Part shown: piece after piece, positions 1 to 64,000 of the stretch | Layout: every line of letters begins with the position of its first letter | Numbering within the stretch: position 1 is the first letter of the stretch | The notes under the pieces: generated by a model | Told to the model about the DNA's origin: nothing | Databases searched by the model: none | What the model saw: the letters and a program-made list of their open reading frames with translations, nothing else | Assembly (NCBI RefSeq): GCF_000614185.1 | Contig: NZ_BAKM01000012.1 | Location: 62,001-126,000, forward strand | Reading direction: 5' to 3' | DNA length: 64,000 nucleotides | Source: Phocaeicola sartorii JCM 17136 = DSM 21941 | GTDB taxonomy: Bacteria > Bacteroidota > Bacteroidia > Bacteroidales > Bacteroidaceae | Made by a program: the position numbers and the translations under genes

Positions 1-1058
1 GTAGTTTTCAATACCTTCTAAATCTTCCGCTTTGCTGATCCATTTGGTTCTGGACTGGTTGTCGCTTAGCGCTACGATGCGTCCGAATGGAGAGGCGGTC
101 AGTGCGGCTGAGAGATTGCGTCCGCATCATCCAGGGCGTAAACAATACCGATACAAGTCTTGTTCTCATCTTTGTCGGTAGAATAGGTAGCGTCGCTATA
201 GTAGTAGTCACCGACCTTGGCTGAAGGTAAGGGGGTGCAATCTAGTGCCGGAGCCTTGTACACTTTGCCTTTTTCCAATTGGATGGTTGTTGGTGTAGCT
301 GTCTCGTACACATCACCGGTGGCGGTAACGAGGGTGAAATGCAGTTGCGCTTCGGAAGGGAAGAAGGAAATATAAGTGGTTCCGGAAAGGCCGGTTTTGT
401 TTTTAATCGTGATATTTCCTGTTTGGGCGCTGCTGAGCTCTCCGTCTTTTAGTTTCACTATGGCGCTGGAGTAAAGGTTTCCGGTGGTGGCGGTTACGGT
501 AATTCTTGTAATGTCGTTCAAAGGATTGCCGCCGTTGACGGTGAACTGGAATTTACCGATGGTGACCAGACTGGTCATTTCGCAGGCGGAAGAACCTGCT
601 GTCTCGCTCATGCCGGCTTTACACAGTGCCCACGAGTAATCATAGTTCGTTACACCTGCCAGCGTTCCGTCCTGTCCGTTCAGGTTGAGAGTCTGGTTCA
701 GGGTGTCGCTACTGGTGGCGGTGATAGCTGCTGCCGGATAAAATACGGCAATTTCATTATCATTCTTGACCAGTGCCGGAAGATTGCCCTTGAATGTGTC
801 AGAAGAGTTGTCTTCTTTTGTGAGAATACTCTTGGGGACACCGCTGGAGCCGGTTTTCATTACGGCCAGCTGGCTGCCGGTGTTCCAGTTGCCTTGCAGG
901 ATGCCTGTATCCTCTGCATCGGAAGAACGGGGGGGCAGTGATGCCGTAAGAGAAAAAGGAACGGTAGAGATTGTCGTAACTTGATCGTCATCATCGCTAC
1001 ACCCCAACATGCATAGAGCGATGCCTAAACAGAGAATAGTTGTTGTCTTTTTCATCAT
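1..1058 (-). CDS. Fimbrillin-like lipoprotein (partial, frameshifted)
   Basis: The N-terminus has a lipoprotein signal peptide ending in a CMLGC lipobox followed by a DDDD stretch, typical of surface-exposed Bacteroidales lipoproteins. The body resembles the fimbrillin/Mfa-like family (beta-rich pilin or surface protein), with IAVFYPAAA and LEKGKVYKAPAL-type segments. The frame stops at 99-101, but the next frame continues without a break as LSAALTASPFGRIVALSDNQ to the left edge. One missing base near 118-132 explains this. The C-terminus lies outside the window. Family placement is by pattern; the exact role (pilus subunit or other surface protein) is unknown. Confidence 0.72.
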
Positions 1059-1121
1059 CGTTTTTGTTTTGTTGTTTTATGATTAAAACTTTAATGGTTT
1101 TATTATTTTAATATTAGGTGA

Positions 1122-1129
1122 CAAAGGTA
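1122..1129 (-). promoter_or_regulatory. Bacteroidales -7 promoter element
   Basis: The minus strand reads TACCTTTG (consensus TAnnTTTG), about 65 nt upstream of the fimbrillin-like start at 1058. No convincing -33 TTTG is present at the usual distance. Confidence 0.4.
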
Positions 1130-1314
1130 AATGTTCTCGGTCGATTTTTCTAATCTATTCGGTGAAAGCTGTTTTTTTTTCGATAAATTAGGGGAATAAG
1201 AGGATCATTGGGCTGAAATACAAGAAAGAGAGTGAGAGTGCCCGGTCTCAGAGTGAAAGTCCTTTTCCTCTAAAACCGGGTTCTGACGCCCTCGTGATAT
1301 CAGGCAGACGGTGG
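1130..1314. other. Intergenic region
   Basis: This stretch lies between the fimbrillin-like gene and the GH2 stop codon. I see no gene and no strong hairpin in it. Confidence 0.5.
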
Positions 1315-3991
1315 CTACTTCTTTTCACCGAAGTCGGCCTGCTGTTTTTCCACTTCCTTCAGCTTTTGTGCATTCCGTTCTTTCAGCAGACGTTCCTGCT
1401 CCAGTTCAGAAGCCGATTTGGCAGCTGATTGTCCGAACGGTGAGCCGCTGCTCATGGGGATCAGCGCAGCTTCGTTTTCGGCATAGATGAGAGGATGCGC
1501 CGCCGGCTTGCTTTCTAATTCTAGAACTGCGCTGGCGGGCATTTGCGAGCCTTCGAACAATACGCTGGCAGTGAGTTTGATTTTACCCGGTTTCAGGGTG
1601 GATTGTATCAGCACGGGGGCTGTTCCCCATTTTACCGGAGCCGGATTGGCCAGTATATCCGCTCCGCCCAGAATGCGTCCTTCTCCTTCTATATGGAATT
1701 TCACATAATAGTTGTTCAGGCGTTTGATATTCCCGTTTTTATCGGCTATGGCGGCTACCACGGTTACAAAGTCGGAACCGTCGGCTTTCAAGTCGGTATT
1801 TTCGTTGTCAATCCATAGCAATAGTTTTTCGGGGCGCCGGGCCGGTCGTACTTCGTGCGTGGCGACTACTTTTCCGTCTATGATGCCTTCGGCCAGCAGG
1901 AACACCTCGTCCTGTTTCTTTTCTCTCATAGACATGTTCTTGTCTATCATAAAGTCGTATGTATCTTTGAAGGTAATGACAGGCGAGGGCATTCCTTCTT
2001 TGGTTGCCGGTTTGGTGTAAGTCCATGTCTTTCCATCTTTATTATAGGTAAGCCGCACCTCGTCGCAATTGGAGTAAACAGTGATGGCTTTGGGCGAGAA
2101 GGGAGTCATTTCATGGGCGATGTACACCATCGGCCCTGTTTCGAAAAGGCGGTCTTGCTTTTCGGGCGAACGCTGGGCTTTGAACATGTAATAAGCATAT
2201 TTGGGCTGACGGAATACATCCATCACACCACCATAGAAGGGGTCGGGATGATAGCCGCGCTGATGGTCGAACGAGTGCCACAGACAGCCACCGACGTGCT
2301 GGCGCGGGGCGCGGCAGAGTACATCATAACTGGTGAAAGGATAATGGGGTGCGGCATAGTGCTGTGCCTGGATGAGCATGGCCTGTTCGCCCCAGTTGCG
2401 TGCCACACGGCTGGGGGAGTTGTGCGAGTTCCAGTCGTCTACATTGTCTCCCCACTCACGGGTGAAATAGGTTATTTCAGGATCAAGGCTTTTGATGGCC
2501 TCGTCCTTTTCCGCATTGGCCGGATGAGTGAAGAGTACCGGATATACCTCATGTCCCCGCGCCCTGCTGTCGCAACCGGAGTAGCAATAGGGATAAGGAT
2601 ATTCTTGACTGACAATATCGAGGGTGTTCTTGGCGAAGTCCGCCGGATACCAGGTCTCATTCAGAATAGGTTCCCATAACCATACACAGGGGTGGTTGCG
2701 GTCACGCCTTACCAGGTTGCGGATATCGTTATAGACCGTTGTGCAAATTCGGGAGCGTCATTCCAGAATTGCCATCCCGGCGTATTCACAATGACGAATA
2801 GGCCCAGTTCGTCACACGCATCCATAAAGGCGGGGTCTTGGGGGCAGTGGGCGTTGCGGATGATTTTCAGGCCCGCATCGCGCAGTTTCTTGGCATCGCG
2901 CCAATGGATGCTGTTGGCTACGGCATTGCCTACCACGGCGAAATCCTGATGGCGGTTGGCGCCGATCAGCGGAGCGGGATAGGGCTTGCCGTTCAGCCAG
3001 AATCCGTCCTTGCCTTTGAACTCTACGCTGCGGATGCCGATGCGGCGGCGGTAGCCGTCCACCACATTTCCCTCGTTGTTGCGGATGCGGACAATCAGGT
3101 TGTATAGGGTAGGCGTTTCGGGGCTCCAAAGCAGGGGGGACTTCAATGTAATTTTATCTTTGGAAGTGACCGCTTTGCCTGGGCGCACCTGAATGACATC
3201 GTTCAGAAATGCGGCTTGTGTGCCGTCGGGTTGCTGAAGTTCATATTCTACTACGCCTTTGAAATTCTTTTTGCTGTCGTTACGTATATGGGCTTTCAAG
3301 ATGATTTCTGCGGAAGTGTCGGATACTTTGTCGTATGCCACAAAAAGCCCGCCGCCTGCTGTTTCGTTTTCGAAATTGGGGTCGGTGATGAAGACCGGGT
3401 TATGGGCTATCAGCCAACAGTCACGGTAGATGCCGCCGAAGTAAGTATAGTCCAGCACATCCTGTGCCTTGCCGGGAGGGTAGCTGGGGTCGTTGCTGTT
3501 GTCTGTCCATACGGCTATCACATTGTCCGTCCCCCAGTTCAGTGCATCGGTGACCTCAACGACTACAGCAGATAGCCGCCAAAGTGTTCGGTCAATAAAT
3601 TACCGTTTACGAAGATTTTACTTTTCCCCATGATGGCCTCGAAATGCAGGAAAAGCTTTTTGCCTTTCAGCGTGTCCGCCGGAGTGAAATGCTTGCGGTA
3701 CCACGCCTCGCCTTGATAGTTGATACATCCGCTGGCCTCGGTCGGCACATATTCAATGCCGTCGGGCAGGGAGACCACTCTCCAGTCCCGGTCGTTAAAG
3801 TCTGGAGCTTCCGCACCGGTTGCGGCTCCTTTATGGAAACGCCATGCCGGATTCATGGAATATACTTCACGCCCGGAGTTTGCCAGTTCATAGAATCCGG
3901 CAGTGGAGAATTCGGGCTGGTGGGCTGCCTGTATCTCGTACAGAGGGAGGAATAGTAAAGCGATGAGATAAGAAAAGATGTTTTGTTTCAT
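1315..3991 (-). CDS. GH2 family glycosidase, beta-galactosidase-like (two frameshifts)
   Basis: A secreted glycoside hydrolase family 2 enzyme of about 892 residues once two single-base gaps are restored. The start at 3991 gives a signal peptide (MKQNIFSYLIALLFLPL). Next come the sugar-binding beta domain (WRFHKGAA, EAWYRKHF, FEAIMGKSKIFVNG), an Ig-like domain, and the TIM barrel with acid/base Glu in ILNETW and nucleophile Glu in FTREWG. A C-terminal Ig-like region follows. Breaks lie near 3570 (GGYL to VVVEVTDALNWG) and near 2746 (EFAQ to TVYNDIRNLVRRDRNHP). All catalytic residues survive. It probably releases terminal galactose or a related sugar from glycans in the periplasm; the substrate cannot be told from sequence. 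Confidence 0.85.
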
Positions 3992-4023
3992 GGTCGTATG
4001 TGTCTTGAAAATTAAATAAAAAT

Positions 4024-4031
4024 CAAAGATA
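4024..4031 (-). promoter_or_regulatory. -7 element for the GH2 gene
   Basis: TATCTTTG on the minus strand, 33 nt upstream of the GH2 start, matches TAnnTTTG. The -33 box is weak. Confidence 0.4.
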
Positions 4032-4090
4032 AGAAATAAAAAGAATACTGGGAAATAAAAAAAGAGAAGCAATTCTGCTTCTCTTTGATG

Positions 4091-4163
<73 letters not shown>

Positions 4164-4186
4164 ATGTTGTGTTTTGATTACGGGTG

Positions 4187-4218
4187 CAAAGGTACGGCTT
4201 TTTTTTCTAATCTCCAAA
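4187..4218 (-). promoter_or_regulatory. Promoter of tRNA-fMet
   Basis: The minus strand carries TTTG (4215-4218), a 20-nt spacer and TACCTTTG (4187-4194), a full match to the Bacteroidales TTTG-N19-21-TAnnTTTG promoter. It lies 24 nt upstream of the tRNA. Confidence 0.75.
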
Positions 4219-4329
4219 TTATTCCTGCCCTTTTTTCTTGAATAAAATAAGTTTTTTATCTAACTCGCTGATATATAGGAAAAACACGATATGTTAATTA
4301 ACGTTTCCTTTAAGATTATACTTTATTTG

Positions 4330-4361
4330 TTTGTGTGGTACAAAGAAAAAATGTAATTTTG
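4330..4361 (+). promoter_or_regulatory. Promoter of the TetR-fabG-rluA operon
   Basis: TTTG at 4330-4333, a 20-nt spacer and TAATTTTG at 4354-4361 match the Bacteroidales sigma consensus. The TetR start codon is 35 nt downstream. Confidence 0.75.
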
Positions 4362-4395
4362 CTCACATATATATGTAATGTGCAATTGAACTTAT

Positions 4396-4995
4396 ATGGC
4401 AGTATCAAAGACTAGGGCTAAATTAGTAGACGTCGCCCGTCAGCTTTTTGCGAAGAACGGGGTGGATGATACTACGATGAACGATATAGCGGTGGCCTCC
4501 AAGAAAGGAAGGCGCACGCTCTATACGTATTTCAAGAGCAAGGAAGACATCTACATGGCAGTGGTGGAGTCGGAACTGGAGATGTTGTCGGGTGCCATGG
4601 AGAAAGTGGCTGCTGAGGATCTTGCTCCTGATACGAAGATACTGCGGCTGATAGAAACACATCTGGACTCGATCAAGATGGTGGTGTTCAGGAACGGGAC
4701 TTTGCGTGCCGGCTTTTTCCGTGATATATGGAGAGTGGAGGCGGTGCGGAAGAATTTTGACCGGACGGAAACCAAGTTGTTCCGGCAGGTGTTGACGGAA
4801 GGAAAGGAAAAGGGAATCTTTGATATAGACAATGTGAATATTGTGGCAGACATTGTGCACTATTGTGTGAAGGGCATCGAGGCGCCTTATATACGGGGCC
4901 AGATAGGTGAGGAGCTGGACGATGAGACAGGATGGGCATACGTGGCAAAAATCGTGTTTGGCGCATTGGGACGTAAGGAACAGAACAAGGAATAA
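4396..4995 (+). CDS. TetR/AcrR family transcriptional regulator
   Basis: 199 residues, the usual length for TetR repressors. The N-terminal helix-turn-helix is clear: residues 8-55 include ARQLFAKNGVDDTTMNDIA followed by KGRRTLYTYFKSKEDIY, the classic TetR turn and recognition helix. The C-terminal half is the ligand-binding/dimer domain and is not diagnostic. It lies 31 nt upstream of the FabG-like reductase and in the same direction. It may therefore regulate this short lipid/RNA-modification operon, or itself, through the promoter at 4330-4361. The ligand is unknown. Confidence 0.88.
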   Translation: MAVSKTRAKLVDVARQLFAKNGVDDTTMNDIAVASKKGRRTLYTYFKSKEDIYMAVVESELEMLSGAMEKVAAEDLAPDTKILRLIETHLDSIKMVVFRNGTLRAGFFRDIWRVEAVRKNFDRTETKLFRQVLTEGKEKGIFDIDNVNIVADIVHYCVKGIEAPYIRGQIGEELDDETGWAYVAKIVFGALGRKEQNKE

Positions 4996-5026
4996 AATTA
5001 ACTTTATAATTATAAAATCAAAAATT

Positions 5027-5773
5027 ATGGGATTATTAACAGGAAAGACCGCGATTGTGACAGGTGCCGCTCGTGGTATTGGTAAGGCGATTGCATTGAA
5101 GTTTGCTGCGGAAGGAGCAAATATCGCTTTTACAGACTTGGTAATTGATGAAAACGGCCAGAATACAGAAAAAGAAATCGCTGCATTGGGTGTAAAGGTG
5201 AAAGGTTACGCTTCTAACGCTGCGAATTTTGAGGATACGGAGAAAGTGGTCAATCAGATTAAGGATGATTTCGGCTCTATTGATATTCTGGTGAACAATG
5301 CCGGTATCACCAAAGATGGTTTGATGATGCGCATGAGCGAGGCGCAGTGGGATGCAGTAATCGCTGTGAACTTGAAGTCTGCCTTCAACTTTATCCACGC
5401 ATGTACTCCGATCATGATGCGCCAGAAGGGTGGAAGCATTATCAATATGGCTTCTGTAGTAGGTGTTCACGGAAATGCCGGTCAGTGTAACTATTCTGCT
5501 TCAAAAGCCGGTATGATCGGTCTGGCTAAATCTATTGCTCAGGAACTGGGTTCCCGTGGTATCCGTGCCAACGCTATCGCTCCGGGATTCATTATTACGG
5601 ATATGACAGCCAAATTGTCTGACGAAGTAAAGGCTGAGTGGGCCAAGAAGATTCCTTTGCGTCGTGGAGGTACTCCTGAAGATGTGGCGGATGTGGCTAC
5701 TTTCCTGGCTTCTGATATGTCTTCGTATGTGTCAGGACAGGTGATTCAGGTTGACGGCGGCATGAACATGTAA
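5027..5773 (+). CDS. fabG: 3-oxoacyl-[ACP] reductase FabG
   Basis: 248 residues, a short-chain dehydrogenase/reductase. It reduces 3-ketoacyl-ACP to 3-hydroxyacyl-ACP with NADPH in fatty acid elongation. Visible motifs are the Rossmann TGAARGIG (residues 12-19), NNAGI (about residue 88), the catalytic Ser in NMASVVG, YSASKAG with catalytic Tyr and Lys, and the C-terminal YVSGQVIQVDGGMNM typical of FabG. The ATG at 5027 is chosen because the family begins GLLTGKTAIVTG; an upstream in-frame extension only copies the TetR reading frame. One base separates its stop from the next gene's start. Confidence 0.93.
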   Translation: MGLLTGKTAIVTGAARGIGKAIALKFAAEGANIAFTDLVIDENGQNTEKEIAALGVKVKGYASNAANFEDTEKVVNQIKDDFGSIDILVNNAGITKDGLMMRMSEAQWDAVIAVNLKSAFNFIHACTPIMMRQKGGSIINMASVVGVHGNAGQCNYSASKAGMIGLAKSIAQELGSRGIRANAIAPGFIITDMTAKLSDEVKAEWAKKIPLRRGGTPEDVADVATFLASDMSSYVSGQVIQVDGGMNM

Positions 5774-5774
5774 T

Positions 5775-6446
5775 ATGACAGTCGTTTACGAGGATAATCA
5801 TATTATTGTAGTCAATAAGACTTCTTCTGAAATCGTTCAGGGAGACAAGACCGGTGACACTCCTCTGTCGGAGATGGTGAAACAATACCTGAAAGAGAAA
5901 TATCATAAGCCGGGTAACGTTTTCATTGGGGTGACCCACCGCTTGGATCGTCCTGTCAGCGGGCTGGTGGTATTTGCCAAAACGAGCAAGGCATTGCCCA
6001 GACTGAATGAGATGTTCCGTAACGGAGAGGTGAAAAAGACCTATTGGGCCATCGTGAAAGAGTGCCCCAAGGAAACGGAGGGGGAGCTGGTCCACTACCT
6101 GGTGCGTAACGAGAAACAGAACAAGTCTTATGCATACGATAAGGAAGTAAAGAATTCCAAGAAAGCTGTACTTCATTATAAGCTGATCGGCCATTCTCAG
6201 AATTACTATTTATTGGAGGTGGATCTGAAAACCGGAAGGCATCATCAGATCCGTTGCCAGCTGGCCAAGATGGGATGCCCCATTAAAGGCGATTTGAAAT
6301 ATGGCTCTCCGCGTTCCAATCCGGACGGCAGCATCTGTCTGCATGCCCGGACAGTGCAGTTCGTCCATCCTGTGTCGAAGGAGGAGATCCGGCTGACGGC
6401 ACCGGTGCCCGAAGGTAACTTGTGGAACGGCTTTGAGATGGACTGA
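5775..6446 (+). CDS. RluA-family RNA pseudouridine synthase
   Basis: 223 residues. It isomerises uridine to pseudouridine in structured RNA (rRNA or tRNA). The catalytic motif HRLDRPVSGLVVFAKT near residue 55 contains the essential Asp, and LLEVDLKTGRHHQIRCQLA is the conserved C-terminal signature. There is no S4 domain, so it is a stand-alone catalytic domain, as in the short RluA/YqcB-like members. It follows fabG by a single base, so the two are translationally linked. The target site cannot be predicted. Confidence 0.88.
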   Translation: MTVVYEDNHIIVVNKTSSEIVQGDKTGDTPLSEMVKQYLKEKYHKPGNVFIGVTHRLDRPVSGLVVFAKTSKALPRLNEMFRNGEVKKTYWAIVKECPKETEGELVHYLVRNEKQNKSYAYDKEVKNSKKAVLHYKLIGHSQNYYLLEVDLKTGRHHQIRCQLAKMGCPIKGDLKYGSPRSNPDGSICLHARTVQFVHPVSKEEIRLTAPVPEGNLWNGFEMD

Positions 6447-6458
6447 AGATAAAAAACA

Positions 6459-6488
6459 AAAAGGGAGTGCTTCACAGCATTCCCTTTT
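6459..6488. terminator. Bidirectional terminator
   Basis: AAAAGGGAGTGC (6459-6470), a six-base loop and GCATTCCCTTTT (6477-6488) form a 12-bp stem with one G:T pair. A-rich and T-rich tracts flank it. It lies between the convergent pseudouridine synthase and PepSY-like genes and can serve both. Confidence 0.8.
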
Positions 6489-6510
6489 CTTACTTTCAGG
6501 CATCTTTCAT

Positions 6511-6819
6511 TTACTTCAAAACTTCTCCGCTTTCGCTGAAAAGTACAGTGCTTTCAGTTCCCTCTTTATCGGTTAAAACAACCTTGTAAGTTTTAGTTCC
6601 GTCCTCTTTAGCTTCTACGGCAGCTTCTTTGATAGTAGATTCTGCATAGTTTTTGGTGATAGCCTCCTGCACGGCGGCCGGAAGGTCTTTCACTTCAATA
6701 GGGGTGAAATCATTAGTCATAGTTACGGTCTCAGAGGCCACTACCATAAAGTTGTCGGCGAATGCTACGGATGTTCCTAATCCCATTACCAATGCTACTG
6801 CAACAAATAATTTTTTCAT
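6511..6819 (-). CDS. Small secreted PepSY-like protein
   Basis: 102 residues. It has a signal peptide (MKKLFVAVALVMGLGTSVAFA) and then one small alpha/beta domain. VKDLPAAVQEAITKNYAESTI and TYKVVLTDKEGTESTVLFSESGEVL match the PepSY-like/BLIP-like fold of short periplasmic Bacteroidales proteins. No catalytic residues are expected. It is monocistronic and ends at the shared terminator. No function is assigned. Confidence 0.65.
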   Translation of the reverse strand: MKKLFVAVALVMGLGTSVAFADNFMVVASETVTMTNDFTPIEVKDLPAAVQEAITKNYAESTIKEAAVEAKEDGTKTYKVVLTDKEGTESTVLFSESGEVLK

Positions 6820-7107
6820 AATTGTAGGTTTTTACTGTTGATACTATGTTGTTTCGTTTTCTCTGGTAACAAAAGGACAATATCCGTGCCAGAAAGCTTG
6901 TTAATGATCTAATCTATTGGTAATTAATTGATTAATTGCTGCGTCGGATGGAAAGGATATGGGGATAAGTGTGGAAAGTGGGGAATGTCTTGTGGAATAA
7001 TTCCACATAGCCGGCAGGATAAAACGAGTTTGCAGACTGTGGGGCTGTGTCCGTACCGGAAGGGTAGGGGCACAGTCTGATGATGCCGTGGCTTGGGGTT
7101 GGAAAAA
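6820..7107. other. Intergenic region
   Basis: About 290 bases between the PepSY-like gene start and the response regulator stop. Part of 7010-7080 can form imperfect stems, including a CTGTG..CACAG pairing downstream of the regulator. I see no gene here. Confidence 0.4.
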
Positions 7108-8496
7108 TTATTGGATATCGTACAGTTTCAACTTATTATATAAGGTCTTCCGGTCTATGCCTAATAAGACAGCGGCCTTACTTTTATTGTTTCCTGTCTG
7201 TTTCAAAGCTTCAAGGATGCGTTTCTTTTCCGCCGCTTCATCATGCAGGCTGAACGTCTGCGTGCCGGCGGACCTGACAGGTTCCTGTAATTCATAGCCT
7301 AATTCGGCAAGGGTGATGAAGTTGCTTTGCGCCAGCAGGGTGGCACGTTTTACGATATTTTTTAATTGCCGGAGGTTTCCGGGCCATGAATATGTTTGTA
7401 AAGCTTGGCTGGCAGCAGCGTCAAACCCTGTCAGCCGGCGGTCCAGTTCCCTGTTCGCCTGGTCCAGGAAGAAATTGGCGAATAGCAGAATGTCCTCCTG
7501 CCGTTCTTTCAATGCCGGCATACGAAGGGTGAATTCATTGATGCGGTGGTAAAGATCTTCGCGGAAGTTTCCTTTTTCAATGGCCTGTTGCAGGTTTTCG
7601 TTGGTAGCGCTGATCAGTCGCACGTCCACTTCTATCTCTTTGCTGGAGCCGACCGGACGGATGCGTCTTTCCTGCAATGCACGGAGCAACTGTATCTGTA
7701 CCTCATAGCTCAAGTTGCCTATTTCATCCAGAAACAAAGTACCTCCGTTTGCTTCCACGAACGCTCCTGTTTTGTCGTTTAACGCTCCGGTGAAGGAGCC
7801 TTTTACATGACCGAAGAATTCGGAAGCCGCCAGTTCTTTGGGAATGGAGCCGCAGTCTATGGCGATAAACGGTTTGTCGGCCCGTTTGCTTAGCTGATGG
7901 ATACGGTGCGCCACATACTCCTTGCCTGTTCCGCTGGCACCGTTTATCAGCACGGACATGGGGGTGGGGGCTACCAGGCCTACATAATTGTAAAGCTGGC
8001 GTGCCGCCTCGCTTTCCCCCTCCAGAAAATTAGAGGGGAGAACGGTTGTGCTGTGGGGGACGATTTTGCGTCCGGATGCTTTGGGAGCGGATGGTGTTTT
8101 TCCTGTTCCCGCTTGAGGTGCCGTGGGTAACGCTTTGCCTTGCAATGCCTCGTCAATCTTTTTTAGCAACTCATCCGGTTGTACCGGTTTCGAGATGTAA
8201 TCGCTGGCTCCATGTTTTATGGCTTGTACGGCGCTTTGGATGTCGGCATAGCCTGTCATGATGATGAGCGGGATGTCGTATCCCTGTTCTTTCATCCATG
8301 AAAGCAAGAAGATACCATCCTGATCGGGCAGACGCAGGTCGGACAAGATCAGATCGTATGATTGTGCGTCCAGTTGTTTGCGTGCGCGTGCATTGCTGCT
8401 TGCTGTGTCAACTGAAAATCCCTTTTTACCCAGCCAGGTTTTCAACATGGTGGAAAAAGTCAGGTCGTCTTCTACTATCAGAATGGAATGTGACAT
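7108..8496 (-). CDS. NtrC-family sigma-54-dependent response regulator
   Basis: 462 residues with three domains. The receiver (1-125) has acidic residues in VEDD and phospho-acceptor Asp in LILSDLRLPDQDG. The AAA+ domain (about 150-385) has Walker A GASGTGKE, the sigma-54-contacting loop as GSFTGA (the usual GAFTGA with Ser for Ala), and Walker B GGTLFLDEIG. A Fis-type HTH closes the protein (NNKSKAAVLLGIDRKTLYNK). When phosphorylated it should open sigma-54 promoters. It lies 84 nt downstream of a hybrid histidine kinase, its probable partner. Targets are unknown. Confidence 0.93.
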   Translation of the reverse strand: MSHSILIVEDDLTFSTMLKTWLGKKGFSVDTASSNARARKQLDAQSYDLILSDLRLPDQDGIFLLSWMKEQGYDIPLIIMTGYADIQSAVQAIKHGASDYISKPVQPDELLKKIDEALQGKALPTAPQAGTGKTPSAPKASGRKIVPHSTTVLPSNFLEGESEAARQLYNYVGLVAPTPMSVLINGASGTGKEYVAHRIHQLSKRADKPFIAIDCGSIPKELAASEFFGHVKGSFTGALNDKTGAFVEANGGTLFLDEIGNLSYEVQIQLLRALQERRIRPVGSSKEIEVDVRLISATNENLQQAIEKGNFREDLYHRINEFTLRMPALKERQEDILLFANFFLDQANRELDRRLTGFDAAASQALQTYSWPGNLRQLKNIVKRATLLAQSNFITLAELGYELQEPVRSAGTQTFSLHDEAAEKKRILEALKQTGNNKSKAAVLLGIDRKTLYNKLKLYDIQ

Positions 8497-8580
8497 CGTT
8501 ATGTGTTTTTTTATTCGTACAAAAATAAGTTTTTTTCATGGTGTGCCGAAAAACGGACTTTATTTCTAATACCTTTTAAC

Positions 8581-11168
8581 TTAACAGGGTTTAATTTTTC
8601 CTCCCTCCTCCGGACTCCCGGCCTGCTTTTGTGCCTCGTCAATCACTTTACCTGTTTCGTTTATTATAAAGATTGTTTTCTCCACCGCTTCTTCGCTGAC
8701 TTCGGTCGTTCCCCGTCTTTGTTCCATCCATGTCAGTGCGGGAATGCAACGGGTGGCACCCAGCATGGTGAACAGTGGCAACAGTTTATGAGCCATTGCC
8801 GTGATGCCTTCCATATTCCTTTCCGCCAACGCTTTTTTCATGTTCTCGCAGTTCTTTTTTGTTTCGCTGATGAAGGTGCGGAGTATTTCTGCGGCTGCTT
8901 CCGGATCATCTTCCGAGAAAGCAGTCAGGGCGGAGAAGTTCAACGCTTCTTGCCGGCTCTCCTCGGCCGGTGCTTCATGGGTGGAGGAATTTTCCACGGC
9001 AGGGATGTCTTTTCCGGTGGCTTGGGAGATGGCGGTGAACAGTTCGTTTATGGTGAAAGGTTTGTGCAGGCAACCGGCAAAACCATGCGAACGGAAATAC
9101 GCCTCGTCCATATCACTACGGGCGGTCAGTGCGATTACCGGCAGGGTTTGCACCCATGATGTGCCCAGCGTGCGGAGGGTTTTCAATAAATCGAATCCGT
9201 TCATGGCAGGCATCTGTATGTCAGTGAGCAGGGCGTCGAAGCGCTCTTCCTTCAATTTGTTGAGAAGTTCTTCGGGATGATGGCAGCAGGTCACAGTCAC
9301 TCCGGGGCGTTCCAGCATGGCGGTGGTAAGCTGTAATTGTATGCGGTCATCGTCAATTAAAATCAGGTGGAGCGGCTCGCTGTCTTCGTGGGGGGCGGCC
9401 GGAGTGTCTGTGGACCGGATTCCGGCTGCATCAGGAGAGGTGGGTGCGTGTTCCGCTTCCGCTCCGGAGAGGTTCTCATCCGGAACGGAAGGGCCTTCGG
9501 GCAAAGGCAGATATACATGGAAGCGGCTGCCTTTTCCTGGTTCGCTCTCTATCTTGATGTCTCCTTCGAGCAGGAGCACCAGTTTGCGGGTGATGGCCAG
9601 TCCCAAGCCGAATCCTTCTTGTCCTTGTGCGTTATGGAGCCGGGTGAATTCCTGGAAGATACGTTGTTGCTCTTCCCGGCTGATGCCGCATCCCGTGTCA
9701 CTGATACTGAAATGCAATTGGCCGTTTTCCAGTGCCGCCTGCAGGGTGATGCTTCCTTCCCGGGTGAATTTCAGCGCGTTGGAGAGCAGATTCTCTGCTA
9801 TCTGGCGGATGCGGAACGGGTCTCCTGTATACACGCGGTTCAGTGACTCGTTGCAGTGATAGTTCAGTTCCAGCTGTTTGGAGTCCGCCATCGGTTTGAA
9901 GCTGATATAAATGGTGTCGAACAGTTGGCGGGGGTTGAATGATACTAGGTTGATGTCCATTTTATGCGCGTCCAGCCGGTGATAATCCAGCAGGGACTTG
10001 ACCAGGCCGAGCAGGTGTTGGCAGAACTCTGCATGTTGTTCAAATAGAAGCGCTGGCGTTCTTCGGTTGTGATCCGTTCCAGCAGATCGGTATATCCCAG
10101 AATGGAACCCACGGGGGCTTTGATATCGTGCGTGATGGTCAGCATCAGTTTTTCACGTGCCGCCAGCAAGTCCTCGGCACGGCGTTTGGCTTTTTCCAGT
10201 TCCCGGCGGTAATGGTTGCTACGGGTGATGTCCCGCCATATCAGAACCAGAAAGAGGATGGCCAGTACCACAGCGGCAATGGCGATTCCTGCCATTGTGC
10301 GGATGGAGCTTTGTCGGATGTATTCCTCTTGTATATGTTTTTTTTGTGCCAGAGCCTGCTCTTCTTCCTCTATGGTGCTTAACAGCTGGTTGACTTTCTG
10401 GCTCAGTTTCAAGCCGCTGAGGCGTAGGGACTGGGTGCGGCGGTTCACCATTTCCATCCGTTCCTGATGGGTGTCGGTCACCCGGCTCTGTATGTCTTTC
10501 AGCAGGATGGCCACCGTGTCTGCCGGGCTGTATGCCTCGGTCAGCGTGTCGGTATATTCTTCCTGAATCACGTTGCTGACTTGGGTGGAATCGGCCTTTC
10601 CGGGTGCGAACACTTCTCCCAGCCGTTTGAAGAAGCTTTTGGGCTTCTTGCGGATGACGTATGAGTTGGTGTGTGTGATTACTTTTTTGCGTACGTGGGG
10701 AAGGCTGAGCAAAGAGTCCTGCTCGGCAATCAGTTCGTCGATATGCTGTTTGTAAATCTTGTCCGTCCCGCCTTCCTGAATCGCTCTCAGCAGGTTGCGC
10801 ATGTTCCGTTCCTTCTCCATGAAGAGCATTTCCACCGTGTCCAGTCGTGCCAGTTGTATGCTGTCGGCCAGCAGCGTGCGTAGGGAGTCGAGTACAGTGT
10901 TGGCTTGTTTCATGGTACGTTTGTATCGGTGGTATTGTCCCAGTTGTCCCGTACTGAGCGATTGCCCGATGACTTCCGCCTGATAGAGCTGGCCGATGAT
11001 CTGATTGGTGACATGTCGTCGTTGGCTCAGGATGGCTTCATCATCGCCGGTTCCGGTCAGTGACCTCATCTCTTGATAGATATATCCGATGGATAGGAAG
11101 AGCAGTGCGGTCAGCAGGATATAACCGGATGCAACTTTCAGCTTGGTGGAACGGTTGGGCAGGCTCAT
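8581..11168 (-). CDS. Hybrid histidine kinase with REC and HPt domains (frameshifted)
   Basis: About 862 residues after restoring one base near 10,022, where NNMQSSA continues as EHLLGLVKSLLDYHRLDAHK in the next frame. Domain order: N-terminal membrane helix (14-33), a long sensor region, a second helix (about 293-313), HisKA with phospho-acceptor His in ITHDIKAPVG, HATPase with NLLSNALKF, DTGCGIS and GFGLGLAI, a receiver with Asp in LLTDIQMPAMNG, and a C-terminal HPt with AHKLLPLF. Phosphate can therefore pass His-Asp-His to the NtrC-type regulator downstream. MATE is 7 nt upstream, so all three may share a transcript. The sensed signal is unknown. Confidence 0.88.
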
Positions 11169-11175
11169 GGTGGCT

Positions 11176-12492
11176 TTATTTTAATTTCGTATCACGGTTA
11201 AAGCGCAGGTAATAGAGTATTCCCGCTGTAGTCAGCCCGAAGGGGAATGCCATCCATATTCCTATGATCCCCCAGTCCATGACGAAGCCGAAGAAATAGC
11301 CGGCCGGCAGGGAGATAAGGAAATAAGCGATGAATGCGATATACATCATGGGTTTCACATCTGCGATTCCGCGGAGGGCATTGGCGAAATTTATCTGTAA
11401 TCCGTCACCAAACTGGTAGATGATGAACGGAATGATAAGTTGTGCTACCATCACGCTGACCGCCGGACTATCGCTGAACCATCCGCCCAGTTCGTTACGC
11501 AGCAGGAAGATGGGCAAGGCTCCTATCAGTGCGATGAGCAGCATGATATGGAATCCGGCGTATGCCGAGCGTCTGACGTTCATCCGGTCGTTTTGTCCGT
11601 GGAAATTACTAACCCGCACGGCAACGGCGGCTCCCATGCCATAATACATCATAAAGCAGATTTGGGAGATGGCGAGCATCACCTGGTGTGCCGCCAGGGC
11701 GGTAGTCCCGATCCATCCCACCATGATGGCGCTGAGGCTGAACGAAGCGGTCTCCATTCCCATCTGCATGGCAATGGGCCATCCCAGTTTGTTCAAGTGG
11801 AGGAAGTCCGCCCGGTTGAGCGCATGGTGCAGGAATCCTTCTTTATAAATATGATAACGCCGGGTACCGAAAAAGATGGCGGCGAATACGATCACCATCA
11901 TGATGCGGGAGGCCAGTGTGGAGATTCCCGCTCCCAGCAGTCCCATTTCGGGCATTCCCAGTTTGCCGTAGATCAGAATGTAATTGCCGATGATGTTCAT
12001 CACATTTCCCGCCAATAAGATCCACATGGAGACGCGGGTATCGGTTATGCCGTCGGCAAATTGCTTGAAGCCGTTGAAAAGCAACACAAACAACAGGGAG
12101 ATCAACAAAACGATGAAGTAGGGACGCATCAGGGGCAGCAGTTCCTCGGGCTGTCCCAGCCGGTGGATATTCAGGTAGAGTATCCACATGATGAGCGTGA
12201 GCAATACCGCCAGCAGTGTATTGGCAAACAGGCTGTTCTTCAGCATCCGTCCCACGACATTGGTTTCCCCCCGTCCGAACAGGCTTCCTACGACAGGGGT
12301 CAGCCCGTACGAGAATCCGGTAGCGAAAATAATGGCCAGGGTAAACATGTTGTTGACAAAACTGGCGGCGGCCAGCTCGTTCGTACTGTGATGGCCTATC
12401 ATCAATGTATCGGCAAAACCCAGAATGATGACGCCTATCTGGCCGATTACGATGGGGAGGCCTAAAGAGAAAAGTGTTTTATAATGTTGCAT
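11176..12492 (-). CDS. MATE family efflux transporter
   Basis: 438 residues and about twelve hydrophobic segments, the normal size for a MATE antiporter that exports drugs or metabolites against Na+ or H+. The start LFSLGLPIVIGQIGVIILGFADTLMIG is typical of NorM/DinF proteins, as is GMGAAVAVRVSNFHGQND. It lies between an M16 peptidase and the hybrid kinase. The very short gap to the kinase suggests co-transcription, and perhaps control of export by the two-component system. The substrate is not predictable. Confidence 0.9.
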   Translation of the reverse strand: MQHYKTLFSLGLPIVIGQIGVIILGFADTLMIGHHSTNELAAASFVNNMFTLAIIFATGFSYGLTPVVGSLFGRGETNVVGRMLKNSLFANTLLAVLLTLIMWILYLNIHRLGQPEELLPLMRPYFIVLLISLLFVLLFNGFKQFADGITDTRVSMWILLAGNVMNIIGNYILIYGKLGMPEMGLLGAGISTLASRIMMVIVFAAIFFGTRRYHIYKEGFLHHALNRADFLHLNKLGWPIAMQMGMETASFSLSAIMVGWIGTTALAAHQVMLAISQICFMMYYGMGAAVAVRVSNFHGQNDRMNVRRSAYAGFHIMLLIALIGALPIFLLRNELGGWFSDSPAVSVMVAQLIIPFIIYQFGDGLQINFANALRGIADVKPMMYIAFIAYFLISLPAGYFFGFVMDWGIIGIWMAFPFGLTTAGILYYLRFNRDTKLK

Positions 12493-12511
12493 GGTTCATA
12501 ATTTGCTGATG

Positions 12512-12539
12512 TGCTAATTGGCATATTGGCAAATTAGCA
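12512..12539. repeat. Small inverted repeat between M16 peptidase and MATE genes
   Basis: TGCTAATT (12512-12519) and AATTAGCA (12532-12539) form an 8-bp stem immediately after the M16 stop codon. It may be a weak transcription or RNA-processing structure. Confidence 0.4.
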
Positions 12540-13781
12540 TACGGATAAATTACTTTTATAGTAAAGTGTGGAACAATTTTCCCGCACAAATGTTTTTTGT
12601 GCCGCTTTTTTTATCTGCTCCGCAGTGACCGAGCGATACTTGCTTACTTCCTGATTGATATCCTCCGCTTTGCCGGTCAGTTCAAAATAAGCCAGATTAG
12701 TAGCTACATTCAGGTAATTCAAGTTATTGAATATCTGTTCGCTTTCATAGCGGTTCTTCACTTTTTCCAGTTCGTTCTCATCCACACTTTCTTCCGTCAA
12801 TGCTTTCAGTTCCTGCCATACGGCCGCTTCGGCCGCTTCCAGCGTGACACCCGGGGCGGGTTTGCCGGTGATATGGAACAATCCTTGGTCAATGCTGCCC
12901 GAGATATAGGCGTCGATGCTGTTGAATACCTGTCTCTCTTGCACCAGATGCTGCACCAGGCGGCAGGAACGTCCGCTGCTCAGCAAGTCGCTCAGCATAT
13001 CAAAAGCATAGTAGTCGGGATGGCGCCGTTCACAGATATGGAATGCCATGAAGAGCGCGTCTACAGGCACGTTACGCTCCACTGTCAGCCGGCGTTCCTC
13101 CGTTTGCTGGGGCTCCGCCGGCAGTGAGCGGGGCACTACGTTGCGGCGCGGGATGGGGCCGAACCATTTTTCGGCCAGTGCCACTGTCTCTTCAAAAGTG
13201 ATATGCCCCGTTACCGCCAGAATGGCGTTGTCCGGCGCATAATATTTAAAGAAAAAAGCTTTCACCTCTTCCAGGGTGGCATGGGCTATGTGGCTGATTT
13301 CTTTGCCGATGGTAGGCCACTGGTACGGATGTACCTTATAAGCCAGGGCGCGTAGCAGATGCGAGGCGTCGCCGTATGGCTGGTTCAGGTTCCGTTGTTT
13401 GAATTCTTCGATCACCACTTGCCGTTGCACTTCCAGGCTGCGCGGGTTGAAGTCGAGGGACAACATACGGTCACTCTCCAGCCAGAATCCGGTTTCCACA
13501 TTCTGGCGGGGGAGGGTGATGTAATAATTGGTCATGTCATTATTCGTCCATGCGTTGTTCTCGCCTCCGGCGTTTTGCACCGGAGTGTCATAGTCGGGCA
13601 CATGAACAGAGCCTCCGAACATCAGGTGCTCGAACAGATGGGCGAATCCGGTATGATCAGGGTCCTCGTCGCGTGCGCCCACATCGTACAGCAGGTTCAG
13701 TGCCACCATCTGAGTCGTGTTGTCCTCGTTGTGTATCACACGCAGTCCGTTGGACAAGGTGTATCGGTTTATGTTAATCAT
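12534..13781 (-). CDS. M16 family zinc peptidase
   Basis: 415 residues. The inverted zinc motif HxxEH is seen as HLFEH near residue 47, in GFAHLFEHLMFGGS. The downstream Glu ligand lies in the VQRQVVIEEFKQR region. A single-module M16B-type protease of this length normally acts as a dimer with a second M16 subunit. MININ..LSNGLRVI is the usual N-terminus. There is no signal peptide, so it is probably cytoplasmic. It sits 12 nt downstream of the cyclophilin gene. Confidence 0.88.
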   Translation of the reverse strand: MININRYTLSNGLRVIHNEDNTTQMVALNLLYDVGARDEDPDHTGFAHLFEHLMFGGSVHVPDYDTPVQNAGGENNAWTNNDMTNYYITLPRQNVETGFWLESDRMLSLDFNPRSLEVQRQVVIEEFKQRNLNQPYGDASHLLRALAYKVHPYQWPTIGKEISHIAHATLEEVKAFFFKYYAPDNAILAVTGHITFEETVALAEKWFGPIPRRNVVPRSLPAEPQQTEERRLTVERNVPVDALFMAFHICERRHPDYYAFDMLSDLLSSGRSCRLVQHLVQERQVFNSIDAYISGSIDQGLFHITGKPAPGVTLEAAEAAVWQELKALTEESVDENELEKVKNRYESEQIFNNLNYLNVATNLAYFELTGKAEDINQEVSKYRSVTAEQIKKAAQKTFVRENCSTLYYKSNLSVC

Positions 13782-13793
13782 TCGGCTTGTAAA

Positions 13794-14636
13794 TTACTCA
13801 ATGCTTGCCTTGAGAATCCGGATATTCTCTACAGGGCGGTCTGCACGGTTTGTTTTTGCTATTTCAATGTTGTTTACTACCTCCATTCCTTCGGTCACTT
13901 CACCGAATATGGTGTAAGAGCCGTCCAGGTGGGGGGCGCCTCCTATGGTGCTGTATGCCTGGATTTGTTCGGGGGTGAAGCGGAATTTCTCTTCTTTGTC
14001 CGCCAGTTCACGGGCTTGTGCCTCCAGTGAGTCTTGCAATTCCAGTAATCCGGCATTGTCTCCCGCCTTGCGCATCTTGTATATTTCCTTCATGTGCTGG
14101 CGTGCCAGGCTGTCGAATATAGCCTCTTCGCGCTGTTCGTTCATTTTGTTCTCCATGCCCAGCAGTTGCGGCTCGGTGAACTTGCGTCCGGTAACAATAT
14201 AGAACTGGCAACCCGATGAAGCCTTTTCGGGGTTCACATCATCTCCTTGGCGTGCTGCTGCCAAGACCCCTCTTTTGTGGAAGAACTTCGGATTGAACTC
14301 GGCGGGGATGGTGTAGCCCACATCACCGCTGCCCAGCATGGCGGTATCCGATGCGCTTTTGCTGTCCGGATCGCCGGCTTGGATCATGAATTGTTTGATC
14401 ACCCGGTGGAACAATGTACTGTCATAGACTCCCTCTTTTACCAGTTTGATAAAGTTATCACGATGTTTCGGCGTTTCATTATACAGGGCCACTGTGATAT
14501 TTCCCATAGTGGTTTCCAGTTTCACCAAGGTGCGGTTTTCATTTTCCATACGATTCGTTTGTTTTTTTGAGCCGGCGCTACAGGCTGTCAGTGCGATGAA
14601 GGCCAGGCATATTAGTAAACTTTTGTTTGTTTTCAT
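13794..14636 (-). CDS. Cyclophilin-type peptidyl-prolyl isomerase lipoprotein
   Basis: 280 residues. The lipoprotein signal ends in LTAC, so the protein is probably anchored in the periplasm or outer membrane. The cyclophilin core is clear: TTMGNITVALYNETPKHRDN, LFHRVIKQFMIQAGDP, GCQFYIVTG and DGSYTIFGEVTEGMEVVNNI. A charged insertion of about 60 residues (roughly 165-230) splits the domain before GGAPHLDG, as in several Bacteroidetes PPIases. It catalyses cis-trans isomerisation of prolyl bonds during envelope protein folding. Confidence 0.9.
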   Translation of the reverse strand: MKTNKSLLICLAFIALTACSAGSKKQTNRMENENRTLVKLETTMGNITVALYNETPKHRDNFIKLVKEGVYDSTLFHRVIKQFMIQAGDPDSKSASDTAMLGSGDVGYTIPAEFNPKFFHKRGVLAAARQGDDVNPEKASSGCQFYIVTGRKFTEPQLLGMENKMNEQREEAIFDSLARQHMKEIYKMRKAGDNAGLLELQDSLEAQARELADKEEKFRFTPEQIQAYSTIGGAPHLDGSYTIFGEVTEGMEVVNNIEIAKTNRADRPVENIRILKASIE

Positions 14637-14659
14637 GGATATAGCTTTTATTCAGTTGA

Positions 14660-14667
14660 CAAAGATA
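14660..14667 (-). promoter_or_regulatory. -7 element for the cyclophilin gene
   Basis: TATCTTTG on the minus strand, 24 nt upstream of the start codon. A TTTG at 14690-14693 lies 22 nt away, slightly more than the usual spacing. Confidence 0.5.
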
Positions 14668-15023
14668 GGAAGAACTCGCAAAAAAACGGCAAAATTTGGA
14701 TAAATAAAGTAAGTGTTTGGTATTGAGGAGAGTTAAGCCAAATTCTTCTATACCTTTCCAAATCGCTAAAATGCAGGATAATGAAAGGTTAAGAGAAAGA
14801 TTTGCTACTTATCCGTTGCCCTTTTTAGCCCCGGATAATCCGGCAAAATAACGCTTGACCACCTGCGGTTTTACCGTTCACCATGCAAAGAACCCTATAT
14901 TTTGCCCGTAAAGATAACCGTTTTTTTCCGTTTTTCATGGAAATACAGGTTATGTTACCGGCATCCGGGGTTTTATTCTTTGTTCCGCTATAATTTTCAC
15001 AACTGTAAATAACTCTATATCAA
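14668..15023. other. Probable left junction zone of the ICE (no gene)
   Basis: About 350 bases with no credible gene between the last chromosomal gene and the first recombinase. Several short related blocks occur (TTTTACCG, ATAACCG, GTTACCG at roughly 14,870-14,960). They could be recombinase arm sites. The exact junction cannot be fixed without the other end of the element. Confidence 0.4.
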
Positions 15024-15024
15024 G

Positions 15025-15032
15025 TAATTTTG
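15025..15032 (+). promoter_or_regulatory. -7 element of the first recombinase gene
   Basis: TAATTTTG fits TAnnTTTG, 19 nt before the start codon. With its neighbours it reads GTAATTTTGC, which also fits the GTAnnTTTGC core used by CTnDOT-type att sites, so it may be promoter, att core, or both. Confidence 0.45.
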
Positions 15033-15051
15033 CAACATAAAAAATAGAGTT

Positions 15052-16275
15052 ATGAAACAGACGGATGTAACGGTTACGTTCTACCTCAAAAAGAGCGAAA
15101 TGAATGACGAGGGACATTGCCCGGTCATGGCGAAACTTACTGTCGGCAAATTTTCAGAAGCGGCTTTTAGCGCGAAAATGTCCGTACCCGCTGCCCTGTG
15201 GGCATCCGGACGTGCCACGGGTAAAAGTAACGCCGCGCGGGAAATCAACCGGCAACTGGACGATTTGCGAGCTTCAGCCATTTCCATTTATGATGAGCTG
15301 TCAGCCACCCGTGAGAATGTAACGGCTGAAGAAATAAGGAATCTGTTGTTGGGGACGGCTTTCGGGCAGGAAACCCTGTTGGGTTATTTCCGGACGTTCA
15401 TCGAACATTTCGAAAAACGTGTCGGCGTGAACCGGGAAAAGGGAACAGCGCAATCTTACCGCTATGCTTGTAACTGTGTGGCTGCTTTCATCCAGGAGAA
15501 ATACAAGTTGTCGGATGTCTCTTTCACGGCTCTGAACCGTTCATTCATCGACAACTATGACCTCTACCTACGCACGGAGCGCCGCTTTGCCCCGGGAACT
15601 ATCGTGTTGCTTGTCACACGGTTGAACACGATTGTCGGGGAAGCCATCGCGGAAGGGATTATCACTGCCGACCCGTTCGCGGGGTATGAAGCCGAACGCC
15701 CCGAGAGGGAGCAGAAATACCTTACCGCCGCGGAGTTACAACGGCTGATGACCACACCCCTGCACGACCCGAAACTCTACCATATCCGCGACCTGTTCCT
15801 CTTCTCCTGCTACACGGGTATCCCTTACGGGGACATGTGCCGTCTGACGGTGAAGGATCTGGAAGTGGCAGAGGATGGTGAGGTATGGATCAAGACCGCC
15901 CGTAAGAAGACGAAAATCGACTATGAAGTGCCGTTGCTCGACATACCGTTGCTCATCCTCGACAAATACCGGGATATGGCTCCGGAAGGAAAACTGCTGC
16001 CGATGTACAGCAACAACGAACTCAACCGGACACTGAAACGTATTGCCGCCATTTGCGGAATTGAACGGAAACTCGTCTTTCACTGCGGACGCCATACCTA
16101 CGCCACCGAGATCACGCTTTCGCATGGTGTCCCGCTTGAAACCGTCAGTAAAATGCTGGGGCATAGCCGCATTTCCACGACGCAGATTTACGCCAAAGTG
16201 ACCGATGACAAGATCGACATGGATACCCGGTCTTTAGAGGAAAAGATTGCCGGCCGCTTCTCGGTAGCTATTTAA
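15052..16275 (+). CDS. Tyrosine recombinase/integrase 1 of the ICE
   Basis: 407 residues: an N-terminal arm-binding domain, a phage-integrase SAM-like domain (about 105-200), and a C-terminal catalytic domain. Catalytic residues visible are HCGRH (H-x-x-R), LGHSRISTTQ and nucleophile Tyr in IYAKV. The first conserved Arg, normally in TGxRxSE, is replaced: the segment reads YTGIPYGDM. The same loss is known in IntDOT-type recombinases. It should cut and rejoin the ICE ends. A second paralogue follows after 31 nt, and both may be needed. Confidence 0.9.
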   Translation: MKQTDVTVTFYLKKSEMNDEGHCPVMAKLTVGKFSEAAFSAKMSVPAALWASGRATGKSNAAREINRQLDDLRASAISIYDELSATRENVTAEEIRNLLLGTAFGQETLLGYFRTFIEHFEKRVGVNREKGTAQSYRYACNCVAAFIQEKYKLSDVSFTALNRSFIDNYDLYLRTERRFAPGTIVLLVTRLNTIVGEAIAEGIITADPFAGYEAERPEREQKYLTAAELQRLMTTPLHDPKLYHIRDLFLFSCYTGIPYGDMCRLTVKDLEVAEDGEVWIKTARKKTKIDYEVPLLDIPLLILDKYRDMAPEGKLLPMYSNNELNRTLKRIAAICGIERKLVFHCGRHTYATEITLSHGVPLETVSKMLGHSRISTTQIYAKVTDDKIDMDTRSLEEKIAGRFSVAI

Positions 16276-16306
16276 TCTATCATTGACAATCAAATTCACA
16301 ACGACT

Positions 16307-17596
16307 ATGGAACCGAATAATAAAGAGATAAAACGCCGCAGCACGTTCTCCCTGCTGTTCTACATCAACCGCACGAAAGTCCGCAAGGACGGAACATGTA
16401 AATTGTTATGCAAGGTAAGCATCGACGCCAAATCGGCCCCGATCAACATCAACGCGTTTGTCGATCCATCGCTCTGGAATCCGGAAAGCAAAAGGGCGAA
16501 CGGACGAAGCGAGAACGCCCGAACGGTAAACCTGGCAATAGAGAAACTGACCGAAAAAATCACCGGACATTACCGCCATATTCGTAAAAGCCTCGGTTTC
16601 GTGACGGCCGAGCTGGTCAAAAACGCCGTGGAAGGAATCGGGCAGAAACCGTTCACTCTCCTTGCCTTGTTCCGCGAGCATAACGAGGAGTTCCGCAAGC
16701 GTGTCGGCGTGGATCGCAAGGAAGAAACCTATGAAAGTTACGAGAACTCCTATAATATTTTAGCCTCCTTCGTGAAAAAAAGGAAGGAAAAGGAGGATGT
16801 AGCGTTGCGGAGTCTTGACCGGGAGTTCTACGATGATTTTGAAATATTCCTGCGTACAGATCGTGGAATGAAACCCAAGACAGTACACGAGCATCTCTAC
16901 CGGTTGAAGAAAATGACCAAGCGGGCTGTCAGTCAGGGCACACTCCGGCGCGACCCTTACGGGAAGCTGCACCCGGAACTGCCCCGGCGCAAGAGCCGCC
17001 ATTTGAAGCTCGAAGACCTCAAAAAGCTGATGGAAACTCCCGTCGATAAACCCAATCTTCAGCGGGTGCGGGACTGGTTTCTCTTCGCCACCTTCACGGG
17101 GTTGTCCTACGCCGACCTGAAACGCTTGTCCGAAAAAGACATCACGCAATCGGACGACGGAACGTACTGGATACACATCCGGCGCCAGAAGACCGAAACG
17201 CCCTCGGCCATCCGCCTGCTGAACGTGCCGTTGCAGATCATCGAGAAATACCGCCACGAGCGTAGAAGCGACAGGATTTTCAACCTCTATTGCCGGAGGT
17301 ATCTCATTAAGCTCACCAGAGAACTGGGACGGACATACGGCTTCGACATGACATTTCACCAGGCGAGGCACAATTTCGGGACACATATCACGCTCTCGCT
17401 GGGTGTGCCTATCGAAACCGTCAGCCGCATGATGGGACACAAGAGTATTTCCACCACGCAAATTTACGCCAAAGTGACCGACCGCAAGGTGGACGAGGAT
17501 ATGAAACGGCTGAAAGAACAGAGCAAAGGCCGGAAAATAAATCTCTACGAGGAGGACGAACCGGGAACGGAAAATATTATAACGGTAAACGGTTGA
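16307..17596 (+). CDS. Tyrosine recombinase/integrase 2 of the ICE
   Basis: 429 residues, the same architecture as the preceding recombinase. The ATG at 16307 is preferred to an upstream TTG because it opens directly into the conserved arm domain (RRSTFSLLFYINRTKVRKDG). Catalytic residues are FHQARH, MGHKSISTTQ and Tyr in IYAKV. The first Arg is replaced by Ser in FTGLSYADL, as in IntDOT. The C-terminal tail is Lys- and Glu-rich. It is probably co-transcribed with recombinase 1. Confidence 0.9.
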   Translation: MEPNNKEIKRRSTFSLLFYINRTKVRKDGTCKLLCKVSIDAKSAPININAFVDPSLWNPESKRANGRSENARTVNLAIEKLTEKITGHYRHIRKSLGFVTAELVKNAVEGIGQKPFTLLALFREHNEEFRKRVGVDRKEETYESYENSYNILASFVKKRKEKEDVALRSLDREFYDDFEIFLRTDRGMKPKTVHEHLYRLKKMTKRAVSQGTLRRDPYGKLHPELPRRKSRHLKLEDLKKLMETPVDKPNLQRVRDWFLFATFTGLSYADLKRLSEKDITQSDDGTYWIHIRRQKTETPSAIRLLNVPLQIIEKYRHERRSDRIFNLYCRRYLIKLTRELGRTYGFDMTFHQARHNFGTHITLSLGVPIETVSRMMGHKSISTTQIYAKVTDRKVDEDMKRLKEQSKGRKINLYEEDEPGTENIITVNG

Positions 17597-17624
17597 ACAG
17601 TATAATAAAAATCGATAAATTTGT

Positions 17625-17990
17625 ATGACTATGACGACAAGAGAACCTATCTGCATTGAAAACGGGCGGGTGGAAATCCACATGCCGGAGAACCGTGTAT
17701 GGCTCACGCGCCACCAGATTGCCGACCTGTTCGGTGTTTTCGTTCCTGCCGTGGGGAGCAACATCCGCTCCATACTCAAAAGCGGCATACTCCGTGAGGA
17801 GCGGGTTTACCGCCGGGAGCGCAACCGTGACGGCGGTATTGTCGAGCTGTATTCGCTCGAAATGATCGCCGCGCTGGCTTTCCGCTTAAAATCCGGGAAT
17901 GCCGAAGCCTTCCGCCGGTGGCTTGTCCGAAAGGCCACGACGACCGCCGTCGTCTGGCAGCTTCCCGGCATGAACACGATATTGAACTGA
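17625..17990 (+). CDS. RhuM-like DNA-binding domain protein (hypothetical)
   Basis: 121 residues. The central part (VWLTRHQIADLFGVFVPAVGSNIRSILKSG) reads like a winged HTH. With VYRRERNRDGGIVELYSLEMIAALAFRLKS it resembles the N-terminal region of RhuM/Fic-associated virulence-type proteins. Only this domain is present. It lies 28 nt after the second integrase and stops at a strong terminator. A regulatory role in integration or excision is plausible but not shown. Confidence 0.6.
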   Translation: MTMTTREPICIENGRVEIHMPENRVWLTRHQIADLFGVFVPAVGSNIRSILKSGILREERVYRRERNRDGGIVELYSLEMIAALAFRLKSGNAEAFRRWLVRKATTTAVVWQLPGMNTILN

Positions 17991-18029
17991 AAAAAGAAGA
18001 ACGGCCAAAATAAAGGCCGTTCTTCTTTT
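17991..18029. terminator. Bidirectional terminator
   Basis: AAAAAGAAGAACGGCC (17991-18006), loop AAAATAAA, GGCCGTTCTTCTTTT (18015-18029): a perfect stem of about 15 bp with A/T tracts. It separates the convergent integrase operon and HTH operon. Confidence 0.88.
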
Positions 18030-18339
18030 ATACCCATTCCTGTCCCCCGATACATTTCTTCCGGGAATCTTCCAGGAGCTTCTGTATCTCGGATTCCATG
18101 TATAGTACCTTGCCCTGAATCAAATAATAGGGAATGATCCGCGCCGTGCGGTATTCCTGCAATGTACGCCTGCTGATTTTCAGCAGCCGGGACAATTCCT
18201 CGTCGGTGACGAACCGCTCTCCCTTGAGTGTCCGGCCTCCGGAAGATTCCAGTTTATCCAGTGCCTTGCCGGCCTTTTCCAAGCGCCGGAAGAGATCCGC
18301 CACACGCGGATCGTGCTTGTCGATGAAATAATGGCTCAT
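18028..18339 (-). CDS. Helix-turn-helix (excisionase/MerR-like) protein
   Basis: 103 residues. The HTH core is FVTDEELSRLLKISRRTLQEYRTARIIPYYLIQGKVLYMESEI, a winged excisionase-like fold common beside Bacteroidales ICE integrases. Its start overlaps the stop of the upstream HTH gene by 4 nt (ATGA), so the two are translationally coupled. A Xis-like or transcriptional role for the integrase module is likely from context. Confidence 0.75.
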   Translation of the reverse strand: MSHYFIDKHDPRVADLFRRLEKAGKALDKLESSGGRTLKGERFVTDEELSRLLKISRRTLQEYRTARIIPYYLIQGKVLYMESEIQKLLEDSRKKCIGGQEWV

Positions 18340-18640
18340 AACGCGGCGGTATTAGGATAGTGCGACGATTGCAGCAGTTTCCCGACATCTTCCGGTTTGT
18401 AGAAGATTTTGTGACGGATGCGGCTGAAAGGCAGCAACCCTTTCTCCCGGTAGGTTTGCAGGGTACGTTTCGATATACCCAGCACGTCACAGACATCCTG
18501 GTTGTCCAGCCATTTTTTCAAACTCACGTCCTCCTCCTGCGGCATAACGCCTCGGCTTTTCTTTCAATGGCTTCCACGTGCCCTGCCAGCGCGTCGAAAG
18601 CCTTCACGTCCATACTTATTATTTCCATGTTCTGTTTCAT
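18336..18640 (-). CDS. Helix-turn-helix (excisionase-like) protein, frameshifted
   Basis: About 101 residues after restoring one base near 18,542, where AEALCR joins QEEDVSLKKWLDNQDVC. The N-terminal MEIISMDVKAFDALAGHVEA helix is typical of this ICE family. The C-terminal HTH (DVCDVLGISKRTLQTYREKG) and wing (HKIFYKPEDVGKLL) are intact. The start at 18640 is used; an internal ATG at 18628 is equally possible. It is a likely partner of the downstream HTH protein in control of excision. Confidence 0.75.
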
Positions 18641-18659
18641 TTTTTGTTTCCCGGATGCC

Positions 18660-18667
18660 CAAAAGTA
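18660..18667 (-). promoter_or_regulatory. -7 element for the HTH gene pair
   Basis: TACTTTTG on the minus strand, 19 nt upstream of the start at 18640, fits TAnnTTTG. No clear -33 TTTG. Confidence 0.45.
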
Positions 18668-18887
18668 CACAAATGGACAGTATCTTGTTAGCAGCCAGTG
18701 GCATATGGACGTATCCGTCTTAAAAGTGGCAGCGAGTGGCGCCACGTCCGGCGGAAACGATCCTCCGCCGATACGGGATCGGCACGTTCCGATACGCCAA
18801 TCGCCCGTGAAAGGAAATGTTCGCGGGCGATTTATCATTCCATGCAGGGTGAGCCGTGAACCGACTTTCGCGAGCGTTCACGGCATA

Positions 18888-19197
18888 TCGTTTTCTCCCC
18901 GTTTCTCTCCCATAACCTTTTCCTCTCTTTTTTTTATGCCGCGGAGCGCGGTATGGAAATCTGTTGTCTGTAGCAAAGGTAGTTACGGGGCTCACGCTGC
19001 TGCAAGATCGGGCCGCGGGGCGGTTTGCCGCAAAATCTTCCTCTTTCCCTGCGGGCGAGCGTATTTTCCGACAAAATCTTGCAGCAGCTATCCCCGACAC
19101 CTTTTGATGCTACCGAAACAGATTCCATCCATACCGGCTCCGCTACGGCATAAAAAAAAAGTCAAAGGTTATGAGAAACGAAGAGAAAAATAAATGG
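18888..19197. repeat. Large concentric inverted repeat, ICE non-coding region
   Basis: Left arm (about 18,888-19,008) and right arm (about 19,076-19,197) are imperfect reverse complements around a centre at 19,042. The innermost 13 bp, GCTGCTGCAAGAT (18,996-19,008) and ATCTTGCAGCAGC (19,076-19,088), are perfect. Outer blocks also match: GCGGAGC..CGGTATGG, AATCTGTT, GTAGCA, T8-ATGCCG and CATAACCTTT. The right arm includes the ribosome binding site and first codons of the gene at 19,171. The left arm holds a decayed mirror copy of that start on the minus strand. The loop is 67 nt. No gene is seen from 18,668 to 19,170. Confidence 0.8.
18974..18981 (-). promoter_or_regulatory. Possible -7 element inside the inverted repeat
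   Basis: TACCTTTG on the minus strand within the left arm. It could drive a leader of about 330 nt toward the HTH genes. Weak on its own. Confidence 0.3.
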
Positions 19198-19422
19198 AAA
19201 CAGAAATCCTCCAACCTTCCACTTGGCATAAAGGCAAAGGTCGGGTTGGCGGTAAAGGTCGGGGCGGTGGCTTTGGGCTTCCACGTGTGGGGCATCGACT
19301 TTATTTGGGTCGTTTTGGGCTTCACGTTCTGTTATGACATCCTGCGGGGTATTTTCTCCTGCCTTGTTTCTCTCGTGGCTCTAACCGGCTTTTTCTATTT
19401 CCTATTCACTCACATCTTCTAA
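19171..19422 (+). CDS. Small membrane protein
   Basis: 83 residues with a basic N-terminus (MRNEEKNKWKQK). Two or three hydrophobic segments follow (KVGAVALGFHVWGIDFIWVV and ILRGIFSCLVSLVALTGFF). No family is recognised. Its start lies in the right arm of the large inverted repeat, and 12 nt separate it from the next gene, so it opens the accessory operon that includes the PcfK/PcfJ-like genes. Confidence 0.6.
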   Translation: MRNEEKNKWKQKSSNLPLGIKAKVGLAVKVGAVALGFHVWGIDFIWVVLGFTFCYDILRGIFSCLVSLVALTGFFYFLFTHIF

Positions 19423-19434
19423 ATTATTACAGGT

Positions 19435-20427
19435 ATGACAAAGTACATTTCATTATTCGGAGCGACTACCACGGACACGCAGGTGCAGGTAGTCAAGGAA
19501 AACCAGGTTATCATCGGTATCGGTGCGGGTGCGAGCAGAAAGCGTTACGTCGTTTACAAGGTGGAACACACCGCCCGTGGCTATGTGTACCACATGGTCG
19601 ATACCGAAACAAAGGAAATCAGCCGCACGGACATTTTGCGCCCCCTCTCGCAGACATTCGGTATCGGCAGGTATTACGACGACGTGAACCCCGAGTTCAT
19701 GGACGCTTTCGAGGTGGCCTTGCTCGTGGGGCAGGCGGAGGAGCAAGCCACGGCGCAGGCCATCGCCGCCGCCAAAGAGAAAGCCGAGCATGACCGCATA
19801 GCGGAAATAGGGGCGCAGAGGTTACGCCGCATCATGCCCGAAGGGGTGCAGGGCGTAATCATCGCCGAACTCAACGAAACGGAATACACAGACCCCTCTT
19901 ACGAGTGTTCGACCACCCGAAGCGTGCGTACCGTCATTCTCGGTTTTTCGGCCACCTCCCGCAACGGCTTCGGGGAGTTGAGAAAGGCGGCGGCCAATTT
20001 TCCGCAAACGGCGCACCTCTCCGAATACGACCCCAAGAATGAACACCGCTATCCCGTTTTCACGCTCGGCAAAAGTCCGAAATACGGGTGGAGTGTCTGC
20101 AAACTGACCCACTACACCCGTGAAGGTTACATCGACAGACTGGCATATATCGCAGGAAACGAGGAGAATATATGTCTGCCCGAGCCGAAAGACGAAAAAC
20201 GGACAGAACGCACTGAAACGAGCGTGCAAGGCGGGTTTATCATCGTGGACTATTCCGAAAAAGCGATAGCCGTATTCGGGGACACCAAGCCCGTCAAGGA
20301 CGCCCTTCACGCACTCGGGGGACGCTTCAACGCACGGCTGACGCATGACGGGCAGAAGAGAGCGGGATGGATTTTCCAAAAGACCAAAGAGGACGAGGTG
20401 CGGCGGCTTCTCGGAAAGGACGAATAA
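19435..20427 (+). CDS. ICE-conserved hypothetical protein
   Basis: 330 residues, no signal peptide or membrane segments. The middle has an Ala/Glu-rich helix (QAEEQATAQAIAAAKEKAEH). The C-terminal 55 residues (KAIAVFGDTKPVKDALHAL and GGRFNARLTHDGQKRAGWIF) form a compact block that recurs in several Bacteroidales ICE proteins. No enzymatic motif is visible. It is in the same operon as PcfK/PcfJ-like genes. Confidence 0.7.
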   Translation: MTKYISLFGATTTDTQVQVVKENQVIIGIGAGASRKRYVVYKVEHTARGYVYHMVDTETKEISRTDILRPLSQTFGIGRYYDDVNPEFMDAFEVALLVGQAEEQATAQAIAAAKEKAEHDRIAEIGAQRLRRIMPEGVQGVIIAELNETEYTDPSYECSTTRSVRTVILGFSATSRNGFGELRKAAANFPQTAHLSEYDPKNEHRYPVFTLGKSPKYGWSVCKLTHYTREGYIDRLAYIAGNEENICLPEPKDEKRTERTETSVQGGFIIVDYSEKAIAVFGDTKPVKDALHALGGRFNARLTHDGQKRAGWIFQKTKEDEVRRLLGKDE

Positions 20428-20471
20428 ATGTTGAACACGGGGCGCTCGCCGCCCCACAATACCCAAAAATC

Positions 20472-20882
20472 ATGGCACAAGGAACAGATTATTTCAAACT
20501 GACGATACAGAACTATCTCGACGCACGGGCTCGGGAGGACGAACTTTTCGCACCCCGATACGCCAACCCGAAAAAGAACATTGACGATTGCTGCACTTTC
20601 ATCATCAACCAAGTACGGCAGAGCGGTTGCAACGGGTTTGCCGACGAGGAAATATACTCTATGGCACTCCACTATTACGACGAGGAGGACATCGACATCG
20701 GCAAACCCGTCAGTTGCAAGGTAGTGGTCAATCACACCGTCGAACTGACCGAGGAGGAAAAAGCCGAGGCACGGCGGAACGCCATACGGAAGGCCGAGAG
20801 CGAAGCCTACGCCAAGTTGGCGAAAGTCAAGTCCAAACCCAAGAAAATCGAAGATAACAAACTAATGCCCAGTCTATTTTAG
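20472..20882 (+). CDS. PcfK-like protein
   Basis: 136 residues. Start at 20472 (CAAAAATCATG) instead of the longer in-frame ORF that copies the upstream gene. IQNYLDARAREDELFAPRYANPKKNIDDC and the acidic IYSMALHYYDEEDIDIG are characteristic of PcfK-like proteins of Gram-negative conjugative elements. It precedes a PcfJ-like gene by 2 nt, the usual pairing. The function is unknown; the name derives from a plasmid pCF10 locus. Confidence 0.8.
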   Translation: MAQGTDYFKLTIQNYLDARAREDELFAPRYANPKKNIDDCCTFIINQVRQSGCNGFADEEIYSMALHYYDEEDIDIGKPVSCKVVVNHTVELTEEEKAEARRNAIRKAESEAYAKLAKVKSKPKKIEDNKLMPSLF

Positions 20883-20884
20883 TT

Positions 20885-22168
20885 ATGAAACCGAGAACAA
20901 AATTCCAACAGAACGTCGTGGCGGCAAGCAAACACCTGCCGCCGCTTACCCCCGCACAAATCGAATGGGGGTACAAGAACTGCATCGAGCATATCGGACG
21001 CCGCACGCCGAAAGGACTTATCACCTGCACCGAGTGCGGCCACACATGGCAGAGCGAAAACGGAGAACTCACGGACAATCTGTCAGGGTGCGAGTGTCCG
21101 CACTGCCATACCCCGCTGAAAGTGGAAACCACCCTGCGCCGCAAGTTCAACGATTACGAGTATTTGTGCATCGTAACCCGCTGCAAGGGTTTTCAAGTCC
21201 TGCGCTTCGTATATATCGAGTGTTGGGCGAAAGTGGGACAGACGCCCGTTTACACTCATATCGAAGCCGTACAGCGGTGGATTGCCCCCGACGGACGCTC
21301 CGCAACCTTCGCACGGCTGCGCCCGATGGGCTTCTTCGTTCACGGGTGGAGTTGGTCGAGCGCATTGGAACTGCGGGCGGAGAACGACGGGAAATACAAC
21401 ATCACGCCCACACGCATCTATCCTCGGCAACGGCTTATCCCCGAACTGCGCAGAAGCGGCTACGGCAAACAACTCCCCGATGTAACCCCTTTCGACCTTA
21501 TCCACCTGCTGCTCTCGGAGAACAAGGCCGAAACGCTGCTTAAAGCGGGACAAACGGCACTCGTGCAATTTTTCGCCCGTTCCTCCCGCAATATCGCCGA
21601 CTATTGGCCGGCCATCCGTATCGCCATCCGTAACGGGTACGCTATCGGGAAACCGACGGAATGGTGCGACTACATCGACCTGTTGCGATTTTTCGGGAAA
21701 GACCTGCACAACGCCCATTTCGTGTGTCCCGCAGACCTACCCGCAGCGCATGACCTCTACATGGCAAAAAAACGGCGGCACATGCAGGAGGAACGGCGGC
21801 AGGAGGAACGGCGCAAGGCGTTGGAGCAGGAAGCCTCGTTTATCGAAGCCAAAGGGCGGTTTTTCGGCGTGGAGTTTTCCGACGGGGAAATTTGCATCAA
21901 GGTATTGGACAGTGTTGAAGCCATACGGCAGGAGGGCGAGGCCATGCACCATTGCGTGTTTACCAACGAATACTACCTGAAGGCCGACTCGCTCATATTG
22001 TCAGCCACAATCGACGGCAAACGCATCGAAACGATAGAGGTGTCCCTAAAACGCATGGAGGTCGTGCAGAGCAGGGGCGTGTGTAACAAGAACACCCCAT
22101 ACCACGGGCAAATACTGAAACTGATGAAGGGGAACATGTCCCTTATAAGGAAACGAATGACAGCATAA
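20885..22168 (+). CDS. PcfJ-like protein
   Basis: 427 residues. It has a probable zinc ribbon near residues 48-82 (CTECGHTW and CECPHCHTP). A C-terminal PcfJ domain contains EGEAMHHCVFTNEYYLKADS and TIEVSLKRMEVVQSRGVCN, the family signature. A basic, Glu/Arg-rich helix lies before the C-terminal domain. PcfK and PcfJ always travel together in these elements, but their biochemical role is not established. Confidence 0.82.
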   Translation: MKPRTKFQQNVVAASKHLPPLTPAQIEWGYKNCIEHIGRRTPKGLITCTECGHTWQSENGELTDNLSGCECPHCHTPLKVETTLRRKFNDYEYLCIVTRCKGFQVLRFVYIECWAKVGQTPVYTHIEAVQRWIAPDGRSATFARLRPMGFFVHGWSWSSALELRAENDGKYNITPTRIYPRQRLIPELRRSGYGKQLPDVTPFDLIHLLLSENKAETLLKAGQTALVQFFARSSRNIADYWPAIRIAIRNGYAIGKPTEWCDYIDLLRFFGKDLHNAHFVCPADLPAAHDLYMAKKRRHMQEERRQEERRKALEQEASFIEAKGRFFGVEFSDGEICIKVLDSVEAIRQEGEAMHHCVFTNEYYLKADSLILSATIDGKRIETIEVSLKRMEVVQSRGVCNKNTPYHGQILKLMKGNMSLIRKRMTA

Positions 22169-22209
22169 AAATCGGGGCGGCGAAAGCCGCCCTACAAAAA
22201 AACAAAACA

Positions 22210-22526
22210 ATGAAAATCATCTATAAAAGCTACATGGCACGCCCGCTCAAACCCTTTGGGGAATGGGATTGGGAAGTTCAGGAAGCAGTCAAGACGGCCC
22301 TTGCGCTCGTCGAGGGGAAAACGGGTTCAGAACCCATTCCGAGATATGGCGAAGGTGCAACCTCGTCATTACCGTGGGACACAACATCTACACCACGAGT
22401 ATCGAGATACGGCCACCCGAGCAGGACGTGATACGCCGCAGGAGCAACTGGCACAACGGCTACGCCTACTACTGCAACGGCGTGTTCTGGGCGAACATGA
22501 GCAGGGTTAAAGTGGAACTTGTCTGA
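22210..22526 (+). CDS. Small ICE hypothetical protein (frameshifted)
   Basis: About 105 residues after restoring one base near 22,350. The first half is MKIIYKSYMARPLKPFGEWD. The second half, CNLVITVGHNIYTTSIEI..., runs in the next frame to the stop at 22526. No family is recognised. It is in line with the PcfJ operon. The join point is less certain than for the tra genes. Confidence 0.5.
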
Positions 22527-22571
22527 TTAAAAATTTCGGGGCGGCAAAAGCCGCCCGTAAAAAGCGAGAAC

Positions 22572-22838
22572 ATGAAAACGAATGAAGTAAACAAGGAAAT
22601 CTCCTATAAAACGCTGGTCGTAACCTTCGGCGAGGGTATCGGGCGGATCGACACCATGTTCGACGACCCGCAGGCGTGGGGCGTTGCCACGCTGAAACAA
22701 TGGATTGACGGCTATGAAACTACGCGCTTCACCGAAATCGACGACCGAACGGCGGTTATCACATCCGAATACAACATGGACAGCGTGGAGGAATGGCTGC
22801 AAAAGAACACACCGATTATCAACCTGGAAAAACGATAA
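22572..22838 (+). CDS. Small ICE hypothetical protein
   Basis: 88 residues, acidic, no membrane segments or known motifs. FGEGIGRIDTMFDDPQAWGVATL suggests a compact globular fold. It is spaced 45 nt from the preceding gene and 4 nt from the next, so probably operonic. Function unknown. Confidence 0.6.
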   Translation: MKTNEVNKEISYKTLVVTFGEGIGRIDTMFDDPQAWGVATLKQWIDGYETTRFTEIDDRTAVITSEYNMDSVEEWLQKNTPIINLEKR

Positions 22839-22842
22839 AATC

Positions 22843-23022
22843 ATGCGCAAGTACAAATTATTCATCGGCTACCGGCTGCTGGGCGAGTTTTCCGGTATAT
22901 GGGAAGCCAAAAATTTCGCCGCTGAAAGCGGCATGAGCAGAATTTTCTCGCTCGTGGGAGAAAATTACCGGGACAGTTGGTACGAACCCAAAAAACAAGA
23001 CAAGAATGGAAACAAAGATTAA
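22843..23022 (+). CDS. Small ICE hypothetical protein
   Basis: 59 residues beginning MRKYKLFIGYRLLGEFSGIW, ending in a Lys/Asn-rich tail. The ATG at 22843 fits the operon spacing. Its end overlaps the next gene by 17 nt. No recognisable domain. Confidence 0.5.
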   Translation: MRKYKLFIGYRLLGEFSGIWEAKNFAAESGMSRIFSLVGENYRDSWYEPKKQDKNGNKD

Positions 23023-23209
23023 AGACATCACGGGAACGGAAATAACCGTTACCGACTTAAAAGAGGCGGTACGCCAATGCCGGGAGTGCCTCGCAAGTCC
23101 CTACCTGATGCCCTCGGGGCATACCGTGGGGGAAAACCATGCCTACATGTTGCGGCAACTGCTCACCCTGCAAAGGCGGAAACGGGAACACGACAGGCAA
23201 CAGCCGTGA
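23006..23209 (+). CDS. Small ICE hypothetical protein
   Basis: 67 residues. ITVTDLKEAVRQCRECLASPY and HTVGENHAYMLRQLLTLQR suggest a small helical protein. It is the last gene of the plus-strand accessory operon, followed at once by a terminator. No function. Confidence 0.55.
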   Translation: METKIKDITGTEITVTDLKEAVRQCRECLASPYLMPSGHTVGENHAYMLRQLLTLQRRKREHDRQQP

Positions 23210-23221
23210 AAATACGACGCG

Positions 23222-23255
23222 AAAAATCGGACGATAACAACCGTCCGATTTTTTT
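23222..23255 (+). terminator. Rho-independent terminator
   Basis: AAAAATCGGACG, 8-nt loop, CGTCCGATTTTTTT: a 12-bp stem with a T run directly after the accessory operon. The A-rich left side may also serve the convergent gene. Confidence 0.88.
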
Positions 23256-23263
23256 GTTTCCCG

Positions 23264-23649
23264 TCAATCGACCGCCGTATGGTCGCCCAGCTTCCCGTGC
23301 AGTTCACGCCCGATATGTCCGGCAATGCCACGGGGAGAAATTTCAGAGATCGAACCCCACCCGCCATGCGTGTATATGCACGTCTTGAGCGGTTCGGTAC
23401 GGGAAAGGTAGAACAGATAGCCGTTGCGGAGCAGGATGCCCACGAACACCGAGCCGACCTCGATGTCGCGATCTCGTCAAAACGTATCTTCCCGTCATTG
23501 TATAATACTGCCGTGCCATCCGCATCGGGAATGACGAACAGATCGTCTTCCATGACAATCCCGTGCAACTCGATTAGCGACCCCAGGCATTCACTCGCCG
23601 ATACCCGGTCGTAACCACCCTTTACCTCATTTGTCGATTTCGTTTCCAT
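23264..23649 (-). CDS. ICE hypothetical protein (frameshifted)
   Basis: About 128 residues after restoring one base near 23,474, where RFDEIA continues as DIEVGSVFVGILLRNGYLF. It has no signal peptide. The C-terminal part, GGWGSISEISPRGIAGHIGREL, looks globular. No family is recognised. It is convergent with the plus-strand accessory operon. Confidence 0.5.
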
Positions 23650-24011
23650 ATCGCTTTTCTTTAGGTTCGGACAAATACCATACGAAAAAGGCGTGAGAAT
23701 ACGTTAAATACCGGCATTGAGGTACAGCCAAGCACCCATCCACTCGATAGATAATTTCTCCCCACGCCGCTATCGCATACGCTTGACGCATATAGACACG
23801 ACGATGAAGAAGAGAACTACCCATTATTTTGCGAGCGGATTAAAATTTGGCTGTTTTCAATGCCCCACCATAATGTGTTCCTTCCGTATGTAAATCGCCC
23901 GGCGGCATCGCCGCCGGAGGATTCGATTGCAAATATAACGATTTCATCCGGGTATCGGCGACAATACGTGCGATTTTTAACAACCTTCCTGCCAAAGAAC
24001 TACCTGCCCTC
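23650..24011. other. Non-coding stretch with a GC hairpin
   Basis: No convincing gene. CCGGCGGC-ATC-GCCGCCGG at 23,899-23,917 is a perfect 8-bp stem, 95 nt after the DUF4116-type gene on the minus strand, without a T run. A TATATTTG -7 element lies on the minus strand at 23,930-23,937. AT content is higher than in the ICE core on either side. Confidence 0.4.
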
Positions 24012-25962
24012 CTACAATTTCGGCCCCCGGGCGGGTTTGCGGGGCGCGACCTTCGGCTGCGCCTTCTTCTCCCCGGGCGGTTCGACGATCCGCAGTTTGA
24101 GTTTCTCCGCCTTGCGGTCGTAACGCACCTCGCAGCAGTCGATCTCGCCCGCCACCGACGTCCACACGTTGTTCACACGCACCGCGCCGCCCGAGTAGAG
24201 GGTCTTGTATTGTTCGTATTCGAGCGGTTGCAGCAGCTTGGCGTCCACCTGGCGGTGGAACGAGTAGATGTTGCGCCCATTGGCAATCTCGTCGGGAACG
24301 TAAACCCGCAATTCGGGGTGCGCGGCCTCGGCATAGAGGCACAGATCCGCCGTGCGAAGCTCCCTCGGAACCCACTGGATCATCCTCGGGTCGCCCCGCA
24401 CGGCCGTATCGGCCACGAGCGGCGTGATGGCCGTCTGGGGAATGTCGTACAGCACCCCCGCATCCTTGCGAACGGCCTCCAACGCCACCTCCTCCGTTAC
24501 AAGCCGGCGGTTCAGGTGCAGGACACTCATCAACCGGTGTATCTTCTGCGGGTCGTCCTGCTCGCGGAACACCTGCAAGACCAGGGCGGGGTCGCTCAAC
24601 GCGCTGATAACCGAGAAATCGGTTTTGTCCTTCCCGTAGGTACGCTCGAAAGCCTCCCGGCTCATCTCCCGCGTCCGCTGCTCGCGGGGGATGCCTTTCA
24701 GGTTCTGGGGATTCTCCCGCACCAGGCTCATGTACAGTTCCGGGCTTTTTATATGCTCGGGGAGGTAGGCCACGGCATAGGGCTGCGCCGTATGGCCTCC
24801 ATGCACAGCTCCGGCGTTTTCAACCTCTCGGGGACGTATTGCAGGTAGCTCCCGTCGTGCCCGACGGCCCGGCGGCACATCTCCTCGGTCTTGGCATAGT
24901 CGGGAAAACGGAAGAACAGCTCCGGCTCCAGGGCGAAGATCTCACGGGCCACCCTCGGCGTGAGGAACCAGGGGGTCATGTTTTCCAAAAAATCGAAGGT
25001 CTTATCGTAATTCGTGCAATAGAATCCCAACACTTTCAGGTGTATCTCCTCGAAGGGATATAGCGGAGGACACGCAGGTCGTCAGTACGGGCCAACGCCC
25101 GGTTGCAGACCTCCGGCGTGAGTTGTTCGGGCTTGAAAAAGCGGATGGCCAGGGAATCGCGCTCCAGCGCCATCCCGCACAGACGGTCGGTTTTCAGATG
25201 CTCCGGCACGTACTCCAACGCCAGGTAGTTCGAGGACACGGCAGCCTCGCAGACCCGCTCCGTGCGCAGCTCCTCGGGGACTTCATGGAGCAGGATGCCG
25301 TCCCCGCCCACGGCACGCAGGCAGACCGCCTCCGTGCGTAGCTCTTTCGGTACGAGCGACAGGCAGGCGGCGTCCATCCCCACGCCGTACAGGGCCAGCT
25401 CCTCGGTCATGACCTCGGGGTCGAGAGCGGCAAAGACCTCGAAGTTTTTCGCGGGCGACAGCCCGAACTTTTTCAACCCCTCCAGGCATATATCGGGGTG
25501 CGGGATATGCCGCAGCAGCTCGTAGTCGCCACTCTGCACGGCCTTCAACGCCGCACGGCATATCTCCGGCGTCCGCAATTTCCCGGGAACGGCCTCCAGC
25601 GCCAGGCCGTTGCGCCTGACGGCCGCCAGGCATAGCCCGGGTGTCTTCAGCCTCTCGGGAACGTAGTGCAGCGCGTAGCTGTTGCTCTCGACGGCCGCAC
25701 GGCACATCTTCGGGGTTTTCAGATCCTCGGGGACGAATTTCAGCGTTTCGCCCCGGTGACCGGCGGCGGCCGAACACAGCTCCGGCGTTTTCATCGCTTC
25801 GGGCACGAACTCGATGTTAAAAGCCGATTTTTTGACGGCGAAACGGCAGACCTCCGCCGTCTTACGCTCCTCGGGCAGCGTCTCGAAAAGGTTCTCACGC
25901 CACGGGTTCTCGTACACCCCCGTATCGAGGTAGGCTATATCTTTTCTCTCTTGTTCTGTCAT
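24012..25962 (-). CDS. DUF4116-type repeat protein (two frameshifts)
   Basis: About 650 residues after restoring single bases near 25,055 and 24,785. The first 500 residues are a tandem array of modules of about 25 residues reading roughly VPExLKTPELCxxAVxxxG, like DUF4116 repeats. More than fifteen degenerate copies are visible (FVPEAMKTPELC, YVPERLKTPGLC, HEVPEELRTERVC). The last 130 residues differ: YSGGAVRVNNVWTSVAGEID, then a basic tail PKVAPRKPARGPKL. There is no signal peptide. It lies just past a terminator from traQ. A binding or scaffold role is plausible; nothing catalytic is visible. Confidence 0.65.
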
Positions 25963-25979
25963 GGTTTTTCATATTACGG

Positions 25980-26004
25980 GAAACGCCCGTCGAACGGGCG
26001 TTTC
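25980..26004. terminator. Hairpin terminator after the tra operon
   Basis: GAAACGCCCG, loop TCGAA, CGGGCGTTTC: a perfect 10-bp stem 18 nt after the traQ stop on the minus strand. It probably ends the tra operon. Confidence 0.8.
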
Positions 26005-26021
26005 TCCTGGTTACACTTGTT

Positions 26022-26468
26022 TTATGATCTCTCGGGCTCTTCCTCCCCGTTCTCGTTCTGGAACGTGAAGGAGGTCTTCACTGTCTGCCCCGTGTTGTCC
26101 TCGATATAGACGTCGATCACCTGCTGGTCGTCGCTGCGCGAGGTGTAATAGAGGCGGAATACCTCACGGTCGAGCGGATAGCGGTCGTTGGGTAGGAACA
26201 CCGTACCGTCGTCCATCCTCAACTCGCCGCGCCCGTCGGGCTGGAAATAGCGGATCGTGTAACGCGCGCCGTCATATCTTCCCTCCCGCACGAGCGTGCA
26301 GCGGATTTCGGCGGTTTCACCAATGGAGATTCGCTTCTGGACGGGCATCGTTTCCAGAGAAAACGTGTACGCCTGCTGTATATCCAGCCCGTTGTCGCAG
26401 GATGCGCATAAAAGGCCGAGAACGGCGATCCAAACCGCCAGGGCCGATACTGTCTTTATCTTTTTCAT
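26022..26468 (-). CDS. traQ: Conjugal transfer protein TraQ (DUF3872 family)
   Basis: 148 residues. It has a lipoprotein-type signal (AVLGLLCASC), then a beta-rich domain with FSLETMPVQKRISIGETAEIRC and YFQPDGRGEL, typical of DUF3872/TraQ of CTnDOT-like elements. It is the last gene of the transfer operon, 13 nt after traO, and is followed by a terminator. It should be an envelope component of the transfer apparatus; the precise role is unknown. Confidence 0.8.
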   Translation of the reverse strand: MKKIKTVSALAVWIAVLGLLCASCDNGLDIQQAYTFSLETMPVQKRISIGETAEIRCTLVREGRYDGARYTIRYFQPDGRGELRMDDGTVFLPNDRYPLDREVFRLYYTSRSDDQQVIDVYIEDNTGQTVKTSFTFQNENGEEEPERS

Positions 26469-26481
26469 GTCGCTTGCAAGT

Positions 26482-27065
26482 TTAATGGATTATGAATTTC
26501 ACGCCCAGGCCGAACTGCGCGTGGAAATGTCCCGTTGTAGTTCCCCATAGGATACGCTCGCGCCCCGTCAGCGAGAGGATAATCCTGTCGGTCAGGTACG
26601 CATCGACCTCCAGCGTGACGGCCCCGCCGTAGAGGAAGCGGTCACGGTGCAGGAGCGTGGAGCCGTCATAAAGCCGCCTCTCGCCCCAGTTCACGCTCTC
26701 GTACCCGGCCAGCGCCGAGCCGCGAGGTAGAAGAAAAAAGTCTTGGACGGGTCGGAGAGGAACTTGTAATAGTAGCCGCCCTCGGCCGTGAACTGCGCCA
26801 CCGGGATACGTTCCGACTTGTAGGGGTAATAACGGTTCAGGAACTCCGCGCCGAACACCCACTTGTCGGCATTCTTCGCATAGCGGCTCATGGCCAGCCC
26901 GAACCAGTAGCCTGTTTCGTTGCGGCTGTCCCGGGTGTAGAAGCCGTCGGCCATGCCACCCCGTATTTCCAGCCCGCGCATGGCGGGCAGGGCACGCTGG
27001 GCGTGCGCCCCGTCCGAAAGGAGGAGGCATAACCCCAGCGTGAGAATGAATATCGCCCGTTTCAT
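26482..27065 (-). CDS. traO: Conjugal transfer protein TraO (frameshifted)
   Basis: About 194 residues after restoring one base near 26,722, where KTFFFYL continues as GGSALAGYESVNWGERRLYD. The signal peptide (MKRAIFILTLGLCLLLSDGAHA) and alternating beta-strand pattern fit the TraO family, predicted beta-barrel-like outer-membrane proteins of Bacteroidales transposons. It ends GLGVKFIIH, the normal family end. Its start lies 1 nt after the traN stop. Confidence 0.85.
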
Positions 27066-27066
27066 A

Positions 27067-27987
27067 TCACTTTACCTTTAACTCGTTGATAACACGTGCG
27101 CGCACCAGGTCGGCATTCTCCGCCGTAAAAGTCTGGTGCCGCCCGCCCTGCTGCTCGTGCAGTTCCACGACCAGCTGCTTGTCGTCGGCCAGCGTGAACT
27201 TCGGGAGCGTGAAGACCATGCGCTCGGTACGCTTGCCGCCGATGACCTGCACGTTGTTGTATGCCCGCACGGGCCGGATGACCTGCTCCTGGATGGCCGT
27301 GCGTTTGGCCACCTTCTTGTCCGTAACCTTGAACGTCAGGTAGTCCACGTTGAAGGGCACGTTGGAGGAGTTTTTCAGCTGGAGGTGGAAATAAAGCAGG
27401 TCGTTATGCACGTAGATACCTTTGAGGAGGTATTGTACCCCGAAACGCTTGCAACCGATGTGCCTGATCTCGCGGCGGTCGTTCTTGTAAATGGACTGCA
27501 TGATCAGCTTGACCAGCAGCGGAGATTCGCAGCCCAGCTCCTGCAAATAGATGTCCAGCGCGTTGTTGGGACGGTTTACCGCCTCCCCGTCATGTATAAA
27601 GTCCGCCATCTCGACCGACAGTTTCACCGGTTCGTCGGCATACTTGACATTAAAGCTGTAATAGGCCCCGTCCTCGGTAATGACCGAAAGGTTGCTCTCG
27701 CGCGAGAAATCACGCAGGGCCGCCTTTACACGCAGCACGTTTTCCGTGCCGTCGGCTTTCGCCGCCAGAAGATCCGAAGACCCCAGATCGACGTAACGGA
27801 TGGCCGAGGGGAAAATCACATGGACGGTCTTGCTGAACGTCACCTCCAGCGCGTAGGGCGGGATAACCCGGTTGAAGGTCAGCGGACGGGTAAGACCGTC
27901 GTACAAATCGCCCGTGGAGGGCTTTTCCTGCGCGTGGGCAGCGAACATGCACCCGATAAAAGCGAGTGCCAGAAGAATCTTTTTCAT
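27067..27987 (-). CDS. traN: Conjugal transfer protein TraN (VirB9-like)
   Basis: 306 residues with signal peptide (MKKILLALAFIGCMFAAHA). RPLTFNRVIPPYALEVTFSK and VHVIFPSAIRYVDLGSSDLL match the TraN family, the Bacteroidales counterpart of VirB9 in the outer-membrane core complex. The C-terminal half has VEGKV-like beta segments (YVHNDLLYFHLQLKNSSNVP). A 73-nt gap from traM contains the GGATTTTTTCAGTGGT motif, so translation or transcription may restart here. Confidence 0.88.
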   Translation of the reverse strand: MKKILLALAFIGCMFAAHAQEKPSTGDLYDGLTRPLTFNRVIPPYALEVTFSKTVHVIFPSAIRYVDLGSSDLLAAKADGTENVLRVKAALRDFSRESNLSVITEDGAYYSFNVKYADEPVKLSVEMADFIHDGEAVNRPNNALDIYLQELGCESPLLVKLIMQSIYKNDRREIRHIGCKRFGVQYLLKGIYVHNDLLYFHLQLKNSSNVPFNVDYLTFKVTDKKVAKRTAIQEQVIRPVRAYNNVQVIGGKRTERMVFTLPKFTLADDKQLVVELHEQQGGRHQTFTAENADLVRARVINELKVK

Positions 27988-28018
27988 ACTCGATAAATTT
28001 TTGATTGTTGATAAAAAT

Positions 28019-28034
28019 GGATTTTTTCAGTGGT
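28019..28034. repeat. Dispersed 16-mer, copy 1
   Basis: GGATTTTTTCAGTGGT, in the gap between traM and traN. Identical copies at 35,548, 56,922 (reverse) and 59,108. Relative to the genes it reads ACCACTGAAAAAATCC upstream of traN. Confidence 0.8.
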
Positions 28035-28060
28035 GTACGGAAGTACGTCGTTTGTTACCC

Positions 28061-29341
28061 TTATTGAAGGGGCGGGAGCAGCAGGACGCTGTAACCGGCC
28101 TTGAGCGTGACCTTGACCGAGCGCATCTTCTTACTCACGTATTGCGACACGCCCTGGATGGCACTGCGCCCCAGGTCGGAAAGCAGTTGCGAACCGGCGT
28201 CGTCCGTGATCGTGATACTGCTGCCCATGCCCGCGCCCATATTGGCGGCGATCTCCTTCACGGCGTTGAGTTCTTCCGACCCCGGCACGGGAATACCCTC
28301 GTTGCCGTTCGTGTCATAGACCGACAGATCGACCGGAACGACCGCCCCGCCGTGTTGGACAGCGCTGACTTTGACCGTCAGCCGTTCGCCGTTGATCCTC
28401 GCCGCCCCAGTTACGGGCGTACCCGAGGGGATAAGCAGATCTCCCGCCATCATCGGTTCCAGCAGCCGGAAAGTAACCTCCCCGCCATCGGTGAGCGTCA
28501 CGGTTTGCTGCACGGCGGCACGGATACTGTTGCGCTCAGGCTCGCGAAGGTCGCTCCCCACCGTGTTGAAACCCCAGTTCCGGGGCTTGACGAACTCACG
28601 GGCGAAGACCGAATCGGGCAGCGGGGCGGCGAGCAGCGACACGATATTACGGCGCACCTGGCGCACGGGCTGCACGGAAGCCTTGCCGGAAACGGAGGCT
28701 TTCTGACGCGCGGGTTCCGGGGCCTGACCGCCGTTCATGTAGCGGGCGGCGATCTCGTAGGACTTCTCCAGCAGCGCCACCTGCTCCTCCTGGGCCGTTT
28801 TCTGCGCCTGCTGTTCTTCCAGACGGCGTTCCAGTTCCTCGATGCGGGCCTGCATCTCGCGCTCTTCCACCGTTTCGCCGGCGGTATCCTCGTAGAAACT
28901 GCCCAACTGGCGGTTGATGTCGGCATAGGCGGCACGGGAGGTCCGGAAAGCTCCCGGCGAACCGCCGACAGGGTCGGAGAACTTATCCGGCACGGCAGCG
29001 GGCATGACGGGCTCTTCCTCCTCATCCTCCATCCCGAACGCAAAATCCTGCAAGGAGCGCACTTTTTCCCGCTCCCTGCGCCGCATCTCCTCCTGCACGT
29101 AGGCATCGCGCTTGTCCGAGAGGATACCCGCCGATTCCGGGGGAGGCAGCTCCGTGTTGAAACCTGCCGAAGGCTCCTCCCGTTCTTTTTCGCCGGGGGA
29201 GAAGATCAGCCACATACACCCGGCAAAGGCCAGGAAAAAGAGCGGGAAGACCACCATCTTCTTCCGCATCTGTATCTGCCGGGGCGTGAGTCCCTTTTTC
29301 CCCGCCTCCGGCTGTTTATTCTGTTTTTCGTTCGTCGTCAT
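28061..29341 (-). CDS. traM: Conjugal transfer protein TraM (VirB10-like)
   Basis: 426 residues. A basic cytoplasmic start (KKGLTPRQIQMRKKM) leads to one membrane helix (about 29-47), a long charged coiled-coil segment (about 90-185, rich in Glu/Arg/Gln), and a C-terminal beta domain. That last domain carries LIPSGTPVTGAARINGERL and GAGMGSSITITDDAGSQLL, characteristic of TraM and similar to VirB10/TrbI. It spans the envelope and links inner and outer secretion complexes. The start overlaps the traL end by 26 nt. Confidence 0.9.
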   Translation of the reverse strand: MTTNEKQNKQPEAGKKGLTPRQIQMRKKMVVFPLFFLAFAGCMWLIFSPGEKEREEPSAGFNTELPPPESAGILSDKRDAYVQEEMRRREREKVRSLQDFAFGMEDEEEEPVMPAAVPDKFSDPVGGSPGAFRTSRAAYADINRQLGSFYEDTAGETVEEREMQARIEELERRLEEQQAQKTAQEEQVALLEKSYEIAARYMNGGQAPEPARQKASVSGKASVQPVRQVRRNIVSLLAAPLPDSVFAREFVKPRNWGFNTVGSDLREPERNSIRAAVQQTVTLTDGGEVTFRLLEPMMAGDLLIPSGTPVTGAARINGERLTVKVSAVQHGGAVVPVDLSVYDTNGNEGIPVPGSEELNAVKEIAANMGAGMGSSITITDDAGSQLLSDLGRSAIQGVSQYVSKKMRSVKVTLKAGYSVLLLPPLQ

Positions 29342-29614
29342 AATTGAAATCTTTTAGATGTTTTACACTGTCGGCCTCCTGCCGTTGTCTTAATTCCAGC
29401 TCCAGCCGCTCGATGTGCCGTATCTGCATCCGTTCCCCGGCTCCCTTGCCGAAGCGTAGATGGAAGACACGGTAAAGTAGAGCGACAAGACGGAAAAGAA
29501 CAAGAGCAGCGTGAAGATCACGATAATCCGCTTATCGGGCGAGAGCGCCCCGCAAGCGCGGCGCAGGTGGTCTTCGATCCACTCCCCGAAAGCCTTTATT
29601 CTCTTCTTTGCCAT
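29316..29614 (-). CDS. traL: Conjugal transfer protein TraL (DUF3989, frameshifted)
   Basis: About 99 residues after restoring one base near 29,456, where VSSIY continues as FGKGAGERMQIRHIERLELE. A single membrane helix (IIVIFTLLLFFSVLSLYFTV) lies in the first half. The new frame ends within the traM start region (stop 29316-29318), giving the overlap seen in related elements. It is a small inner-membrane component of the transfer system. Confidence 0.8.
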
Positions 29615-29618
29615 AGCC

Positions 29619-30241
29619 TTATCTTTTTAATGTACGCAAATCGCGGTTCTCCAGAATCTCGAATTTCTCCATGATGAAACCTGCGGGTTATTGTCCGAAC
29701 GCCCCGAGTTGATCAGCTCGCAGCGTGTGATGAGCGAACGCTCGGTGATGTTGCTCTCGCGGACAATCATTTGCCGGGCATAGGTCATGGCCCGGTAAGG
29801 ATAGGCGTTGAAGTCGCACACCACGGAGTCCACCTCGATACGCTGGCTGATGTTCCCCGACACCACACGGTTGTAGTAACCTTTCTCCTGCATGTCCTGG
29901 TAATAGGCGAAGGCGCTCTTATCGACCAGGAACAGCGCGCGGTTGATGTTGCTCTCGATGGCCGCACGGTCGGGCGAGAGGGTAAAGAACAACTCGTGAA
30001 AACGCCGGATATGTTCGCGCGCCTCCACGGGGCGGTTCTGGCTCAAATCCTGCGAGAGCGCCAGCATCAGCGACTTGCCCCCGTCCAGGACGTAGATCTT
30101 CTCGCGTTGCTTTTCGGCGAAACGGAAACTCGCGACCACGCTGAACACGGATACCAGCGCGCAAAGGCAGAGGAACACGATACCGAAAAGCCGAATCTGC
30201 CTGAAACTTGTTTCGATGTTTTTTAATGACTTGAATTCCAT
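29619..30241 (-). CDS. traK: Conjugal transfer protein TraK (VirB8-like, frameshifted)
   Basis: 207 residues after restoring one base near 29,683, where RSDNNPQ continues as GFIMEKFEILENRDLRTLKR. This is the usual TraK length. A short N-terminus (MEFKSLKNIETSFRQIR) and one membrane helix (about 19-40) precede a periplasmic domain with VLDGGKSLMLALSQDLSQNR and REHIRRFHELFFTLSP. It corresponds to VirB8 in position and topology. It starts 11 nt after traJ. Confidence 0.88.
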
Positions 30242-30252
30242 TGTCCAAATTG

Positions 30253-31334
30253 TTATGAATGATTACTGTTACCTTGTGTTGCCAGGTTGCGCCCATTGGG
30301 GGCACTGCCCGAAGCCGGGCCGCCACCTCCTCCGTTACCGGAGGAGGAACCGCCACCGCCGCGACGCCCGAACGTGCGGCCGATCATGTTGCCGGCGATA
30401 CCGCCCGCGACGCCCGTGGCGAATGCCCCGGCCTTGTTGATACCGCCCATAGCCCCGCCGCTCCGCCCGACTGGATCACCCACTCGGCAACGGTGGGGAT
30501 CGTGAAATAGCCTATGATACCTATAATCAAAAAGATAATATAGACACCGCTGCCGCTGTCGGGAATGTAGTTGGGGTCTTGCAGGGCCAGGACGTCCGCC
30601 TGGAGCATCAACGTCTGGATCTTGGCCAGCACCGCGGAGAACAGGTCGGCGATGGGAAGCCAAAGGTACACGCTGATATAGCGGGAAATCCAGCTTGCGA
30701 GCGTCGAGTGGAAACCGTCGTAAATGGAGAGGGCGAACGACAAGGGCCCCAAAATCGACAGCACGACTAAAAAGAATGTCCGCAGCGTGTCGATGGTAAG
30801 CCCCGCGGCGTTGAACAGCAGCTCGAAGAAGTCCCGGACAAGCTGCCGGAAACCGGCCTTGATGTCGTACCACGTGCGTTCGGCCCACATGCTGATAATC
30901 TCGCCCAAGTCCGTGATACCCATATCCGCAAGCCGTTGTTCATACACCTCGTCGTCCACTAACCAAGCCTTGCCCTCGCGCCTGCGGGCCTCGGCTTCCA
31001 AATCGTCCTTCTGTTGCTGGTATGCCTGCAAATCCAATGTCTGCCCCTCCAGGATGGCGTGCGTGCCTTGCACCACGGGCGACATCACGGCGTTGATCGT
31101 CCCCAGAACCACGGTGGGAAAGAACATCACGCACAAGCCGATGGCGAAAGGCCGCAGGAGCGGGAACACGTCGATAGGCTCCGCACTGGCCAGCGCCTTC
31201 CATACCCGGTAAGCCACGTAAAAGAGCGCACCCAGGCCGGCGATACCTTTCGCCACCCCGATCATATCGCCGCATAGCGGCATCATCTCCTGATACAGGT
31301 TCCGGAGAACCTGGTGTAAATTGTCGAAATCCAT
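30253..31334 (-). CDS. traJ: Conjugal transfer protein TraJ (VirB6-like, frameshifted)
   Basis: About 360 residues after restoring one base near 30,465 in a G run, where IQSGGAAG continues as AMGGINKAGAFATGVAGGIA. It is a polytopic membrane protein with hydrophobic segments near residues 28-48, 65-90, 175-205, 215-235 and 265-290. The C-terminus is a Gly/Ser-rich tail (RRGGGGSSSGNGGGG), also seen in family members. TraJ is the probable VirB6-like channel component. Confidence 0.87.
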
Positions 31335-31353
31335 GACTGCCTCCGTTTTCAGG

Positions 31354-31982
31354 TTACCAATATCTGTCGTTCGGGTTCCCGTAAAGTGCCAGCACCCGGT
31401 GCGCGTCGCCCTTTTCGCGGCTGCGGATGAAGGACACGGAGATGGTCTTGCGCGTGTAATAGCGCGTGAGGTTGCGGTACTCCAGCATCTTCGTGTAAAC
31501 CTGATCCACCACGTCCATCCGCTCCTTGTCCGAGAGCGAGAGGCCGTTGCCGCCGGTTATGACCGTCTTGAGTTCCGCCACCAGCGCGCCGCCCTCCTCC
31601 AGCAACCGGGCGTAACCTGCCGAGATCGCCGCCAGTTCGTCCACCGTGAAGTTCGGGTCTGAAACCATACGGTTGAATCCCGAGGTGTAGATTTCCGTGA
31701 TCTCGCTGACCATTTCGAGCGTAAGCTTCACCTTACGGGCGCCTTGATGATGTTATGCACCGATTTGAGGGCGTCGTAGTAAGCCTTGCTCTGGTTATAA
31801 ATCTTGATACTCTCTTGCAGCGACTTGACCATGTTGGTCGCCGTGGTCGAGCTTTGAACCGCGCTCTTGATGTTCTGAACGAGGTTCGACGGGTCGATGA
31901 CCGTCCACTGCGCTTTTGCCTGGTACGTGAAGCAAAGAAGCCCCACGAACAGCGTTAAAATCAATCGTTTCATTCTTTTCAT
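31354..31982 (-). CDS. traI: Conjugal transfer protein TraI (DUF4141, frameshifted)
   Basis: 209 residues after restoring one base near 31,741, where HNIIK continues as DARKVKLTLEMVSEITEIY. A signal peptide (LILTLFVGLLCFTYQAKA) precedes QWTVIDPSNLVQNIKSAV, the standard DUF4141/TraI start. The rest is mainly helical. It resembles VirB5-like periplasmic components by position. It ends 19 nt before traJ. Confidence 0.87.
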
Positions 31983-32008
31983 TATTTAATTCGTGAATAC
32001 TTGGGCGG

Positions 32009-32323
32009 TCATTCCGACGCCCGGTAATAATCCCCGTAGGCGGAGAGCTGGAGCACCTCGCGCCCCGCATCGTAGGCCAGGGCGACATACCCGTAGAGGT
32101 CGAAGTAGCGGATGCCTCCCCAATACTTCCTCACGGGACGGGAAAAGCGTGTCCCGTCCTTGTAGGACACCTCCACGTAAAAACCGCCGCCCCGGCGTCC
32201 CGGGTTGCGGTAGATGCGAACCCGGGGAGAACCCGAGCGGCTTTCCCACTCGCCCGCCACCTCGTACAGCGCGAAATCCAAACGCGCCGCCGTGGGGTCT
32301 GATCCGATACACCTGCGATACAT
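32009..32323 (-). CDS. DUF3876-like transfer-operon protein
   Basis: 104 residues with no signal peptide. VEVSYKDGTRFSRPVRKYWGG and YFDLYGYVALAYDAGREVL match the short DUF3876-type proteins that sit between traG and traI in Bacteroidales elements. It may be a small beta-barrel. It is 14 nt downstream of traG. Its role in transfer is unknown. Confidence 0.7.
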   Translation of the reverse strand: MYRRCIGSDPTAARLDFALYEVAGEWESRSGSPRVRIYRNPGRRGGGFYVEVSYKDGTRFSRPVRKYWGGIRYFDLYGYVALAYDAGREVLQLSAYGDYYRASE

Positions 32324-32337
32324 GGCCTCTCCTCCCG

Positions 32338-34833
32338 TTAGCGTTTGCCCTCGGCAAGCTGCCTGATCGCCAGTTCCATATCACCGTCCAGCTGCTCCGC
32401 AAGCCGCTGTACCTCCACCTTCTCCGTTTCCTCGGTCGTGTAGGCCAGGTACTCCGGGACGCTGACCTCCGTGGCATAGACCGCAGACTGAACACCGCCC
32501 AGACCGATCCAGACCTCCTTGTATTTACGGGAAGGGTCGTTGGACTGGTTAATCGAGAGGATCTGCGCCTTCTCCTTGTCGGTCAGTCCCAACAAAGACT
32601 GAATCGCGTCGAAACGGTTCATGAACTTGCGCTGGTCGAGCAGGATCTTGCAGTCCGAGTTGTTGATGATCGCCTCCTTGACCACCGGGCTGGAGATGAT
32701 GTCCTCGACCTCCTGCGTCACCACGATGGCCTCACCGTAGTATTTACGGACGGTCTTGTACATATAGCGCAGATACTCAGCCATGTTAGCCGTCGAGAGC
32801 GCCTTCCAGGCTTCCTCCACGATCAACTGTTTGCGCACCCCCTTGAGCCGCCTCATTTTATTGATGAAAGCCTCCATGATGATGATCGTTACCACGGGGA
32901 AAAGTTCCTTGTTTTCCTTGATGGAATCCACCTCGAAGACCACGAAGCGCTTCGAGAGCAGGTCGATGTTCGCCCGGGAGTTCAACAGGAAATCGTAACG
33001 CCCGCCCTTGTAGTATTGCCGCAGGGTGATGAGCATATTGTCGATGTTGAAATCCTCGCGGCTGACCCGGATCTCCCGCTCCTCCAGCTCGCGGCGGTAG
33101 TCGTCCCGCAGGTACTCGTAGAAACTGTCGAAACACGGTACGATATTCCGGTCGGCGCGGATACGCTCGATATAGGCGTTCACGGCACTGCCCAGCTCGC
33201 CGCTCTCGGTCTTCGTGATCTTGTCGTCCTCGGTTTTCCAGAGTGTCAGCAGCAGCGTCTTGATACTGTCTTTCTTCTCCACGTCGAAATAGTAGTCGTC
33301 GGTGTAGAACGGGTTGAAACTGATGGGATGGTCCTCGGTATAGGTAAAATACACGCCGTCCTCACCTTTGGTCTTACGCCGGATCAGCTCGCAAAGACCC
33401 TGGTAGCTGTTACCGGTATCCACCAGCACGACATGCGTGCCCTGCTCCCAGTATTGGCGGACTAAATGATTCATGAAGAATGACTTACCCGACCCGGAGC
33501 CGCCTAACACGAATTTATTCCTGTTCGTGATGATCCCTTTTTTCATCGGTTCGTCCGAGATGTCCAGGTGCAGGGGCCTGCCGCTTACGCGGTCGCACAG
33601 CTTGATGCCGAAAGGGCTGGACGAGGATTTATAGTTGGTTTCCTCCGTGAAGAAACAGACCGCGGGCTCGATGAACGTGTAGAACGATTCCTCGGCGGGG
33701 AAATCCCCCGCGTTGCCCGGCATACCCGCCCAATAGAGCGTGGCGGCGTCCACGGTGTTGTGGCGCGGACGGCACTCCATCAGAGCGAGCTGGCTGCCCA
33801 CGTCGTTGCGGATATGCCGGAGCTCCTGCACGTCGTCCGACCAGGCCAGCACGTTGAAATGGGCCCGGACGGATTGAAGACCGAACGAGTGCGCCTCGTT
33901 GAGATACTGGTCGATCCACTCCTTGTTGATCTGGTTCCCGCGGGAGTAGCGGGAAAGGGACTGCATGTTACGCGCACGTTTCTCGAACATACGCAGGTTT
34001 GCGTCGCTGTCTTCCAGGAACACGTACTGGTTGTAAAGGTGGTCGCAGGAAAGCAGAAGACCCACGGGGGCCGCGAACGACAGCAGGCAGTCCGAACGGT
34101 CGGTGGAAAGACGCTCGTAACGGGTGTCCGTACCCACGCGCCCCGGCAGGTCTTCCGTGTCCGAGAGCGTGTGCAGGCATACCCGCTTGTTACCCACGCG
34201 CAGAACCTCGGCCCCCAGCTCGATGTCCTGGAGCGAAGTCGTCTCCGAGAGCGAGAGGGAAAAATACCGTTCCAGCAGGCCCGGACAATCCGCCGTACCC
34301 GTGATCTCGTCCCCCGTGAGGCGGACAAGGGTCAGGAAACCGGAATCGTTCAGAATACGCTCGAACTGTTCCGCCGCCTCCAGGAATTTTGTCGCCGACT
34401 CCCGGTTCACCTCTTTGGGAATGAGGTTGCCCCGGCAGAGGGTCGAGAAGTCTGAACGCATGTGCATACGCTCCCTCGTCGTTTTCGTCAGGTAGAGGAA
34501 GCAGGCGTGGGTCAGGAACGGACGCTCGTTGAAATGCCGCTCGTAACTGCGGGAGAGGAAACTCATGTCACCCTCGCCCGTGGCCGGGCGGTAACGCTCG
34601 CGGATGAACCAGTCCTGCTTGTGTACCACGCTGTATTCGGGCAAGACCTTCAGGGCCTTGCACCAGGCGGCGTGGATCGCCTCGTACTCGGCGGACGTGA
34701 CGGTGAACAGCTCCGGGAGTTCGACCCGATAGACGACCGTTATGTCCGCGTCCTTGCTGATGATACAACCGCCTTCCACGGCCAGGAGCGGGAACTTGCT
34801 TTCCAGCGTGGTGGCTTTCAAGATGTTTCTCAT
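32338..34833 (-). CDS. traG: Conjugation ATPase TraG (VirB4-like)
   Basis: 831 residues from the ATG at 34833; a longer open frame upstream only shadows traF. The N-terminal TraG-type domain (LESKFPLLAVEGGCIISKDAD) is followed by an AAA ATPase domain with Walker A LGGSGSGKSF (about residue 455) and Walker B KQLIVEEAW. VVTQEVEDIISSP and NSDCKILLDQRKF are typical of VirB4. It powers assembly of the secretion channel at the inner membrane. Its start overlaps the traF stop (ATGA). Confidence 0.93.
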   Translation of the reverse strand: MRNILKATTLESKFPLLAVEGGCIISKDADITVVYRVELPELFTVTSAEYEAIHAAWCKALKVLPEYSVVHKQDWFIRERYRPATGEGDMSFLSRSYERHFNERPFLTHACFLYLTKTTRERMHMRSDFSTLCRGNLIPKEVNRESATKFLEAAEQFERILNDSGFLTLVRLTGDEITGTADCPGLLERYFSLSLSETTSLQDIELGAEVLRVGNKRVCLHTLSDTEDLPGRVGTDTRYERLSTDRSDCLLSFAAPVGLLLSCDHLYNQYVFLEDSDANLRMFEKRARNMQSLSRYSRGNQINKEWIDQYLNEAHSFGLQSVRAHFNVLAWSDDVQELRHIRNDVGSQLALMECRPRHNTVDAATLYWAGMPGNAGDFPAEESFYTFIEPAVCFFTEETNYKSSSSPFGIKLCDRVSGRPLHLDISDEPMKKGIITNRNKFVLGGSGSGKSFFMNHLVRQYWEQGTHVVLVDTGNSYQGLCELIRRKTKGEDGVYFTYTEDHPISFNPFYTDDYYFDVEKKDSIKTLLLTLWKTEDDKITKTESGELGSAVNAYIERIRADRNIVPCFDSFYEYLRDDYRRELEEREIRVSREDFNIDNMLITLRQYYKGGRYDFLLNSRANIDLLSKRFVVFEVDSIKENKELFPVVTIIIMEAFINKMRRLKGVRKQLIVEEAWKALSTANMAEYLRYMYKTVRKYYGEAIVVTQEVEDIISSPVVKEAIINNSDCKILLDQRKFMNRFDAIQSLLGLTDKEKAQILSINQSNDPSRKYKEVWIGLGGVQSAVYATEVSVPEYLAYTTEETEKVEVQRLAEQLDGDMELAIRQLAEGKR

Positions 34834-35165
34834 ACGCGGCCCCCCTTTCTTTTCAGCAGCCGGCGCAGGGACTTGCGGTTGATCAGGTAGCGGGGATGAC
34901 GGCGCACGGCGAGCAGCTTCATCAGCCCGTGTTCCCCGTAACGGGCGTTCAGGCGGAAGGTAAGCCAGATCAGCACCGAAGCCGCCGCAACGCCGAAAGC
35001 GATACATACCCACTGATCGACCCCTGCCATGTAGAGGACGACGAACACCACGAAGACGGCCAGCAGGCCGCCCGCGAAGATGAAGAGGTACTGCGCCTTC
35101 AGGCCCCGGAACTCCACGCTCTTGCCGATTCCCTTGTTGATTCCATATTCCATAATTGTTTGCAT
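34830..35165 (-). CDS. traF: Conjugal transfer protein TraF (DUF4133)
   Basis: 111 residues. Start at 35165 (MQTIMEYGINKGIGKSVEF); an inner ATG at 35153 is an alternative. Two membrane helices (about 27-48 and 52-72) precede a basic C-terminus. This is the DUF4133 family, comparable to VirB3 in position before the VirB4-like gene. It lies 11 nt after traE. Confidence 0.87.
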   Translation of the reverse strand: MQTIMEYGINKGIGKSVEFRGLKAQYLFIFAGGLLAVFVVFVVLYMAGVDQWVCIAFGVAAASVLIWLTFRLNARYGEHGLMKLLAVRRHPRYLINRKSLRRLLKRKGGRV

Positions 35166-35176
35166 GACAGGTTGGA

Positions 35177-35479
35177 CTACAAGAAGAAAGAGCGCAGGAT
35201 CGTCGCGGCGACAATCAGGAAAATACACGCGCCGAACCAGCTCGCGGCGGTCTTCGACGTGTCGGGGTCACCGCTTGAAAACTTGTTATAGACCTTGATG
35301 CCCCCGATAAGGCCGACCACAGCCCCCACAGCGTACACGAGCTTCGTGCCGGGGTCGAAGTAGCTGGTTACCATGTTGGTAGCCTCCGTGATGCCGGCGA
35401 TGCCGTTGCCCTGCGCGAAAGCGGAGGAGATGGCGGCAAAGAGAAATGCCGCCGGAAGAAGAATCTTGTTCTTTCTCAT
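35177..35479 (-). CDS. traE: Conjugal transfer protein TraE (DUF4134)
   Basis: 100 residues from the ATG at 35479. It has an N-terminal signal/helix (ILLPAAFLFAAISSAFA), then GITEATNMVTSYFDPGTKLVYAVG and a C-terminal helix, typical of DUF4134/TraE and comparable to VirB2-like subunits. The leader TTATCGAGTT before the start resembles the traN leader. A 145-nt gap from traD holds a hairpin and one copy of the dispersed 16-mer. Confidence 0.87.
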   Translation of the reverse strand: MRKNKILLPAAFLFAAISSAFAQGNGIAGITEATNMVTSYFDPGTKLVYAVGAVVGLIGGIKVYNKFSSGDPDTSKTAASWFGACIFLIVAATILRSFFL

Positions 35480-35547
35480 AACTCGATAATTTTTGAATGG
35501 TGGCGCGGGGATGGATAGGCCCCGCACCGGGTTAAACTTCTTGATTC

Positions 35548-35563
35548 GGATTTTTTCAGTGGT
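35548..35563. repeat. Dispersed 16-mer, copy 2
   Basis: GGATTTTTTCAGTGGT between traD and traE, identical to copies at 28,019, 56,922 and 59,108. A hairpin ACGGGTA/TACCCGT (35,566-35,590) lies beside it on the traD side. Confidence 0.8.
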
Positions 35564-35624
35564 TCACGGGTAACCTCACGCGCTACCCGTAGTCTTTTTC
35601 TTTCATCGTGATGTCATTATTGGG

Positions 35625-36365
35625 TTAAACATACTCACGGACGTCGAAACCCGAGGGAACCGAACCCCGCGGAGATGGGCTTTCCGCAGACCCCTCGGAC
35701 ATACGCCGGTGAAAGGCCGAGAGGTAGGTGTCGATCAGGGATTTTACCCTGTCGTTCCCGTCGGGGCGGCCCGAAACGATGACCTCGAACATGTCGGTCT
35801 GCTTCAGGCCCAGGAGGACACGTCCCGTTTCCTCCCTTTGCTCGTCTGTTGAAGGTGGATCATGTACCACGTGGCGGTAGGCTTCGCCCATCTGTTCAAA
35901 ACTGACCCCCTGGGCAAGCGAGCGGCCCAAAAGGGGCAGCTCTTCGGTGTCGTCTTCATCCTCGTCATAATCCGGCTCCTCCGCGTCCGCATCCGGGAAA
36001 GATTCATCGTACAGCGGAAAGTCGATTTCCAGAGGTTCGTTAGGCTCCCCCTCGGGGGCGACACCGAACACTTCATCCAGGTCTTCCGGCGGAATCTGCC
36101 GGGGGTATTCGGGTACATTCGTGGGCACAAATATATCGGCTTTTTCCGTAACTTTTTCAGTTTCAGATTCTACGGCAGCTTGTGGCCGGGAGTGGCGCAC
36201 GTCGAGGACAAAGCGGCTCCTGCCGATGATCTCCTGCCGGCAGGGCGTGTCTTCGGAAACGGTCCCGTCTGCCGGCTCGTTACGTTCCATCCGCCGCAGG
36301 CGGAAAAACGCCCACAAGGCATACCCCACGGCAAGGAGGGGCAGCAGCCACAACGACCCGTTCAT
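35625..36365 (-). CDS. traD: Conjugal transfer protein TraD
   Basis: 246 residues. An N-terminal membrane anchor (LWLLPLLAVGYALWAFF) leads to an acidic cytoplasmic linker (DADAEEPDYDEDEDDTEELP). The C-terminal part, LGRSLAQGVSFEQMGEAYRHV and TGRVLLGLKQTDMFEVIVS, is the conserved part of the TraD family in CTnDOT-like elements. Its start overlaps the stop of the upstream DUF3408 gene (ATGA). No enzymatic motif. Confidence 0.78.
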   Translation of the reverse strand: MNGSLWLLPLLAVGYALWAFFRLRRMERNEPADGTVSEDTPCRQEIIGRSRFVLDVRHSRPQAAVESETEKVTEKADIFVPTNVPEYPRQIPPEDLDEVFGVAPEGEPNEPLEIDFPLYDESFPDADAEEPDYDEDEDDTEELPLLGRSLAQGVSFEQMGEAYRHVVHDPPSTDEQREETGRVLLGLKQTDMFEVIVSGRPDGNDRVKSLIDTYLSAFHRRMSEGSAESPSPRGSVPSGFDVREYV

Positions 36366-36781
36366 CGCTCCTCCGATTTGGGTTGCCGGGAGGACACGGC
36401 CTCACGCTCCTCGAAAAGCCGCTCGATGGTTTCACGGTTATCGTCCAGGTGTGCCTTGAGAACCTTGTCCACGTAGGCCGTGATCGTCACGTCGCCACGA
36501 CCGATGACACGGGTGATCTCACGGATACGCTCGTGGTACGACGGACGTATCTTCACGTGCTTGTTTCCGGCGAAAGGCAGCCGCAGCAGGCAGATGTAAC
36601 GGGCCAGGTACTCGGCCTCGGGGGTGGGGACAGTCCCCACGGTGACCTCCCCCGAAGGGCCGTCCGGGACGATAAGGGTTTTCATCCTGCGCCGGTAACG
36701 GCACACGCGAAAGATGAAGGGTACGGCCACGCAAAGGACGGCCGCCAGGATAACAGATAAAATCATTGCTTTGTCTGACAT
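36362..36781 (-). CDS. DUF3408 protein with N-terminal membrane helix
   Basis: 139 residues. A hydrophobic segment (ILSVILAAVLCVAVPFIFRV) comes first, then a DUF3408 domain: VKIRPSYHERIREITRVIGRGDVTITAYVDKVL, a likely ribbon-helix-helix-type DNA-binding fold. It is related in its C-terminal half to the next upstream gene, so the two arose by duplication. A membrane anchor on a DNA-binding domain is unusual and suggests tethering of element DNA near the transfer channel. Confidence 0.75.
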   Translation of the reverse strand: MSDKAMILSVILAAVLCVAVPFIFRVCRYRRRMKTLIVPDGPSGEVTVGTVPTPEAEYLARYICLLRLPFAGNKHVKIRPSYHERIREITRVIGRGDVTITAYVDKVLKAHLDDNRETIERLFEEREAVSSRQPKSEER

Positions 36782-36822
36782 GATGGATTGTTTTTAATGG
36801 GTTGTAAATATTGGGTTCATAA

Positions 36823-37245
36823 CTAAAAAATATCGGAGTTCCGTTTCTTGTAGAGTTCCGAAATTTCCTCCTGATAGGTCGCGAAATGCTGCTCCAGCAC
36901 ATTGTCCAGGTAGCTGTACAGCGAGAGTTCATTCTTACCGATAACCTGCACGATCCGGGTTATACGCTCGTGAAACTCCTTGCGGATATACACCGTTTTG
37001 CCGCTTCGGGTATTGGAGGGGGCGTTCCGGATAAAAAGACGCTCGTAATCCTGGCCTTTCCCTCTTCGGCGGCGTCCCTCCTCTTTCGTAGCCGGCGAGG
37101 CCGCCGCCTCGCCGGACGGTTCCGATAGAGCCGATGCCTCCTCCTCTTTTTCCGGCGTGTAAGGATGCAATGGCCGGTTTCGGCTTTTGGCCTGGCTGAT
37201 GATGAAGGAAGCGTCCAAACCGTCGTCATGTTCTTTTCCGCTCAT
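36823..37245 (-). CDS. DUF3408 protein (TraB-like)
   Basis: 140 residues. The first half is charged and low-complexity (KEEGRRRRGKGQDYERL). The second half is the DUF3408 domain, YIRKEFHERITRIVQVIGKNELSLYSYLDNVLEQHF. It lies 6 nt after traA, the ParA-like ATPase, the usual arrangement of a ParA with a DNA-binding partner. It may help partition or transfer initiation. Confidence 0.75.
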   Translation of the reverse strand: MSGKEHDDGLDASFIISQAKSRNRPLHPYTPEKEEEASALSEPSGEAAASPATKEEGRRRRGKGQDYERLFIRNAPSNTRSGKTVYIRKEFHERITRIVQVIGKNELSLYSYLDNVLEQHFATYQEEISELYKKRNSDIF

Positions 37246-37251
37246 GAGATA

Positions 37252-38004
37252 CTACTTTAACAGTTCGATCAATTCATCCACGAGTTTATCCAGGTTGCTG
37301 CCCCGGATCAAAGAACGGTCTGCCGGGAAGAGCGTGGAACGGAAGACAGAGCGGCGGCTGGCGCTCTGCTCACGACGGAAACGCTTGGTGTCAGGCAAGA
37401 AGGTCTTCAGGACAGGAAGATCCAACTCTTTCATTACCGCCTCGTAAACCTGATATAACTCTGTCTTTTCACGCCCGTCCACCATGTTCCACAACATATA
37501 CAGCCCTTTCATCCGGGACTTCTCGCGGCCCATGATATGCTCCTTGACCACAACCGCGTAATTCAGGGTGCTTTCCATGACAACCCGGTCGGCACTGATC
37601 GGGGCGACGAGATAATCCATTCCGGCCAGGGAATGAATCAGATCCTCGTTATTGATCGTACCGGGAAGGTCGAAGAACACATAATCGAAATCACCTTGCG
37701 GCAGGAGGTAGTCGGCATCGGCCAACGCCTCTTTCGTGTTGCTTTCCACGACAGGATAGGCTTTCTTTTGAAGCCGGGTGAATTGTTCGTAAGCCAGCCT
37801 CTTGTAATGTTCGTCTTCGAGGGCAAGCTTCAGGTCACGTTCCCGCATCTCCACAATGGAGTGTTGGGGATAATCGCAGTCGATGACCGCGACATTGAAA
37901 CCCTTTACATAGTGCAGGTAAGAGGCTGCCAGCACCGTGAGGGTGGTTTTGCCCGCTCCGCCTTTCTGGGTGGAGAAGGCCACGAATTTCGTTTTCTCTT
38001 TCAT
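37252..38004 (-). CDS. traA: ParA-like ATPase TraA
   Basis: 250 residues. The deviant Walker A is STQKGGAGKTTLTV near residue 11. VAVIDCDYPQHSIVEMRERD and YVFFDLPGTINNEDLI are the A' and Walker B regions of ParA/MinD ATPases. It is the first gene of the tra operon and is read away from the mob genes. In this family it is thought to position or partition the element. No promoter of the consensus type is obvious just upstream. Confidence 0.9.
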   Translation of the reverse strand: MKEKTKFVAFSTQKGGAGKTTLTVLAASYLHYVKGFNVAVIDCDYPQHSIVEMRERDLKLALEDEHYKRLAYEQFTRLQKKAYPVVESNTKEALADADYLLPQGDFDYVFFDLPGTINNEDLIHSLAGMDYLVAPISADRVVMESTLNYAVVVKEHIMGREKSRMKGLYMLWNMVDGREKTELYQVYEAVMKELDLPVLKTFLPDTKRFRREQSASRRSVFRSTLFPADRSLIRGSNLDKLVDELIELLK

Positions 38005-38244
38005 TGTTCCATGCGTTTTTAGTTATACAATCGGGTAATCGTTCATCTCTTCACGTATCCGGGCAAGTGACGGCATGAGATTTTATGCAGGTATGCCGGC
38101 ACGCATATATGCTGGTGCGCTGGCAGGCTGTTACGCCGGTATGCCGGTGCATGGGCGCGTGTCCGATTTTATACTCATGCGCAACCGCATTTGCTTATCC
38201 GGACAAAGACCCGCTTTTTCCTCTGCACACGGTGTTTCCTGCAT

Positions 38245-38266
38245 CTGTCCGCACGTGTGCGGACAG
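38245..38266. repeat. Perfect inverted repeat in the oriT candidate
   Basis: CTGTCCGCAC-GT-GTGCGGACAG: 10-bp arms with a 2-nt centre. It looks like a dimer-binding operator or cruciform. Confidence 0.75.
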
Positions 38267-38384
38267 GGGGATGTGTCATTGCCCGTATCCGTTCTCACGT
38301 GCAAAGTAAACCCTTAAAAACACGGGGTGTATGCTCTTTTTCCGCTATGGCCGCATGTGGCGTCAAAGTGGACTCAAGTGGCAT

Positions 38385-38407
38385 AATCGCTTATAGTACA
38401 AGCGATT
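38385..38407. repeat. Inverted repeat before the mob promoter
   Basis: AATCGCTT-ATAGTAC-AAGCGATT: 8-bp perfect arms, 7-nt loop, just upstream of the -7 element at 38,419. Confidence 0.7.
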
Positions 38408-38418
38408 GAATAGGTCGG

Positions 38419-38426
38419 TATCTTTG
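38419..38426 (+). promoter_or_regulatory. -7 element toward mobA
   Basis: TATCTTTG matches TAnnTTTG, about 280 nt upstream of mobA. The -33 position overlaps the inverted repeat at 38,385-38,407, which could be an operator. Confidence 0.4.
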
Positions 38427-38535
38427 CCTCGTGAACGATCCCGACGCTAATGAAGCCGTCCTTGCCCCGTTTTACGGCGGCTCTTTCAATGTTCTGTCCG
38501 CGAGCGGGCAGAAGGTATTTGCAAAGGGCAAATAG

Positions 38536-38587
38536 CAAGCTGTGTTTTCTGCTGCACGATTCTCGTTTTGCAGCAGAAAACAGCTTG
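38536..38587. repeat. Long hairpin in the oriT candidate
   Basis: The left arm (38,536-38,556) CAAGCTGTGTTTTCTGCTGCA pairs with the right arm (38,569-38,587), 19 bp with a 2-nt bulge and a 12-nt loop. The CTGCTGCA core also occurs in the 19.0-kb inverted repeat. Confidence 0.8.
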
Positions 38588-38707
38588 CCCGCAAGGGGGA
38601 GAAAGCACCTCCGGAGTCGGTGCTTTTCAGAAAGACGGCAAGCCGCGAAGGGATCGGAATTTTCAGGAACCGGTGGGGCTCTGGCCTCTCCTTAAAATTT
38701 CGATGCG

Positions 38708-39130
38708 ATGGAAAAGAACAGGAAGCCCCGAGGGGGCAAAGGGGGACGACCCGCGAAAAACGACCCGGCCGTTTACCGCTTTTCGGTAAACTTTTCAGCC
38801 GTGGAACATGCCCGTTTCCTCGACCTTTACGAGCAGTCCGGGCTATTGTCCAAAGCCGCTTTTATCAAAGCGAGAGTGTTCAACGAGGCGTTCCGAGTGG
38901 TAAAGACCGACCGGGGAACGCTCGAATACGTGGCGAAGCTGACCGCTTTCCACGCCCAATTCCGTGCCATAGGAACGAATTATAACCAGGTGGTGAAGGA
39001 GCTGCACGCGCATTTTTCAGAGAAGAAAACACTCGCGCTGCTCTATAAACTGGAGAAAGCGACACGTGAACTGGCGGCCGTCGGGCAGCAGGTCGTGTCG
39101 CTCTCCGAAGAGTTCAGACAGCGATGGTAG
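38708..39130 (+). CDS. mobA: Mobilisation protein MobA
   Basis: 140 residues. A basic N-terminus (KNRKPRGGKGGRPAKND) precedes a ribbon-helix-helix-like segment (YRFSVNFSAVEHARFLDLYE). A helical MobC/MobA-type C-terminus follows, LTAFHAQFRAIGTNYNQVVK. Such proteins bind oriT and help the relaxase nick. The gene overlaps mobB by 7 nt. Confidence 0.85.
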   Translation: MEKNRKPRGGKGGRPAKNDPAVYRFSVNFSAVEHARFLDLYEQSGLLSKAAFIKARVFNEAFRVVKTDRGTLEYVAKLTAFHAQFRAIGTNYNQVVKELHAHFSEKKTLALLYKLEKATRELAAVGQQVVSLSEEFRQRW

Positions 39131-40269
39131 CCAATATCACCACCGGAAAAGACGTGTATGGCGCGCTGGCGTACAACCAGGAGAAAGTCGATCGGGGCGA
39201 CGGGAAGGTGCTGCTGACCCACATCGTGAGGGAGCCGGCGGATGGCCGCTTCAACGTGGCCGCGGCGGCAGAAGACCTCCTGCGCTGGATGCCCTCGCAC
39301 TACCGGACGGAAAAACCCGTCGTGCACGTGTCGCTCAACCCGGCTCCCGAAGACCGCCTCGACGACGGGCAGCTCGCGGAGATAGCCGGGGCCTACATGG
39401 AGCGCATGGGCTGGGGAGGACAACCTTATATCGTATTCAAGCATACCGACATCGGACGGGAGCATATCCATATCGTGTCGGTGCAGGTGGCCCAGGACGG
39501 GCGCAAGATAAACGACAGCAGGCGCAACGAACGCAGCGTGGCCGTTACCGAGGAACTGGAAAGGGAGTACGGACTGCATCCCGCCAAAGGGAGAAGGCGG
39601 GAGAAAGGGCAAGGGATCGTCCCCGCCGATTACACGAGGGGAGACCTGAAACGGCAGGTGGCGGCGGTAATAAAACCGGCCGTGGCGGCATACCGCTTCC
39701 AGACCCTCGGCGAGTTCCGGGCATTGCTGTCCCTATATAATATAGGTATAGAGGAAGTCCGGGGAGAGCGGAACGGAACCCCCTACCGGGGATTGCTCTA
39801 CACGCTGCTGGACGAGAACGGGGACAAGGCAGTGGCCGCGCCGCTCAAATCCTCACTGTTCGGTAAAGAGGTCGGGTATGACGGGCTGGAACGGCACATG
39901 GAGCGCAGCGCCGAACGGTTCGGGAAGGACGGCACGGGGAGGCAAATCCGTGACCGGGTCGATAAAGCGCTTCGGGGAGAACCCACGGAGGAAGAACTGC
40001 GGGAACGCCTGCGGGAAGCCCGGGTAGATCTCTACATACGACGCAACGAAAACGGCCGCATCGTGGGAGTGACGTTCATTGACCACGAAACACGGACGGT
40101 CGTGAACGGATCACGGCTGGGAAAGGCATACTCGGCCAACGCCTTCGAGATGCGCTTCGGCGGGAAACGGAATCCCGGGGAAAGCACGAGGGGCTTGTCC
40201 CCGAAACAAGCGCCTGCCGGACGGAACGGGCAACGGAAGCGGAATACCTCACGACGGAGGAAAGTATAA
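39124..40269 (+). CDS. mobB: Relaxase/mobilisation nuclease MobB
   Basis: 381 residues. A likely catalytic Tyr lies in GALAYNQEK near the N-terminus, and the metal-binding three-His motif is FKHTDIGREHIHIVSVQV (about residues 105-120). It nicks one strand at oriT and leads it into the recipient. The C-terminal half is charged and ends in a basic tail. The overlap with mobA shows translational coupling. Confidence 0.9.
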   Translation: MVANITTGKDVYGALAYNQEKVDRGDGKVLLTHIVREPADGRFNVAAAAEDLLRWMPSHYRTEKPVVHVSLNPAPEDRLDDGQLAEIAGAYMERMGWGGQPYIVFKHTDIGREHIHIVSVQVAQDGRKINDSRRNERSVAVTEELEREYGLHPAKGRRREKGQGIVPADYTRGDLKRQVAAVIKPAVAAYRFQTLGEFRALLSLYNIGIEEVRGERNGTPYRGLLYTLLDENGDKAVAAPLKSSLFGKEVGYDGLERHMERSAERFGKDGTGRQIRDRVDKALRGEPTEEELRERLREARVDLYIRRNENGRIVGVTFIDHETRTVVNGSRLGKAYSANAFEMRFGGKRNPGESTRGLSPKQAPAGRNGQRKRNTSRRRKV

Positions 40270-40306
40270 CATCTCAATTATCATTCATTTATTAAATTTT
40301 ACGGTT

Positions 40307-42315
40307 ATGCAACAGGAAGACGACCTTCGGGGTCTTGCAAAAACAATGGATTTCATGCGGGCATTGAGTATCTTGTTCGTGGTGATCAACATCTACTGGT
40401 TCTGCTACGGGCAGATACGGGAGTGGGGAATCAATATCGGCGTGGTCGATAGGATTCTGCTGAACTTCGACCGCACCGCGGGGCTGTTCCGGAATATACT
40501 ATGGACAAAACTTTTCGCCGTCGTGTTCCTCGCCCTTTCGTGCCTCGGGACGAAAGGCGTGAAAGAGGAGAAAATCACGTGGCGGAAAATCATCGCCTCC
40601 CTGGCGACGGGAGGCGTGCTGTTCTTCTTCAACTGGTGGCTGCTGGACTTGCTGCTGCCGGCGGTGGCGAACGCCGCTTTCTACATCCTGTCCCTATCGG
40701 CCGGGTATATCTGCCTCTTGATGGGCGGCGTGTGGATGTCCCGCCTGCTGAAGAACAACATGATGGACGACCCCTTCAACAACGAGAACGAATCCTTCCA
40801 ACAGGAAACCCGCCTGATCGAGAACGAATACTCCATAAATCTGCCGACGAAGTTTTACTATAACAAGCAGTGGAACAGCGGGTTCGTCAATGTCGTAAAT
40901 CCGCAGAGAGCTTGTATATGTATGGGCAGTCCGGGCAGCGGGAAAAGTTACTGCGTTGTCAATCAATTCATTAAACAGCAAATCGAAAAGGGTTATACCC
41001 AATACGTTTACGACTACAAATTTCCCGATCTTTCGGAAATCGCTTACAACCACCTGCTGAATAACCGGCGGGGCTACAAGAAGGTTCCGACGTTCTACGT
41101 CATAAACTTCGACGACCCGCGCCGCTCGCACCGTTGCAACCCCATTCACCCGGACTTCATGACCGATATTTCGGACGCCTACGAGAGCGCCTATACCATC
41201 ATGCTCAACCTGAACCGAACCTGGGTGCAGAAACAGGGCGATTTTTTTGTAGAAAGCCCCATTATCCTTTTCGCGGCCGTGATCTGGTTCCTGCGCATCT
41301 ACGACAACGGGCGGTATTGTACCTTCCCGCACGCCATCGAGTTCCTGAACAAGCGGTACGAGGATATTTTCCCGATTCTGACATCCTACCCGGAACTCGA
41401 AAACTACCTCAGCCCCTTTATGGATGCCTGGATCGGAGGCGCTCAGGATCAGCTCCAGGGCCAGATAGCATCGGCCAAAATTCCGCTTTCCCGCATGATT
41501 TCGCCCCAGCTATATTGGGTCATGTCGGGGGATGACTTCACACTCGACATCAACAACCCGGACGATCCCAAAATACTCTGCGTGGGGAACAATCCCAACA
41601 GGCAAAACATTTACAATGCGGCGTTGGGACTGTACAATTCCCGCATCGTGAAGCTCATCAACAAGAAAGGCCAGCTCAAATCGGGCATCATCATCGACGA
41701 GTTGCCGACGATCTACTTCAAGGGACTCGACAACCTGATCGCCACGGCCAGAAGCAACAAGGTCGCCGTGCTGCTGTGCTTCCAGGATTTTTCACAGTTG
41801 AAGAGGGACTACGGGGACAAGGAGGCCGCCGTCGTGATGAACACGGTGGGCAACATCTTCTCCGGGCAGGTCGTTGGCGAAACGGCCAAGACGCTCTCGG
41901 AGCGCTTCGGCAAGGTATTGCAGAAGCGGCAGAGCATGACGATCAATCGCAATGAGAAATCGACCTCCATATCCACGCAGTTGGACAGCCTGATCCCGGC
42001 CTCGAAGATCTCGACGCTCACCCAGGGGATGTTCGTCGGGGCCGTGGCGGACAACTTCGACGAGCGAATCGAACAAAAGATTTTCCACTGCGAGATTGTC
42101 GTGGACAACGAAAAAGTGAAAGCGGAAACGGCCCGGTACGAGAAGATACCCCAGATTACCGACTTCACCGACGAGAACGGGACGGATCACATGAAAGAGG
42201 TCGTGCAGGAAAACTACGAACGCATCAAGCCGAGGCCGGCCGGATCGTCGCCGAGGAGCTGGAACGAATAAAGAACGACCCGGTGCTTTGCAAGCTCCTG
42301 CCGGAGCAGAACTAA
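40307..42315 (+). CDS. mobC: Coupling protein MobC (TraG/VirD4-like, frameshifted at the end)
   Basis: 669 residues after restoring one base near 42,231, where NYERIK continues as AEAGRIVAEELERIKNDPVL to a stop at 42,315. Several N-terminal membrane helices (about 20-38, 65-85, 100-122, 126-146) precede the ATPase domain with Walker A MGSPGSGKSY (about 205) and Walker B SGIIIDELPT. It is a type IV coupling protein that delivers the relaxase-DNA complex to the channel. Only the last few residues are affected by the break. Confidence 0.92.
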
Positions 42316-42337
42316 ATGAATACGAGTCCCCGCAAAC

Positions 42338-42362
42338 AGCCTCCGTTATCTTAACGGGGGCT
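42338..42362 (+). terminator. Terminator after mobC
   Basis: AGCCTCCGTTA-TCT-TAACGGGGGCT: an 11-bp stem with one G:T pair, then TGTTTTCATTTT. It ends the mob operon 22 nt after the stop. Confidence 0.85.
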
Positions 42363-42417
42363 TGTTTTCATTTTCCGCAACGGTACAACGAGCGGAGAAG
42401 ACGGTATTTTGAACTGC

Positions 42418-42765
42418 CTATTCCGTTCTGTTTCCGGCCTTGTCTATATAATACCATTCGTCGCTCTCCCAATAGTGGTATTCTCCGCCCGAACCGGGCA
42501 CTTCTTTCATCGCTCCCTTGTCCGTTACCTTTGCCTTGCCCTCCTTGAAAGGAAAGCCGAAGGCAAAGCGGGGTGTTATGACCGTCCTGCCGTTCTCGTT
42601 CGCATACCCTATGCGCCCTCTCTTGTCCACGATGCGGTACAGACCTTCCTGTACGGGGTCGTTGCCGTTGTCATATTGAAACACGTTGTAATGCTTCATG
42701 GAACTGCAACCGCATAATAGCATTGCTATAATTATCGTTAGAATTTTGCCCATATAAATTTTCAT
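42418..42765 (-). CDS. WG-repeat lipoprotein (cargo)
   Basis: 115 residues. The lipoprotein signal is ILTIIIAMLLCGCSSM. VDKRGRIGYANENGRTVITPRF fits a WG repeat, and WYYIDKAGN begins another. Start at 42765, or at 42753 (second Met). It is convergent to mobC and divergent from the Imm17-like gene, with its own -7 element at 42,792. WG proteins are often found in polymorphic-toxin immunity loci; the role here is unknown. Confidence 0.65.
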   Translation of the reverse strand: MKIYMGKILTIIIAMLLCGCSSMKHYNVFQYDNGNDPVQEGLYRIVDKRGRIGYANENGRTVITPRFAFGFPFKEGKAKVTDKGAMKEVPGSGGEYHYWESDEWYYIDKAGNRTE

Positions 42766-42791
42766 ACATTAGGACTCCCAGCTTGTTTTCA

Positions 42792-42799
42792 CAAAATTA
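42792..42799 (-). promoter_or_regulatory. -7 element for the WG-repeat lipoprotein
   Basis: TAATTTTG on the minus strand, 27 nt upstream of 42765. Confidence 0.45.
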
Positions 42800-42876
42800 C
42801 TGTTTTTACGGCAGACGGGGAGCGTTTGATGCAATGTTTCTCGGCATAACGTGGTGATTAAGTGGACGGAAAACAT

Positions 42877-42884
42877 TATTTTTG
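42877..42884 (+). promoter_or_regulatory. -7 element for the Imm17-like gene
   Basis: TATTTTTG, 28 nt upstream of the start at 42913. No clear -33 TTTG. Confidence 0.45.
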
Positions 42885-42912
42885 TATTCGGAATCCTTTT
42901 AATCATAAGCCT

Positions 42913-43169
42913 ATGGCGATTACCGATATATACGAGGCGATGAACAGCAAGGTTGAATCTTTTTTCGAGTGGGCGCAGGCTCACCCGAAATACGGGCTGC
43001 TGTTTGTTGCCGGACTGCTTGCCCTGTGCTGGTGGGGCTGTTGCTGCGTTGGGAATGGGCGTGTCGCTGGCAGTTTGGCGGCAAGCTGTGGATGTTCGAC
43101 GGCTGCAAGCCTGAAACGCACCGACGGATTCAGATGGTACTGGTCGGCGTGGCTCTGACAGCTGCCTGA
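42913..43169 (+). CDS. Imm17-like immunity protein (frameshifted)
   Basis: About 85 residues after restoring one base near 43,033, where LLALC continues as LVGLLLRWEWACRWQFGGKL. It has two membrane helices (YGLLFVAGLLAL and IQMVLVGVALTAA) with a WxW motif (RWEW) between them, the defining pattern of the Imm17 immunity family in polymorphic-toxin loci. No toxin gene is adjacent, so it is an orphan here. It is followed by two membrane proteins in the same direction. Confidence 0.7.
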
Positions 43170-43196
43170 CGATGTTCTTTATATGGAAGTGACGGT

Positions 43197-43592
43197 ATGG
43201 AAAAGGACAAACGCAAATACCGGTTCTGCTTCATCGACTATATGTGGTATGTGGCCGAAGAATGGAGCGAGCGGGAACATAACAATCTCAACGGGAGAAT
43301 GCTGTTATTCTTTTGCTGGCTCTTTCCCATACTCTTACCGCTTGGAATACCGCTGCTATTTCACCTTTTCAGTTGGATGATTGCTTTTGCCGTAGTAATG
43401 ATTCTCTGCTTTCTTCCCGGCTTGTTCTGCCAACTCCGCTACACAGCCGGGCGACATAAAGTACTCCGTGAACATTATGGGAAGATGAAACATCCCGGCA
43501 GGAAGCTCGCCAAAATAGTCCTTATCGCCGGCGCCCTGACCGTGGCGAATGTCGTGCTGATGTTTCACCTCGGATTTATACATTGGGCATGA
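43197..43592 (+). CDS. Membrane protein, DYxW/KVxxxHY family, copy A
   Basis: 131 residues with three or four membrane helices. The N-terminal FCFIDYMWYVAEEW and the later RYTAGRHKVLREHYG match two neighbouring proteins (43,589 and 44,621). It lies 27 nt after the Imm17-like gene and its stop overlaps the next start. No known family is recognised; an immunity role is inferred from context. Confidence 0.65.
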   Translation: MEKDKRKYRFCFIDYMWYVAEEWSEREHNNLNGRMLLFFCWLFPILLPLGIPLLFHLFSWMIAFAVVMILCFLPGLFCQLRYTAGRHKVLREHYGKMKHPGRKLAKIVLIAGALTVANVVLMFHLGFIHWA

Positions 43593-43978
43593 TGAAACGG
43601 CAGGAACATAAACGGCGTTTTTATTTCTGGGACTACCTCTGGTGGGTGGGGGAGAAAAGGAAGCAGGCAAGGCGAACAGGCAGGGTCGATGGCGAAATGA
43701 TGCTCTCGATTTATATCTTCGCTCTTTTGATATTCCCTATGATGATTGTAACTATCCGGCTTTTTCCGGGTGTGCCGTCATGGTTGCCATGTGTCGTTTT
43801 TAGCATTATCACATTTGTCGTGATGTCGCTCGTCGGCAGGATTTACAAATGGCGGGGCAAAGCCGTGATGTCTCACTATGCCAAGTGCGGGTTTAACGAA
43901 GCCCTTGCGGCTCTGTTATTTTTCCTTGCGACAGCCATTATCTGTTTTATGATGTATCATTCTCTTGACAAAAAGTGA
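43589..43978 (+). CDS. Membrane protein, DYxW/KVxxxHY family, copy B
   Basis: 129 residues with three helices. RFYFWDYLWWVGEKRKQ, DGEMMLSIYIFALLIFP and RIYKWRGKAVMSHY align with copies A and C. ATGATGA overlaps the stop of copy A, so the pair is coupled; either Met may be the start. Function unknown. Confidence 0.65.
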   Translation: MMKRQEHKRRFYFWDYLWWVGEKRKQARRTGRVDGEMMLSIYIFALLIFPMMIVTIRLFPGVPSWLPCVVFSIITFVVMSLVGRIYKWRGKAVMSHYAKCGFNEALAALLFFLATAIICFMMYHSLDKK

Positions 43979-44006
43979 TACATACTTTGATACGACCCCC
44001 GGGCCG

Positions 44007-44594
44007 TCATCTTTCGTGATCTAACTTGATGTACCAGTTCCCCTTGATGGGCTTGTACAGCGTGGTGTCGTTGTATGTCCTGCGGTAGATCTCGTTCAGG
44101 TCGCCTTGTTCGGTGATGCGGATGACGGGGTGATTGCTCAATCCGGGGTCATAGACGAAAGACTTGCTTGTCCCGCTGATGGCAAGACCATTGGAGTAAT
44201 ACGGCATTACGAGGCTCAACTTTGCCGAATCTGCCGTTTCCCGCTCCTGACGGTCAACAAGGACGAGACCACATCCTATCTCTGCCAATAAGGAATCGAG
44301 CAGTACTCGGTCTGGCTTTAACAGCCCATATACCGGAATGTCTTGTTCGTCATTTGATTCATAGGATATATCACTTTGCTCTATTGAATCAAGTATAATG
44401 ACCTCTTCCGGAGAAAGCGGCGGATAGTGGAAACTGCCTTCTGAACTCTCCGCCATGATTTCGTACACCTTGCGGAACGCCGCCTCGTGCGTGTTGAAGT
44501 GCCGTATCATTTCCTCGTCCGACGGCGGCATGGGCGGCTCGCAACTCACAACGGATACAGCCGCTAAAAACAGTGTTATGATAGATTTCTTCAT
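44007..44594 (-). CDS. Lipoprotein of the cargo island
   Basis: 195 residues from the ATG at 44594. The lipoprotein signal is ITLFLAAVSVVSC, followed by EPPMPPSDEEM. The rest is a soluble domain ending TTLYKPIKGNWYIKLDHER. No family is recognised. It follows gene copy C by 26 nt without a repeat between them, so both probably belong to one cassette or an older block. Confidence 0.55.
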   Translation of the reverse strand: MKKSIITLFLAAVSVVSCEPPMPPSDEEMIRHFNTHEAAFRKVYEIMAESSEGSFHYPPLSPEEVIILDSIEQSDISYESNDEQDIPVYGLLKPDRVLLDSLLAEIGCGLVLVDRQERETADSAKLSLVMPYYSNGLAISGTSKSFVYDPGLSNHPVIRITEQGDLNEIYRRTYNDTTLYKPIKGNWYIKLDHER

Positions 44595-44620
44595 TCTATT
44601 TATTGGGTATGTTTTGATTA

Positions 44621-45454
44621 TTAAAATTCCATATCCTCCGTCCATTCCAGAGAGTCCACCGGGCAAAGTCCGGCGTTATTCACTTCATACCACCCGGTCA
44701 GCAGAATCCTTATGCTGTCAGGCGTATATCCCTTGACCCATGTACATTCTATAAACGTGCGTCTGCCGTCTTGGATTTCATCAATCGTGGCATGGTTCAA
44801 CAACCCAACACGGAACTCTCCGCCCATATCCCCCTTTGTTGCCCGTACCTGCATGATATAGACAGGTTGTCCGTAGCGGGATGTGCGGCTGTTTTGATTT
44901 ATCAGGCGTTGTAAGATTTCGTGGGGAACTTCCTGACGGGCTCCTACTTTGAAATACAGTGGAAGATAATCCCTCCACCTTTGCGGTACTTCCACCTGCG
45001 TTTTCTCTACCTTTGCCTTTTTCCCGCTTATCCGCATCAGTGCGCTTGGCAACAGGTATGCTTCGGCAATAAGCAGAAAACCGAGCGAGAACAGGAAGAA
45101 GTAACATCTGAAGGGGCTGAACCTGCGTCCTTCATAGTGCTGCATGACCGCTTTCCTTCGTGTAAACGGGTATATCCGACCTCGCCCGATATAGTGGAGG
45201 ATTACGAGTAACCCAATTATCATGGCGACTGTAAACCACTCGAATGCCGGGGAGCCGTAAAGGAAATGAGCGGCTGTGAAGAATATCGGCTCATAGATAA
45301 ATATCATGATGCAAAGCATCAGCATGGATTCCCCATCGGGTCGTCTTGGCTCGCCCTTGTAATGCCACTGCGCCATTTCTCCCAACCAGAACAGGTAGTC
45401 GAAGAAATAATAATGCCGTTGTCGTTCTTGCTCCTTATATTCCTGTTTCCTCAT
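44621..45454 (-). CDS. Membrane protein, DYxW/KVxxxHY family, copy C with C-terminal domain
   Basis: 277 residues. The first 130 (YYFFDYLFWLGEMAQWHYKG, DGESMLMLCIMIFIYEP, RRKAVMQHYEG) align with copies A and B. An extra domain of about 140 residues follows, probably extracytoplasmic (VPQRWRDYLPLYFKVGARQE, HATIDEIQDGRRTFIECTW). It is the last gene of the repeat-spaced array, 20 nt after repeat R1. Function unknown. Confidence 0.65.
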   Translation of the reverse strand: MRKQEYKEQERQRHYYFFDYLFWLGEMAQWHYKGEPRRPDGESMLMLCIMIFIYEPIFFTAAHFLYGSPAFEWFTVAMIIGLLVILHYIGRGRIYPFTRRKAVMQHYEGRRFSPFRCYFFLFSLGFLLIAEAYLLPSALMRISGKKAKVEKTQVEVPQRWRDYLPLYFKVGARQEVPHEILQRLINQNSRTSRYGQPVYIMQVRATKGDMGGEFRVGLLNHATIDEIQDGRRTFIECTWVKGYTPDSIRILLTGWYEVNNAGLCPVDSLEWTEDMEF

Positions 45455-45473
45455 TCTAATTATATCACGTGGA

Positions 45474-45518
45474 TAATGTCCGGCAGCGTTCCACTTAAAG
45501 CGGTAGTGCTGTTTGTTT
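45474..45518 (-). repeat. attC-like hairpin R1
   Basis: 45 nt of the GGCAGCG subtype: stem CAGC..CC.CTT / AAG.GG..GCTG, ends TAATG and TTGTTT. It lies 30 nt past the stop of the lipoprotein gene and 20 nt before the next start. Confidence 0.75.
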
Positions 45519-45547
45519 TCTAAATCTTCGTGTCTTTATTAGCAAAA

Positions 45548-46054
45548 TCAAGGCACTATTTCGTAAATGGTCCGGTCACTATTTTTGAAAATGGTCTGCT
45601 CAATCTGTCTGCCGACCTTTACGATACTATCTATGTCAGCATGAACTTTCAGGCTGATAACAGGTGCATATTTCAGATGTTCGTAATCGACTGGAGTATT
45701 GTTATAGGTCGTTTCGACAATAGGATAATTATGTTCCTTTGCAAACTGCTTCAAGGTATCTATGTAGGGAAGCTGCTCTTTACACATAGCTTCAAAATCT
45801 ATGTAAAACTTTCCGTTCTCCAGCACAAAATAGATGCAGTCCACACCATTAGAACAAATGCCTATAAAATCATAATCTGTTTTTCCTGCCTGCACGTTTC
45901 TCAACACATCCGGCAGTTTGTCTATCGTAATCTGGGCAGCAACCGGAATATTAGAGTTTATACCGTCGTTTTGCGTTACTCGTTTATTTCCATGCCCGCA
46001 ACTCAATAAACTCAAGATAGAAGTAAATATTCCCATAATTTTTAAGTATCTCAT
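45548..46054 (-). CDS. Array cassette: lipoprotein of unknown family
   Basis: 168 residues with a lipoprotein signal (IFTSILSLLSC). The domain ISLKVHADIDSIVKVGRQIEQ and TIYEIVP is not recognised. Repeats R2 (upstream) and R1 (downstream) bracket the gene. Start 21 nt after R2. A periplasmic immunity protein is a reasonable inference from neighbours. Confidence 0.65.
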   Translation of the reverse strand: MRYLKIMGIFTSILSLLSCGHGNKRVTQNDGINSNIPVAAQITIDKLPDVLRNVQAGKTDYDFIGICSNGVDCIYFVLENGKFYIDFEAMCKEQLPYIDTLKQFAKEHNYPIVETTYNNTPVDYEHLKYAPVISLKVHADIDSIVKVGRQIEQTIFKNSDRTIYEIVP

Positions 46055-46074
46055 AATTTTATGCTTATTGCGGA

Positions 46075-46121
46075 TAATGTTTGGCAGCGTTCCGCTTATT
46101 CAGTCGGTTTGCTGTTTGTTA
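46075..46121 (-). repeat. attC-like hairpin R2
   Basis: 47 nt, identical to R7 and R8. Stem CAGC/GCTG and CCG/CGG. Coding-strand ends are TAACAAACAGC and CAAACATTA. Confidence 0.85.
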
Positions 46122-46133
46122 GCAGTTTATTTT

Positions 46134-46607
46134 CTAAATATCCTTTAACTTGTTATTCATTTCTTTCCTATACAGAATTGAACTAAAAGGATAAATATTA
46201 TTAAGTTCCGGTTTTTCTCCATATAGTTCAATTATCCCGTCTATTGATTCTAATTTTTGTAAAATGGGCATTGAAATATTTATGATATTTTCAATTAACC
46301 GTGAACGCAACTGTTCATCAATAGTCGATTCTAAATCTAATATCATTTGTGTGGAATACCCTTCAATTTCCATTATTGGGAAGCGCATTCTAATATCACA
46401 TTGATATTCTTTAGGAAACAATAAATCATCTCCTTTACGTAATAAAGCCGCTAAGTTTATATAAAACATCTTTCCATACAAAGAGTGTTGGAGATTGAAT
46501 ACGACTATACATTCGGCAGTAGTCTTATACCACGAATTTCCTTTTCTACGAAAGCTATTCGCTTTCATTAATGGATGAACTATTGATTTGAATTGCTCTT
46601 TATCCAT
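46134..46607 (-). CDS. Array cassette: DUF4304-like immunity protein
   Basis: 157 residues. MDKEQFKSIVHPLMKANSF, RRKGNSWYKTTAECIVVFNL and QHSLYGKMFYINLAALLR match the DUF4304 pattern, a family common as toxin-immunity or orphan immunity genes. Cytoplasmic. Start 21 nt after R3; stop 13 nt before R2. Confidence 0.7.
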   Translation of the reverse strand: MDKEQFKSIVHPLMKANSFRRKGNSWYKTTAECIVVFNLQHSLYGKMFYINLAALLRKGDDLLFPKEYQCDIRMRFPIMEIEGYSTQMILDLESTIDEQLRSRLIENIINISMPILQKLESIDGIIELYGEKPELNNIYPFSSILYRKEMNNKLKDI

Positions 46608-46627
46608 AATATTTAATTCTAAACTGC

Positions 46628-46673
46628 TAATGGGTTGTAGCTTACCGCCGTTAGGCGGAATAGGTGCTTGTTA
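46628..46673 (-). repeat. attC-like hairpin R3
   Basis: 46 nt, a divergent member: stem CCGCC-GTTA-GGCGG with AGC/GCT outside it, ends TAATG and TTGTTA. Primary sequence differs but structure and ends are kept. Confidence 0.75.
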
Positions 46674-46682
46674 CCCACATAT

Positions 46683-47765
46683 TTATTCTTTGTTTTTTCG
46701 ATTTATTTGTATATCACTTATTTCTGATTTTCCGCCAAAACAGCGTAATTCTTCTACATTCGGATTATCCAATACTGCATATACAGATTCTTTTGTCATA
46801 CTTTTAACGCCTAACATAACTACCTTTCTCAACTTTTTAGCATTTACGAGACTTGAAATATCAACCAATCTATTTAAGGTGTCAATATAAACTTCAGCCA
46901 ATTCATTTAGATTGGCTAAGTTTGGCATCTTAGTGATATTAGCCAACCAAATCAATTCGAGCTTTTTAAGTCCGATAAGAGTACTGACAAATGAAATATC
47001 ATCCAATTTGGATATTCTAAAAAGTTTCAGTTGGCGCAAACTTCTAAAATCACTCAAAACAGTCAAGTCTATTTTTGAACTATCACACCACAAAATCGAC
47101 AAGTCTTTAATAGACATCTGTTTTAAGAATGACAAGTCCTTATTCTTGATAGCTCTTAGTTCTAACTTTTCCAACTGGCTTAAACCTACAATAACTTCAA
47201 GATTCTTATCTAATTTCCCGAGAAAAAGGGATTGCAGATTTTTGAGGTGTAAAAGCCATTGACAGTCAAACACAGGCTTGCCACTCTTCAAATCAGCATC
47301 TATATACAAGTGTTCCAATAGACTTGGCAATGTCTTGACAAAAGTAAAATCCCTTAAATCATAAATTTCCAATTTCAAGGATTTAATGTTAGATAAACTT
47401 GAAAGAATGGATAAATCAGTATTCTTATACTCAAAACCGTCTATTACGATATTCTGTACATCCGGAACAAATCGCAGGAAATCCAGATTCCAACCATTGA
47501 AATCATTCCCATATCCAAAGGTTTTATCAGCCCCTCCATATACACGAAAAGAAATATCAGGACGTGATATAAATATGCGATTCAACTTTTCGAGAACCGT
47601 ATTAGGAATATAATCGCTTATTTGAACTCTCTTTATAAGTTTCTCCTCGATTATTTGCTGAATTACGGATTCTGTCACATCTTCTGCCATGTAACCATCT
47701 TCGGGACGTCTTGGAATCCTTCCAAAACTGTGAGGAGTAAATATTTCAATTTGTGTTCTAAACAT
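46683..47765 (-). CDS. Array cassette: LRR-like protein A
   Basis: 360 residues from the ATG at 47765; a longer open frame only runs through R4. At least ten repeats of about 23 residues have the pattern LxxLxxLxLxxxxxxxF (LSNIKSLKLEIYDLRDF, LKNLQSLFLGKLDKNLE, LKKLELIWLANITKMP). Cytoplasmic, no enzyme motif. A second LRR-like cassette lies at 51,343. LRR proteins occur as immunity proteins in Bacteroidales. Confidence 0.72.
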   Translation of the reverse strand: MFRTQIEIFTPHSFGRIPRRPEDGYMAEDVTESVIQQIIEEKLIKRVQISDYIPNTVLEKLNRIFISRPDISFRVYGGADKTFGYGNDFNGWNLDFLRFVPDVQNIVIDGFEYKNTDLSILSSLSNIKSLKLEIYDLRDFTFVKTLPSLLEHLYIDADLKSGKPVFDCQWLLHLKNLQSLFLGKLDKNLEVIVGLSQLEKLELRAIKNKDLSFLKQMSIKDLSILWCDSSKIDLTVLSDFRSLRQLKLFRISKLDDISFVSTLIGLKKLELIWLANITKMPNLANLNELAEVYIDTLNRLVDISSLVNAKKLRKVVMLGVKSMTKESVYAVLDNPNVEELRCFGGKSEISDIQINRKNKE

Positions 47766-47784
47766 TCTTATATTATTATGTGGG

Positions 47785-47833
47785 TAATGTTCGGCGGATA
47801 ATCGACCTTTAAGGGAGATTAATCCGCTTGTTA
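47785..47833 (-). repeat. attC-like hairpin R4
   Basis: 49 nt of the GGCGGAT subtype: stem GCGGAT/ATCCGC plus ATC/GAT, ends TAATG and TTGTTA. Confidence 0.85.
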
Positions 47834-47844
47834 GCAACCTATTC

Positions 47845-48462
47845 TTATTTATTTTTCACCTCATTCAACCATTTAGTAATCAATTTTTCAGAAGGTGTCT
47901 TTGCTGTCCTATCAGTGTATGAAAAGAATTTAGTTACAAAAGGCATGAAAAATTTTTCTCCATCTGGTGTTAAATCGTTCCGACGAAATTCAAGTTTTAT
48001 AATTCTACCTTTTGTATCTATTGGACGATTTTTCAAAAAACCATTATCCCAACAAGAAGATAATAAAACAACGAACTCATCATATAATCGTTCAATGTGC
48101 TCCATATATAGCCTATTTACCGTAAAAATATATGAAAAATCGCACATTAAATCCTGCCAAGAATGTAATTCATTATAAGTTTCTTTGAATAACTTGGAAA
48201 GCAAGCCTTCGTCATCTGTATTTTCTACCAATATGAAATCCTTTTCTCCCGGCAGATTTTTATATGGGCGGCATATTGGGGCGTCTGGTAACAGCTCTTT
48301 GGCTTTATTAGTAAGTAAAAGATAACATTGATTCTGATACAAGACACCTATTTTCTTCCCATTCAAATGAATAATAAATTCATCAAAAATAGGTTCGAGC
48401 ATTACGTTGTATATTGCTCGCGTTTGTTTCTCAATATAATTTGCATATTTTTTTGTTGTCAT
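47845..48462 (-). CDS. Array cassette: protein with TfoX-N-like domain
   Basis: 205 residues. Residues 20-100 (FDEFIIHLNGKKIGVLYQNQ, YLLLTNKAKELLPDAP, CRPYKNLPGEKDFILVENTD, DEGLLSKLFKETYNEL) have the order of motifs of TfoX N-terminal domains. The second half is helical and unrecognised. Start 24 nt after R5, stop 12 nt before R4. The match is by eye and modest. Confidence 0.55.
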   Translation of the reverse strand: MTTKKYANYIEKQTRAIYNVMLEPIFDEFIIHLNGKKIGVLYQNQCYLLLTNKAKELLPDAPICRPYKNLPGEKDFILVENTDDEGLLSKLFKETYNELHSWQDLMCDFSYIFTVNRLYMEHIERLYDEFVVLLSSCWDNGFLKNRPIDTKGRIIKLEFRRNDLTPDGEKFFMPFVTKFFSYTDRTAKTPSEKLITKWLNEVKNK

Positions 48463-48485
48463 ATCCTTTTCGTTTTATAGGTTGC

Positions 48486-48534
48486 TAATGTTTGACGGAT
48501 AATCGCCATTTCAAGGCGATTTAGTCGTATGTTA
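48486..48534 (-). repeat. attC-like hairpin R5
   Basis: 49 nt. Stem ATCGCC/GGCGAT with GAC..TA/TA..GTC outside it; ends TAATG and ATGTTA. Sequence differs from R4 but paired positions co-vary. Confidence 0.8.
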
Positions 48535-48538
48535 TCGT

Positions 48539-48826
48539 TTATTTCAATTTAGTAAGTTTTTCATACTGATAAGAAACATCAAGAAGTTTATTTACCAACT
48601 CATCTCCAAGCCAACAATCTATTAGATATTTTCCATAGCTTGGTGTAAACGAGTAAATATCTTTATCAATCGCATTGATCATATTTTCCAAGTCTTTTTG
48701 TACATTATGTAATGCACCATCAGGAAGAGAAGTCTTCCTACATTCAAAAGGTTGCGCTAATATTCTTTTTACATCATCAAGTATATTCACACAACAACTT
48801 TTTACTGTTTCTTTTCTACTTACCAT
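48539..48826 (-). CDS. Array cassette: small helical protein
   Basis: 95 residues, no signal peptide or known motif; SCCVNILDDVKRILAQPF and DLENMINAIDKDIYSFTP suggest helices. Start 10 nt after R6, stop 5 nt before R5. Unknown; immunity inferred only from the array. Confidence 0.55.
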   Translation of the reverse strand: MVSRKETVKSCCVNILDDVKRILAQPFECRKTSLPDGALHNVQKDLENMINAIDKDIYSFTPSYGKYLIDCWLGDELVNKLLDVSYQYEKLTKLK

Positions 48827-48835
48827 ATTAAACGA

Positions 48836-48883
48836 TAATGTTCGGCGGATAATCGACCTTATGGGAGATTTATCCGCTTGTTA
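48836..48883 (-). repeat. attC-like hairpin R6
   Basis: 48 nt, nearly identical to R4 (GCGGATAA/TTATCCGC). The preceding cassette's stop codon (48,859-48,861) lies inside this repeat. Confidence 0.85.
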
Positions 48884-49323
48884 GATGCACTTACTTTTTT
48901 TGTTTCTGATATTATAAGTTTATTAAATTCAATTTTTAGGGAGTTGCTATCAAAGATAAACTCCATACGAAATAAATCGTTTTTCAAAATCTCAAATTGA
49001 AAGGCAATCAAATCAATATTCTTTATAAGAGAATTTTGTTTGCCAAAATCAATTTTTGAAACTCCATGAAATCGGAAACTAAAAATTCTATCTGAATAAG
49101 GGCCTTCCAATTTAATGATGGCACATTGACCTTTCTTTGTTAGATTACTCCTAACATCTAAAAGAATACTATCATGTAGTGTTGTGCTATCAGATAGCGA
49201 ATAGCGAGAATAATCGGTTAGAAATCCACGAATTTCAACCGGTATTTCTTCAAGGTGCTTATTCAAGTAATCAAAATACTCATCAAAACACCAACTGCCA
49301 TTTTGGAATTTTATTATATTCAT
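48859..49323 (-). CDS. Array cassette: hypothetical protein ending inside R6
   Basis: 154 residues from the ATG at 49323, 17 nt after R7 as for its neighbours; an earlier ATG at 49338 almost touches the repeat. Mixed alpha/beta, FDEYFDYLNKHLEEIPVEIR and IIKLEGPYSDRIFSFRFHG. Its last residues (NKRINLP) are encoded by R6, so the repeat supplies the stop. No family is recognised. Confidence 0.55.
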   Translation of the reverse strand: MNIIKFQNGSWCFDEYFDYLNKHLEEIPVEIRGFLTDYSRYSLSDSTTLHDSILLDVRSNLTKKGQCAIIKLEGPYSDRIFSFRFHGVSKIDFGKQNSLIKNIDLIAFQFEILKNDLFRMEFIFDSNSLKIEFNKLIISETKKVSASNKRINLP

Positions 49324-49339
49324 TTTTGTTTCGTGCATC

Positions 49340-49386
49340 TAATGTTTGGCAGCGTTCCGCTTATTCAGTCGGTTTGCTGTTTGTTA
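49340..49386 (-). repeat. attC-like hairpin R7
   Basis: 47 nt, identical to R2 and R8. Confidence 0.85.
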
Positions 49387-49406
49387 TCAGAACTAAATAA
49401 ATGCTT

Positions 49407-49754
49407 TTATAAAAGCATAAATTCACTTGCTTCTACGTCAATAGCCCTGCAATTCCAATGCGAGCATAATTGTTTCACGAAGTGAAAGACTGTTTCTTCA
49501 TTTTCACCTCCATGAAAACATAGGTGTATATTTTCAATACTTTCATTATCGTCCCAAGAAATCTCTACGCCACACTCATTGTCTAATTGCAGTATCATTG
49601 TGCTATCCGACAAATTATCATCAGAAATAAGAAAGGTGTTCTGCATCCAATCCACAAACGCATTTCTATCTGTTATAGGCAATGTTTCATCTACATCCGA
49701 CAAATTGGATTCATCGTTCAAGGGCGTTTTTATTAAAATGATAGACCAACTCAT
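49407..49754 (-). CDS. Array cassette: small acidic protein
   Basis: 115 residues, strongly acidic (DESNLSDVDETLPITDRNAF, CGVEISWDDNESIENIHLCF). Acidic cytoplasmic proteins of this size are frequent nuclease inhibitors, but no family is recognised. Start 41 nt after R8, stop 20 nt before R7. Confidence 0.6.
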   Translation of the reverse strand: MSWSIILIKTPLNDESNLSDVDETLPITDRNAFVDWMQNTFLISDDNLSDSTMILQLDNECGVEISWDDNESIENIHLCFHGGENEETVFHFVKQLCSHWNCRAIDVEASEFMLL

Positions 49755-49794
49755 ATTTTTTATTTGATTAGTTCATGATTTTTTTATGTTCTGA

Positions 49795-49841
49795 TAATGT
49801 TTGGCAGCGTTCCGCTTATTCAGTCGGTTTGCTGTTTGTTA
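49795..49841 (-). repeat. attC-like hairpin R8
   Basis: 47 nt, identical to R2 and R7. Confidence 0.85.
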
Positions 49842-49849
49842 CTAACGCT

Positions 49850-50731
49850 TTATTTTTTACTCCAATACTCTTGCATCCAACTTTCATATTCCAAAGGATA
49901 TATTTCATTGGCAGAATTTAGTTTATCATTGATATTCAATTTTCGTTTGGATTTAGCGGATTCTGTTTTCAGCAGGGAAAATCCTTCTATTAACTTTCTC
50001 GCATCATCTTTCAAACGAAACCACCTTTGCCAATCGTTTTTTGTCATTTCCGCTTCTCGTTGCTTCTTATATTCTTTACGTTTAGTCATCTGTTCTAATT
50101 GAAGCAAGAGATTTTCATCTGCAACAAACATTGGGACTTCTTGGAAAATAAGCAGATCAGAATAATGTTTAGATAAAACGTCTTTAGCCTTTTCACTAAC
50201 ATAAATTTCAGAGCAGAAGTCGTAAAAAATCCTATCAATGAAAATATCTAATCCTGAAAGGCTTTGTTCTACTAACTTGGCAGAACTACGTTCTTGCTCG
50301 CAATAAAGTAGTCCGTCCTTTTGAGGTATCAACGCAAATAAATTTCCTATTTGTTCCGCTACCGCCTCGTTATGCTTGCGCCGTGTAATATATTCTTCCG
50401 CATCCATACTTCCAGACGGATATACCAGAGGCTCAGGTGCTTGTAAATCCCAGTTCTCCCAATCCAATTTCACAATCTTTTCCTTGCTCGCTGGTTGAAG
50501 AACAAAGCCCGTAAGATTTGCTTCTGTAATATACTGTAAAACATTCTCTTTGACAATTAACACAGGGCTTTCTCTATTATATTGAGAGCGGTAGATAGAG
50601 GGACAAAACGCTCCCGTTCTAAAAACCATGTGAGAATTTGTATCTTTATCATAGCCGTAAATGCCTTGCCATAGCATTTCACCATAACTACCCCAAGGCA
50701 TTATTTTATTTTTTACAGTATAATATTTCAT
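49850..50731 (-). CDS. Array cassette: hypothetical protein, 293 aa
   Basis: Starts MKYYTVKNKIMPWGSYGEML. Central helical region (HNEAVAEQIGNLFALIPQKD) and a basic, coiled-coil-like C-terminus (QMTKRKEYKKQREAEMTKND). No signal peptide, no known family. Start 24 nt after R9, stop 8 nt before R8. Confidence 0.6.
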   Translation of the reverse strand: MKYYTVKNKIMPWGSYGEMLWQGIYGYDKDTNSHMVFRTGAFCPSIYRSQYNRESPVLIVKENVLQYITEANLTGFVLQPASKEKIVKLDWENWDLQAPEPLVYPSGSMDAEEYITRRKHNEAVAEQIGNLFALIPQKDGLLYCEQERSSAKLVEQSLSGLDIFIDRIFYDFCSEIYVSEKAKDVLSKHYSDLLIFQEVPMFVADENLLLQLEQMTKRKEYKKQREAEMTKNDWQRWFRLKDDARKLIEGFSLLKTESAKSKRKLNINDKLNSANEIYPLEYESWMQEYWSKK

Positions 50732-50754
50732 CTTTCTTTATTTTTCTGCGTTAG

Positions 50755-50803
50755 TAATGTTCAGCGGCTAACCGACCTTTCGGGGAGGTTAAGCCGCTTG
50801 TTA
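50755..50803 (-). repeat. attC-like hairpin R9
   Basis: 49 nt. Stem GCGGCT/AGCCGC and AACC/GGTT. Against R4 both halves of two base pairs have changed together, preserving the stem. Confidence 0.85.
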
Positions 50804-50808
50804 TAAAC

Positions 50809-51303
50809 CTATTTGAAATTTGTCAGTATATCCTCTTTCTCATTAGAAGACAACATTTCCAACAAATGATTGAAGCTATCACAAACCATTTCTGCCGATT
50901 CCTCAAATTCCGGTTCAACTCCGTAATAGATTTTACCATAGTTTTCTGGCGACAAATCTATGCTCAAATATCGGTATCCGTCTTTTACAGACATAAGAAT
51001 TGGGATATGATTATCCCAGAATTGGCGAATCATATCGCAGGATTCCTCGTCATCTTTCAATGCATCAAGCCCCATTAGCTCAAATTCGTTCCAACGGAAT
51101 CCGCTATCGCTTTCTCCGTTAAAGTCCTCTATGGAATTAAACCAAACATTATCACTTTCATTCGTGATTGTCTGAAACCGTTGCAAAAACTCCTGATACT
51201 CCACAGGAAGTTCGGAATACCGATTCTGTAAATCAGAGCTTAATTCTTTTCTTTCCAATCGTTCTGTAACGACGAATCCTATATTTTTCAGTGCTTCAAT
51301 CAT
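50809..51303 (-). CDS. Array cassette: SMI1/KNR4 (SUKH) family immunity protein
   Basis: 164 residues. LSSDLQNRYSELPVEYQEFL (LPxxYxxFL motif), NVWFNSIEDFN and the acidic end HIPILMSVKDGYRYLSIDLS fit SUKH proteins, one of the most common immunity folds in polymorphic and type VI toxin systems. No toxin gene is near. Start 17 nt after R10, stop 5 nt before R9. Confidence 0.78.
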   Translation of the reverse strand: MIEALKNIGFVVTERLERKELSSDLQNRYSELPVEYQEFLQRFQTITNESDNVWFNSIEDFNGESDSGFRWNEFELMGLDALKDDEESCDMIRQFWDNHIPILMSVKDGYRYLSIDLSPENYGKIYYGVEPEFEESAEMVCDSFNHLLEMLSSNEKEDILTNFK

Positions 51304-51319
51304 ATTTTTTACTGGTTTA

Positions 51320-51365
51320 TAATGTTTGGTGGCTAACTTACTTTAAGATGTTAAGCCATTTGTTA
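51320..51365 (-). repeat. attC-like hairpin R10
   Basis: 46 nt. Stem TGGCT-AAC / GTTAAGCCA; ends TAATG and TTGTTA. The LRR-like cassette's stop codon (51,343-51,345) lies in its loop. Confidence 0.8.
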
Positions 51366-52203
51366 TCCGCATCTTATTTATTTGTTCCAAAGTATGACTG
51401 TAATGTCTCTTATTTGGATAAAAATAAATTCGACATGGAATATGAATTAGCGGTTCTAAATTTCCGTCTATACAATTCCAAAAAGAGAATTTTTCAAGAT
51501 TTGACATAGACGAAATAAATCCAAGATTAGTTATCTTTTCTACAAACAAGTTTCGAATGGTTTGATTTCCTTGTAAAAAAGAAAAATTAGCTAATTGCAC
51601 ACATTTTTCTATGTGCAATTTTTTAAGGTTTGCGAGTTTGCTTATAGAATCCACATCTATAAGTTTACGACAATACAGCAGATCCAGTCGTTCTAAATTT
51701 CTAAATGCTTCAATACCTTTCAAACTTGTAATTCTCCCTCCACATATTCGTAGTGTTTCCAAGTTTCGCAAATTTTCAAGATGTGTCAAATCCTGATGTG
51801 TTGTAGAAGTCATCAATAAATCTCTTAGATTTATCAATGCCTCTATATTCTTTAATTTATTATCACCAGTGAAATAAAGTGTTTTCAGGTTGCTGAATTG
51901 CAACAGATCCAACTTTATTGGTTGGTCGATACTTAAATATTCAAGATTGCGCAAAGTGTATAAAGCATCAACATTAAGAATTTTCTTAATTAAAAAACAA
52001 TTTCCGATTATTAGTTTTCTAACAAATAGTCTGTCTGCAAAATCAGAAAAATCCAAAATATACCGTTCACCAACATTATGATTTAGACAACGAATCCGTA
52101 ATGCCGTATATCCATTCTTCTCCGCATACGCCAAACCATCAGATAGTGCTGTTGGGTCTATCTCAAAAAAATCTATTGCACTGTTATAACTATATTTTTC
52201 CAT
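51343..52203 (-). CDS. Array cassette: LRR-like protein B
   Basis: 286 residues from the ATG at 52203 (MEKYSYNSAIDFFEIDPTAL), 21 nt after R11; a longer frame would run through R11. Repeats such as LRNLEYLSIDQPIKLDLLQ, LRNLETLRICGGRITSL and LANLKKLHIEKCVQLANF are leucine-rich. The final residues come from R10, which provides the stop. A second LRR-like cassette is at 46,683, but the N-termini differ. Confidence 0.72.
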   Translation of the reverse strand: MEKYSYNSAIDFFEIDPTALSDGLAYAEKNGYTALRIRCLNHNVGERYILDFSDFADRLFVRKLIIGNCFLIKKILNVDALYTLRNLEYLSIDQPIKLDLLQFSNLKTLYFTGDNKLKNIEALINLRDLLMTSTTHQDLTHLENLRNLETLRICGGRITSLKGIEAFRNLERLDLLYCRKLIDVDSISKLANLKKLHIEKCVQLANFSFLQGNQTIRNLFVEKITNLGFISSMSNLEKFSFWNCIDGNLEPLIHIPCRIYFYPNKRHYSHTLEQINKMRITNGLTS

Positions 52204-52223
52204 ACTTTTTATATTACTGCGGA

Positions 52224-52271
52224 TAATGTTTAGAGGATAACCGACCATTTAGGGCGGTTCATCCTTATGTT
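52224..52271 (-). repeat. attC-like hairpin R11, atypical outer end
   Basis: Stem AGGAT-AACCG / CGGTT-ATCCT and TAATG end are kept, but the outer end reads ATGTTCG instead of TTGTTA. It is the repeat nearest the transposase and recombinase, so it marks the array start or an insertion junction. Confidence 0.7.
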
Positions 52272-52494
52272 CGAGACAATTTTTCTTTTTTCTTTCTTTA
52301 ATTACATATTATATAGAACTTCAATTTTTAACCGCAGTTCCTGACAAGAAGAGGTGTGAAGTTCATGTCTGCACTCCGTTCGTTTTCTTACTGCTCTTAT
52401 CCGTATTTCACTCATTTTTCGGTTCTCCTTTCTTTCGTTTTATGGGATTTTTCTGTTTCTGTTCACGGCAGGGCATAGCTATCCCATGTTGCTG
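52272..52494. other. Gap between R11 and the IS91 transposase
   Basis: AT-rich, no gene. It would hold one end of an IS91-type element; no typical terminal inverted repeats are expected or seen. Confidence 0.4.
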
Positions 52495-53718
52495 TCATGC
52501 CGCTTTTTTCCGGTGTATGTCGCAATGCTCCAGTACAACCGTGTATGTCATGCCGCCACCCGTTACCGTGGTGTGGCTGTAAACTCTCATTCGTCCGCAA
52601 CATTCGCAGAAATACGGGTTTTCATACCCGCTTTCTTCCTGATGCAGCCCGGCTTCCTCAATCTCGTTTTCATCCCGTCCGAAGTATTCTTCCGGCAGGT
52701 TGCCTTTGTTGGAATAGAAGCCGTAGTACCTCACGATGCGGAAATAGCGCAGGGGGACGTGTTGCAGCAACCGGGGGAAGAACTCACGATAATGCAGCGT
52801 CAGTTCCTTTTCCACAGGGTTTCTCCTGTCGGGCGAATTTTTATAATCACGGTAGCGGAATGAAATGTTCTCGCCGTCCATTGCCGTAATCTTGTACTCG
52901 CTCAGACACGCCCGTTTGGAATACCTGCCTACATACTGTATCACCTGCTCCGGCATCTGTATAGGTGGCTCCAAATGCACAATCCAGTCCTTTTTGTTCG
53001 CCACCTTTTTGATGAAGCCCATAAACTCCATGCGGTCGTGGAAATCATGCTCCAGCCTGCCCGTGTCGAACAGTTCTATCAGCGCATTTTCAAACTTGTA
53101 GCGGAACACCCTGCGGATAGAGGGGATATGCACGTAGTCATGTTCAGGAATGACTATCTTGCCGCCGCTGTCGATGCCGCCCCACGACATAATCGTGTGC
53201 GTGTGTACATGAAACTGTTTTGTTTCCCCGTAGGTATGCAGCACGGCAATCACCCCGGTTTTCAAGCCGAACTTGTGCATCATCCAGTCTTTCAGGGTGT
53301 CTGCCGAAGTACGCATCAGGATGTTCAGCATCTCTTTCTTGTTGCGCTTCACCAAATCCAACAGGATATGCGGCAAGGTCATGACCACGTGGCGGTGTGG
53401 AACTCGCAACATCTTTTCTTTCATGCGTGCCGCCCATTTGAGCGTGTCACGCCAGCCGCATGACGGACAGAAACGGTGTTTGCAGCTATGGTAGATTTCC
53501 CAGACTTCGCCACATTCGGGGCAGGCATAGGTATCTATCCCCAAAGCGGCGGTACGGCATACACGGATAGCGTTTGCCGCCTTGTATTGTTCGGGGGTGA
53601 TATACTCTGCCGGATACCGGGCGTACTCGTCCCACCACCGATTGAAAAAATCGGACAAGCGGTACTTTTTTACCTCGCAACCGTCTGTGTATATGTCATT
53701 TAACGTCTCTGCCATCAC
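52495..53718 (-). CDS. IS91/IS801-family transposase
   Basis: 407 residues. The N-terminal zinc finger is YACPECGEVWEIYHSC with CPSCGWRDT. The HUH motif FHVHTHTIMSWGG is near residue 175, and the Tyr-containing segment PEQVIQYVGRYSKR is in the catalytic domain. A second Cys cluster (FCECCGRMRVYSH) is near the end. These are all typical of rolling-circle IS91 transposases. It is read toward the cassette array. Full length, no frameshift. Confidence 0.9.
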   Translation of the reverse strand: MMAETLNDIYTDGCEVKKYRLSDFFNRWWDEYARYPAEYITPEQYKAANAIRVCRTAALGIDTYACPECGEVWEIYHSCKHRFCPSCGWRDTLKWAARMKEKMLRVPHRHVVMTLPHILLDLVKRNKKEMLNILMRTSADTLKDWMMHKFGLKTGVIAVLHTYGETKQFHVHTHTIMSWGGIDSGGKIVIPEHDYVHIPSIRRVFRYKFENALIELFDTGRLEHDFHDRMEFMGFIKKVANKKDWIVHLEPPIQMPEQVIQYVGRYSKRACLSEYKITAMDGENISFRYRDYKNSPDRRNPVEKELTLHYREFFPRLLQHVPLRYFRIVRYYGFYSNKGNLPEEYFGRDENEIEEAGLHQEESGYENPYFCECCGRMRVYSHTTVTGGGMTYTVVLEHCDIHRKKAA

Positions 53719-53832
53719 TTGCGCTTAATCTCTTTTTTAGCTCGATTTTAGTGTTTAACTATCTGATTATTAGTTGTTTATTGTCTTGAACATTATACTA
53801 TCAGCCGATTTGGCTGTTATTTTCTTCGAGTA

Positions 53833-54950
53833 TCAGACCTCGTCTTCCTCCATCAACAGGTCGTCCAACGGGCTTTTGATATTGCTTTTGAAAGTGTCGG
53901 CTATGTGAACATACCTTTCCGTTGTCTTGATATTGTTATGTCCCATAAGCTCTTTCACAATCTTGATGTCGGTTCCTTGCTCCAGCAGGTGAGTGGCGAA
54001 CGAATGGCGTAGCAGGTGTGGATAAATCCGTTTCGTGATTCCCGCTTCCCGAGCCGCAGCTTCAACCGTTTCGACACGATACTCTCGGTGAAAGGTTCTC
54101 CCGGTCTGTGTTCAAAGAGCCACACTTTCGGTTTATATAGCCTGTTATATTCCGTCAGTTTTTTCATCAACGGTTTTGACAGCAGGGTGTAGCGGTCTTT
54201 TTTCCATTTACCCTGCCGCACCCGTATCAGGGAGCGGGATTCGTTGATGTCGCCGGGTTTCAGTTCCAGCAGCTCGCTGATGCGGAGTCCTGCGGAATAG
54301 AGTATGGAGAACATGCAGAAGAAGCGCAGGTCTGTCACCGTCACGTCGAGTATCTTCTTTATTTCTTCCTTGCTCAACACGTCGGGCAGCGTCTTCTCCC
54401 GTTTGGCACGGTTCACCTTGTAACATCGCCGTTCCTGGCCGAGAACTTTCTCGTAATAGAACTTGATGGCGTTGATACGCTGGTTTTGTTGGCAGGAGGA
54501 TATGTTTTTCTCGTGGATGAGATACAGCAGGTAGGCGTTTATCTCGTCCGGGGTAACCGTCTCAATCTTACACCCCTCGAAATATTGTTGGAAATCGCGG
54601 AAATACGAGGTATATACTCTTACGGTGTGATCGCTGTAACGTACCTGCTGGAGTTTTTCCAGATAACCTTTCGGCAGCGATGGCCGCTTGTCTTCCTCTT
54701 TTCGTGGAGCGGTTTCTTTTACGGCCGAATAGTCGATAAACGCCATTTCCACATAGCGGTCGAAGAACTCGGCAAGCACGAAATTCTCTGCCGGCAGATA
54801 AGCCTTACCACCGACAAGCTCTACATTTTCTTCCTTTGATAATGACAAGCGGATGTCATTGTCATTGCCGAAAGTCACTTCTACAAACTTTCTCCCGTTT
54901 CTTATCACCGGAGAAAGTTTGATTTTGTTTTTTGGGGTGTATATTTCCAT
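53833..54950 (-). CDS. XerD-like tyrosine recombinase (frameshifted)
   Basis: 372 residues after restoring one base near 54,057, where IVSKRLK continues as AAAREAGITKRIYPHLLRHS. The N-terminal core-binding domain (HTVRVYTSYFRDFQQYFEG) is followed by a catalytic domain with all residues: Arg in AGLRISELLEL, HLLRHSFATH, MGHNNIKTTERYVHI. In contrast to the two ICE integrases the first Arg is kept. It ends PLDDLLMEEDEV. It lies upstream of the immunity array in the same direction and is the obvious candidate to recombine the repeats. Confidence 0.85.
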
Positions 54951-55262
54951 GCCTCACATTTTGTCGGATATTGAAACCTGTTTTCGCAAATTTATAAAAA
55001 AACACGGGTTATCCATGCGCTTTATTGACATTTAACAATAGATCCCGACTACCTGACAAATAAGGTGAGGAGCCACGAAAATACCCTCTGCCAAATCCGT
55101 CCTTCCCGGCACTCCGTTTCTCCGATTTCCTCCGCCCTGCGCCACAAGCGGCCACTTCTGTGCCAATGCTTCCATAGCCTTTCCAACTCTTTTACGTTCA
55201 GCCGGTTCCCCTTACTTTCGTTCCCGCATCGCTATTGGTGCTAACTAAAAACACTCGTAATT
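54951..55262. other. Intergenic region, cargo/core boundary
   Basis: No gene. It holds a TAAATTTG -7 element on the minus strand at 54,987-54,994 for the recombinase. Composition changes from AT-rich to GC-rich near 55,050, the likely edge of the cargo island. No direct repeat was recognised. Confidence 0.45.
54987..54994 (-). promoter_or_regulatory. -7 element for the XerD-like recombinase
   Basis: TAAATTTG, 36 nt upstream of 54950. Confidence 0.4.
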
Positions 55263-56716
55263 ATGGACGAAAACGTAAAGAACGAAGCCAAACAGGTCAT
55301 GCTCGTTCAAAATGCCGACGACGGACGACTGCAAGCCGTTACCGGCGCGGATCAGGACGGTACGATCCGCACCGCCGACCCCACGGAACAGAACGTGGCG
55401 AGCCTGCTGAACGTGAACACGCAGGATTCGGCCCTCGAAGCCTTCTTCAAGAAATTCATGGAGCAGGCCCAGAACCCGGCCCACACGGGCATCTTCATCA
55501 TGACGGAGAACGCCCTGAACAAACTTATCCGCATCGACTTCGACCCGGAGATCCTGGAAAACTACCGTATCGACCCCTCCGAGCGGCTCCAGACGCAGGA
55601 GCGGAAGTTCGAGCCGCTGGACGTCACGCGGATCGACCTGGGGGATATGGAGAAGAAAGGTATCCGCATGGAGGACATCGAGCCGCACCTGAAGGCCATG
55701 TCCTACGGACACAAGTCCAACGGGCTGGTGGAGATGAACCCCGAGCTGGAGAACGGGCTTCGTGTCTCCACCAAAGGGCGCGTGTCGCTCGAAGAGCAGG
55801 CGGACGGCTCGCTGCGTGTCGTGCCACACTACTGGCAGGAGCAGCCCGACCTCGACGCCCCCTTCCACGGGGTGCTGCTCGACGAGGAGGCAAAGACGAA
55901 CCTGATGAACACCCGCCATGCCGGCAAGGTGATCGACCTGGAGCTGGAGCCGGGCAAGCTCACGCCCTGCTACGTGTCGATAGACAAGTGGACGAACACG
56001 CTGGAACCCATGCCCGTTTCGCTGCTCGAAAAACGCACCCGCATCAAGGATGCCGACCTCTCGGAGGGTAAGCAGATGGATTTCTACGGCGGCGGCAAGG
56101 TGCTGCTCGAAGGCTACACCACCCGCGCGGCTACAAGCGGGACGCCTACATCCAGATCGACGCGGCCGAACGCAACTACTCCTTTACCTACGACGGACTG
56201 GATCGCAACCGCTACGCCCAAGAGAACAAGGAGATCTACCGCCAGAAGGCCGCCGAGAGAAACGGGCAGCAGGAAACGACGGCCGCCGAGCGGCAGTCCA
56301 CGCTCACGATTCACCGGACAATCCTCAAAGCCCCCGTGCCCAAAGAGGCTTATGAGCAGTGGACGGAGGCGGTGAACGACCCCGCCAAACGGACGGAGGT
56401 CAAGGCTTTCTACATCAAGGGCATGGTCAAGGACGGGCAGGGCGAGCCGTTCAACGCCTGGGTCAAGCCCAACTTCGAGCGCAACAAGATGGATTTCTTC
56501 CGCTGGAATCCCGACCGGGCCAAACGGCAGGGCGCGGAGGTCAAGCCCGCCGACGAGAGCCGCACGCAGGTCGCCGTCAATTCCGAGGGCAAGACCGTCG
56601 AGGCGGTCAAAGACGTGAAAGAGCCCCTGAAGCAGGGACAGCAGCAGCCGACCCCGGCGCAGAAGAAGAACTACCGCAGCAGCAAAAAGAGTACCTCCAA
56701 AGGCATCAAGGCGTAG
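55263..56716 (+). CDS. DUF4099/DUF3945 protein of the ICE core (frameshifted)
   Basis: 484 residues after restoring one base near 56,130, where LLEGYTTR continues as GYKRDAYIQIDAAERNYSF. The N-terminal domain (QDSALEAFFKKFMEQAQNPA) is followed by DUF3945-type segments with GKLTPCYVSIDKWTNTLEPM. The tail is Lys/Gln-rich and basic (QKKNYRSSKKSTSKGIK). The gene sits directly upstream of topB, as in other large Bacteroidales elements. No enzyme motif; a DNA-associated role is inferred. Confidence 0.8.
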
Positions 56717-56719
56717 CGT

Positions 56720-56929
56720 ATGAAATGGTTTTACGTGCTGACCGGGGCCTTGCTGCTCCTGAACGCGGCACTGGCCGCCTTGTACCTGCGGGCAGGCAGG
56801 CGCCTCCCGCCGGAAGAAGCGGACGACGAACGGCGGTATTACGACGGGAACGGCAACCATGTCTATTACGACCGCCGCCTGATCGCCCGCCTGGAAAAAG
56901 AGAAACGAGAACAAGAAAACAACCACTGA
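56720..56929 (+). CDS. Small membrane-anchored ICE protein
   Basis: 69 residues: one N-terminal helix (VLTGALLLLNAALAALYL), then a charged tail with DERRYYDGNGNHVYYDRRLI and RLEKEKREQE. 3 nt after the DUF3945 gene, 16 nt before topB. Its stop codon is part of the dispersed 16-mer. Unknown function. Confidence 0.65.
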   Translation: MKWFYVLTGALLLLNAALAALYLRAGRRLPPEEADDERRYYDGNGNHVYYDRRLIARLEKEKREQENNH

Positions 56930-56937
56930 AAAAATCC
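56922..56937. repeat. Dispersed 16-mer, copy 4 (reverse)
   Basis: ACCACTGAAAAAATCC, the reverse complement of the other copies. It contains the TGA stop of the small membrane protein and lies 8 nt before topB. Confidence 0.8.
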
Positions 56938-56945
56938 GAATTATC

Positions 56946-59051
56946 ATGCAAGTAATTATCGCAGAGAAGCCCTCGGTGGCGCGTGAGATCGCCGCCATCG
57001 TGGGAGCTACGAACCGCAAAGACGGTTTTATCGAGGGAAACGGCTACGCCGTCACCTGGGCCTTCGGCCACCTGGTCGGATTGGCGATGCCCCAACAGTA
57101 CGGCATCGCGGGTTTCCGCCGGGAGAACCTGCCCATCCTGCCCCCATCGTTCATCCTCCTCCCCCGGCAAGTCCGCGAGGGCAAGGAGTACAAGGACGAC
57201 CCGGGCGTCGTGAAACAACTCGGTATCCTCCGGGAGCTGTTCGGTATGGCCGAACGCATCATCGTGGCGACCGACGCGGGCCGCGAAGGGGAGCTGATCT
57301 TCCGCTACATCTACTCTTACCTGGAGTGCAGCACGCCTTTCGTGCGGTTGTGGATCAGCAGCCTGACCGACCGGGCCATCCGCGAGGGGTTGCAGCAGCT
57401 CCGCCCCGGGCAGGAGTACGACAACCTCTACCTCTCGGCCAAAGCCCGCAGCGAGGCCGACTGGATCGTCGGCATCAACGCCTCGCAGGCACTCGCCGTG
57501 GCCGCCGGGCGGGGCGTGTGGTCGCTCGGACGGGTGCAGACCCCCACGCTGGCAATCATCTGCTCGCGTTACCTGGAGAACAAGGCGTTCAAGCCCGCCA
57601 CCTACTTCCGGCTGAAGCTCTCCACGGCAAAGGGAGCCACGGCGTTCGCCGTCCTCTCCTCGGAGAAGTTCGACGGCAGGGACAAGGCGGAGGCAGTCCG
57701 CGCCGAAGTCGTCGGCGCCGGAACGGTGCGGGTCGTGAGCGTCGAGCGCAAGGAGGCCAGGGAGCAGCCGCCCCTCTTGTACGACCTGACGACACTCCAG
57801 AAGGAGGCCAACAGCCGGCACGGCTTCCCGGCGGAAAAGACGCTCGACATCGCCCAGTCGCTTTACGAGCGGAAGTTCATCACTTATCCCCGTACCGGCT
57901 CACGCTATATATCGGAAGATGTGGCCGAGGAAATTCCGGCACTCATCGGGAACATGACACGCTATTCCCGTTTCGCGGAATACGCGGGCAGGATGGATAC
58001 CGCATCTCTCTCCCGCCGAAGCGTGGACAACGAAAAGATCGCCGACCATCACGCACTGCTTCCCACCGAGAACCTCCCCTCCGAACTGGATGCCGACCAC
58101 CGCATCGTCTATGAGATGGTCGCGGGGCGGATGCTCGAAACCTTTTCCGGGGTCTGCGTGAAGGAGAACACCTCCCTGACGCTGCAATGCGCGGGGCACG
58201 GCTTCACGGCCCGCGGCAGCATCATTGTCGATAAGGGCTGGCGGGCCGTCATGAACGATCCTGCCGAGGAGAAAGAGGAGGAGGACACGACCCTCCTTCC
58301 CGACATCGTGCAGGGCGACGAGCTGCCCGTCAGGGGATGCGACACGGAGCAGAAGCAGACCCGCCCGCGCCCCCTTCACACGGAGTCGAGCCTGCTGGCG
58401 GCGATGGAAACCGCCGGACGCGAGCTCTCCGACGAGGCCGAGCGCGAGGCGATGAAGGATGCCGGTATCGGTACTCCGGCGACACGTGCAGCCATCATCG
58501 AAACGCTCTTTTCCCGCGAGTATATCAGGCGGGAGAAAAAGTCGCTCGTGCCCACGGACAAGGGGCTGGCCGTGTACGCCGTGGTCAAGGACAAGAAGAT
58601 CGCCGACGTCGCCATGACGGGCGGCTGGGAGCTGGCCCTTTCGAAGATCGCCACCGGGGAGATGGACGCCCCGACGTTCCACCGGGGTATCGAGGTCTTC
58701 GCCACGCAGATCGCCAAAGAGCTGCTGGAAGCCGAGATCGAGGGCGCGGAGCGCGGCGGCGTCGCCTGCCCGCGTTGTGGCAGGCCCGTGGTGTTCTATC
58801 CCAAGCTGGCCAAGTGCCAGAATCCCGACTGCGGGCTGGCCGTATGGCGTACCGTGGCCCGCAAGGAGCTGACCGACAAGCAGCTCGCAGAACTGCTGAC
58901 CAAAGGCAAGACCGGCACGATCCGGGGCTTCGCCAAAAGCGGCGGCGGGACATTCGACGCGGCCCTCGCGCTCGACGACCAGTTTAAGACCTCGTTCGTC
59001 TTCGAGCCGCACAATACTCCCAAGCAGGGAAAGAGGAACAAACGGAAATAA
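56946..59051 (+). CDS. topB: DNA topoisomerase III (type IA) of the ICE
   Basis: 701 residues. The Toprim domain has IIAEKPSVAREIAAIVG and the acidic ATDAGREGELI. The catalytic Tyr is in FITYPRTGSRYIS near residue 317. GVWSLGRVQTPTLAI is typical of TopB. A C-terminal zinc ribbon (CPRCGRPVVFYPKLAKC, then CQNPDCGL) closes the protein. It relaxes or decatenates single-strand-containing DNA, useful in element replication or transfer. Complete, no frameshift. Confidence 0.95.
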   Translation: MQVIIAEKPSVAREIAAIVGATNRKDGFIEGNGYAVTWAFGHLVGLAMPQQYGIAGFRRENLPILPPSFILLPRQVREGKEYKDDPGVVKQLGILRELFGMAERIIVATDAGREGELIFRYIYSYLECSTPFVRLWISSLTDRAIREGLQQLRPGQEYDNLYLSAKARSEADWIVGINASQALAVAAGRGVWSLGRVQTPTLAIICSRYLENKAFKPATYFRLKLSTAKGATAFAVLSSEKFDGRDKAEAVRAEVVGAGTVRVVSVERKEAREQPPLLYDLTTLQKEANSRHGFPAEKTLDIAQSLYERKFITYPRTGSRYISEDVAEEIPALIGNMTRYSRFAEYAGRMDTASLSRRSVDNEKIADHHALLPTENLPSELDADHRIVYEMVAGRMLETFSGVCVKENTSLTLQCAGHGFTARGSIIVDKGWRAVMNDPAEEKEEEDTTLLPDIVQGDELPVRGCDTEQKQTRPRPLHTESSLLAAMETAGRELSDEAEREAMKDAGIGTPATRAAIIETLFSREYIRREKKSLVPTDKGLAVYAVVKDKKIADVAMTGGWELALSKIATGEMDAPTFHRGIEVFATQIAKELLEAEIEGAERGGVACPRCGRPVVFYPKLAKCQNPDCGLAVWRTVARKELTDKQLAELLTKGKTGTIRGFAKSGGGTFDAALALDDQFKTSFVFEPHNTPKQGKRNKRK

Positions 59052-59055
59052 TCGT

Positions 59056-59063
59056 TACCTTTG
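59056..59063 (+). promoter_or_regulatory. -7 element for the DUF1896/methylase-helicase operon
   Basis: TACCTTTG fits TAnnTTTG, 5 nt after the topB stop. The leader to 59195 is about 125 nt and structured. Confidence 0.5.
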
Positions 59064-59107
59064 CCACTGGAAAAGACCTGTCATAACGAGATATGCTTGT
59101 TTGATAA

Positions 59108-59123
59108 GGATTTTTTCAGTGGT
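59108..59123. repeat. Dispersed 16-mer, copy 3
   Basis: GGATTTTTTCAGTGGT in the leader of the DUF1896 gene, opposite in orientation to the topB copy. Confidence 0.8.
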
Positions 59124-59124
59124 C

Positions 59125-59152
59125 GGCGCTTCGGGTGGGAACCCGGGGCGCC
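59125..59152 (+). promoter_or_regulatory. Leader hairpin upstream of the DUF1896 gene
   Basis: GGCGC..CGGGT-GGGA-ACCCG..GCGCC forms a two-part GC-rich stem followed by TTTCTCTTCTCC. It may be an attenuator or a terminator. Confidence 0.5.
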
Positions 59153-59194
59153 TTTCTCTTCTCCGATTATCAACGACCACTAAAAATTCTTATC

Positions 59195-59644
59195 ATGCCA
59201 GACAAGCAACACCATACCCCCACTGGGGAATTGTCCTACTACGGACTTTCGTTACTGTCCTACCTCAAGGACAGCCACCCGGAACTCATCGCAGAAGGTG
59301 AATTCATCGCCGAGCGGGCCGACAGCGCCGCCCAAGCGTACAGCGAGGCGATCCGTTCGGGACGCAACCACATCGAGGCCGAAGAAATTGCCCGCGAGGA
59401 ACTCTTCCGGGGACTGCATTTCTCACCCTACAACACGCTGGTACACATCCTCTGGAGGGAGTTCGAGGCAGAGATTCCCGAAGAGGCCGCCCGGCAGGTG
59501 GCTCTACACCTGCTGCCCCTCTGCCGCGGGGTGCTGGACAAGTATGACCTCCGGGACGACTTCGCCGGCACGCCCGACTACGAATCGCTATACACCGAAC
59601 TGACGGGAACCGTCCAAATACTCCTCGAAGATGGCCTTCAATAA
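59195..59644 (+). CDS. DUF1896 family protein
   Basis: 149 residues from the ATG at 59195. ELSYYGLSLLSYLKDSHPEL and SEAIRSGRNHIEAEEIAREEL match the DUF1896 family found just upstream of the large methylase-helicase in Bacteroidales conjugative elements. Mostly helical and acidic. Its end overlaps the next gene by 14 nt, so expression is coupled. Function unknown. Confidence 0.82.
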   Translation: MPDKQHHTPTGELSYYGLSLLSYLKDSHPELIAEGEFIAERADSAAQAYSEAIRSGRNHIEAEEIAREELFRGLHFSPYNTLVHILWREFEAEIPEEAARQVALHLLPLCRGVLDKYDLRDDFAGTPDYESLYTELTGTVQILLEDGLQ

Positions 59645-62600
59645 GAAAAACCACCTCCGCCGGAACATCGATGCGCTGAAGACGGCCTTCACGCTCGAAA
59701 GGGAACGGCGTGCGCCGACTCCCGAAGAAGAAAGGACACTCGGCGCATACAGCGGTTTCGGCGCCATAAAAGAGGTGCTGGAAGCCCCGTCCGGGAAGCC
59801 GGACAAGGACGGCATGGCAACGCTCGTGGCCGAGTTGCACGAGGTCATCAGGGCGAACACCCCCGACGAACGGGAATACAAGCGCTACATGGACGGGATC
59901 AAGAACTCTGTCCTGACAGCTTTTTACACGCCCCTGAAAGTGGCAGACGCCATCGTGGGGGCGATATGGAACACGCAGATCGCCCCCAAACGTATTCTTG
60001 ACCCCAGCGCGGGAACGGGTGTTTTCGTCAATGCCGTGGATGCCCACGACCCCTACGCGGAGATCACCTGCTTCGAGAAAGACCCCGCCACGGGGTTGAT
60101 CCTGAAGCAGCTGCACCCCGAAAAACGGGTGCGGGTGCAAGGATTCGAGCGCATCGAACCCAAATACGCCGGTTACTACGACGTGGCCGTGAGCAACATC
60201 CCCTTTGGGGACGTGGCGCTCTTCGACCCGTTCTTCTCCACCCATACCGACCCCGTGCGGCGGCAAGGCACACGGGCGTTGCACAACTATTTTTTCATGA
60301 AGTCCGTCGATATGGTACGCGAGGGCGGCCTGGTGGCATTCATCACCTCGCAGGGAGTATTGAACGCCGAGCAGGGACGCCCCGTGCGCGAGTGGCTGAT
60401 GAACCGCTGCGAGCCCGTATCGGCCATCCGGCTGCCGAACAACCTCTTTACAGAATACGCGGGGACGGAGGTCGGCAGCGACCTGGTTATCCTGCAAAAG
60501 AAAGCCGCCACGGGGGAACTGTCCGGACGGCAGCGGGATTTCATCGAATCCCGCAAGCTGTCGAACGGCATCCGGATAAACAACCTTTTCCAGTCGTTCG
60601 ACCGGGTGATCCATACCGAGGCCAAAGTGGGCAAAGACCCCTACGGCAAACCGGCGATGGAGTTCACCCACGCGGAGGGCGTGGACGGCATAGACCGGGA
60701 GATGCGGCGTATGCTCTCGGAGGATTTCAACCGGCATTTCAACGAGAGTTATTGCCTGGAACATGCTCCGGAACAGACACCCGGTACACCGGAGCGGGAA
60801 TTGTCCCGTCCCCGTCAGGAGGAACGCCAGCGTGCCGGAAGACACGAGCCCCGCCTTGCCGGAGAAATCGTCAAGGAGATTATCGCCGACGCCCGTAACC
60901 TTCAGCAGCAGCGGGAAGAGGAGGAAAAACGCCGCGTCGTCGCCGAAATGGCGGCGCAGGGCTACCATGTCGATACCGAAACCGGGGAGATTACCCGAAT
61001 CGAAAACAAACCCGGACAAGTGTTATCGGATTCTGCCGCCACACCCGCCGGAGAACCGACCGGGGAGGATCTGGCCGACTTCGGGGCCTGGTCGAAAGAG
61101 CGGGAGAATCGCTTGTGGGAGCAGCACCCGCCAAAACCCGAAGATTTCGGTATGGCGGATACACCCGTGCAGCACATGGGCAGAACAACGGAACCGAAAC
61201 CGCGGGAGGGCTTCGCCGGGTCGCTTTTCGACACGGTGGAAATGGCGCCTCCCGCACCTGCCACCCGAGCTGCCGAACCGGCAAACGTGCAGCAGGAACC
61301 GTTGCTGACGCTCTATGATCTGTTCGGCTTCAGCGCCGAGGAGCGGCGGCAGGCCGAACTCGGTATGTCAAGAAAAAGGAACAATCGTCGGGGAGCAAAG
61401 CGGAAGACACCCCGAAAACCCTCGTTATTCGCTTCGGCCTCCTCTCCAGAGGAACAGAAGAGCGAAATGCCGAAAGCGACGCCACCGGAACGTGATCCCG
61501 AAGACTTGTATGCCTCCCTGAACTGGGAGGACAACCCGCCGATCAACGGCTTTTACGAGATGATGATGTCGCTTACCCCGGAACGGAGGGCGGAACTGCA
61601 CCGGCAAAACGCCCGGCAGCAGGAAACCCCGGAACAGCGGGAACGGCAGGCGGTACGCCCCCCGACGGAAGCCCCGAAAGGCAAACGGAAACAAGCCGCC
61701 GGTACGCCGAGAACGGGCGGCCTGTTCGACACGCCGGACAATCCGGAGAAGGAAGAACCCGGTAAAGAAACGCCACAGATACGGGAGGCGGATATGAAAC
61801 CCCGCCCGTTTGAGGGGGAGGTCGCCCCCTATTTCCGCGAGGGGACACTCGTCACGGACGGACAAAACCGGGTCGGTTACCTGCGGGGGATTGAATCCCT
61901 GCAACCCATGTTCCACCCGCTGGAACTCACGCCTGCACAACGGACGAAAGCCTCCATGTATATCGAGATACGCGATGCCTATTACCACCTTTATAACAAC
62001 GAGGCGGAAACGCTGACAGCGAACCCCGCCCTGCGGGAGATGCTCAACCGGCTTTACGACAATTTCACCGAACGCTTCGGACGGCTCAACGACAAACGCA
62101 ACCTCGACCTGATCAAGATGGACGCGCGGGGGACGGAGATTCTATCGCTGGAGCGTTACACCGACGGCAAGGCACGCAAAGCCGACATCTTCGAGCGTCC
62201 CGTGGCCTTCAACCCCGATGAGATCACGCACGCCGACGACGCCTCGGAGGCCCTTGTGGCCAGCCTGAACAAGTACGGCCGGGTGGAACCGCGCTACATG
62301 GCCTCGCTCACGGGAACTACCGTGGAGGGAATACTCGGGGAACTGAAAGGACGTATCTATTATAACCCGGAAACGGACGGCTACGAGGTTGCCGACAAGT
62401 TTATTGCCGGCAATGTCATCGGGAAAGCCGACCGGATCGAGGCATTCCTGCGGGAGAATCCCGACCACGCCCCGGCCCGGGAATCGCTGGAGGCCCTGCG
62501 CGAGGCGACGCCCAAACCCATCGCTTTCGACGACCTGGACTTCAACCTGGGCGAACGCTGGATTCCAAAAGGTGTTTACGAGCGTTTCGCCTCCTCGCTA

Positions 62601-64000
62601 TTCGATACGGAGGTGAAGATCACCTTCGCCTCCAACCTGGACGAGTACGGCGTGAAGGCGAAAGCGACGAACGTGAAGATCACGGAGCAGTATGCCGTCA
62701 GCGCGCAGACCCGTAAGTACAACGGCCTGCACCTTTTGAAACACGCCCTGCAAAACACTTCGCCCGACATCACCAAGACCGTCCTCAAATGGGTGGACGG
62801 CGAACGGCGGGAGGTCAAAGTGCGTGACGGGGAGGCCATACAGCTCGCCAACAGCAAGATAGACGAGATCCGGGGGGCTTTCCCCGAATGGCTGCGCGAA
62901 CAGTCGTCCGATTTCAAAGACCGCCTGACAGACCTCTATAACCGCACTTTCAACTGTTACGTGCGCCCGAAGTACGACGGGACGCACCAGGAATTCCCCG
63001 GCCTCGACCTCAAGGGGCTGGGGATAGACAAACTGTATGACAGCCAGAAGGACGCGATATGGATGGACAAACTGCTCGGCGGCGGGATAATCGACCACGA
63101 GGTGGGCGGCGGAAAGACCCTTATCATGTGCTGCGGGGCCTACGAGAAGAAACGCCTCGGACTGGCCAACAAACCCATGATTATCGGGCTGAAAGCCAAC
63201 ATCCATGAAATAGCCAGGACGTTCTGCACCGCTTACCCGATGGCCAAAGTCCTCTACCCGGGCAAGGAGGATTTCACGCCCCGGAAGCGTGAGCGCATCT
63301 TCCGGGAGATACGCAACAACGACTGGGACGCCGTGATCCTCTCGCACGAACAGTTCGGCATGATACCCCAGTCCCCGGAGATACAGCAGGAGATATTGCA
63401 GGCCGAACTGGACTGCGTGGAGGAGAACCTCGAAGTGCTCAAAGCACAAGGCGAGGACGTTTCCCGCGCCATGATGAAAGGGTGTCAGAAACGCAAGGCC
63501 AACCTGGAAGCCAAGTTGCAGAAGGTGGCGCACGCGCTGGAAACACGCAAGGATGACGCCGTGGACTTCCGCCTCATGGGGATCGACCACCTCTACGTGG
63601 ACGAGAGCCACAAATTCAAGAACCTGACCTTCACGACCCGCCATGACCGGGTGGCGGGCCTCGGAAATCCCGAGGGGTCGCAGCGGGCGCTCAACATGCT
63701 TTTCGCGCTGCGTACCATACAGCAACGCACGGGCCGCGACCTGGGGGCGACGTTCCTCTCGGGAACCACCATCTCCAACTCGCTCACGGAACTGTACCTG
63801 CTTTTCAAGTACCTGCGCCCGAAGGAGCTGGAGCGTCAGAATATCCGCACCTTCGATGCCTGGGCGGCCATATTTGCCAAGAAAACCATCGACTACGAGT
63901 TTTCCGTGACCAACGAGGTCGTGCAGAAAGAACGGTTCCGATATTTCATCAAGGTTCCCGAACTGGCCATGTTCTACTCCGAGATTACAGACTACCGCTC
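59631..64000 (+). CDS. N6-adenine methylase / SNF2-like helicase fusion (cut by window edge)
   Basis: At least 1,456 residues in one frame from the ATG at 59631. The N-terminal methylase has motif I ILDPSAGTG (about 124-132) and the catalytic tetrapeptide region as SNIPFGD, where NIPF replaces the usual NPPY/F. A charged linker follows (about 380-720). The helicase part has Walker A HEVGGGKTLIM (about 1,158) and DEAD-type box DHLYVDESHKF. Later helicase motifs lie outside the window. This giant gene is a hallmark of large Bacteroidales ICEs and may protect entering DNA from restriction. Intact as far as seen. Confidence 0.88.
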   Translation, partial: MAFNKKNHLRRNIDALKTAFTLERERRAPTPEEERTLGAYSGFGAIKEVLEAPSGKPDKDGMATLVAELHEVIRANTPDEREYKRYMDGIKNSVLTAFYTPLKVADAIVGAIWNTQIAPKRILDPSAGTGVFVNAVDAHDPYAEITCFEKDPATGLILKQLHPEKRVRVQGFERIEPKYAGYYDVAVSNIPFGDVALFDPFFSTHTDPVRRQGTRALHNYFFMKSVDMVREGGLVAFITSQGVLNAEQGRPVREWLMNRCEPVSAIRLPNNLFTEYAGTEVGSDLVILQKKAATGELSGRQRDFIESRKLSNGIRINNLFQSFDRVIHTEAKVGKDPYGKPAMEFTHAEGVDGIDREMRRMLSEDFNRHFNESYCLEHAPEQTPGTPERELSRPRQEERQRAGRHEPRLAGEIVKEIIADARNLQQQREEEEKRRVVAEMAAQGYHVDTETGEITRIENKPGQVLSDSAATPAGEPTGEDLADFGAWSKERENRLWEQHPPKPEDFGMADTPVQHMGRTTEPKPREGFAGSLFDTVEMAPPAPATRAAEPANVQQEPLLTLYDLFGFSAEERRQAELGMSRKRNNRRGAKRKTPRKPSLFASASSPEEQKSEMPKATPPERDPEDLYASLNWEDNPPINGFYEMMMSLTPERRAELHRQNARQQETPEQRERQAVRPPTEAPKGKRKQAAGTPRTGGLFDTPDNPEKEEPGKETPQIREADMKPRPFEGEVAPYFREGTLVTDGQNRVGYLRGIESLQPMFHPLELTPAQRTKASMYIEIRDAYYHLYNNEAETLTANPALREMLNRLYDNFTERFGRLNDKRNLDLIKMDARGTEILSLERYTDGKARKADIFERPVAFNPDEITHADDASEALVASLNKYGRVEPRYMASLTGTTVEGILGELKGRIYYNPETDGYEVADKFIAGNVIGKADRIEAFLRENPDHAPARESLEALREATPKPIAFDDLDFNLGERWIPKGVYERFASSLFDTEVKITFASNLDEYGVKAKATNVKITEQYAVSAQTRKYNGLHLLKHALQNTSPDITKTVLKWVDGERREVKVRDGEAIQLANSKIDEIRGAFPEWLREQSSDFKDRLTDLYNRTFNCYVRPKYDGTHQEFPGLDLKGLGIDKLYDSQKDAIWMDKLLGGGIIDHEVGGGKTLIMCCGAYEKKRLGLANKPMIIGLKANIHEIARTFCTAYPMAKVLYPGKEDFTPRKRERIFREIRNNDWDAVILSHEQFGMIPQSPEIQQEILQAELDCVEENLEVLKAQGEDVSRAMMKGCQKRKANLEAKLQKVAHALETRKDDAVDFRLMGIDHLYVDESHKFKNLTFTTRHDRVAGLGNPEGSQRALNMLFALRTIQQRTGRDLGATFLSGTTISNSLTELYLLFKYLRPKELERQNIRTFDAWAAIFAKKTIDYEFSVTNEVVQKERFRYFIKVPELAMFYSEITDYR

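Follow-up and report, generated by a model that had tools for sequence, protein, structure and literature searches.

The XerD-like tyrosine recombinase encoded upstream of an immunity-gene array in Phocaeicola sartorii JCM 17136 is very probably the integrase of that array, and the cassettes would be joined at an attI-like site behind its gene. The IS91-like gene that stands between the two is most likely itself a cassette of the array and not an array-building machine. This reading was obtained by comparing sequences around a 64,000-nt stretch of contig NZ_BAKM01000012.1, hereafter called the window, in whose positions all coordinates are given (Table 1). The recombinase, the IS91-family transposase and the array with its 11 repeats follow one another on the minus strand, so that profile matches and coordinates bear out the first-pass annotation in placing the transposase between the other two in one shared direction. 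The founding paper on rAID (recombinase-associated acquired interbacterial defence, Bacteroidales) is reportedly that of Ross in 2019. The accessible passages of a 2025 preprint describe such systems as short immunity-type genes in one orientation, SUKH genes included, that are preceded by a tyrosine recombinase and have conserved intergenic motifs (PMC12247911). The window has a recombinase, frameshifted here, upstream of at least two codirectional short genes, together with conserved intergenic motifs, and its array fits the published system.

Table 1. Features of the recombinase, the transposase cassette and the array in the window
Feature	Position	Strand	Basis and remarks
Array recombinase gene, XerD-like tyrosine type (rAID), with frameshift	53833..54950	-	Search, profile, tree
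attI-like site: small hairpin, then ATAATGTT	53789..53819	-	Common to L091-L096
Transposase cassette, 1,564 bp, attI crossover (53788) to end of R11 (52225)	52225..53788	-	Comparison with relatives
IS91-family (HUH, Y2) transposase, 407 aa	52495..53718	-	Profiles, motifs
Motif A, conserved, noncoding, just past the transposase stop	52469..52487	-	Counts on relatives, window excluded from them
Motif B, noncoding, before R11, kept in close relatives	52309..52324	-	Counts on relatives
attC-like repeat R11 (part of transposase cassette)	52225..52271	-	Alignment, repeat model
Leucine-rich repeat protein gene	51343..52248	-	Pfam; listed ATG overlaps R11, true start more likely internal, after the crossover
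attC-like repeat R10	51321..51364	-	Alignment, repeat model
SUKH (SMI1/KNR4) immunity-type protein gene	50809..51303	-	Pfam
attC-like repeat R9	50756..50802	-	Alignment, repeat model
Cassette gene, no Pfam match at E 0.01	49850..50731	-	ORF, Pfam
attC-like repeat R8	49796..49840	-	Alignment, repeat model
Cassette gene, no Pfam match at E 0.01	49407..49754	-	ORF, Pfam
attC-like repeat R7	49341..49385	-	Alignment, repeat model
Cassette gene, no Pfam match at E 0.01	48859..49338	-	ORF, Pfam
attC-like repeat R6	48837..48882	-	Alignment, repeat model
Cassette gene, no Pfam match at E 0.01	48539..48826	-	ORF, Pfam
attC-like repeat R5	48487..48533	-	Alignment, repeat model
Cassette gene, no Pfam match at E 0.01	47845..48462	-	ORF, Pfam
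attC-like repeat R4	47786..47832	-	Alignment, repeat model
Cassette gene, weak leucine-rich repeat matches	46683..47837	-	Listed TTG start before R4, true start more likely internal
attC-like repeat R3	46629..46672	-	Alignment, repeat model
Cassette gene	46134..46607	-	ORF
attC-like repeat R2	46076..46120	-	Alignment, repeat model
Cassette gene	45548..46054	-	ORF
attC-like repeat R1, far end of array, no match to own cassette start	45475..45517	-	Alignment, repeat model

The recombinase open frame (54950-53955, 331 aa) contains the first catalytic arginine (AGLR), and the HxxR/H/Y part lies in a separate frame that ends at 53833; because these parts occupy different frames, the gene must carry a frameshift near 54,060. 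The shift may be natural or stem from the draft assembly, and with its frame interrupted this copy may be inactive. The full catalytic set with which the annotation had set this recombinase apart from two ICE integrases is therefore split across frames, while its other half stands, the usual arginine motif being absent by eye from both ICE integrases. The closest relatives (loci L091 to L094) encode the protein intact, in a single frame of 372 aa. The P. sartorii genome has one full and four weak recombinase matches and one transposase match.

Which enzyme moves the cassettes, the recombinase, the IS91 transposase or both, had been left as a question, and the proposed check of whether the recombinase always accompanies IS91, the repeats or both gives the repeats as its partner. 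Across 60 genomes, recombinase and repeats occur together in 11, repeats alone in 2 (G617 with 4 hits, G616 with one weak hit), the recombinase without repeat hits in 1 (G258) and neither in 46 (P = 2.6e-9). The transposase, by comparison, is missing within the fetched flanks at 16 of 20 recombinase loci, namely, the window plus 19 of the 22 recombinase hits fetched with flanks (hits in G327 and G575 stand outside this count), and from 10 of the 13 repeat-bearing genomes of the genus. Both genes are present in, for example, Paraprevotella clara YIT 11840 and Bacteroides finegoldii DSM 17565. On balance, the evidence speaks for the recombinase. An order-wide recombinase tally of 288/295 is uninformative on arrays, since the matches include ordinary Xer proteins.

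The transposase gene looks intact, and its product scores 310.5 bits with profile NF033538 (cut-off 125) and also matches Y2_Tnp and Zn_Tnp_IS91; a PDB search at E 0.01 returned no relative. The HVHTH and YVGRY motifs are both present. Profile and motifs place it in the IS91 family, from which it differs in that its mobile unit ends at att crossovers and has an attC-like repeat inside. The attI-like site directly follows the recombinase stop and is the same in the window and in loci L091 to L096 up to (A/G)TT, beyond which the first cassettes differ; the crossover falls at or inside this final (A/G)TT, and the unit border was set between 53789 and 53788. By eye, the transposase cassette of L092 is followed by a gene resembling that at 47845..48462, and in L100 the cassette adjoining attI is very similar to the gene at 45548..46054. 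Motif A is a possible transposase site, found at threshold in only one of the four loci L138 to L141; motif B is not general (7/17, 2/19 and 1/4 loci). For both motifs, a locus entered the count if the sequence following the stop ran to 300 bases or more and was free of N (7, 17, 4 and 19 loci).

A model built from the 11 window repeats detected 142 sites, spread over 26 of 31 sources; within any one source, all sites share the strand of the recombinase or the transposase. It found zero sites in four recombinase loci of a second type (L103, L106, L107 and L110), in some of which repeats of other sequence can be made out by eye. An Rfam search gave no family for the repeats, and RNAalifold gave four pairs only. 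SUKH was matched by one of the eight cassette genes compared with Pfam, and PADLOC matched none of 10.

In integrons, the outer attC bases are complementary to the start of their own cassette, and this arm rule recurs here. The first ~8 bases of a cassette and the bases before its own repeat are complementary at 6.96 of 8 positions versus 3.52 (90 pairs, 0 of 20,000 permutations), with at least 6/8 in 83 pairs and less in 7. The 90 pairs exclude the duplicate loci L111, L114 and L117, all but one hit of L116, and site pairs <150 or >2,600 bases apart. In the window, the sum is 75 (0 of 100,000 permutations), and the rule is kept by 10 of 11 cassettes and broken by the last. Modeled as circles, sites R2 to R11 fold with z values of -3.9 to -7.5, and integrated sites with -0.8 to -3.0; R1 folds weakly even as a modeled circle (z -1.7). 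Cassettes also recur in new surroundings: among 81 cassettes of the window, L092 to L094, L096, L101 and L115, we found 25 pairs of copies, some within one array (L094), and both neighbors are unrelated in 21 of them. Such copies occur also in genomes without the transposase. Copies of one cassette are counted more than once in both the 90-pair and the 25-pair sets.

It is very unlikely that an IS91 element consisting of the transposase alone used its own mechanism to enter the first repeat at GAAC, even though GAAC/GTTC stands at both unit ends, the unit carries short terminal inverted repeats (CAAGACAAT/ATTGTCTCG) and the transposase is apparently intact. IS91 elements insert next to GAAC/CTTG. 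In the repeat alignment, R11 indeed keeps its stem and has the outer end GTTC (GAAC on the array strand), as had been described; however, this GTTC is (A/G)TT plus C, the first base of the transposase cassette, and not an IS91 target, and many distant relatives have GTAC instead of GAAC at the same place. No sign of the target rule was seen at the unit ends. In all 11 rAID-type transposase units with both flanks, the left neighbor is attI or attC and the right end is the unit's own attC, and a 1,845-bp Draconibacterium unit, 99.9% identical at two sites, likewise ends in att crossovers. The attC-like repeat lies inside the duplicated unit both there and in L098, a tandem duplicate of a related transposase unit with its junction at the crossover. 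The inverted repeats are what the arm rule predicts for any cassette. Nor do the ends look like those of an IS91 element that landed at R11: the unit spans the attI crossover to the end of that repeat. That such an element carried the XerD-like recombinase, which would then belong to the IS and be unrelated to the array, is extremely improbable. A recombinase and an IS91 transposase are often paired in the order (24 of 27 loci whose transposases have ~30% identity), yet in the tree the window recombinase falls among 21 array recombinases (support 99), and the 23 IS91-linked ones form a separate group (support 91); duplicates and proteins <230 or >479 aa were kept out of the tree, and the window protein is represented by its first 297 aa only. 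Recombinases identical in the kept columns occur with the transposase in L092 and without it in L093 and L094, 16 of the 20 loci have no transposase in the fetched flanks, and the attI-like crossover separates the two genes.

There is little chance that recombinase and transposase form a joint machine, both required for array building. The transposase cassette holds the first position after attI in 9 of 11 cases, the conserved motif A lies behind its gene, and IS91-like genes elsewhere are paired with a recombinase of their own. Nevertheless, genomes lacking the transposase at E 1e-20 hold large arrays (G552 with 31 repeat hits, G630 with 19, G600 with 13), and G548, transposase free at the same threshold, has cassette copies in new surroundings. 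The working module once proposed is improbable for this array but may exist elsewhere in altered form, given the 24 of 27 paired loci and two multicopy cases described below. Homologous recombination between similar repeats, without a dedicated enzyme, is a similarly poor account of cassette exchange. Identical repeat cores do occur within the array (R2, R7 and R8), but the breakpoints of copies mostly lie at the crossover and involve differing repeats, the upstream attC being 0.21 to 0.64 identical in 22 of 25 pairs (ungapped comparison), and homologous exchange would neither create nor keep cassette-specific complementary arms.

Capture by the array recombinase is thus the reading we prefer. 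It would recombine the attI-like site behind its own gene with the attC-like hairpin that closes each cassette, inserting cassettes singly at attI with the crossover at or within (A/G)TT. In a circular free cassette, the first bases would meet the cassette's own repeat and, being complementary to it, fold the site into a long hairpin. The letters of the hairpin arms vary between cassettes, which suggests recognition by structure, as a folded single strand, as in integrons; single-strand recombination is uncertain, because the recombinase is without the inserted segment of integron integrases. The transposase cassette usually lies next to attI, and array building does not require it in genomes without it.

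In other Bacteroidales, transposases at ~30% identity have their own recombinase directly upstream in the 24 of 27 loci mentioned, and in two multicopy cases the IS91-like unit ends in an attC-like hairpin. Remote IS91-like transposases in Bacteroidota thus also appear to move about with attC-like ends, in many cases together with a recombinase of their own. A paired-end search per locus with shuffles, which has little power, placed 6 of 34 scored units at ≤10 of 200 shuffles, two of which (L117 and L124) gave a pair other than expected; L115 and L120, for example, reached 75 and 117 of 200. What speaks for such ends is that the same letters stand 196 to 218 behind the stop in 9 of 17 loci (L120 to L136), with L124, L125 and L127 added by eye only. 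Upstream of recombinase-transposase pairs, the same search found a GTT|GAAC start in 6 of 27 loci and nothing to score in 6 further loci; the remainder resembles chance. A fusion of integrase and transposase in G217 is left unclaimed, since its 684- to 688-aa frame crosses an N at the junction.

A further reading, less likely than not, is that this IS91-like HUH lineage of Bacteroidota lives as self-moving, attC-bounded cassettes, in some genomes with their own XerD-like recombinase: the transposase might nick near the cassette end and supply a single strand, and the cassette's own or the host array's tyrosine recombinase might insert the folded strand at attI or attC. The rAID transposase cassette would then have kept the HUH half and borrow the array recombinase. 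If so, this could speed array turnover, and it would be an integron-like system whose recombinase has no integron-specific insertion and which has its own helper for making single-stranded DNA. Should the transposase help in this way, it would be, to our knowledge, the first helper of its kind.

The likeness to integrons lies in an attI-type site adjoining the integrase, mostly one-gene cassettes that each carry a terminal hairpin site, new cassette orders, an outer arm that matches the cassette's own start (10/11 in the window, 83/90 in the wider set) and the folding of the modeled sites. In contrast, the intact recombinase of L093 scores below the IntI cut-off (TIGR02249, 203 versus 265 bits) and is without the IntI-specific insertion, with 15 residues in place of the 58 of IntI4, and by eye the sites differ in layout (AAC, 2 bases, stem; stem, 5 to 6 bases, (A/G)TT). 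Insertion sequences IS3 and IS911 occur inside Vibrio cholerae integron cassettes, according to the accessible part of PMC11023631. There, too, a transposase gene lies within a cassette; here, no separate insertion inside a cassette was seen, and across many members of one transposase lineage the two ends of the transposase core are also those of the cassette. The attI-like site, the arm rule and the transposase as cassette are absent from the available passages of PMC12247911, in whose text neither "integron" nor "IS91" occurs. Among the literature matches listed, with few subscription papers covered, we recognized none on IS91-like cassettes or on attI/attC in rAID.

For the mechanism of rAID biogenesis, the available part of that preprint speaks of an "area of active research" (PMC12247911). 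The anatomy described here, with an attI-like site, a crossover located to ~3 bases and an arm rule nearly universal among cassettes, makes rAID gene gain directly testable. The inserted segment of integron integrases is thought to have enabled single-strand recombination, as stated in the accessible portions of PMC7790495 and PMC9024848. Our comparison suggests that an annotated "IS91 insertion" can in fact be a cassette and that integron-like cassette capture takes place in gut Bacteroidales by a recombinase without that segment.

On the minus strand of the window, genes for an XerD-like recombinase and an IS91-family transposase are followed by ten small genes with 11 attC-like repeats between them (R11 nearest the attI-like site, R1 at the far end). 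Pfam searches of eight cassette genes gave one SUKH-like and two leucine-rich repeat matches, and five had no match. The window array fits the definition of the recombinase-associated acquired interbacterial defence (rAID) array given in PMC12247911, whose authors call the biogenesis mechanism an area of active research. By the features tested, the window array is a member of the rAID type and not an IntI integron. Neither of two intact relatives of the recombinase (L093, L106) reached the NCBIfam cut-off of integron integrase, XerA, XerC or XerD, and ahead of the second catalytic block a segment of 58 residues in IntI4 corresponds to 15 in L093. An IQ-TREE phylogeny covering 68 proteins, from a quick search and with some long branches, placed the rAID-type recombinases, the window protein included, in one group of 21 (support 99), and recombinases directly before IS91-like transposases in a separate group of 23 (support 91).

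Features of the window array and related genes
Feature	Position	Strand	Remark
ICE integrase genes	15052-17596		tandem
Last cassette	45474-46075		
R1	45475-45517	-	far end of array
R11	52225-52271	-	end of transposase unit
Transposase gene	53718-52495	-	IS91 family
Transposase unit	53788-52225	-	1,564 bp
attI-like site	53789-53819	-	
Recombinase gene	54950-53833	-	XerD-like
Frame break	near 54,060		within recombinase gene

The first-pass annotation credited the window recombinase with a full catalytic set. This set is encoded in the DNA but is split: the open frame ends early, and the later catalytic residues lie in another frame ending at 53833. The recombinases of L091-L094 are single frames of 372 aa, about 95-96% identical to the window protein over its first 297 residues. 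The assembly is a draft (completeness 91.68, contamination 5.48); the break could be genuine or could stem from a sequencing error. The same annotation had set this recombinase apart from the two ICE integrases; by eye, the usual arginine motif of these ICE-type genes is indeed altered.

The cassettes follow a rule in which the bases after the crossover pair with the bases before AAC of their own repeat. Nine window cassettes show 7-10 unbroken pairs; the transposase cassette pairs at 8 of its first 9 positions, the second being mismatched (8 of the first 10). None of 100,000 permutations reached the window's pairing sum. The last cassette breaks the rule, its start having no match to R1, and is possibly a hybrid or a decayed array end. 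The 45-base cores of R2, R7 and R8 are identical, but their outer arms differ and fit the respective cassettes. In integrons, cassettes are subject to a comparable but shorter complementarity rule. A covariance model trained on the 11 window repeats gave, at E up to 0.5, 142 sites (those 11 included) in 26 of 31 sources (568,604 bases), on one strand only per source, the same as that of the recombinase or transposase; at this cut-off it found no site in four type-B loci (L103, L106, L107, L110) or in L119. For 90 neighbouring site pairs from non-duplicate loci, with copies of one cassette counted more than once, cassette starts matched their own repeat at 6.96 of 8 positions and other repeats at 3.52; 83 scored at least 6 of 8, and none of 20,000 permutations reached the sum. 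Because the arms pair yet differ in sequence, their likeliest reader is an enzyme that senses shape. For R11, R8 and R4, the three sites inspected, the bottom strand is predicted to fold into a single long stem interrupted by a three-base bulge. Modelled as circles, R2-R11 fold with z of -3.9 to -7.5, vs -0.8 to -3.0 as integrated sites; R1 folds weakly both ways (-1.7 and -0.4). This gap between the circular and the integrated form would probably tip the balance towards integration and away from excision.

All type-A loci (window, L091-L096) have a small hairpin after the recombinase stop codon and common sequence up to ATAAC(A/G)TT or ATAATGTT, beyond which they diverge because different first cassettes come next. 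In type-B loci, whose recombinases are 44-48% identical to the window's, most have another attI-like stretch ending (A/G)TT, which is not visible in L108 (both by eye).

The IS91-like gene is itself a cassette of the array. Its unit extends from the attI crossover through the end of R11. A scan of genome contigs gave ten loci with a transposase at 76-92% identity (L111-L119, L137). Among 11 units with both flanks (window and tandem pair counted, the cut L119 left out), the left flank is attI in 9, including a diverged attI in L113 (by eye), and attC in 2; the right end is attC-like in all 11 (weakest match E 0.051). The L098 locus (= L116, Phocaeicola intestinalis) holds two transposase units in tandem with the crossover at their junction, and L137 (Bacteroides oleiciplenus) has attI without recombinase. 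Recombinases of L092, with the transposase, and of L093 and L094, without it, show no difference in the columns retained for the tree; therefore, the gene is gained and lost as a cassette. Behind the L137 transposase (11220-11560) the repeat occurs as partial copies in tandem. In L112 (near 3957-4000) and L117/L099, from two species, the recombinase is truncated at one and the same point; the joins share TTCTGTTC, and these remnants retain its C-terminal portion together with attI and the transposase cassette.

As for which enzyme moves the cassettes, GTTC at the outer end of R11 had been taken for an IS91 target; GAAC/GTTC at the unit ends instead arises from the first base of the transposase cassette (left (A/G)TT + C, right G + AAC). 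The 81 cassettes of seven arrays contain 25 copy pairs (at least 80% identity over 90% of length), 22 of them above 95% identity. Neighbours are unrelated on both sides in 21 pairs and on one side in 4, identity in most falling from about 1.0 inside the cassette to about 0.3 beside it, and this shuffling indicates that cassettes move as units. Some arrays with copy pairs belong to genomes without such a transposase at E 1e-20 (G548, G552). Within the genus, recombinase and repeats occur together in 11 of 60 genomes, with repeats alone in 2, the recombinase alone in 1 and neither in 46 (p = 2.6e-9); the recombinase-only genome (G258) shows, by eye, repeats of another sequence type. G617 and G616 lack the recombinase and have repeat sites, perhaps of arrays separated from it. 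On whether the recombinase always accompanies IS91, repeats or both, the link to repeats stood, but that to the transposase did not: it occurs in 4 of the 60 genomes and is missing from 9 of 12 with recombinase and 10 of 13 with repeats. The many recombinase-transposase pairs without repeats that would make the array link accidental did not appear among the loci examined for this lineage. The XerD-like recombinase is most likely the enzyme concerned.

More distant transposases (49-60% identity; 17 loci, L120-L136) come from many Bacteroidota, plus a few MAGs that carry other labels. By eye, most have an attC-like hairpin, an AAC box start (often GTACAAC) and a GTT-type box end, a few being cut by the contig end or ambiguous for the hairpin. 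In an automated search the expected end pair came top in 9 of the 17 loci, mostly without beating shuffles singly. Draconibacterium orientale (L126) has two 99.9% identical copies of a 1,845-bp unit, both bounded by CCGTT. A motif directly behind the transposase stop is kept (at most 5 of 100 shuffles) in 15 of these 17 and in 10 of 19 recombinase-linked loci, which hints at a functional cis site. In many of the 17, one of two unrelated small genes, one with a CxxC-type motif, precedes the transposase in the same unit (by eye); they are possible partners.

At roughly 30% transposase identity, a recombinase lies directly upstream in 24 of 27 loci, and in two of the remaining three hardly any sequence is available upstream. 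The pair occurs in six copies in G217 (L145-L149) and two in G007 (L155, L156), with outer ends common to the copies and the right-end hairpin within the unit. The G217 genes of the pair form a single reading frame that runs across an N. Five left flanks could be read in this genome: three resemble the ends of other hairpins, two of these with z below -4 and one (z -0.6) judged so by eye alone, and two show no such resemblance.

Unit boundaries, the pairing rule, cassette shuffling and the co-occurrence of recombinase and repeats are seen directly in the sequences, and from these the role of the recombinase, cassette circles and a single-strand route are inferred. We may conclude that the array works like an integron run by the XerD-like recombinase, in which the role of the IS91-like gene is that of a passenger or helper cassette.
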